From Fragilaria crotonensis (taxonomy: Eukaryota > Bacillariophyta > Fragilariophyceae > Fragilariales > Fragilariaceae), in assembly GCA_022925895.1 (NCBI GenBank), contig JAKSYS010000574.1, positions 1 through 41,159 of the forward strand: a stretch of 41,159 nucleotides of DNA, in the 5' to 3' direction. The first letter of the stretch is position 1. Each line of letters opens with the position of its first letter. A program made the translations under genes and the position numbers. The notes under the pieces are model-generated. The model saw only the letters and a program-made list of their open reading frames with translations, was not told where the DNA came from and ran no database searches. This document shows positions 1 to 41,159 of the stretch, piece by piece.

Positions 1-2836
1 GGTGGCATCCCATGGGCACCACCATGACAATGCCAATGAAGGCTGACCAAATTATTTTTATGCATCGCCAAGTCTGATCTCAGATTCTGCATCTATGGTG
101 GAATGCAACATGAGATGCAGTGCAGTATGGCAAATACTATTGCGCACTGATCAATGGGTATTTCAGTTGCAATCATGGGTGGCATCCCATTGGCACAACC
201 ATGACAATGCCAATGAAGATTGACAGAATTATTTTTATGCATCTCCAAGTCTGATCTCAGATTTTGCATCTATGGTGGAATGCAACATGAGATGCAGTGC
301 AGTATGGCAAATACTATTGCACACTGGTCAATGAGTATTTCAGTTGCAATCATGGGTGGCATCCCATGGGCACAACCATGACAATGCCAATGAAGATTGA
401 CAGGATTATTTTTATGCATCTCCAAGTCTGATCTCAGATTTTGCATCTATGGTGGAATGCCACATGAGATGCAGCACAGTGTGGCAAATACTATTGCACA
501 CTGATCAATGGGTATTTCAGTTGCAATCATGGGTGGCATCCCATGGGCACCACCATGACAATACCAATGAAGACTGACCAAATTATTTTTATGCATCGCC
601 AAGTCTGATCTCAGATTCTGCATCTATGGTGGAATGCCACATGAGATGCAGCGCAATATGGCAAATACTATTGCACACTGATCAATGGGTATTTCAGTTG
701 CAATCATGGGTGGCATCCCATTGGCACAACCATGACAATGTTAATGAAGATTGACAGAACTATTTTTATGCATCTCCAAGTCTGATCTCAGATTCTGCAT
801 CTATGGTGGAATGCCACATGAGATGCAGTGCAGTATGGCAAATACTATTGCACACTGATCAATGGGTATTTCAGTTGCAATCATGGGTGGCATCCCATGG
901 GCACCACCATGACAATGCCAATGAAGGCTGACAGAATTATTTTTATGCATCTCCAAGTCTGATCTCAGATTCGGCATCTATGGTGGAATGCCACATGAGA
1001 TGCAGCACAGTATGGCAAATACTATTGCACACTGATCAATGGGTATTTCAGTTGCAATCATGGGTGGCATCCCATTGGCACAACCATGACAATGCCAATG
1101 AAGACTGACAGAATTATTTTGATGCATCTCCAAGTCTGATCTCAGATTCTGCATCTATGGTGGAATGCCACATGAGATGCAGTGCAGTATGGCAAATACT
1201 ATTGCACACTGATCAATGGGTATTTCAGTTGCAATCATGGGTGGCATCCCATGGGCACCACCATGACAATGCCAATGAAGGCTGACAGAATTATTTTTAT
1301 GCATCTCCAAGTCTGATCTCAGATTCTGCATCTATGGTGGAATGCCACATGAGATGCAGTGCAGTATGGCAAATACTATTGCACACTGATCAATGGGTAT
1401 TTCAGTTGCAATCATGGGTGGCATCCCATTGGCACCACCATGACAATGCCAATGAAGACTGACAGAATTATTTTTATGCATCTCCAAGTCTGATCTCAGA
1501 TTCTGCATCTATGGTGGAATGCCACATGAGATGCTGTGCAGTATGGCAAATACTATTGCGCACTGATCAATGGGTATTTCAGTTGCAATCATGGGTGGCA
1601 TCCCATTGGCACCACCATGCCAATGTCAATGAAGATTGACAGAAATATTTTTATGCATCTCCAAGTCTGATCTCAGATTTTGCATCTATGGTGGAATGCA
1701 ACATGAGATGCAGCACAGTATGGCAAATACTATTGCACACTGGTCAATGAGTATTTCAGTTGCAATCATGGGTGGCATCCCATTGGCACAACCATGCCAA
1801 TGCCAATGAAGATTGACAGAATTATTTTTATGCATCTCCAAGTCTGATCTCAGATTTTGCATCTATGGTGGAATGCAACATGAGATGCAGCGCAGTATGG
1901 CAAATACTATTGCACACTGGTCAATGGATATTTCAGTTGCAATCATGGGTAGCATCTCATGGGCACCACCATGACAATGCCAATGAAGACTGACAGAATT
2001 GTTTTGATACATCTCCAAGTCTGATCTCAGATTTTGCATCTATGGTGGAATGCAACATGAGATGCAGCGCAGTATGGCAAATACTATTGCACACTGGTCA
2101 ATGGATACTTCAGTTGCAATCATGGGTAGCATCTCATGGGCACCACCATGACAATGCCAATGAAGACTGACAGAATTGTTTTGATACATCTCCAAGGCTG
2201 ATCTCAGATTCTGCATCTATGGTGGAATGCCACATGAGATGCAGTGCAGTATGGCAAATACTATTGCACACTGGTCAATGGGTAATTCAGTTGCAATCAT
2301 GGGAGGCATCCCATTGGCACCACCATGACAATGCCAATGAAGGCTGACAGAATTGTTTTGATGCATCTCCAAGTCTGATCTCAGATTCTGCATCTATGGT
2401 GGAATGCCACATGAGATGCAGCGCAGTATGGCAAATACTATTGCACACTGGTCAATGGGTATTTCAGTTGCAATCATGGGTGGCATCCCATGGGCACAAC
2501 CATGACAATGTTAATGAAGATTGACAGAATTATTTTTATGCATCTCCAAGTCTGATCTCAGATTCTGCATCTATGGTGGAATGCCACATGAGATGCAGTG
2601 CAGTATGGCAAATACTATTGCACACTGGTCAATGGGTATTTCAGTTGCAATCATGGGAGGCATCCCATTGGCACCACCATGACAATGCCAATGAAGACTG
2701 ACTGAATTATTTTTATGCATCTCCAAGTATGACCTCAGATTCTGCATCTATGGTGGAATGCCACATGAGATGCAGCACAGTATGGCAAATACCATTGCAC
2801 ACTGGTCAATGAATATTCAGTTGCAATCATGGGAGG
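1..2836. repeat. 177-bp satellite array, 16 tandem monomers
   Basis: The anchor GGCATC (AGCATC in two copies) recurs at 4, 181, 358, 535, 712, 889, 1066, 1243, 1420, 1597, 1774, 1951, 2128, 2305, 2482, 2659 and, degenerate, near 2836. Every step read is 177 bp; the last monomer has compensating small changes. The array runs off the left window edge, so its full size is unknown. Each monomer carries an 8-bp inverted repeat (TGCATCTC at 238-245, GAGATGCA at 289-296 in monomer 2). Although 177 is divisible by three, no frame stays open across the array, so it is not a coding repeat. The length is close to one nucleosome repeat, like many centromeric or heterochromatic satellites; that role is inference. 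Confidence 0.97.
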
Positions 2837-3207
2837 GGTCCAATGGGAACCACCATGTCAATGTTATTTTACTCTGAAGCATTTTTTGCATGCATATCTT
2901 AGTCTGATGTTCAGCTAGGGAGTACTTGCAGCACCATCTCTAGTTTAGTTTTCCGGTCATGCATTATTCTTCGTGCATAACATTTCTTCATGGGCAATTA
3001 CCCATTAAGGATTCCTGAAATGTTAAATGGGAAAGGGTAAGCATTTCTCTAAAGTGTTTGTCAAGAATCAAGCTTTATTTTTTATGTGTGTTCTTTTCAC
3101 ATCACCATGCCGAGGTCCAGGAATGGAACAAGACCATTCCTACTTCCTACTGTGCAGTTCATTACTGTACATTCTCTACTGTCGTATTTTTTGGGAAAAT
3201 CTGTCGG
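2837..3207. other. Decayed satellite copy and spacer
   Basis: 2837-2980 is a degenerate seventeenth monomer. Pieces such as the TTTTTGCATGCAT segment and the AGTCTGATGTTCAG segment align with the monomer's central part, after which similarity fades. No convincing gene is present; the short open frame at 3027-3236 has no recognisable features. Confidence 0.6.
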
Positions 3208-3300
3208 CCCACCCAGGCCCACCCATGAAATCCTGAGCTGACCCAAAACCCACCCTTTACCCAATGGGTTTGGGTGGGCCGTGGGTTTGGGTGGGCTGGG
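3208..3300. repeat. C-run/G-run inverted repeat with G-quadruplex potential
   Basis: Runs of CCC at 3208-3262 are followed by seven GGG runs with 1-4 nt loops at 3266-3300. The two halves are partly complementary (GGCCCACCCA on the left, TGGGTGGGCC on the right). The G-rich half satisfies the usual G-quadruplex pattern and the whole could also fold as a long stem. No gene overlaps it convincingly. Confidence 0.7.
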
Positions 3301-3460
3301 TTTGAAATTCCCGTCTCTGCTCAGTACTCCGCCGAGTACTAGTAGCGAGTAGACCGGTACTCTACAAGTACCGGTACTAATACCGGTAGTACTGTCAGGA
3401 ACTTAAACCTTGTTTTAAGTTTTTCTGGAGTACTACTAGTAGTAGCGAGCTAGTACATAC
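3301..3460. repeat. AGTACT/ACCGGT-rich hairpin cluster
   Basis: Short inverted repeats are packed together. ACCGGTACT at 3353-3361 pairs perfectly with AGTACCGGT at 3367-3375 around a 5-nt loop. A second hairpin of AACTTAAA against TTTAAGTT lies near 3400-3421. Similar GTAC-rich sequence recurs at 29780-30660 and 34400-34560, so it may be a dispersed repeat. 3461-3656 shows nothing further. Confidence 0.5.
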
Positions 3461-3656
3461 CCAATATATATATTATGAGATTTTAATCCATCATCATTCA
3501 TCATAGCAAGGGTGCACCTGTTATTGTCTTTTCCGGTACTTGCGCTAGCCCTTAAAGAAACCCTCGACGCTCCCCAGCAGCGCCTTTTATGTCCTTGTAT
3601 CCTCTTGTACTCAGCACAAATTGTACTCAGTAAACCTGATTGATCTTGTGCCAGCA

Positions 3657-6228
3657 TCACGTCCAACCAGGATGCATGTCGATGGTCGAATAGAGATCTT
3701 CCACCCACTCCAGGTCGCTCATTGAAATTCCGCTCAACGGAGGATCGCAGCGCCGTGGAATGTGCAAATCGTAGTAGTACTTATCTGATTTGCTGCTCCA
3801 CTCCTTGTTCCTGCTTTTCGGTTGTTTTTCATTATCAAGCTGCCGAGAGTGACGCGTCTCGTCCAGACACTGCGAAGAGGGATTACGACCCTGTCTTTGC
3901 GCCGTAGCAGTCTTTCGCAATCGGACTTTGGTGCTTGCATTATCGCAAATAGGAATTTCATAACTGGCGCAATCCTTCGCGTCTGTGATGGCCGTCGCCT
4001 CGGGTTCTTTGCTCCCCACCCTTTCCTTGCAACTGTCGCTGCGTCTCAAGGTCCGCCTTCGCTGCAAGGTCACGTTTTCGTCAGAAATTGACATACCCTC
4101 TTTGCAATTTGAGCTGCTTCGCAAGGAAGGCTTTCTCTGCGATCTCTTTTCCTCGTCAGAAAAGCGCACTTCAGGAACCTCATCTGCTAGGTCAATAGGA
4201 AAAGAATTGTCATCCGCGCCGAAAGAGGCTGCGGAGGAGCCTAGATTCAGGATGGGTTCCTTGACGTGACCTCCCAACAACTCGGTACCGTCCATTGAGA
4301 GATCACTCATCGGAGTTACACTGCCTTGAGGGATGATGAGCTCATCCAAAGTCGGACGTGGTTTGCCTACTTGACGAAGTCGGCGCCGGGTTTCCAAACT
4401 CAACAAAGCAGTGAGCTTACGATCCAACTCTCTCAAGGCATCAAGATCTCGCCTGATCTGTACATCTGTTTTCGAGGTGATTTTATAAGGCTTCGAAATA
4501 CCTCTTGTTGCAACGTCACCAAGCGCGCTACCGCTCAAACGTGCCACCAGGGATTCCATTTCCTCACCAAAAACATGGGGTTGCTCATGGGCATCGTCAG
4601 TCGATGCGCATGAGCCTAGATCCAAGCAGGATTTCTCGTACAAGCCCTCCTCCCAATCAAGGTCGTCCATCGATATTCCACTCATCGGGGTGTCGGTGAG
4701 TTTTGGAATGAGGAAATCAATGGAAACTCGAGGGATCGACTTGCTCCTGGCCTTCCTCCGCTGTTGTGCGCTCAATTTTGAAACGTCCTCGACTTGCTTC
4801 TTTTGGCGCCGAGCTTCCAAATAATTCAATGAGGGTTCGTTCACCAAATCGTCATTGAACCGATAAGCATTTTCAAAGATCCGTGCTCCTACGTCTTTCG
4901 CATTCATACATGGGATTCCGTCCGTTTTCTTCTTGACGGTGAGCGTGGCCGTTTCTTCGGGCTCCTCACCAAGTTGTTTGCTCGGCCTGCGTCCCGTCCT
5001 TTCCTTGAAGGTCGAGTCAAATCCATCGCTCTTGGCGACAGTAATTGAGCCTTTGGTACTTCGCAAACTTGTACCAAGTGGATCGATGCTCTTGCTCTTC
5101 TTTTTCTTCTCGGACGAGTCAGTCCTACTCTTTACCTTTTCGGACGCACACTTACTTCTTCTTCTTCTTCTTCTTTTCGGACGCATCAGATCTCCTCTTC
5201 GTCCTTTCAGACGACCCGGCGGTGCTGGTAATGATCTCGGACGCCGACCTTTTCATCGCCTTGGCAAATGCCCCATCCGTGCAGGTCATGATTTCGGACG
5301 CAGCTCGGGTCGCCTTCTTTTCAGACGACCCATTCGCGTTAGGAATGATTTCGGAAGCAGCTCGGCTCATCTTCTTTTTCGACGACCCTGCCCTGCTGGC
5401 AACACCATCGGATGCTGACTTGCTCATTTTCTTTTCAGACAGCTCAACAGTGCTAGTAATCAACTCGGACGATACTACGCTAAACTTCTTTTCGGACGAC
5501 CCAGAACTGCTCTTCTTCTTCTTCTTCTGTGAAGACCCAGCCGTGCTGGGAATGATTTTAGACGACGACGGTCTCGAATTCTTTCCAAATGACCCAGCCG
5601 TGATAGTAATGAAATCGGACGATCTTCGACGCAACTTCTTTTCGGACGACCCAGAGCTGCTCTTCGTCTTTTCAGACGACTCAGCGGTGTTGGAATTGAT
5701 TTCTGAGGCTAAAGATGAGCCACGCCGCTTGCGCATCGTCTGTTCGGACGACCCAGAGCTGCTCTTCGTCTTTTCAGACGACTCAGCGGTGTTGGTAGTG
5801 ATTTCTGACGCTGATATACTCATCCTCCTTTCGGAAGACCCGCACATCGGCTGTCCGGACGATTCAGCCGGGCTGGATAGGGTTTCGGTCGCTGATTTGT
5901 CCGTTATCATTTCATACGACTCAGCCGTTCTGGTAGCGATTGCAGAGGTTGACCTTCTTCTCCTATTTTCCGTCTTGCTCTTTGTCCTCAAAGAGGACTC
6001 AGAACGCACAGATGTGTCTAACCGAGACGACGACCTTTCACGTTGCCTTCTGGTAGAACTTCTGCGTCTTCTCCTCGTTGAATCTGACGACATTGCTTTC
6101 GTGTCACCAATTGCATGAAAACCCTCGATTTCGCCATAGATTCTGGTGTCAGAATTAGGCTTTGCTTTGGTTCCAAGAGAGCTCCTTGGATCAGAAGCGA
6201 CGACGGAGGCCATGTTTTCAGGCCCCAT
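3657..6228 (-). CDS. Ser/Lys-rich low-complexity protein, two reading frames joined
   Basis: The first part (6228 to 5152, 358 residues) has about 35 ordinary N-terminal residues. It then carries many imperfect units of about 20 residues built on SSEKK and ASEIITSTAGSSEK, ending in a poly-Lys run encoded by an AAG microsatellite. The second part (about 5186 down to 3657) lies in another frame and continues the Ser/Lys style. It ends with three copies of a module around PMSGISMDDLDW, SVTPMSDLSMDG and PLSGISMSDLEW. The frames can be joined by an 88-nt GT-AG intron (5068-5155) or by a +1 shift at AAG-TAA. No signal peptide or membrane segment is visible, so a nuclear or cytoplasmic protein is likely; the composition recalls silaffins, but without a secretion signal. 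The antisense frame is also open because of the repeats. I do not recognise the family. Confidence 0.6.
5068..5155 (-). other. Candidate 88-nt intron (or frameshift site) in the Ser/Lys-rich gene
   Basis: Directly after the AAG run the minus strand reads GTAAGTG, a perfect 5' splice site; the first-frame stop TAA is part of it. Splicing to the AG at plus 5068-5069 removes 88 nt in phase 2 and restores the downstream frame. The acceptor has a weak pyrimidine tract. The removed stretch itself encodes repeat-like residues in the second frame, so a real +1 shift or an assembly error in the microsatellite is the competing explanation. Confidence 0.45.
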
Positions 6229-7056
6229 TTTTTATATATAGAGAGAAGTTGTTACTTTCGGACGAGCTTTGACATGTGTTCGGCTGATGTGTCGTGGTTC
6301 GTGAGCTGTTGTCATGGGACTTCTGATTGGCGGGATTCGATATGATTTATTGTGGATGACAGTTTGTACGGTAGGCGATATAAATTGCGATGTCTTATCT
6401 CGAACACTATGACGAAGTACTCTTGGGTGAAATGAGAATACGATTAAACAGAGTTTTGCTCCGGCATTCGTTTTTGTTTTTGTCCGTCTCACAAGAGAAC
6501 CGCCGGATCGGGGTACGCGCTATGTTCTACCGTGCGAGGACGGTGATAACCCTATAATTAGTTTTTTATATACAATATTTAATGAAAGTTGACCCTAGTT
6601 CATTTAAGTCTGTGCAGTTTCGAGATACAAGTTGGACTCTCTGAATAATTCTTAAGAACCAAAAAGTACGTCATTCAATGTTGAGACTGCATCTAACAAG
6701 TGGTCGCTTTTAGGGCCCCTCGTTCCTGGCATGTATTGGCCAAGTACACGATGCTCCAATCGGGATTTGGATAAATCTTTTACAGCCGTGCGAGTAGTTT
6801 GAGTTTCTGATTCTGATGCTTTTCTTGTCGCTGTACCACTCGAAGTAGAAGCATGCATAGATGCATAGCATGTCACTACCATAGAGACGTCGTGTTTTCT
6901 ATGTGTACCCTGGTGCTGTAAATCTGAAATGGAGCGCTCCCACAACTTCTTAATTTTTGGGGTCCTACTGTATACTGTAGATTTGAATCTCAATTTTACA
7001 TCCAAATCGCAACTGCAAAGATTCCATTACACGTGTTGAAAGTTATTCGAATTACA
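6229..7056. other. Intergenic region, no convincing gene
   Basis: Only short open frames are present. The longest on the minus strand (6652-7005, 117 codons) has no recognisable domain. The region ends at the Harbinger target duplication. Confidence 0.5.
6230..6240 (-). promoter_or_regulatory. TATA-like sequence next to the start codon
   Basis: The minus strand reads TATATATAAAA immediately before the ATG at 6228. If it is a working TATA box, transcription would begin inside the proposed coding sequence and a downstream start codon would be used. It may be only an AT-rich 5' leader. Confidence 0.3.
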
Positions 7057-7059
7057 TTA

Positions 7060-7074
7060 GAGCATCTTTAAAGG
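7060..7074 (+). repeat. Left terminal inverted repeat of the Harbinger element
   Basis: GAGCATCTTTAAAGG, preceded by the TTA duplication. It matches the complement of 11001-11015 at all 15 positions. Confidence 0.93.
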
Positions 7075-7183
7075 TAGCCTTGAATTTTTGAGCAGATGAC
7101 GTAAATTTGATGCTCCGTAACGGTTTTGTAGTATGACGGTTTTCCTTTTTTGGCGGGACGACTCAAAAATTGTGTGTGCAAAT

Positions 7184-7198
7184 GGCAACATTTAAGGC
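7184..7198 (+). repeat. Subterminal inverted repeat, left copy
   Basis: GGCAACATTTAAGGC; its perfect complement is at 10916-10930, 85 bp inside the right terminus (this copy is 124 bp inside the left). A degenerate copy (GGCAACATTTTTAGGC) lies near 7253. In this family the Myb-like protein is known to bind subterminal sites, so these are candidate binding sites. Confidence 0.7.
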
Positions 7199-7354
7199 AA
7201 CCCGAAGTTTTTTCTTTTTGGCGGGACGACTCAAACATTGCTCGTGCGAATGGCAACATTTTTAGGCAGCAGCCGTCAGAACATTGTTGTTGTTTCATAA
7301 AATTGCAACTTGCAATTTGGTTCTTCAAAACATTCGACAACGCATCGCAACAAG

Positions 7355-7910
7355 TCAACATCTTGCTCCACTTCGTGATAAGGTACCATCCAGTACGTAT
7401 CACGAAGTGAAGTAAGATCACTGACAATAAACAACGTCGGCGTTTTGTCGTATCTTTGAATTCGGTTCTCGACGATTCACAACGCATCGCAAGTCGATAT
7501 CTTGCTCCATTCTGTGATAGGGTACCATCCAGTACGTATCACAAGTGAAGTAAGATCTCTGACGACAACGACGTTGGCGTATTGTTGTTCATTTGAATTC
7601 GGTTGTTGACAAAACAGCCTGCGCATCGCAAGTCAATATTTTGCTCCATTTTGTGATAAGGTACCATCCAGTACATATCGCAAAGTGAAGCAAGATCTCT
7701 GACGACAACGACGTTGGCGTATCGTTGTTCATTTGAATTCGGTTGTTGACAATCCACAACGCATTGCAACTCGAACGCATATCTTGTTCCATTTGTGATA
7801 GGGTACCATCCAGTACGTATCACAAATTGAAGTAAGATATCCGTCGATAGCAACGTTGCTGGCATATTGTTGTGACTTTGAATTCAGTTTTAGACAATCC
7901 ACAACATAGC
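7355..7910. repeat. Four tandem ~140-bp hairpin-bearing units inside the Harbinger left arm
   Basis: GGTACCATCCAGTA recurs at 7382, 7521, 7660 and 7802, giving periods of 139, 139 and 142 bp. In each unit it is the loop of an inverted repeat. Unit 1 has 12-bp perfect arms (7369-7380 and 7398-7409); unit 4 has 9-10 bp arms in which a C-G pair is replaced by T-A on both sides. Between hairpins lies a conserved segment with GACGACAACGACGTTGGCG. The array ends just before the transposase gene and could be transposase-binding or promoter sequence. Confidence 0.8.
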
Positions 7911-8001
7911 AACTTCTAGATTGGGTACTACCATCTTGACTTGCAGACCTGATTTTATTCTAGTTGCTCTGCCACCAGCAGCGCTTGCATTGTTTTCCAA
8001 T

Positions 8002-9534
8002 ATGTCAGGTGCATCTGAGAAGGCTACTACAATGATGGTGCTTTTGATGACGGCAGCACTCCTTCCTATTTTGGTTGAGTTCATCCTGAACTATGAGAGG
8101 CAAAGGAAAGAGGAAGAAGTGAAAAGAAGAGCCTTACTTGCAGCTGAGGTTGCCCTCGGAGTAAGACGACAACTTGACGGTCGAGACCATCCACGCGGTG
8201 GCGAGGAGACAGCCCCCAAGCGACGGCGACGTTCACAATTCCGACACCAGCGTGCACAATTGGCTGTCCAAGAAGACTACTTTTCTCCGACTCCAGTGTT
8301 TGATGACAAACAGTACGAACGTATATTCAGGGTAACCAAGCAGATGACCCAAAACATGTTGAACATCTGTGCAATCACGGACCCATTTTTCACTTCGCAA
8401 CAGGATGTCAGTGGAAGGTACAACATAGATCCACTTGTAAAGGTTCTCATGGCACTTAAACTAGTTGCCTACGGTTGCTCTCCAAGTGCATTTCAAGACT
8501 ACTTCCAAATGAGCGAGGCAACAGCAAGAATTTGTCTTCTGAAGTTCTGCCAAATAGTGTCTCGAGATGAATCATTGCGAAGTGTTTTTGCTCGGAAAAT
8601 GACGCGAGCCGATGCAAAACGAATCTCTGCCATGCATGAGGCACAGCATGGAATGGCAGGGATGATCGGAAGTCTAGACTGTACTCACGTTTGTTGGAAA
8701 AACTGTCCCGTTGCCTGGCAAGGATCTCAGACCGGAAAAGAGGGGAAGCCAACGATTGTGCTGGAAGCTTTTGCGGACTTCAACTTGTGGTTCTGGCACC
8801 ACTCATTTGGGTGGCCGGGGTCACTAAACGATATTAACATATGGGATCGAAGCAGCCTTTTGAAGAGTTTTCTTGATGGTTCGTTTGCCGCCGATGTTGA
8901 TTTTGAGTTTGAGGTTGGAGGACGCGTTTTTAATCGGCTGTGGCTCATGGTGGATGGAATCTATCCAGAGCTTTCTAGGTTTGTGAAGACAGTTGAGGAG
9001 CCTTCTGATCGCAAAGCATCGGCGTATGCAAAGTGGCAGGAAGCTGCGAAAAACATTGAGCGTGCATTTGGTGTGTTACAACGAAAGTTTCATGTCCTCG
9101 TACGCAAGATAGAGATGTGGTATGTTGGTGACATTGCATGCGTGGTGAACACATGTATAATGCTGCATAACATGATGGTTTCACATCGAATTGACACTGA
9201 TGAGGTTGAATCGGAGGTTCTCTATGTTTATGACGGGCGTTTGGAAACTGATGAACAAGATATTGCACCAGGAGCAGGTCTCGAACCAGAGCAACAACAT
9301 GTGAACAGAAGAGCGGCAGAGATGGAGTTACATCAGCAGCTATTTGAAATCAACAGACAGGATTGTCATTTGAGTTATCAGCAAAAAGCAATCATTGACT
9401 CGCTTCGATTCCAGTATGTACAGCAAAGGTGGGAGTGTTTATACAATTTGGAAGAACACCATCGATTGAAGAACGCGTGTATGGATCAGCTCCTACTGAT
9501 GATGATGAACAGTAGGACAATCACGGATGTATGA
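8002..9534 (+). CDS. PIF/Harbinger DDE transposase
   Basis: This encodes the cut-and-paste transposase of the element, of the DDE_Tnp_4 (Harbinger) type. The catalytic acidic residues are visible from the ATG at 8002: D226 in GSLDCTHV, D277 in PGSLNDINIWDRS and E353 in KNIERAFGVLQRKF. The usual VDGIYP block sits between the second and third. An upstream helix-turn-helix-like segment (SPSAFQDYFQMSEATARICLLKFC) precedes the core. The frame is open further upstream to 7921 but 8002 is the first ATG. An oddity is a hydrophobic stretch near the N-terminus (MMVLLMTAALLPILVEFIL) followed by a charged region (RQRKEEEVKRR) and a basic RRRR cluster. At about 510 residues the length is somewhat above the family norm. 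The frame is undamaged, so activity is possible, but a partner Myb-like protein would be needed. Confidence 0.92.
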   Translation: MSGASEKATTMMVLLMTAALLPILVEFILNYERQRKEEEVKRRALLAAEVALGVRRQLDGRDHPRGGEETAPKRRRRSQFRHQRAQLAVQEDYFSPTPVFDDKQYERIFRVTKQMTQNMLNICAITDPFFTSQQDVSGRYNIDPLVKVLMALKLVAYGCSPSAFQDYFQMSEATARICLLKFCQIVSRDESLRSVFARKMTRADAKRISAMHEAQHGMAGMIGSLDCTHVCWKNCPVAWQGSQTGKEGKPTIVLEAFADFNLWFWHHSFGWPGSLNDINIWDRSSLLKSFLDGSFAADVDFEFEVGGRVFNRLWLMVDGIYPELSRFVKTVEEPSDRKASAYAKWQEAAKNIERAFGVLQRKFHVLVRKIEMWYVGDIACVVNTCIMLHNMMVSHRIDTDEVESEVLYVYDGRLETDEQDIAPGAGLEPEQQHVNRRAAEMELHQQLFEINRQDCHLSYQQKAIIDSLRFQYVQQRWECLYNLEEHHRLKNACMDQLLLMMMNSRTITDV

Positions 9535-9815
9535 GATTCCTCTCGTCATCTGGCACATCATTGCCCCTAGCACAAGACGGATTCCTGCTGGTCTGACCTG
9601 AGCCTGTCGACTCGAAACATGCAAGCACTGTACAAAAGAAGTGGTCTCAGCAGTCAATTGCGCTTTCCAAGAACAATCAAATGTGGAAGGAATTTCCGTG
9701 CCAAAAGGAGCGAATAACAACAGCTGCATCTAATTCTTCATCTCGTACTATTTCTACCACCTTGTTGCCACCTCATCTCCGACTATGTCTTCCAATAACT
9801 TTTGTTCCTATCTTG
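9535..9815. other. Spacer between convergent Harbinger genes
   Basis: This separates the 3' ends of the transposase and the Myb-like gene. Only short frames with no recognised content are present; it presumably contains both polyadenylation regions. Confidence 0.5.
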
Positions 9816-10776
9816 TCATCCTTGCGCCTCTGCATCAATATCTGCCTCAAGTCGGCGCCGCTTTTCTCGTGTCTCAGCAATCCTCAAAGCCATCTGTTCT
9901 TTTGCGAATGCCTTCCTATCAGGAGTATCCAAACTCTGAACAAGCCTCATATCATGTTCAGCCTTCATGTTTTCCATGAAGGCACTTCCAACATTGGCGA
10001 TCACATTTGAGATGTTTTGCAAGACTTCTCCCATCATACCAGCACCATTTACGTCAAGGCTGTCAATGCCACTTTCGTTACCAGCACAAGATCCTCCCTT
10101 GCTGGCATGATTCGCTGCAAACATTCCTCCACCCTCTTTCTTAATGATCACCTCTGAAATGACAGCTTTAACCAATTTGGCATCAGCCTCAACCTGACGT
10201 GCCTTCTTCTTTCCAATTGACGCTTCCCAAGGAGTTCCTCCTCAGTTTTGGTGCGAAAGGATGAGAACTTGTTTTTATCTCGGAGGTACTCGTAGACGGC
10301 AAAGAAGTCAAACGGACGGCCATACCTTTTCTTGTAGAACTCAAGGCACGCAGTCTTGTGATCGTCAACACTCCAACCACTTGCCATGTCGGTTGTCTCA
10401 TGGATTCCCATGAACTTCATGACCTCAGGTGCGATTGCACTTTTGAATCGATTGTAGATTGATTCACCGCTGCGGTCTGGATACAGGTTTCCAACTCCTT
10501 TCCTTGCATACTCATCTCGTGTTGCCTCTGAGCTTCGTTCAAGCAGAGCCTTGTCCGATCCATCTGCTCCTTGATGAATTTGCAATAGATCTCGAACATG
10601 TGGGCCTTGAACACTTTGCCCTTCTGATGAGCTCCGCAGATTGCATTTTCTGATGCTGAAATAAACGATCGTGCCACAATCATATCCTCCACATTGGTGT
10701 AGCCAGGGCCTCGTTTGGATTTCTCGGCATCAGCGTTGTTGATGCCAGAAAGAGCATTTGGAGTCACAGCAGCCAT
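9816..10776 (-). pseudogene. Harbinger Myb/SANT-like DNA-binding protein gene, two frameshifts
   Basis: Three overlapping minus-strand frames together read as one Myb-like protein of the kind that partners Harbinger transposases. The first holds KSKRGPGYTNVEDMIVARSF and an AHQKGKVF block, the second SGESIYNRFKSAIAPEVMKF and GRPFDFFAVYEYL, the third an Ala/Glu/Lys-rich helical tail. The frame breaks near 10549-10550, where AGG would need to be AGGG, and near 10221-10223, where AAGCG would need to be AAGGCG. Each is a single missing G. The ATG at 10776 lies shortly before the conserved core; the frame also extends to an ATG at 10953. Either the gene is decayed or the consensus has homopolymer errors; the sequence alone cannot decide. 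Confidence 0.75.
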
Positions 10777-10915
10777 GGCGAAGGACAGTCGATTTGCAAT
10801 TGTTTTGTTTATTTGATCCCTGAGCAAATCAGGCCTGATTTGCTCTGTGATCAAAAATTGCAAAGGTCGGGCAGGCTGAAAACTTTGAGCGCGGAATTTT
10901 AAATTTGAAATCCTA

Positions 10916-10930
10916 GCCTTAAATGTTGCC
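10916..10930 (-). repeat. Subterminal inverted repeat, right copy
   Basis: GCCTTAAATGTTGCC on plus, the complement of 7184-7198. It lies between the right TIR and the Myb-like coding region, so it could also serve autoregulation. Confidence 0.7.
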
Positions 10931-11000
10931 TTATTGCAATTTTGAGCTGGCATGCCCAAAATTTGCGCCAGCCAATCATTTGCCTGTCTTTTGTTTTCCC

Positions 11001-11015
11001 CCTTTAAAGATGCTC
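11001..11015 (-). repeat. Right terminal inverted repeat of the Harbinger element
   Basis: CCTTTAAAGATGCTC on plus, followed by TTA at 11016-11018; perfect complement of the left terminus. Confidence 0.93.
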
Positions 11016-11111
11016 TTACACGTGGAATAAAAATCGCCTTTGCCCACGTACAGCCCAGCAGTTCTTGGAGAAGTCCTCGTCAAGATTTTCGTATCAATCG
11101 CAGTTTGCTTT

Positions 11112-11331
11112 TGAATTAATACTGTGGCGTTACTGTGTGCGTGGTACTGGTACTGTATGGAGAAAGATAGCCGTTTATGAAGTAGCGTTAGCGAAGCGGT
11201 GACTGTTGCTTGATCATCTAAGCAGCAGCTCACTTATCTTAAGATTATTCTTGATACTTCCTTGTTATTACTCCTTATCCTTTTATCTTGTAAGTTTCCC
11301 TGTCCTATGATCCTATTGCGATATTTATTCA
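11112..11331 (+). repeat. 5' LTR of the copia element
   Basis: Begins TGAATTAATAC and ends TTTATTCA. I compared it with 15638-15857 and found no difference over 220 bp. It carries the promoter by position; no clear TATA was assigned. Confidence 0.93.
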
Positions 11332-11344
11332 GTTTATCAGACCC
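11332..11344 (+). other. Probable primer-binding site
   Basis: Directly after the 5' LTR lies GTTTATCAGACCC. Its TATCAGA core matches the complement of initiator-Met tRNA 3' ends used by many copia elements (TGGTATCAGAGC), though several outer bases differ. Confidence 0.45.
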
Positions 11345-11611
11345 ATCACAGCGAGAGCGTTTGCGAGAACGTTGATAAGCGTGAGATGGGACAGATAGGG
11401 CAGGGTTGTCAATTGCCATGTATTTTCAGCGATATCCGAATATTCGTTATGGTTGCGTTATTCTGGTTTAATTAGTGACGACTAGTTGCAGGTACCGGAT
11501 GCAGATAACGAATGTGATCCTGAGGGTTTCTTCAGATGATTCACTAGCGTTCATGCGAGCGGAGCGGCTTCGGCTCGAAACTGATCACTTCGGATCGAAG
11601 CATACGCGTAT

Positions 11612-12967
11612 TTGCCTGCGTACGTGACAAATGTTAGATACGGGAATCCACTAACATTAAGCGTAGCGAACTCAGAAATCATGGTTGATAACGTGGGTGT
11701 TACTACAGTCGACTCTGTATTGCAGATGATTGGCTTTATCGACGACGGCGAGCGCAACGGAATTATGATAGCTGGACTCGCACAGTTCGATGACTTCCGC
11801 TACTTGAACGAGAAGGACATTCGCGACATGGCGGATGAGTTTGGTAAGAGAACTGCGGCGAACGGGCGCATAGTCTTCGGACTTGGACGCACCAAGAAAC
11901 TTGTTGGCGCCATGCACTGGGTTCAAGACTGTTACCGGTCCAATGATCAGCCGGAACAAGTTCCATTCGACGAGCAGGCTTTGTTCGGGGCCTTGAGTTT
12001 GTCTCAAGTTCGAAAGTCGGACGTCGAATTGGTTGCAACTAACGCAAAGGCGGTTGACCCCGGAAAATTTAAAGATGAGCGTAAGTGGCCTGAGTGGAAA
12101 AAGCTTTCACAAATTATCTCGCGGTGATTCCAGGTGTCACTGGTATTCCTCTATCCTACGTTGTCAGAGAGTTAGCAAATCCAGAAGAAGGTCGTGAGTA
12201 TTCTACAGCGACTGAGCGAATGATTGCGCGTGCCTCACTTCAAGGGCAGTTCTACGAGGCTGACTCGAGGCGTGTACACAACTTGCTGCTTGGATTTTAC
12301 AGGGCGAGAACACTGAAAATTGGATTCGAGGCGTCGCTCGATACCAAGATGGAAGGCGTGACATGGAAGCGCTGCGACGTCACTATGCAGGCGAAGGTAA
12401 CTCCACACGTCGAATTGCAGATGCGAAGCAGATCCAGCAAAGTCTCCACTACAAGTCCGAAAGGGCCTTGAGTTTCAACAAATTCCTTGACTCACTTCAA
12501 AGGATGTTTACTATTTTCGAAGATGAGGCGAGCCTTTAACCGAGCGCGCAAAGGTCGATGAATTATTGACTAGAGTACAGAATTCAGCGTTAACGGCAGC
12601 TGTTGCTCAATTAAGGTATCAGTTAAATACCACCGGTGTCACTTTTACTGTCGCTGCTAACCATTTGAACTCCGAGTTGCACAGACACCTGATTACAGAA
12701 TCTCGCGACGTATCAGTGCTGCGAACACCGGTACAACCTCCGGCAGGGGCGGTAGAGGTGCGCGCGGCAATGGTAGAGGAGGACAAGGTCGTGGCAACAA
12801 TGGACGTGGCCGCGGCGGGCGTGGTGGGCGCGGTGGCAATGAGAAAACCACTTACTACTCTCCTGCAGAATGGGAAAAGCTCTCATACGAAGAGCGTGAC
12901 CGCATCCGCAAAGAAAGAGACAAGAAAGGCGAACCGGGCGGAACGAAACGATCTATCAGCGAAATGA
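11612..12967 (+). pseudogene. copia gag region, frameshifted
   Basis: The frames 11612-12127, 12094-12471 and 12566-12967 are successive parts of one gag polyprotein. The first ends in DPGKFKDERKWPEW and the second resumes with EKAFTNYLAVIPGVTGIPLS. The third covers the stretch LTRVQNSALTAAVAQLRYQL. An Arg/Gly-rich stretch, read in another frame near 12730-12840, stands in place of a CCHC knuckle as the nucleic-acid-binding tail. Breaks examined are single missing bases: TGGAAAAA for TGGGAAAAA near 12098, four T instead of five near 12295-12300, and GAGGCG for GAGGGCG near 12525. Without these the frame would be continuous. Confidence 0.8.
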
Positions 12968-13340
12968 CCACCAAACAGTTGACGACAGCGTTAATTAGTT
13001 CTCTTCAAAAGCCACTGCGGTCGACGAGCCCAAAGATTCGGACACCCCGAAGAAGTCAAACGCAAATGCAGGAAATTCCTTGGTGGCCGAGAAGGCGTCA
13101 AGCGAGCTAAAACCGAATGACTAACGGTAGCAGCGTACAAGTCATCGACACGCAGATTGACTCCATTGAGACGGTCGATTTCTACGTTTAGCGTGTCTAA
13201 CTTTGCACGCTGCGAACTTGATTCACACGCTGACACGTGTGCACTTGGCTGTAACTACTTACCCTTTCTTTCACAGGACGGGTATGTGATGTATCCCCTA
13301 TAATTCTTCAGCGTACCAACCAGAGCGGGACATCCTGATC

Positions 13341-13799
13341 GTGACTGCAGCAACCGCATATACATGTCAAGACACTGGCCAGACGTATATTCTGGTCATC
13401 AACGAAGCCCTCTGGTTCGGCGATCGATTGGCAAACTCACTCATCAACCCCAACCAACTGCGTTTTGGCGGAATTACTGTACACGATAACCCTTTTGACC
13501 CTCACGTGCCGATAAGTATCAAAACCGATGATGTTGATATTCCCTTGCGACTAATGGGAACCACCTTATTCTTTGAATCCTCAACCCCCACACCTGCTGA
13601 ACTTGACTCATGTCCCCACATACACCTGACCTGCGACTCTGAATGGAATCCACACACCGTCCGGCTTGCTGCCGCACGTACTGTGGAGGCGGAAGCGATG
13701 ATCAGAGTCGGCGGAAATGACAGTGTTGCTGCGTTAAGTTTCGACCCCACGATGTCGAGATTGGCTTGGCGCAGATTTCATCGTTTACTCGTTCGATGA
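13341..13799 (+). pseudogene. copia protease-like region of pol
   Basis: The frame contains TGQTYILVINEALWFGDRL and NPNQLRFGGITVHDNPFD. This is typical of the block between protease and integrase in diatom copia polyproteins, where the protein is processed from one precursor. It loses frame at about 13780. Fragments of the integrase zinc-finger region (QISPEQLSERWNIGLSQA) follow in another frame at 13801-13983. The active-site Asp triplet of the protease was not identified with certainty. Confidence 0.65.
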
Positions 13800-14121
13800 A
13801 ATGGTGGAAGCAATTGGGAATCGGAGAATTGTTAGCGCTACAAATACCTTTGTGTCACAGAAGCGTCATTCACAAATATCCCCGGAACAATTAAGCGAGC
13901 GTTGGAACATTGGACTGTCGCAAGCAAGGAAGACCTTGCAAGTAACGACTCAAAGGGTGTGCGATCGGCGATATTACCATTGAGCAGACGGTATCGAACG
14001 GACCGAATATAATCAGCGAAAACTGCGTGGGCAGAAATTTTACACGGACACTTTATTCGGGAAATCCAAATCACTTACTAACAATACTTGCGCGCAGATA
14101 TTCGCTAACGAGTCATATTTT

Positions 14122-15483
14122 GTGAAAGCGTATCCAATGGAAAAGAAGTCCGGTGCAGGACTCGCACTGCGTCAATTCATACGAGACTATGGTGTACCTG
14201 AATTACTCACATCCGATGGAGCAAGCGAACAGACAGGACCAAAAACGGAATTCATGAAACAAGTAAGAAAACATGGAATAATGCATCATACCAGTGAACC
14301 TCATCGTCCGCAGGAAAATCGAGCAGAATCGGTGATTAGAGAAGTGAAGAAGAGGTGGTTTCGACAGATGACTAAGCGACGTGTGCCTGCAAGATTGTGG
14401 GATTACGGTATAGTATGGGTATGCGAGATTATGTCATTGACTGCCAACTCTGTGTTTTCACTCGAAGGGAGAGCACCCATTGAACAGATAACGGGAGAAA
14501 CACCTGACATTTATTTGGGAGCGGAGCTTTGCGAAAAGATTCTCAACGGTGTTGAATGTTGGACGATGTCATCGGAAAAATATGTCAAAGCGGCAGTAGC
14601 GGCCGTCGAGGCTCACCTCGATAAATTAGGTCAACGACTGCCGACGAGATGCACGACGGTGATGAAGGCGGACTATCGACCGGAACTCGATACCACGGCA
14701 GAGCTCAATGCGGCCGGGACTCGTTACTTTCAAGAGCTCGTTGGAATACTAAGATGGGCGATCGAGTTGGGGCGGATTGATATTGCGATGGAAACGTCGA
14801 TGTTGTCTTCTCACCTTGCTTTACCCAGAGACGGTCATTTACAAGCTGTGTATCATATCTTCGGATACCTTAAAGGGAAACCGAAACGTACGCTAGCTTT
14901 TGATCCGAGTCACCCTGATATCGATGAAACCAGATTTAAGGAATGCGATTGGAGGGATTTCTATCGAGACGCAAAAGAATGCATTCCAGGGGACGCACCG
15001 GAGCCTCGCGGTAATTTTATGTCGACGCATTGTTTCGTTGATGCGGATCATGCTGGGAATCGTATCACTCGCCGTTCGCAAACCGGCATACTCATCTTTT
15101 GTAACAGAGCGCCAATACTTTGGTACAGTAAGCGACAAAACACGGTGGAAACCTCAACTTTTGGCAGTGAATTTGTGGCGATGCGCATTGCGGTAGAGCT
15201 TATTGAGGGACTGCGGTATAAGTTGCGTATGTTTGGTATTCCTATTGACAGCCCTACTAACGTTTTTTGCGATAACGAGGCAGTGACGAAGAATGTTACA
15301 TTACCCGAATCAACCCTGAAGAAAAAGCACAATGCGATAGCTTATCACAGATCAAGGGAAGCAGTTGCGGCGGGTACAATCAGAGTGGCGAAAGAAGATG
15401 GGAAAACTAATCTGGCCGATGTGTTAACCAAACCGTTGGCGCAAGTGACAAAGGAATTTTTGTGCGATCGGTTTATGTATTGA
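14122..15483 (+). CDS. copia integrase fused in frame to RT end and RNase H (RT core deleted)
   Basis: The open frame actually starts near 14023, with KFYTDTLF holding the first integrase Asp; 14122 is only the first GTG. The second Asp is in LLTSDGAS (about residue 32 from 14122) and the Glu in ENRAESVIREV. Near residue 130, integrase (TGETPDI) runs directly into the RT C-terminal block (YLGAELCE, then CWTMSSEKYVKAAV). The catalytic RT core with YVDD is therefore missing. RNase H follows intact in style, with FVDADHAGN, TFGSEFVAMRIA, VFCDNEA and DVLTKPL. The protein cannot reverse transcribe by itself. That the fusion is perfectly in frame suggests a single clean deletion. Confidence 0.88.
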   Translation: MKAYPMEKKSGAGLALRQFIRDYGVPELLTSDGASEQTGPKTEFMKQVRKHGIMHHTSEPHRPQENRAESVIREVKKRWFRQMTKRRVPARLWDYGIVWVCEIMSLTANSVFSLEGRAPIEQITGETPDIYLGAELCEKILNGVECWTMSSEKYVKAAVAAVEAHLDKLGQRLPTRCTTVMKADYRPELDTTAELNAAGTRYFQELVGILRWAIELGRIDIAMETSMLSSHLALPRDGHLQAVYHIFGYLKGKPKRTLAFDPSHPDIDETRFKECDWRDFYRDAKECIPGDAPEPRGNFMSTHCFVDADHAGNRITRRSQTGILIFCNRAPILWYSKRQNTVETSTFGSEFVAMRIAVELIEGLRYKLRMFGIPIDSPTNVFCDNEAVTKNVTLPESTLKKKHNAIAYHRSREAVAAGTIRVAKEDGKTNLADVLTKPLAQVTKEFLCDRFMY

Positions 15484-15628
15484 TATGACGTAGCAAGAAG
15501 CCAAGGTTCATCGCATGTCACATGTCGTGGCATCGGTTACCTCCTGGGCATGCCGAGAGCATGTGGCGGAATCCAGGTCGATGTATTGTGAAGAGCGATC
15601 CCAGTATCAGTCTAACTCATCCTGGGCT

Positions 15629-15637
15629 CGAGGGGAC
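15629..15637 (+). other. Polypurine tract
   Basis: The sequence CGAGGGGAC abuts the 3' LTR. Position and composition fit the plus-strand priming site. Confidence 0.6.
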
Positions 15638-15857
15638 TGAATTAATACTGTGGCGTTACTGTGTGCGTGGTACTGGTACTGTATGGAGAAAGATAGCCGT
15701 TTATGAAGTAGCGTTAGCGAAGCGGTGACTGTTGCTTGATCATCTAAGCAGCAGCTCACTTATCTTAAGATTATTCTTGATACTTCCTTGTTATTACTCC
15801 TTATCCTTTTATCTTGTAAGTTTCCCTGTCCTATGATCCTATTGCGATATTTATTCA
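15638..15857 (+). repeat. 3' LTR of the copia element
   Basis: Identical to 11112-11331. It is preceded by the purine tract GAGGGGAC and followed by CTTTT, which matches the bases before the 5' LTR. Confidence 0.93.
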
Positions 15858-16926
15858 CTTTTTCCTTTTGCAAAGCACGCACGGCGGATGATGAGAAATT
15901 CATTGTATGCCATACAGCAAACAGTTTCAACATCAACGATGACGATCGTTTTTGCCATGTTGCTCTGGTGGAACCACCACCACGCAACAGCGCAGAAGCG
16001 TCAATGATCGTTTCTAGTACTGCAAATGCCATGGTAGAAACGACAGTCGCGTGTCGCATTCCAAAAACATTTTGGCGATGTATGAATCCCGCACCGCGTT
16101 GCCAAAACCCAATGATGAAGGCTTGAATCGTCTTGATACCATTTTTGATGTCACCAACAGAACCCCTGTCGAATCCTCAATCTCAGATTTGAATGACACC
16201 GGAAGTCTACGTGATCAACCTTTGTCGTTTCTTGCTGAAGTATTGGTCAGTATCGGTGGGACCGTTGGATTGGGACTCTGTGCTCTTTGTTGATTCCTCC
16301 TTGTGCACGAATACACTGGTCGTCCCGCAGCAGCCATAAGTTGGGTTTTTGTCTGATTTCGCAGTCTGTGTCAGTGGCTGCTGCAATGCCGAAATGGCTT
16401 CACATGTACCAGTTGCAGGTTCGGCCGACACTTTATACGTCGGTTTCCATGGGAGATCTCTTTGGAGTGATAGCCGCAGCATGCTTGTCACTTGAATACA
16501 TGATGACTCCTGCAAAGCTGGGCCGACAAGAAGATTGGTCTGCCTGTATCTGATTCAGGACCTGTCGGGTGGGCACTGGATGCATAGCTATGGACAGCCT
16601 GACCTGGGGTATACGAGTCCACTACTAGCTTATGAAGATTGGAGCATTTACATTCTTCTCGTGGGATTCACTTCAGTGCACCTGAGCAACTGCTCTCCCA
16701 TTCTTCCGCCCCAATTTGGTGTTGCAAATCTTATCCATGGGTCAACGGCGACATTGTGTGGACGCCTGTTCGGCGCCCATGAACCATCCTTTCACATAAG
16801 ATGTCCACATTCCGCATGGACCGGCCTGAAACTAAAACTCTTCGTGAAAGGGCCTCCAAGTTGGAGTTCACGTTCGAGAGCCTTGCGCGCGTGTGTGACG
16901 GGGTAATTCACTTGGAAACGGCACAC
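15858..16926. other. Intergenic or decayed coding region
   Basis: No recognisable gene. On minus, frames at 16207-16515, about 16061-16199 and 15864-16059 lie end to end in different frames. They could be a frameshifted or spliced gene whose 3' part was cut by the copia insertion. On plus, 16287-16553 and 16535-16906 are open but look like chance frames. I see no domain on either strand. Confidence 0.4.
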
Positions 16927-19900
16927 TCAGTTCTGACTTGATTTACAATACAAATCCCGACAACTCCATTGGCCTTTCTTTCGAAAGCGACCATCAATGC
17001 ACTTGCACTCAGTCGACGGTTTGTATTCATCCTTGTTGCACATTAAAGTTCCAAAGTAGCAAGTCTTGGCCTTGGAGCCGCATGGCGACCCATTGACTGG
17101 TGCATTCTTGCGTCTCCCACACCGTTGGACATTCTTACCCTTGGAAACAGTGTTCCACCACACGGGCTCGACGTACTTCCATGGGGTGGCGTTTCGACAA
17201 ACTTCGCCAGTCGTAAATGGACATGGAGAAAGCTGCGGACATTGCCAAGTGCCATCCCCGCAGCAGACAGCAGCTCCGAGCCCACACGAAATTTCGGAAT
17301 CTCCATCGCAGCAGCACGTGCGGCCTTGAGGTTGCTTGACCTTTACAGTTCCACACGAGTACAGCCCACTCGAAGGATCAGGGCATTGTGCGGTTCCGTC
17401 TGAGCAACAAGCGTAGTTGCCTGAAGGACAAGGCAGTCTTTCTTGCTCGATGCAACACTTGTTACAAACCTGACCCAAGGGACGACCAAATACAATTATG
17501 CTATTGCAGACGTAGGAACCATCCGATGCTGGGCAAGTCCATGTCCCGCCTTCGCAGCAACCAGCGTTTGGGCACTTTGGTTTCGCCTCCAAGAGACAGC
17601 AGCTGGTTTCTGGTTGCAGGGCCGGAAGCTCAGTCGTCACCTGCGTGTTGGACGGAATCGGAGTTAGAGCCTGGGTTGGCTCCTGAGGGGTCGCCGGATC
17701 AGTAGTTGGAATCAAGGTCGTTGGCTGAAATACTGATGATGAGATCGTGGGCATTAAGGTTGAAGGCTTCATCGTTGGATCGAGAGTGGGCCCATGCAGG
17801 GTCGATGGCACAGGAGTTGGAGCAAGAACAGGACCATTCACGGTCGATGGCATAGGAGTTGGATCGAGAGCAGGACCATTCACGGTCGATGGCACAGGAG
17901 CTGGAGCGAGAGTAGGGACATGCATAGTCGATTGCGCAGGAGTTGGATCGAGAGCAGGACCATTCACGGTCGATGGCACAGGAGTTGGAGCGAGAGTAGG
18001 GACATGCATAGTCGATGGCACAGGAGTTGGATCGAGAGCAGGACCATTCACGGTCGATGGCACAGGAGTTGGAGCGAGAGTAGGGACATGCATAGTCGAT
18101 GGCACAGGAGTTGGAGTTGAGCTAGAACAGGACCATTCACGGTCGATGGCACAGGAGTTGGAGCGAGAGTAGGGACATGCAGGGTCGATGGCACAGGAGT
18201 TGGACCGAGAGCAGGACCATTCACGGTCGATGGCACAGGAGTTGGACCGAGAGTAGGCGCATGCATGATTGACGGCACAGGAGTTGGAGCGAGAGTAGGG
18301 ACATGCATAGTCGATTGCGCAGGAGTTGGATTGAGTGTAGGGACATGCATAGTCGATGGCACAGGAATTGGAGCGAGGGTTGCTGGGTGCGATGGAGGTT
18401 GGATGGTTGTGGGTACCAAAGTTGGCATTGGAATTGGTGCCAGGGTCGTCGGCAGCAATGTCGAAGGTATGGTCGAAGGCATGACCGCAGGCTGGACAGT
18501 CGTCGGCGGCGGCGGTTGAAGAGAAGGTTGCAGCGTGGTCGGTAGAATTGTCGGATGAGGGGTCGTCTGCTCGGGGATTCCCGGAGTTGAAGTTGGAGCG
18601 AAGGTTGGTGGTTGCGATGTTAGTGAAAGGGTAGGCAGCTGCGGATTTGTGGGTATGGGAGTTGGTGACAGAATCGTCGACTCTGGAGATGGCAGTACGA
18701 TGGTTGGCATTAAAGTTGTTGGCAACGCCGTTGGATGTGAAGAATCGGAAGTTGACAATGTCAATTCGCTCCCACTTGAACCGTATCCACCAGGGTCTAA
18801 GGCGGTCCTGATTTGAAAGGAGTACGCCGTGCCTGGTTGCAAACTTGTAACAAAAAAAGATGTACCTTGAACATTGCTCGCAACTAAATTGTACTTTCCT
18901 GATTCCTCCGATGCAAGCTTCTGATAAACAGCGAAGAACGCCAAATGTTCCATCGGGTCCCACGTCAACATCACCGTGGTATCGGCGATGTTCGAGGCTT
19001 GGAGTTTGCTAACCATACCAACAGAGTCGAATCGCAACTCGTACACTCCAGAAGGAGGCCCATAGTCCAGAATATGGAAATATCTTTGAGGCACTTCTCC
19101 AACTCCAATAAGACGCCGCGTTTTCGAAGTGCGCCAGACGTTTTGACCGACAAGCACCTCGCGTTTGTCGCCTTCGCGAAGCACGGATTGTAGCCTGTAG
19201 GACGGTGACAGTATGTCGTCGAAGCGAAAGTAAAACCAATTGCCGTTTGGTGATGCCAAGTCCATGGGAACATACGGCAGTGACATATTCACAACAATTC
19301 GATGTATAAACGATTCACCCACTACCGTCTCCGACTTGATTATCGTACCGCCAACAGTCGCAAACACAGGATACTCGTTTCCCTGATCAGAGCTAATAAG
19401 AGTATCCGGAACCAAATCAATATCGGGTAACTTGTTGATTAAGAAATCAGGGAGGCTGTCGTACGTGCCTCCACCTGATGCAGCAGCCGCTGGATCAATA
19501 GAGACACAATGCGAGAGTTTGAAAATTTGAACGGATTTGATGAGTGCCAGGCGGTCGTCATCAAGGGGTCCCTTGTAGGCGAATGTGGCGTTGAAGTTGG
19601 AAAAAGTCCCTTGCACGGATGACGTCAAAGTCCAAATCCCAACCGCGCTGGACATGGCAGGAATTGTCCCGAAGTTCACATCGAATGAAGGCTCCGAGGG
19701 CTGGCCGGCCAGCTCCGCAGATATGATTTTGAAGTCTATCAACAAACCTTTCTCATTGTCAATGATTTCAGGAACACCCGACAAGATTCTTAGTCCCTGA
19801 GCATCGCCATATCCACTGTTTTTCACCAAGACTGCAAGCTTATACGGCACTGAGGGTTCTACTTCTGGTGTAAACGGATCGTCGCCGAAGATGTCGTACT

Positions 19901-22900
19901 CATGGAAGTAAAGCAGATCCAACCGTGGATCCGGCGAGACCAGAATCGTGTCAGGATACATCACTGAGGTAGTCAGCAGACCATCTTGGTAGTATTCAAA
20001 CTTTCCCCCAATATTAAAGTACGTTGATACCTTAGGGGCGGCATTGCTCAATGCCAAGATCAGCCACGACGCAGACCCCGAAATCGATCCCGCCAGCGTT
20101 CCGTTCCCGTCCACGCCAGTGATGCCAACGAGCGTTGGACTAGATAGGACAAACATGTCATTAGCATACTCTGAAGTGTCACGATTTGTGATGGTAAGAG
20201 TGATTCTTATGTTGGTCATGTCGAGACCAGAATTCTGCACTTGCAGCTCGGCCTCAAACGCATCCCTAGTGAGAACGGCTCGCTGCTTGATTTGGACTCG
20301 TACAGACGCGCAAACACCACTGTCTGCTCTTGAATACGCCTCTTCTAAGGCTCGTTGGTCGTCTAGCCAAAGATCATAAATGTCATCAAATCCTCGGAGG
20401 AAAGCGGCATGTGTCGCTTCCCTCACAATGGCAGCTTTCTCCTCTATGTAGGTCACGTTTATCATATCGGGATCGAGCCCTGACGGTACATCGGAAGGCT
20501 CAAAGTAGCCTCTCGAGTAGTAGTCCAGCGAACGATTCCATTTGGCCACGAACGCTCTGAGCTTTTCGCCGTAGATTAGATCACTCGACGGGCGTATTGT
20601 GGACAAAGATGTTTGCTCGTCGTCCGAAATGAAGGACCCCATGTCTTTACTTGAGTCGATAGAGGACTTGAACACAGCATCAAATAGTTTGAATTCTTCT
20701 TCCGACTCCAACGAGTCGAAGAACGTCGATCCACCAAAGACAAAAAAGGCTAACTCGATGCATACTGCCAATGCCTCGTTGGACCGTACCGAATTCGCTT
20801 GCGCAATAGCAACTTCATTATCGACTTGCAGTAACAATCGGGACGATCCTGACCTGTCTATGCATTCCTCACTGATCCCCTCGTAGCAGTTCTTCAAGTC
20901 GTCAAAATGCTCGATTCCAAAGGCTAAAGCTGTGAGGAGAATAAGAATTGGTCTGAGAAGATTCCTCTGGATTTTATCACTGCCAATCAACTCCGTATTA
21001 GATTGTGATAGGCCCAGTGCAAATTCCGTGCCGGCACCACCAAGTTGTGTTATTGGCTCAGTACGGGGTCTCGCTTCGGCAACCTTTGCAACCTTCTTGG
21101 TAACATCTTTCCCTTTCGACTTAACCTGCTTGGTTTTCACACAACTCTTGAACACATCAAGCAAAGCTTCACCGAGTGCCAGGATGCTTTCGGTATCGTT
21201 TACTTTTACTTCCAGAGCAGCGATAGCTGCATTGCCAATAGCTTTAGGACAATCGTCAATGGGCAACAGTGACCAAATACACTTTGCCACTTCAGCGGCA
21301 CAGCCACATCCTACCTCAACAGGGGGGAGAGGGGGCAATGGGTAAACAGTGATAACGGGCAGACGACGACCTTCATCCGGAAACTCGAATTCGTAAGTAA
21401 ACTTTTCCCAAATCCACTCATCGATTACTATAACAGGAGGACCAGGGCAGCTCCGTTGGTAGGGAATGCGGATTGAGTAGGGCTCAACGTCACGTCAGAC
21501 GATACTCCACAACAAGTCAGCTCCCCCGATGCAAGGATCGGGTTCTCCGTCAAGCCTAGGTCCCCAATTGGCCATCTTTTCGACCTTGACAGGGTAGTAC
21601 ACTGTTGAGTTCGCGGGAAGTCTACCCATCGAGCTATTGAGCAGCGGGACAAACTGGAGACCATTGGTAGCTGGTAAATTGAGAAAAAGATTGTCAGCAG
21701 CAATAAACCCATAATTGGTAATCTTGAAGTTGATTTGTGACTCGCCGGGGATTAAGGCGTCCACGTTGATTTCATTTGGCTCGACCACAATGACAGGTGC
21801 CGGAACGAAGTTTGTGAAATCGCTCTCAATTATAACTTCGTACTCCTCTTCAAGTGAGATCTTGTTGACACTCCAACTGTACGAAACAACTTGCAATGGG
21901 AGGAAGGCATGAATTACCGTATCGACGCCGCTTACTTCAACCAACTTCCTGAATTCCCCATGCTTGTCAGCAGTTGCTCTAATTTCGTACAACCCCCTTG
22001 GCACGTTCGCAAACTTCACTGTACCAGTCGCATTTGCAGCTTGCTGAAATGTCTCCAAGGTCACTGCATTCTTTATGGTCACGCTTGATGTATTAAGGGG
22101 TCGCTTACTCTCCGTATGAAAGGTTGCTTCATCTTCAGTGACGACAATAAGGTTTCCAACAAGGTCGCTGACAACCTCGATTCGAAAGTCGACGTTTAGA
22201 GAAGTAATCGCGGACTGAATGGAAAGGGAACCCATCCACGGCTGAAACGGCTCCGTTGCATTCGGGAGACTGGAAAGGAGAATAGTCACGCCTTGGCCAG
22301 GGACAATTGATGATATGAATGCATTGGACACGAGCTGCAACAAGTGAAAGTCGGGAGGCATAACCACCCGCAAGTCGCCCGTCGGGGCGCCGCCAGCATT
22401 CTTGAGGGTGATCTGAGCATTGGACCTTGCACCACGAGCTGCTTGGAGGACGATACTGGGAGGATTGGCCACCAGCTGGGGAGTGGGATTCCGAAATCGC
22501 ATAGATAACCTTCCAATTGCATATGCTGTCGTATTCGAATAAACTTCATAGTCGAAGTAAAATGTCCCGGGGAGACTTGCGACGACGTAAAGGTAGGCAA
22601 CGATCTCAGAGCCTGGCGATAGCACTGTCGAGTTCAGCTGAATATCGAGGCTCTTGATTTCCGCAGGAATTGGCGATCTTATGGAGACTGATAAATTGCC
22701 TAAAGTCACCTCGTCTGAGAGAGACTTAATCATGATTGATTCCTGAGTTTGCTGGAGTGTCAGTCCAATGACTCGTATGTTGCGCGGATTGAGGGTCATT
22801 CCAACGCGGCTGAAGCTCTGTTGAATCGTGTCATTCAGAAACCCCTTGGGCTGCCCCCCAAGATAAAATGTGCCGCCTTCTTCTTCAGAAACAGCAAATG

Positions 22901-25900
22901 GGACACGAACCATGCCGTCGCGTCCAGCAACGGCGGGTATCACTCGTTTGAATCCGTCTTTCATGACAAAGACCTCGACTTGACAGGAAGGAACTGCGCT
23001 TCGATTTTCTCGGAATCGGCAATATCCTTCGATCGGAATGACAGGCACTGGCGGGCCGCTTGAGATGACTTTGACCTCCGACTTAACCCCATCAATAATG
23101 TATTCAGACAGCACCTCAAGACGAAACGTGGAAGAGTCGCTGCCTGCGCTATTTTCGGCAAATATTGTCACGTCGTAGGCGTTGACGGGCGCCTTGACTG
23201 CTCGCCATTCAAGCAATCCAGAGGATGAATTCATGGATCCACCATCAAGGGGCGGGTTCGCATAAAATGACCAGGAAATCGGTGCATCTCCTTCTTCGAT
23301 TGTTGCCAAGTATGAAACCTTCTTCTTCACTTCGACTTGCAGGTTAGTAGCGGCTCTCACACGTGGTGGGACCACAGCGGTGTCGCACGATTCGCCACGA
23401 AAACCTGAGTCACATACGCACCTAGTGACAGTGCAGTAGCCGTTCACACAGAGGTCCCGTTTACAAACAATAAAGAACTCAAATGGCACGCTATTGAATG
23501 AAACCTGGTCTCCAATCGTAACCGAGAACATTACGACCGCATTGTAGCGTCCAATGACACCTGCGAGGTACGCGTCCGGAGCGACGCATTCCAATTCAGT
23601 GTTTGACTTGTACGTGCCATTCACTTTTATGTCCCCGAAAAGACATGACAGATCATCGGTGCTTGAATTTCCAAAATTGAAGCCATTGACACGAACAACG
23701 AATCCTCCAGTCCCGATTCCACCACTTGGAAACAAGCTGTCGATGGCAACAAGAGGAAGACAATCCTCTGTGAAAGTGCCCGGCGGGCACTTCTTTGGTG
23801 GGGCAACATGGAAAGGCTGGCTGGTTCCGAGGATACGCAGCGGATTGGAATCAGTCACCGCCATGACCACCTGGTAAGTCGTGTCCAAGGCTGGCAAATC
23901 CATGGTAGACACCAGAATGGTTCCCGTATTTCCTGTGGATGTCAACATAACTTGCGTGGCGGAATAAGACGTGTAGTTTTGGACGCCTTGTGGAAAGAGG
24001 CCAACCGAAGCAAAGCCACTCTCCACGTCGACAGTAGCGTTCATGGTGTAGGTAACTTCAACAAATTGCCCCTCAAAGTAAAAGGATTTATCCGTCAACA
24101 AATAAGCAGGATTCGGGACGACATAAATGGAGTCACTCACTCCCAAGATACGCAATGGACTGGTACCTACAACGGCCATCACTGCTCTGTACCCCGAGGA
24201 GATTGATGGAATGCTTCTTGACGGCAAAGAGACAGTTCCTGTATAATCTGAAGACCAGGTTGTACGCTGCGAATATCCTTGGGAAAGAGAGAAGTCATGG
24301 ACGTCGTCAAGCATTAAGGCTATCCATGCAAAGCCATTTTGCAAAGTGTTCGCATCTTGAGATAAGGTATACGTCACCTCAATCATTTCTCCATCATAGT
24401 ACTGAAATTTAGAAGAAGTCAAATTTGCCGAATTGGGGAGAAGATCGAAGGCGTCGCTCACTCCCAAAATACGCAGGGGATCCGAGTCACGGATGGCCAT
24501 CACAGCCTTGTATTTCGAGCTCGAAGCAGGCAAATCTTTGCTCGAAAAGGCGAAGGTTCCAATGCTGCCCGCTGACCAGTACGCAGGTTCAGACAATGCC
24601 TGAGAAAGAGAGAAGTTCTGAACCTCTTGAGGATACAAAGCGATCCAAGCAAAACTGGTCTCCAAGTTGACCACATCGAGACTCAAGGTAAACGACACAT
24701 CAATCAGTTCTCCGTCATAGTACTGGGCTTTTTCTGTGCTCAAAGAAGCCGAATTCTGCAGCACGTTGAAGGCGTCGCCAACTGCCAAGATTTGCAATGG
24801 GTCGGAACCTGATATGGCCATCACGGCTTCATACTTCGAGTTTAACCTCGGCAAGTTCCTGCTGGAGAATGTGATGGTTCCAGTTTTGCCCGTCATCCCG
24901 TATCCTCCGACATACTGAATCGCAACAGGAGGGAGCGAGTAGTCCGAGTTATTGTGAGGGAACAAGGCAACCCAAGCAAAACCACTTTCCATTTTTTCCA
25001 ACTCCTGACTCATGGTGAATGTCACCTCGATCAACTCCCCATCGTAGTATTCTGTGCTGTCAGTTGCCACGGAAGCAGCATTCTGTAGGACATCAAATGC
25101 GTTGCTAACACCCAAGATGCGCGAGGGGTCAGAACTTGTGATAACCATTACAAATTTGTACTTGGCATTTAAAGCCGGCAAGTTCCTGCTGGAGAATGAA
25201 ATAGTGCCAGTCTTGCCCGTCGACCAGTATCCTGTGGATTGCCAAGGAAGAAAGGGGGGCGGAGTAGTCAGACTCATTGAAGGCAAAAAGCCCAATCCTA
25301 GCGTAATTATCGACTGTGATGAATGAATCCTGACTCAAGGTGAAGGTCACATAGATCGATTCTCCGTCGAAGTAACGCGTGTTGTCAGTTGTCAGGGTGG
25401 CAGAATTTTCGAGGACGTCAAAGGAGTCGCTCACTCCCAGGATACGCGGAGGGTCGGAACCTGAGACGACCATCACGGCTTTGTACTTGTAGTTCAACAG
25501 TGGCAAGTCACTGCTCGAGAAGAAAATGGTGCCATTCTCGCTCGTCGTCGACCAGTATCCTACGAATTGAGTAGTCACAAGGGGAGCAGAGTAGTCCGAT
25601 TCGTTGAAGGCAAACAGCCCAATCCAAGCGAATTCAAAGTCTGTGATGACCGAATCCTGGCTCAAAGTGAACGTCACGTCGATCAATTCTTCTTCGTAGT
25701 ATTTTGTTTCGTCAGTTGTCAGGGTGGCAGAAATTTCCAGGACATCAATGGTGTCGCTCACTCCCAGGATGTGCGGAGGGTAGGAATCTGTAATGGCCAT
25801 CACGGCCTTGTACTTTGAGTTCAGTTCTGGCAATTCTTTGCTGTAGAACGAAACCTTTCCACTATTCTCTTCGAAAGTATATTCAACGTTTTGAAGGGCG

Positions 25901-28900
25901 GCAGGAGGGAGAGAGTAGTCTGAGACATTGTGAGCGAACAACCCGACCCAAGCAAAATTGTATTCCAGGTTGTCCGATTCTTCCCGAATCGTGTACGTGA
26001 CATCGATCACTTCTCCATCATAGTATTGCGTGTCGTCTGTTGTCAGCGCAGCAGAATTCGGGCATAACCTCAAAGGAGTCGCTGATCCCCAGGATGCGCA
26101 GAGGGTAGGAGCCTGAGACGGCCATCACGGCTTTGTACTTCGAGTTTAACCGCGGCAGGTTTCTGCTGGATATCAAAATGGTTCCAGTATTACCCGTCAT
26201 CCCATATCCTGCATATTGAAGGTTGAAAGGAGGGATAGAATAGTCTAAGACATTGTGAGCGAACAAACCGACCCAAGCATAGCCACCCTTCCTATTTTCC
26301 CCATCCTGGTTTAAGGTGTAGGTCACATCGATCAATTCACCTTCGTAGTATTTTGTTTCGTCAGTTGTCAGGGTGGCTGAAATTTTCAGGACATCAAAGG
26401 TGTCGCTCACTCCCAGGATGCGCGGAGGGTAGGAATCTGCGATGACCATGACGGCCTTGTACTTTGAGTTCAGTCCTGGCAAGTTTGTGCTGTAGAACAA
26501 AACCGTTCCACTATTCCCTGTCGACCTATATCCAACGTCTTGACGGGCGGCAGGAGGGAGAGAATAGTCTGAGACAGTGTGAGCGAACAACCCGACCCAA
26601 GCAAAATAGACCTCCATGTTGTCTGCATCCTGACTCAAGGTGAAGGTCACAGAGATCGAATTTCCGTCGAAGTAACGCGTGTTGTCAGTTGTCAGGGTGG
26701 CAGAATTTTCGAGGACGTCAAAGGAGTCGCTCATTCCCAGGATACGCGGAGGGTCGGAACCTGAGACGACCATCACGGCTTTGTACTTGTAGTTCAACTG
26801 TGGCAAGTTTCTGCTGGAAAACGAAATGGTGGTACTTTCGCTCGTCGTCGACCAGTATCCTACGAATTGAGTAGTCCCAAGGGGAGCAGAGTAGTCCGAT
26901 TCGTTGAAGGCAAACAGCCCAATCCGAGCGAATTCAAAGTCTGTGATGACCGAATCCTGGCTCAAAGTGAACGTCACATCGATTAATTCTCCTTCGTAGT
27001 ATTTTGTTTCGTCAGTTGTCAGGGTGGCAGAAATTTCCAGGACATCAAAGGAGTCGCTCACTCCCAGGATGTGCGGAGGGTAGGAATCTGTAATGGCCAT
27101 CACGGCCTTGTACTTTGAGTTCACTTCTGGCAAGCTTGTGGTGTATAATGAAATCGTTCCGCTATTGTTCGCAGGCGTATATTCAACGTATTGACGGGCG
27201 GCAGGAGGGAGAGAGTAGTCCGAGACATTGTGAGCGAACAACCCGACCCAAGCAAAATAGTCCTCAATGTTGTCTACATCTTGACTCAAGGTGAAGGTCA
27301 CATCAATCACTTCTCCGTCATAGTATTGCGTGTCGTCAGTTGTCAGCGCAGCAGAATTCGGCAGGATGTCGAAAGAGTCGCTCACTCCCAGGATACGCGG
27401 AGGGTCGGAATCAGTTATGGCCATAACGATTTTGTACTTGGAGTTCAGTTGTGGCAGGTTTCTGCTGGATAACGAAATGGTTCCAATATTACCCGCCATC
27501 GAATATCCTGCATATTGAAGGTTGAAAGGAGGGATAGAATAGTCTAAGACATTGTGAGCGAACAAACCGACCCAAGCAAATTCACAATTCATATATTCCG
27601 CATTCTCGTTTAAGGTGTAGGTCACATCGATCAATTCTCCTTCGTAGTATTTTGTTTCGTCAGTTGTCAGGGCGGCAGAATTGGTCATGATGTCAAAGGA
27701 GTCACTCACTCCCATGATGCGGGGAGGGACCGAGTCTACGATGACCATGACGGCCTTGTACTTTGAGTTCAGTCCTGGCAAGTTTGTGCTGGACAACGTT
27801 ATGGTTCCGGTATTAACCGTCACCCGGTACCGTATGTATCGAAGGGCGACCGGAGGTAGAGAGTAGTCTGTGACATTGTGGGCGAACAATCCAACCCAAA
27901 TGAAATCGGCCTCTATATTGTCGGAATCAGGACTCATGGTGAAAGTGACATCAATCCATTCTCCTTCGTAGTAGTGTGTTTTGGCAGTTGTCAAGGTGGC
28001 GGAATTCGCAATGACATCGAAAGAGGCGGTCACTCCGATAACACGAATTGGGTCTGAGTCACGGATAGCCATGACGGCTTTGTACTTGGAGTTCAAAACT
28101 GGTAGATTTCTGGTAGATAAAGTGATGGTGCCTGTTATGCTCCCAGTCCCGTCGTTTGCATATTGGATGGGACCAAGGGGAAGAGAGTAGTCAGAGACAT
28201 TGTTGGCGAACAAACCAATCCAAGCAAACCTGTCCTCCAGATTGTGCACATCCTCTCTCATGATGAAGGTAACTTCAATCACTACTCCCTCATAGTAGAG
28301 GATTTTGTCAGTTACCAGGACAGCAGAATCCTGCATGACATCAAAGGAATCGCTCACACCCAGGACATGAAGAGGTTCGGAATCTGCAATGGCCATCACA
28401 ACCTTGTACTTCGAGTTGACTGCAGGCAATAACCTCGTCGGGAATGTGACAGTGCTTGTCATTGTTCCATACTCGGTAGACGTGTAGATCGGACGTTTTG
28501 GTTTCGAATAGTTATACACGTCAAGAGGAAACACATCCATCCACGAATAGAAAACACCCTCCTTGACATTGTCCTGCGTCAATTCGTACGTTACTTGGAT
28601 CAACTCTCCATCGTAGTAGCTGGTCTTATCAGTGGTCAAAGCGGCTTGTGGAGCCGCTGCGTCGATAGAAACCTGAGTCTTCCTTGGAGTGAGAGACGTC
28701 GTCGTTGCCTCTAAAAGTCGGGAGGTAAACCCATTGCTGTCTCCTCCTTTCGTTTGAAGCGTTGTCACAAAGTTTGGATCGGAGGGTAGCAACATGTTGG
28801 ATTCCTTGTTAGCCTTGATGTGGTCTCTCTTATGATGGCTGGTGCCATCTTCGTCAGAGTTGGGATGGAGGAATACTCGTTTGCTGTCGGCGGCGGAAGA

Positions 28901-29038
28901 CATGGCTCCGCCTCCTCGGGTGCGACCTTCAGAAGAATGAAAGTCACCATGATTTCCAGAGGAGGCCCTCGAGATTGGAATCCCAAGGCCGAGTAGAGCA
29001 CTTACGAGGAGATGTCCGGCGATGAAACGTCGGACCAT
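16927..29038 (-). CDS. Giant secreted mosaic protein with 15 Ig-like repeats, mucin-like linker and Cys-rich tail
   Basis: The ATG at 29038 opens a signal peptide (hydrophobic LLVSALLGLGI, then ASS), a Ser-rich leader and an R-L-L site at residues 107-109. Fifteen repeats of about 108 residues follow (about 28645-23795). Next come CPPGTF plus an IPT/TIG-like fold (VNGFNFG), an EGF-like segment (CVNGYCTVTRCVCDSGFRGESC region) and a cadherin/He_PIG-like module. Carboxypeptidase-regulatory and CARDB-like sandwiches precede a Cys-bearing region, a fibronectin III domain (about 19020-18755), a Pro/Thr linker and a Cys-rich tail with repeated CC-DGT-CP motifs. There is no C-terminal membrane segment, so secretion to the wall or matrix is likely. 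The frame is interrupted by a probable intron (21428-21505), an extra G at 26060-26062, an extra G at 25254-25259 and a 5-bp insertion near 18115-18124. About 4,000 codons in all. It is either a gene with consensus errors or an early pseudogene. Adhesion or cell-wall function is inference. Confidence 0.8.
17770..18390 (-). repeat. 42-bp minisatellite coding the Pro/Thr mucin-like linker
   Basis: The array has about 15 units of 42 bp (14 residues) in two alternating types, PTPVPSTMHVPTLA and PTPVPSTVNGPALD. It sits in a longer Pro/Thr-rich linker spanning about 18745-17640. Many Thr and Ser residues next to Pro predict O-glycosylation in a secreted protein. A 5-bp insertion near 18115-18124 (GGAGTTGGAGTTGAGCTAG instead of GGAGTTGGAGCAAG) shifts the frame; in the shifted frame the same DNA reads as Ser/Cys-rich SNSCAIDYACPYSR units. 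Confidence 0.85.
21428..21505 (-). other. Probable 78-nt intron containing the only in-frame stop
   Basis: The frames 21495-25295 and the one read through 21338 are the same frame, separated only by a TGA at 21495-21497. A minus-strand GTATCG donor at 21505 and an acceptor with a strong pyrimidine tract (TCCTCCTGTTATAG) ending at 21428 remove 78 nt, a multiple of three, in phase 1. This fits short diatom introns. Read-through or selenocysteine at the TGA are less likely. Confidence 0.55.
23795..28645 (-). repeat. Array of 15 Ig-like/SKICH-like repeats (~324 bp each)
   Basis: Each repeat follows one pattern: TLTTDxTxYYxGExIxVTFTL, then FAWVGLF, SDYS.P, GTI.FSSRNLP, NSKYKAVMAI and PPRILGVSDSFDVL. 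The W-V-G-L-F, L-P, K-Y and V-S-x-S-F-x-V spacing resembles the SKICH beta-sandwich; that is a resemblance, not a proven membership. Repeats 4-7 and 8-11 correspond one to one and are offset by about 1,299 bp, so a four-repeat block was duplicated. Repeats 12-15 are the most diverged. No Cys occurs in most repeats, so folding would not rely on disulfides. Confidence 0.85.
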
Positions 29039-29256
29039 GGCTTAGATTAGATTGACACAACAAGGTTCCTGGTAGTAAAAAAAGATCGGATTATTTTATG
29101 ACCAAGGCAACATTTGTGTATCTTGGCAAGGGCACGATATTGAATTGGATATCAATCCAAACTCAGAATCCACGGTGGTTCGTTACGCGATATACAGTCG
29201 GAGAACAATTATGCGTAGGCTCGTTGTTAAAAATCCTCCTATCTAGGTAGGATACC
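29039..29256. other. Upstream region of the giant gene
   Basis: The minus strand contains CATAAAATAAT about 50-60 bp before the ATG at 29038, a possible TATA element. An AT-rich leader separates it from the start codon. No gene is seen. Confidence 0.35.
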
Positions 29257-29280
29257 ACCCTCCTACCTTGGTAGGAGGGT
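29257..29280. repeat. Near-perfect 24-bp palindrome
   Basis: ACCCTCCTACC at 29257-29267 and GGTAGGAGGGT at 29270-29280 are perfect complements around TT. Related half sites (ATCCTCC before it, GGATGGTAGGATGG after it) surround it, so this is a cluster of TAGGAGG-type motifs. It may be a cruciform, a terminator-like structure or a protein-binding site about 220 bp upstream of the giant gene. Confidence 0.75.
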
Positions 29281-29546
29281 TGTACATAGGATGGTAGGAT
29301 GGGGTCTCGAATATATCGAGCATTTAACATCAAATTCAAGGGAGGCAACGACTTTCATTGTTAAATGTTGGACGATGGTTTGCCGTCCTACCTTTATTTA
29401 GAGATTATCTATTAATCTGATTGGATGATAACAAAATGACGGAAGGATGCGAAACATTATGGGGTTGGCATCCTGTGATTATAAGGGCGATCATCTGTTG
29501 CAGTTCTGACGCTCTGAGGAGCGAATTGAATTCGGGACTAAAAAGA

Positions 29547-29612
29547 AGATGCTCGAGCGTATATTGCAGACCTACCCGACACATTCTCGTAAGTCTGCAG
29601 GCTCGAGCATCT
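29547..29612. repeat. Long hairpin, possible small-RNA precursor
   Basis: AGATGCTCGAGC (29547-29558) pairs perfectly with GCTCGAGCATCT (29601-29612). Inside, TGCAGAC (29565-29571) pairs with GTCTGCA (29593-29599) around a 21-nt loop. An outer GAAG/CTTC helix (29545-29548, 29615-29618) may extend it. No transcription signal was identified. Confidence 0.6.
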
Positions 29613-30117
29613 GACTTCTGGCATCTGGCATCTGGCATCTGGCGCAAAATGCCAGAAAACAATACCATTATACTAATATCTTTTATTTAAATATATATAT
29701 CTAATTCACTTAGTTTCTTCTTATCACGAGTTCTGAGTTCTGAGTCCTCCGTTGTGATTGTATGCATATATGTCAAATGTACAGTATGGTACCTGGTACA
29801 CAGGTACTACTTGCGAAAATACATGGAGTCCAAGCACTAGCACTGTGCTCCGCTCACGGTTACTTCTTTCTATTTCGTGAATATACTGTGTTGTTGTACG
29901 CGACCTACAGTAGTAGAGCGATCCTTTGTTTTTATGAATTTGGTCTATGATGTACTTTTAAATAGTCGTATTCATCTTTTTTACTACTTGGAGTATACAA
30001 TTTAAAAAAAATTATGTTGGACCAGACTGGATATGCGCGGCCCAAGGCCGCGTTGATCTGGGCTACTGCTGGCGGAGTTTATTGTTGTGCTGGTAGTGTG
30101 GTTGTTTCAGTACTGTA
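29613..30117. other. AT-rich intergenic stretch
   Basis: It contains a short TGGCATC microsatellite near 29620-29643, an ATATATAT run and GTAC-rich sequence. No gene is seen. Confidence 0.4.
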
Positions 30118-30540
30118 GTATCGCCGGAACTCATTGCTTCAGTGGTATCGGTACATACACTGTATGCCTACGGCAATGAGTACTAATAGTTTCGTCCGGC
30201 AATAGAGACGTTAAATGACTGGGACGACAATTGTCTGGCCGGGCTTTCCCTATCTGGGCTACGGCAGTATTTCGTCCGGACCGGTAGTATCGGTACTCAT
30301 TGCTTCAGTAGTATCGGTACATACACTGTATGGCTACGGCAATGAGTACTAATAGTTTCGTCCGGCAACAGAGACGTTAAATGACAGGGACTACAATTGT
30401 CTGGCCGGGCGGGCTTTATTATGTAAAGTGAGTACTAATAGTTTCGTACGCCAATAGAGACGTTAAATGACTGGGACGACAATTGTCTGGCCGGGCTTTC
30501 CGTATCTGGGCTACGGCAGTATTTCGTCCGGACCGAAAAG
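30118..30540. repeat. Two and a half tandem 166-bp units with internal hairpins
   Basis: GAGTACTAATAGTTTCGT recurs at 30178, 30344 and 30430 (steps of 166 and 86 bp). Each full unit holds an inverted repeat: ACTCATTGC at 30129-30137 with GCAATGAGT at 30173-30181, and GTACTCATTGC at 30293-30303 with GCAATGAGTAC at 30339-30349. The shared tail contains GAGACGTTAAATGAC and TGTCTGGCCGGGC. It may be a non-autonomous element or part of a dispersed repeat; no target duplication was identified. Confidence 0.7.
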
Positions 30541-31108
30541 AAAATCTTATTATGTAACCAGTCTGGCGGGCTGCCGTTGGCCGCGATTATTGCACGACGG
30601 TACTTGTACCTGGTAGAGGAGGTCTGGGCTAAGATCTATACCTAGAGTACGGAGTACTTGTACGACAGGTACGTACTACGTACTATTGATTCTGGACATG
30701 TAGTTTCCTACTGCAAAATTTGTACCACTTTATTAGCATTGGAATCTGGAATTCAAAATACATTTTCCAGTATTTCTAGACAGATCGAACAAACTGGATA
30801 TGGCATTAACGGAGTACTTGTACATAAAATTGTTGTCCGTTCTACACAACGATTCGTACCACGTTATACAATATACATTTCTGGACACAGTGTAAAAATG
30901 TTTTCATGTAGATTTCTACTGAAAAATTTGTACCATGTACTTTTCTACCGCAAATGCTACGTCAGTACGTGGATTAAAAAATAAATATATACGATTACTT
31001 TTGAAAATACAGTACGACAATATCTGAGTTATTTTATTATTATATAATTAAAGTAATAGAGACACTTTCATGTCGGTCCTGTTTTGTTGAAACAAATGGC
31101 GGGTGGAA
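30541..31108. other. AT-rich intergenic region with a diverged internal duplication
   Basis: 30660-30990 holds two loosely related segments sharing TTCTACTG and AAAATTTGTACCA. The frame open at 30658-30984 appears to be chance. Nothing else is seen. Confidence 0.35.
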
Positions 31109-32600
31109 TCACCGCAAAAGGCCGAGACAGGTGGAGACCCGAATCCAGATGAGGAAAATCGTTGCGACAGAGGGCCTCCATGAGCAACAATGGCAATTCC
31201 TCGGGCTGTAGGCCAGGACTATGGGTTCATCTGCACCAGAAAAGGAAGATTCTGTAATTTGTGTTCCGGACGATAACAGTGTTCTCACCGAAGTGGTACT
31301 GCTACTGGTAGTGGCACTGGATACTGTTGTTGCGTCATCATGATCACGGTCGTTGTCATCATTGTCGTGTCTGAACATGCCTGGCAAGTGCGAAGGTGAG
31401 CGCTCCGTTGGAGACGATGCCTCGGAATCAAGGAGACGAGTCTGAAAGCTGTGCAAACGAATTGGCATACAGCAAGCTGGAAGAGTAGGCAAATCTTTGC
31501 GTTTCGACGATATGGCGAATCTATCCTCGTGCATCGCCACTAGAGTGATATCACTAGAGGATCGGGATACTGCGTTCCTTTTGTATCAAAGGATTATAAC
31601 TGGGATGCATCCTGTATGCAAGTACTGTTCTGGAGCACCGGCACCAGATACTGCTGGACATGGCACGATATCTTTTTATCATATGCGTCTATGTATACAC
31701 ATGGCGGAGGATGCATTTTGGGAACTACCAGTATCTGTATCCTTGGCAGGAGAAGGTCGTGGATTGCTACAGTGCATTGAGTCATTGACGTCTATCAATG
31801 ATTCCAAATCCCATGAGCCACGAGTAGAAATGGCTCGCACAGAAAGTTTTGAGTCCCTGTCACATGCTGTCCTCGCAACATTGCTTCCTTTTTCTAGATT
31901 GTTGCATTCGACGAGAAAGTTTTGGACAAAGAGTCAAGTCTCATACCATTACTCCCCATTTTGGCATTGTTTCAATAATAACTCGACAGTCGGACCCAAA
32001 CACTATCCTCACGGCCGGCCCCCCTCCAGGATGTGAACGAGCGAGCATCCCAAGAAAACAATACTCGGAATCCTGGATCCGGATCGCAACAAGCTCAGCA
32101 TTATAATCCGTAGTACGAAGCGAAGCAGATTCGTGCATTGAGATGGTCGTGGCAGCGATATACATAAAGAACACGTCTTGCGCATCAGAAAAGCTGGAGG
32201 TCATGAGATTTCTCGGTTTATTCGATGGAACGTATCTTGAACAAAGACCATCATGGCCACTTATGGGCCAATCGACGAAAACTGGAACCAATGTCGCGTG
32301 TTACGTGGCACGATGCGGAGAAGGAAGCGGTTTCATAGATGTTCATTCAAGTACATGGTACATTGTGCACCCGGATCAACACACTCCACCAGCGTTTATT
32401 GGCGAAACCCTATAACAATATGTCATGTTCCAAGTGCGATATCGTTGCTCAAAGAGATGACGGCACACAGCACACGCCATGCGAGAGGTAACGAAACGAA
32501 CATCTTGCCAATTGCTGCAGCCCAGTACCGTACTGTGATCGAAGATGTGTTGGTGTGCCATAAAATGTCACGGAAATCCTAACGCGACAGCATCGTGACA
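31109..32600 (-). other. Possible unrecognised minus-strand gene in pieces
   Basis: Minus frames at 31941-32291 (containing QDVFFMYIAATTISMHESAS and GMLARSHPGGGPAVRI), 31594-31785 and 31109-31540 (with an Asp/Ser/Thr-rich middle) follow each other in different frames. The first has ordinary-looking protein composition, so a spliced or frameshifted gene is possible. Plus-strand frames of similar length also exist (31497-32036, 32143-32415). No domain is recognised on either strand. Confidence 0.25.
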
Positions 32601-32794
32601 ACGTTACGGACACCGAAACAGCATTGGCACCATGATATAACTGGCTTGTGCATTCTCGTGTAACGTTCCTGAATGCGAACCTACAACAAGATCTTATATT
32701 AAGATTCTAAAGTGCAAATTGTATAGAGAACTTTCCATCGTAGCCCTCCCATCAACGGCTCCCACATTACGACCTTCGTATCAATGAAGTCGTC

Positions 32795-33973
32795 TCACCA
32801 CCGTTTCCTATGCTGACACTTCCACGGATGATTTTCGAGACGACGCGACGAGATATGTTTTTCCAAAAGACTAGCGATATCAAACTGCTCACACTTGCGA
32901 GCAATATCAAGAACTGTAGAACCAGCTTTATTCTGGCAATTCACATCCACTTTCTCGTGCTTCAACATGTCCTGAACCACATCCAACTGCCCCCTAAGGG
33001 TTGCCCAGACAAGTGCAGTGTTACCGAGTGATCCTTTGGCATTGACGTCTACCGCATGATGTTTGAGTAATACGCGAACAACCTCCCAGTGACCCCAATA
33101 GCTCGCCCAGAGAAATGCTGTGCGGCCTTTTTCATCTTGACAATTCACATCCAAATTTTGGTGCTTCAACAACTCGTGAATCACTTCCAAGTGACCACAG
33201 CAGCTCGCCCTGCTGAGAGCTGTTCCGCCACCATTGCCTTGTACATTCACATCCACATTATCGCGCTTCAATAACTCGCGAACAATGTTTACACTGCCAT
33301 TATCGCACGCCACCATGAGGGCAGTGTCACCGCAGTCATCTTTGGCATTGACATCCACATTTTCGTGCTTCAATAACTCGCGAACCACTTCTGCACTGCC
33401 ATTATCGCACGCCAACATGAGGGCAGTGTCACCGCAGTCATCTTTGGCATTGACATCCACATTTTCGTGCTTCAATAACTCGTCAACCACCTCTACATAG
33501 CCACATGAACACGCCACATTGAGGGCAGTACAGCCGAAGTTATCTTTGACATTGACATCCACATCATCGTGCTTCAACAACTCGCGAACCGCCTCAGCAT
33601 GGCCATTATGGCTCGCCGCGAAGAGGGCTGTTCCATAGTAGTAGTCGTTGGCATTGATATCCACATCATCGTGCTTCAACAACTCGCGAACAGACAACCA
33701 ATGACCGAGTCGGCTTGCCACCGAAAGGGCTGTCTCGTAATAAACGCCAAAATCATCCGCATTCACATCCTTGCCGCCCACAAGAAACGCCATACCGTCA
33801 ATAAATTCATACATGTATTTTGCATTCACATCGGCCCCCTTTTGCAATAGGTCACGAACCGCATCCACGTCATTTTCCTTGACACTCTGGAACAAACTCT
33901 CATTCAGCTCTTGCCAACTCATGCTCCTACCACCATCCCCTGATGACGTTTCTGTTTCGATTATTGATGTCAT
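32795..33973 (-). CDS. Ankyrin-repeat protein
   Basis: A protein-protein interaction scaffold made of about ten ankyrin repeats; partner and pathway are unknown. The frame is open from 34042, but the ATG at 33973 (MTSIIETETSS) is the more natural start. A short N-terminus (WQELNESLFQSVKENDVDAV) leads into a first repeat ending GADVNAK, then a loop containing FLVGGKDVNADD. Regular 34-residue units of the form TALxxAxxxGHxEVVRELLKHxxVDVNAKD follow, with a final weaker unit and a basic tail (RKRW). Two neighbouring repeats carrying DDCGDTALM are almost identical in DNA, a sign of recent duplication or conversion with a 102-bp period. No signal peptide or membrane segment is seen, so it is probably cytoplasmic or nuclear. 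The frame is intact. Confidence 0.9.
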   Translation of the reverse strand: MTSIIETETSSGDGGRSMSWQELNESLFQSVKENDVDAVRDLLQKGADVNAKYMYEFIDGMAFLVGGKDVNADDFGVYYETALSVASRLGHWLSVRELLKHDDVDINANDYYYGTALFAASHNGHAEAVRELLKHDDVDVNVKDNFGCTALNVACSCGYVEVVDELLKHENVDVNAKDDCGDTALMLACDNGSAEVVRELLKHENVDVNAKDDCGDTALMVACDNGSVNIVRELLKRDNVDVNVQGNGGGTALSRASCCGHLEVIHELLKHQNLDVNCQDEKGRTAFLWASYWGHWEVVRVLLKHHAVDVNAKGSLGNTALVWATLRGQLDVVQDMLKHEKVDVNCQNKAGSTVLDIARKCEQFDIASLLEKHISSRRLENHPWKCQHRKRW

Positions 33974-34042
33974 TTTGATGAAGGACAAGATACACTTTCC
34001 GATTTGTGGTGATGATGGCAGCTTGTGCACCACAAAAGTCAA

Positions 34043-34787
34043 CCGGAAATACCAACAGGCTGGTGTGTCGTGTAATAACTATATCAACACGGCAACACAC
34101 ACTCCATGGAAAGAGATTAGTTGGTAATGCTGTATTGTACCATGTTTTACCACGTGACAACGCGAGTCACGCGAAGTCCAGGACGCGACTGAGGAGAACG
34201 AACCCAAGAGGTGACGTCGCCCCACCGATGTTCAAAGAAAGGGTCCGAGCTCCGAGCTGAATTGATTCAGTGTATAGAGCTACTACATGTACGACATATA
34301 GCTGTACATAAATGCTGGCAGCACTTCGAATGGGGACAGACGAGTGGTATCACGGGTGGAAACTGGAAACTGGTTTGTTGCTCTTGGTAGACCTCTACTA
34401 GATCTATATGTCATATAGTCTACTCGAGTACTAGTACCATAACATATATATACATTCCACAGCATCCTACGAGGTAACGTAACATTCAAGTAACATACCA
34501 GTATGCCTGTACTTCCGTCCAACCTCGCGGCAATTCATACGAACTAATACTGGAGTACCAGTGGGTTTCGGTACTGCTACGAGAAGGCAAGAGTGTACTG
34601 TTGTAGTGCACTCCGAGTCACAACCAATGAAAACATCTGACAAAACTGAAAAACATCTGACACAATTTCTCTCACACAAATTGCTCCGTTTGGAACAGTT
34701 GCACACTTTGTCGCGTGTGTGTGAGAGGGAAAGAGAGAGAGTCGACAGTCGACAACAAGGTGTGAAGTCAATAGGCAGGGTGAAAAC
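34043..34787. other. Divergent intergenic region
   Basis: This lies between the ankyrin gene (minus) and the SET gene (plus) and so should contain both promoters. Visible are a TATATATACATTCC stretch near 34445, GTACTAGTAC-type short palindromes near 34400-34440, and a GA-rich tract (about 34727-34742) followed by a GTCGAC repeat just before the SET start. No gene is evident. Confidence 0.4.
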
Positions 34788-36592
34788 ATGTTCTCGGCAG
34801 GTCAGAAAAGACCACGTTCTTGCAGTGCGAGTGAGAACGTTGATGATTATCACATCAACAAGGATGACGACAAGAACAGTGACAATGTCACGAGTCCACA
34901 TCCTTGTCTGTCATTCTTGGCATCATCAACATCAACTACCGACGATAGTCATGCATTCTCCGTCCATAACAGTGATTCCAAAACATTTGGCACAATCCTG
35001 ATTGCCAATCGAGATATTCCACCTCATTCACTTTTGTTTCGTCTACCTTCTCAATTCTTGGTAACACATGACGCAGTTTACGCGACAGAGTTGTCACAAC
35101 TGATTCGAGACTCAGTTCAACACCTAAACGCACCTGTGAAGACATCTGTATCGACGACTGCATCATGTGATGCAAGTATTCGCGATCTCAATGATAGTAA
35201 CGATAATGTCACCAAGAATATAAACAACAACCACTTCACGGATGACGACAACGAGGATAACAACAAACGTCCAACACGACAACAACAAGAACTACAAATA
35301 TCACCGGAAGAACTTACATGGATCAACATGGTGTATTGGCGTGTGTCTTCTGAACCGACGAGTCATCAAATCTACCTCAAGTCTCTATCCACAGTTCCCC
35401 CAAATGTATCATCATGGTCCAAATCACTCCAAGATTGTTTGATCGGGACCAATGTCTATGCTGTTCTTGACGACGAATCGGCGGGCAATCATGAGGATGA
35501 TGACGAGCACCATCAACCTGTTGTGGATGGCAATGTCAGTGTCGTCAAGACTCTTCTGGGAAAATTAGATCAAATTCGAACAGTTGTTGGAAAAGAACAA
35601 CTCATGACGGAACAACATCTGATGGAACGACCGCAGCAACGAATAGCAAATGATTCTTCAACGACAAATTCCGAGCGAAATCCTAAATGGACTGACGTGA
35701 TACTCAAAGTACTACATGAAGATTCTGAAACGTCCATTTTTACACTGGAATCACTGGGTTGGGCACGAGGACACTTTTTGTCACGACGATTTCCCGCCAC
35801 CATGAAGAATCTTGGCACCAACGACAACGACAACAATAAGATGCCTAATGTGCCGTCGACTGGAATGCAAAATAACAATGACCATGATGGGAAGAAAGCC
35901 CGCAGCAACAGCAGCACTCCCAAGCATCATCTTGCTGGATACGGCAATGCCAATTCCATGTTTATTCCAATTCTGGACCTCATGAATCATACTCCCGTCC
36001 GAACGAATGCATGTTCGATTGAAATGACAGACGATGGCATGTACTTGCAAGTATTTACTGGAGATTTGCCGTTGCAGCATGGTGATGAATTGTTTTATTG
36101 TTATTCTTCCGCAGCCGAAACTGGTGGTCTCTCCAATGAGATTTTATTGCAGGGATATGGATTTTGTTTAGAGGACAATCCTGCCGACACGGTTTCCGTC
36201 AAGATTTCCACCATGGGGGACGGAGCACAAAGTCGTAATACTGGAAGTGCCTTTTGGATTGGAAGAGGTGGCGTATCCGCAATCCCAAGTGCCATGTGGA
36301 GGGCACTCGCCGGATCAACTAAACCCGCTCAGGGAGATGTTGATGATGAAACCAAAAATGACGACGACCCTATCGAAATTGGATCGGGCGATCTCAATCT
36401 TTATTGCAGTACATGACCAATAAATTGGTTTCGTTGAATGGAGAACCAAAAACAAAACCAGCCTCGTTCCTTACCAAGACTGACATGGAGCGGCTTGCGT
36501 ACATTGAAATGTACAAGAATGGTCAGCGGGAGATACTAGCCGAGTTGATTAGGGATTTGACGATCATGCTGGAGGGGTACAATTGCGAGTAG
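34788..36592 (+). CDS. SET-domain protein methyltransferase, SETD3/Rubisco-LSMT-like
   Basis: A lysine/histidine-type protein methyltransferase using S-adenosylmethionine; the substrate is unknown. The main frame (34788-36416, 542 codons) shows the class order. TILIANRDIPPHSLLFRLP (about residues 68-87) is the start of SET, GWARGHFLSRRFP lies near 323, and MFIPILDLMNHTP near 391 carries the Asn-His pair. GDELFYCYSS near 432 carries the catalytic-type Tyr and is followed by SNEILLQGYGF and DNPADTV. Long Asp/Asn-rich insertions (about 130-170 and 340-380) are typical of diatom low-complexity loops. The substrate-binding part continues (RGGVSAIPSAMWRAL), then switches frame near 36390-36400 into SLLQYMTNKLVSL ending at 36592. 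A missing T (CTCAA for CTTCAA) explains it. The sequence TCTTTATTGCAG there also resembles a splice acceptor. No targeting peptide is obvious. Confidence 0.85.
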
Positions 36593-36869
36593 ATGACTTT
36601 GGTTCTCGGGTCCATGCAAAGGATACGAATGCTGGTTTCCCTCCCAAAGAGACCACAAACGCGCCACACAGGCAGAATTCATAGTGCTAAGATCCATTAG
36701 AACTCCCCTCTGTTGGAGTCTCTAGAGGTCATATGCAAACTATGTTTGAGTGCCATGCCACGTACTTTACGCCTCACCCCAACAATGCAAAAATGTTCAA
36801 ACTAGATATATTGCATGCACGGTGTACTCTGAGTATTGAACAGTACACTTGCCTCACAAACTAACTCGA
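36593..36869. other. 3' intergenic spacer
   Basis: This lies between the convergent ends of the SET gene and the mini Ig-like gene. No gene or clear structure is seen. Confidence 0.4.
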
Positions 36870-37704
36870 CTAATTCTTCTTTTTCTTCTTCTTCGCCACA
36901 AAGGTGTACATGATCAATATGAAAGCGAGAGCGAATACTCGGAGTACTTCTACATTCACTGACACATGAGTTCCCTCGATAGATTTTGCATCGTTGTAGT
37001 GCAATTTGTCAGTTGCCAGCCCGGCGGGATTTGGCAGGACTTCAAAGCAGCTGCTTACCCCAAGGATGCGCAGTGGGTTGGAATCAAAGACAGCCATAAC
37101 GGCTTTGTACTTGGAATTCAAAGCTGCCATGTTTCTGCTGGATAAAGTCATGGTTCCAGAATTGCCCGAAGCCCCAAATGTTGCATCATGATGCGGAACC
37201 ATGGAAGCGGTGTAGTCTGAGACATTGCAGGGGAACAAAGCAATCCAAGCAAAATCATCCTCCATATTGTCTGAACTCATCGTGTAGGTCACACGTATCA
37301 TTGCTCCTTCGTAGTATTGTGTTTTATCAGTTGTCAGGACAGCGGAAACCTTGGCTCTCCAGTGAAAAAGACGACTTGGTAGTTGACAGGAATCGTTGAG
37401 TGATAGTAGTATCCTTTTCGTCGTCTCCTTTCGTTTGGAAGATTTTCTCGCGATTGTAAGTAGTTGTGATGGGGTTCTTGTTGTCAAGATGGCGGTCATC
37501 TGAGGCAAAAGATATGCCTCCGCCTCCTCGCCTAAGAGCACGCATGCGCGTCCGACCTGCTGCAGAAGAATGCGAGGCATCGTGATTTTCAGAAGAGGCT
37601 AGTGCCACCGAGAATGGAAGAAAGCAAATAACAAGGACAAGGAGGAGAACTTGTAGAAGTAGCGCATCTACGAGAAGACGGCCGGTGATTGGATTGCGGA
37701 CCAT
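36870..37704 (-). CDS. Membrane-anchored miniature paralogue of the giant Ig-repeat protein
   Basis: The ATG at 37704 starts MVRNPITGRLLV and a long hydrophobic signal segment ending FSVALASS. The leader matches the giant protein: MVR at the start, ASSENHDASHSS against ASSGNHGDFHSS, then GRTR, a Gly run, TKGDD, and an R-F-L site where the giant has R-L-L. One complete Ig-like repeat follows (AVLTTDKTQYYEGAMIRVTY, FAWIALF, NSKYKAVMAV, RILGVSSCFEVL). A second repeat is cut short after TDKLHYND. The C-terminus is a membrane segment (VFALAFILIMYTFVA) with a KKKKKKN cytosolic tail coded by a TTC/AAG microsatellite. The frame changes near 37349-37350, where CAAGG would need to be CAAG. With that one base the leader joins the repeat as SQVSAVLTTDKT, matching TQVSIDA in the giant. 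It probably sits at the plasma or another secretory membrane. Confidence 0.75.
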
Positions 37705-38218
37705 TGTGTTATGCTCCCTCGTATCCTCGAGAGAGGATTTATACCTGCGAGAATGAATGTTGAACCTGTGTACTGTTGTGGAAAATGGTTATGATATGAC
37801 TTATCATAAATGATGGATCTGTTGTGAGATTCTGGATTCTGGAGTTGTGATCTCGGTGTAATCGAGCAGATTCTCTTGGGTGTCAGTTGTATGTATGATA
37901 GAAGCTTCGTACAATGTACCGGTAGGTATACTCGACGAAATCGTCGTATGGTCGTATATGTCATATACATAGAAATAAGTTCAAGTACCACACCTCGTGG
38001 GAACTGCTATTGCAATTCTAAACATTGCGAGCAATGCATGTAAGTATACGCAAGTACAAAAATGCAGTCGGCAACAGTAGCACATGGTGCATGTATGCGA
38101 GGCGAGCACACATCACATTTCACACGGCCACGCGGGAACCCAATCAATTCATTGATTTTTTTTCAACCTTCACAAGAGCAGAAGTGCGTGCCGTGATCCA
38201 TCCAAGTCGTGTTGCATC
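37705..38218. other. Divergent intergenic region
   Basis: This separates the mini paralogue (minus) from the TM9SF gene (plus). Apart from the TATA-like element at 37737-37743 and short ATGTCATATACAT-type repeats near 37950 I see nothing specific. Confidence 0.4.
37737..37743 (-). promoter_or_regulatory. TATA-box-like element of the mini paralogue
   Basis: The minus strand reads TATAAAT about 33-39 bp before the ATG at 37704. Distance and sequence suit a core promoter with a very short 5' leader. Confidence 0.45.
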
Positions 38219-40682
38219 ATGCTGAAGTTGCTTTTGAGCATCTTGGTGCTCCTGAAACGAGGCGCCCATGGCTATTATGAGTCTGAATTGAATCAACGAA
38301 CGTTTGCGGAAGGAGATCCGTGAGTGAACATGATATGACTCGTGGCACCAGAAAGATATGGAGTCCATGTTCCATCAGATTTGATTCGTGCATATTTTCT
38401 TGGTGTATTATAACTTGGTCGTTTTTCCGTCAAATTTAATGAAACCTTGTGAACCCAGAACTATCGGTAGACGCAATGCGTATATGTATGTGGGCATGTG
38501 TTTATGTATGGTCATTTTGATGATTTCTTGATTTGTTCGTCACTTTTAAGAATGTAATTGACTGCAACACGCAACATCTCTGTGTTTTCTGACATGTATG
38601 GATGGCTTTAGGATCTAAGCAACACATCCACTCACAAAATCATTCATCCTTTTCATTTTCATTTCCACGTACGCGCCGATCAGCGTCGAACTTAAGGTCA
38701 ACAAGTTGACCTCGATGAACTCGGCGTTTCCTTTTGATTACTACCAACTTCCCTTTTGTCAACCTGCGGGTGGCCCAAAGATGGATGATCGGAATTTCGG
38801 CGAATTCCTGGCTCGCGATCGCATCGAATCGTCGCCGTATGTCCTAGCCATGAAGAAAGATGCGTATTGCGAGCAGCTGTGTGTTTCCCATCTCGGAAGT
38901 CCAGAGCTGAAAGGGGTGTCTTCATCTCACAACAAAGTAGTGAGTGCAATTCGAAAGAATTATCACAACAATTGGATCGTCGACAACTTGCCAGCAGCGT
39001 CGAGAGTGAAAAGTGACGATGAAATCCCGACTCGTTATGGCGGAGGATTTCCGATTGGTTATGTCTCGGAAAAGGACAACATGACTTATATTTACAATCA
39101 TGTCAATATTGAAATCATGTATCATCCCGTCGAAACGGACAGCGATAAATACCGCATCGTACGATTCACTGTCGAACCATTGTCGATCAAACACGAGTTT
39201 GAAGTTGCGGGGGATGATGACAACAAGAACAGCGACGGATCAAATGTCGTCAAGTTCGTTGATCCTGTGCAGTCATGCGACCCCCATCGCAAGTCTAAGT
39301 TCCACACGGACTATAACACGATCCACAGGATTTCAGATTTGGAACAACCCAAACCGCAGCGCTCGGGGTACTTCAGCTTTCTTTCTTACTTTGGACTGTT
39401 CAAACCGCAGCTGTATACAGACGACAATAACATTCTCTCTCACAATGGTTACAAACCGCAGCTTGCCAGCGGGCATGTCCTCTTCACCTACGATGTTATC
39501 TGGATTAAAAACACAGAGTTGGAGTGGACTTCTCGATGGGATATCTATTTGACCATGGACCATCTTGTTCCAGCGGCAGTTCACTGGTATTCGATACAAA
39601 ATTCGCTGATCATTTTGTTTGGTCTATCCGCAATCCTTGTTGTTTATCTAAAGCGCGACATCAGCCGCTACAAGAAGTTGGCAACGGATGAAGAGGAGGC
39701 GGCGGATCATGGAGCGTTCGGATGGCAAGCAGTTCACGCCGATGTCTTTCGTCCACCTGCGTCTTCGCCACTTCTTCTTTCCGTCGCATGCGGTACTGGA
39801 GCGCAAATTCTATGCTCGTCGTTCCTCACGATTACTCTTTGCACTCTGGGATTCGTGGGTCCTGCTCGTCGTGGTTCTATCTCCGTGGCAGGGTTGTTCG
39901 TTTTTGTCATCATGGGAGTTGTAGCCGGTTACGTCACTGCGCGCATGTACAAGACATGCACCGGGACATCGTGTCATAGTGCGACAAGGTGCACATCCCT
40001 TGGCTTTCCAGGTATTGCTTTCGCTGTCTTTTACATCTTGGATCGCATTGCTCCAGCAACGGGACGAGCTGATGCTATTCCATTTACCACCATGGTTGTT
40101 CTCATGGTACTGTGGTTCGGTATCTCTGTTCCCCTCGTCTTCCTTGGATCCCACTTGGGTGACAAGCACAAGAAAGTCAAGATTTCTCTCAGTACTTCAA
40201 CCAATCCTCGCCCGATTCCTGGTCAACCGTGGTTTACGAGCCTTCCGTTCGGTCTTGCGCTTGGAGGCATAATTGCGTTCAATGTCTGCTATGTCGAGCT
40301 CTTCTTCATCGTGTGTTTTTTTTGGACCCAGCAATTCTATTGCACCTTCGGCGTCTTACTCTTGGTTTTTATCCTTTTCGTTGTGACGTGTGCTGCAATT
40401 GGTGTCCTTTTTTGTTATTTCCAGCTTCGCAGAGAGAATTACCGTTGGTGGTGGAGTTCATTCTGCGTAGGGGGAAGCCCGGCACTCTACGCCTTTTGGC
40501 ACTCCTTTTTCTATGTCAAGAGACTCGAGTATACCAGATTTGAGGACTATGTTTACTACTTTGGATACATGGGGCTTGGATGCTGTGGCCTTTTCCTCAT
40601 GACTGGCGTAGTTGGTGTTTTCGGTACTTTATGGTTCAACAAGATCCTTTATTCATCCATCAAGATTGGCGATGGCAAGTAA
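38219..40682 (+). CDS. TM9SF/nonaspanin (EMP70 family) membrane protein, two exons
   Basis: The gene consists of exon 1 at 38219-38319, a 364-nt intron at 38320-38683 (donor GTGAGT, acceptor CGATCAG) and exon 2 at 38684-40682, giving 699 residues. Exon 1 supplies a signal peptide (MLKLLLSILVLLKRGAHG). The splice produces FAEGDPVELKVNKLTSMNS, the canonical family N-terminus, running into FPFDYYQLPFC. A luminal domain of about 340 residues ends with SRWDIYLTMDH and VHWYSIQNSL. Nine hydrophobic segments follow, with RRGSISVAGLFVF, GQPWFT, SSFCVGGSPALYAFWHS and YYFGYMGLG. Known members act in Golgi/endosomal sorting and help place membrane segments of other proteins. The end reads KIGDGK rather than a terminal K-x-D/E, the usual COPI-binding signal. 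No frame damage is seen. Confidence 0.92.
38320..38683 (+). other. Intron of the TM9SF gene
   Basis: The donor is GTGAGTG after GGAGATCC. The acceptor is GATCAG after a T/C-rich tract (CCTTTTCATTTTCATTTCC). Removing it joins GAT-CC to C-GTC, giving the conserved GDPVELKVNKLTS. The family match on both sides makes this the firmest intron in the window. Confidence 0.85.
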
Positions 40683-41159
40683 GACGGGAAAACGACCATT
40701 CAACGGCGTTGTAGAGTACATGAATACATGAAAAGTATTGCTTTCCGAGATAGTGATTGATTCAACTTTCACGCGGCTTGGCAGCAGTGACATGCCTGGG
40801 TCGTGTTCTCGGCTGAAACTGATGTATACGCTGTGAAAGCAACTAACAACCCTGACTGCACTGTGTTTATTCCGAGTAGGAGTTTCAGTACGCACTCTCG
40901 CTGGTAACTTCATTGGATGGAGAATGGCTACAATTGTAGATGTTGACACATTGTTCTCATCGCGATTCGGAGGAGGCAGGAGCTATGATCGGCATGCAAG
41001 GTATGCTGAAAATGGATTTTCACAGCAGCAAATGTTCATGTTGTACCAGCATGTATGTCTACTAGCTAGAACAAGTATGCACCTACTTGACGTGGGAAAA
41101 AATAGTGTGAAACCCGTCTGCACTCGAACAGCCGCAGTGGAGGTCGTCGTATGGTTCTT
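40683..41159. other. 3' flank of the TM9SF gene, no gene recognised
   Basis: Only shadow frames are present, the longest being on minus at 40653-40949. No repeat or RNA gene was identified before the window edge. Confidence 0.4.

Follow-up and report, generated by a model that had tools for sequence, protein, structure and literature searches.

The DNA analysed here, referred to as the window, is a contig of 41,159 nucleotides (C530) in the 62.1-Mb, 881-contig genome of Fragilaria crotonensis that was searched. It carries, on its minus strand, the coding series of a giant protein (Table 1), tiled from end to end by five frames of 1007, 331, 1279, 1148 and 693 amino acids. In dinucleotide shuffles (n = 100; three frames of the minus strand), the longest frame averaged 158 amino acids with a maximum of 254, as against 1279 observed. 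This tiling, together with the hydrophobic window at the N-terminus, bears out the giant mosaic protein with a signal-peptide-like start that had been proposed in a sequence-only reading.

Table 1. Features of the giant coding series, in the order of translation (positions in the window)
Feature	Position	Strand	Remarks
Whole coding series	16927..29038	-	~4,035 codons; interrupted by three frame changes and a TGA; opens with the first in-frame ATG (29038)
Signal-peptide-like N-terminus	28964..29038	-	called from a hydrophobic window, residues 5-23
15 tandem SKICH-like repeats	23802..28651	-	~108 aa each; fold match to SKICH, and Pfam
IPT/TIG domain	23475..23744	-	PF01833, E 2.4e-7; 31.1 bits (cut-off 20.9)
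EGF-like domain	23376..23465	-	PF23106 (EGF_Teneurin); 23.2 bits (cut-off 24.3)
Putative Ig stretch	23055..23378	-	no Pfam match in the window
Block A	21576..23066	-	~500 aa; bacterial homology
In-frame TGA, A-B linker	21495..21497	-	Cys at this site in related copies on C619 and C592 (by eye)
Block B	19008..20774	-	~590 aa; bacterial homology; matches no Pfam family
Fibronectin type III (Fn3) domain	18783..19013	-	PF00041, E 3e-6; 27.8 bits (cut-off 25)
Pro/Thr mucin-like spacer	17605..18746	-	42/84-bp minisatellite; frame change within
Cys-rich tail	16930..17604	-	31 Cys over 223 aligned aa, 28 of which are conserved in four tails

The remainder of the window has a mixed content. A 177-bp satellite (positions 1-2863; 16.2 copies, 94% matches) reaches the contig end and is followed on the plus strand by a transposase frame (7894-9534; PF04827 Plant_tran, E 3.4e-55) and by a frame (13984-15483) that, by eye, looks like the terminal part of a copia-type retroelement polyprotein, with no Pfam match at 1e-3. 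Upstream of the giant gene lie a short inverted-repeat-like stretch with CCTACC/GGTAGG motifs (29230-29300, by eye), an ankyrin-repeat gene built on 102-bp tandem repeats (32795-34078, minus strand) and, in one frame, a gene for an EMP70 endomembrane protein (38619-40682, plus strand; PF02990, E 3.3e-149). Silicon transporters are abundant in the genome, including a triple-match frame of 1456 amino acids on C97 and a double one of 1008 amino acids on C771, in keeping with the diatom source that had been suggested. Fused multi-SITs are reported from Synedra (PMC6114903). Transcriptome data for F. crotonensis are mentioned elsewhere (PMC9476933).

The N-terminal array comprises 14 whole repeats and one divided between two frames, so that the count of 15 repeats of about 108 residues given earlier stands. 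The SKICH model of Pfam (PF17751) scored 39.8 bits against a cut-off of 23.4 when summed over frame 1, in which no single stretch passes alone. This summed score is weak evidence by itself, because the same frame also passes the cut-off of the unrelated model Ten1_2 (32.7 against 27). We regard the latter match as an artefact of the repeats, and likewise a match to Tet(V) (55.9 bits, cut-off 640). When repeats were scanned singly, 15 of 34 matched SKICH at E<=1 (best 4.1e-4), the first one scanned having no match. Searching the PDB by sequence gave no match for frame 1, and the repeat profile found a single weak row, a dextranase (E 0.11). The SKICH assignment is instead supported by fold comparison: the repeat was predicted with a pLDDT of 87.3, and when the Foldseek match list was re-examined with VIA-align, ranks 1-8 were all SKICH domains in the PDB, followed by PPD1 (10.3) and TEP1r (9.8). 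The earlier suggestion of a SKICH-like repeat thus agrees with the predicted structure.

The SKICH fold is best known from autophagy receptors, among which NDP52 and TAX1BP1 are intracellular and have one SKICH copy each. The window protein differs from this type in that 15 copies in tandem follow a signal-peptide-like start, at an identity of 13-15%. None of the titles listed on diatom SKICH or on tandem extracellular SKICH describes such a protein. If the assignment is true, signal-peptide-led tandem SKICH arrays would, going by these titles, be a new use of the fold. A small neighbouring gene on the minus strand (36870-37788, in two frames) also has a signal-peptide-like start and one SKICH-like repeat, and seems to duplicate part of the 5' end of the giant gene.

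Downstream of the repeats, the module order proposed previously was recovered, with the TIG and Fn3 domains above their Pfam cut-offs, the EGF-like domain slightly under its own, and the Pro/Thr minisatellite and Cys-rich tail following. The putative Ig stretch is one that we take, by eye, to be He_PIG-like. At E<=1, the Pfam matches of the five frames include no RHS/YD repeats of the Teneurin/RHS type. Proline accounts for about one quarter and threonine for about one fifth of the Pro/Thr spacer. The Cys-rich frame has no Pfam match at E<=1. In the PDB, searched by sequence, the Fn3 part found Fn3-type chains and the tail one VNAR row (E 0.053).

The gene belongs to a family. At least five related cores were found on three other contigs, two each on C619 and C592 and one on C865, and at least 50 matches to a single repeat all fell on C530, C619 and C592; the C865 contig stops short of where repeats would start. 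The earlier description as a giant secreted mosaic was right, and missed its membership of a family. On C619, one frame stays open over 3,992 amino acids and runs from SKICH repeats through Pro/Thr, a TIG-to-Fn3 core and a further Pro/Thr stretch to a second TIG and block A; repeat number and module order vary among the copies. The unique part from TIG to Fn3 is 61.7% identical between the window and C619 over 1,716 alignment columns in a single frame, with one stop. Block B is strongly constrained in the window copy, with dN/dS values of 0.126-0.152 against four other copies at dS 0.82-1.06; across all ten copy pairs dN/dS ranged from 0.120 to 0.323. The tail module is also present on four further contigs, three of which were read.

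Several of the related loci have features of their own. On C619 (L019-L022, 12071-31261), two near-identical cores of 5.1 kb have SKICH arrays on both flanks, and if this were one gene its product would exceed 6,000 amino acids. On C592 (L025, ~145,740-145,930, minus strand), an extra Cys-rich module that is missing in the window copy lies between the SKICH repeats and the Pro/Thr spacer. On C243 (L119, 18239-21814), a frame of 1,192 amino acids with a signal-peptide-like start consists almost entirely of tail-type CC Cys modules in tandem.

The giant gene had been read as one continuous series. The series of modules does run across the region, but in this assembly it is broken by frame changes near 26,060, 25,250 and 18,120 and by the TGA. 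Introns at the breaks were rejected: since repeats and homology continue straight through them, there is no room for introns. One explanation is that the family is live but its window copy has recently become a pseudogene, the breaks being true mutations. Three frame changes and one TGA in a single copy would be accounted for in this way, as would the broken state of other family copies. However, all three frame changes lie inside tandem arrays, which make up 3,842 of the 12,112 bases, and one adjoins a run of six C; the 1,716-column alignment has one stop and no frame change; and dN/dS in block B is as low in the window copy as in its relatives. Between the two C619 cores (98.84% identity in 5,091 columns) there are 43 mismatches, 28 of them at third codon positions, and 10 gaps, all of which are losses in one copy and nine of which break the frame. 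We infer from this pattern that poor polishing of near-identical sequence fits better than decay. The published nuclear assembly of F. crotonensis SAG 28.96 was made with Nanopore, Canu and Pilon (61.85 Mb, 879 contigs, organelles removed), and failed short-read polishing of a Nanopore assembly might leave such gaps. Within this one assembly, the frame changes of the window thus look more like assembly errors than decay. Polishing failure does not explain the TGA: it is in unique sequence, which polishing should handle well, and it counts on the side of a pseudogene. Selenocysteine at this position is unlikely; related copies on two contigs have Cys at the site, yet the window holds no Rfam family at gathering score. 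Overall, we consider a pseudogene unlikely.

Several beta-sandwich modules had been noted between the EGF-like and Fn3 domains. Such modules are present, but that description missed a make-up of two blocks, A and B, that is common to giant bacterial proteins. When searched against plasmids by tblastn, the frames with block A and block B found the same four records, the block B frame being 34.5% identical over 573 amino acids (E 6e-81) to a Nostoc sequence. A pattern scan of a collection of genome contigs found 327 relatives; the 80 most similar, which are no census, were kept and comprised 52 from Verrucomicrobiota, 13 from Cyanobacteriota, 11 from Planctomycetota and one each from four other phyla. 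Together with three plasmid loci they gave a set of 83, which was compared with profiles of the parts of the window protein, each made from one or two sequences, apart from the repeat profile, for which many were used. Block B matched in all 83 loci (by construction), block A in 79, and the putative Ig stretch, in the form of repeated stretches, in two. Profiles of TIG-EGF, the linker, Fn3, the tail and the SKICH repeat matched in none of the 83, although a module missing from a locus may lie outside it, because many loci are pieces of contigs. Both blocks stood in one frame at >=50 bits in 74 of the 83 loci, always with A before B, and were separated by a median of 253 amino acids (99-503). 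By sequence, blocks A and B are thus homologous to a scaffold within giant bacterial proteins and keep its order, a relationship that is new here.

Indeed, 14 of the 18 bacterial loci that were read (17 of the 80 and one plasmid) have frames of more than 3,700 amino acids, several of which run off the locus. In a Calothrix protein (L107), a Verrucomicrobiia protein (L058) and a Nostoc plasmid protein (FD725_RS32905), A precedes B at a spacing similar to that in the window. The flanks are different. In four scanned bacterial proteins they contain CARDB, Calx-beta, RTX, PA14, FG-GAP, subtilase and other domains (CARDB/He_PIG/Rib in L058, RTX/Calx-beta/subtilase in L107, PA14/laminin-G-like/CHB_HEX in L051 and Big/TSP_C/FG-GAP in L096), whereas the window protein has SKICH, TIG, EGF and the Cys-rich tail. 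In the main frame of the Calothrix giant, RTX and Calx-beta precede the blocks and the subtilase follows. Pfam matches of 10 neighbouring frames at nine bacterial loci revealed no shared gene. The shared part has a blurred 3' boundary, because pairwise blastp of the window frame extends into the Fn3 part in four of the 18 bacterial proteins, an extension that the Fn3 profile did not confirm.

Within block A, L107, L051 and L096 have a CarboxypepD_reg match, like the weak one in the window (PF13620, 21.6 bits, under cut-off). For block B, none of 49 rows matched Pfam at E<=0.01, the window frame that contains it had no NCBIfam match at E<=1, the block B profile A4 found nothing in the PDB by sequence, and a profile comparison with the SKICH-like repeat showed no relation. 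The A-B pair points to a conserved scaffold of giant bacterial proteins, with a block B that has no Pfam model, and it can now be named and studied.

We next consider the origin of this scaffold in the diatom. Bacterial contamination was rejected: the culture was non-axenic, but the window contig has EMP70, plant-type transposase and ankyrin genes, and the family occupies four contigs. Neither a viral nor a phage origin was upheld, pattern scans of viral contigs having found no relatives of the 18051-21494 frame, of A2, of A3 or of the tail, and tblastn of two frames against phages having found no match. In a careful tree of block B with 87 rows (81 bacterial, the short rows L030 and L097 having been dropped, and six diatom), the six diatom copies formed one clade (100/100). 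The diatom rows were also one clade in a quick A+B tree of three of the six diatom cores and 67 of the 83 bacterial loci, the 16 lacking either block at 350 amino acids being excluded. The diatom stem is long in both (1.51 for block B, 1.73 for A+B), with no supported bacterial sister and no nesting of the diatom copies in any bacterial phylum. The diatom core has its highest identity, 34.4%, to Verrucomicrobiota, and a cyanobacterium reaches 33.7%.

The long stem and the lack of a supported sister would also be expected if the scaffold were an old eukaryotic or stramenopile family, present in bacteria and eukaryotes alike without any transfer into this lineage. Such a history sits less easily with the presence of seven bacterial phyla among the best 80 of 327 loci and with the finding of the scaffold, within this genome, on four contigs, and we think it improbable. 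Since the trees show no nesting, the case for transfer is made by distribution and by module boundaries, the distribution searches having covered bacterial and plasmid sequences, viral and phage sequences and, as the sole eukaryote, this diatom genome. Horizontal transfer from bacteria, if it occurred, would have preceded duplication of the family. Our best reading is that a diatom lineage may have captured a bacterial chassis and added other modules to it, the likeliest use being in the cell coat or in adhesion. A fuller version, which we advance tentatively and with slightly less than even confidence, is that in several bacterial phyla A-B forms the unvarying chassis of giant surface proteins, with interchangeable adhesion modules at its ends, and that after capture these ends were given tandem SKICH repeats and the diatom's own mucin-like and Cys-rich modules, the result being multiplied into an extracellular family of adhesins or coat proteins.

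What might such a protein do? We favour, with moderate confidence, a giant secreted protein of a small diatom family that acts, around its presumably bacterial-derived scaffold, as an adhesive coat or cell-cell linker; a role in adhesion or the coat is the likeliest by analogy. The protein would be secreted without a membrane anchor. Three TM-like windows in the block B frame, the best at residue 241, where the block starts, count against this explanation. The Cys-rich tail would hold the protein in the wall or coat and probably form disulfide cross-links, the Pro/Thr stretch would serve as a spacer that is probably O-glycosylated, and the SKICH array could be a rod-like extender projecting binding surfaces, as in Ig-repeat extenders such as MpAFP, with the A-B scaffold as a constant hub.

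The closest rival is a structural or silica-associated wall protein of the girdle bands or a valve coat. This would suit the C243 frame, with its tandem tail-type modules and signal-peptide-like start, and also the window protein, in which no hydrophobic C-terminus was found. We judge it clearly less probable than the adhesive coat or linker, with which the combination of an Ig-type rod, a mucin-like spacer and a bacterial extracellular scaffold appears, by analogy, to fit better. A protein for mating or species recognition, drawing its specificity from variable repeat number, would explain why repeat number and module order differ among copies; variation of this sort would be no less expected in any coat protein with tandem repeats, the literature titles listed brought up no mating-related evidence, and we consider this role quite improbable. 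Gliding mucilage had also been suggested. Fragilaria is placed in Fragilariophyceae, and araphid diatoms such as these are not known to glide; because F. crotonensis is an araphid diatom, gliding is not expected, and this role does not fit.

To our knowledge, few giant adhesion or coat proteins of diatoms have been described, above all in araphid plankton. None of the titles listed on diatoms with horizontal gene transfer, Verrucomicrobia and adhesion, or on giant proteins, describes this one. The window gene defines a candidate family of giant diatom adhesion or coat proteins with a testable origin. The adhesive-trail proteins of Craspedostauros australis were reportedly acquired from bacteria, according to the title of the primary paper (doi 10.1111/nph.19145). 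The ice adhesin MpAFP (1.5 MDa) is described as having about 120 Ig-like repeats of 104 amino acids that form a rod-like, Ca2+-bridged extender (PMC4083281); its likeness to the window protein is one of working only, a tandem Ig-type rod, MpAFP being bacterial and Ca2+-bridged. Diatom fasciclins are secreted adhesion proteins for which bacterial acquisition has been proposed (PMC10939406), and unlike them the five window frames have no FAS1 domain at E<=1. CaTrailin4 (~900 kDa) and Ca5609 (>1 MDa) of C. australis are giant modular proteins of adhesive trails (PMC11420354). They share with the window protein, by description rather than by sequence, that they are giant, modular and from a diatom, although they come from a gliding raphid species. 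Giant modular diatom trail proteins with a proposed bacterial ancestry are thus already known, and what we describe is found in an apparently non-gliding lineage.
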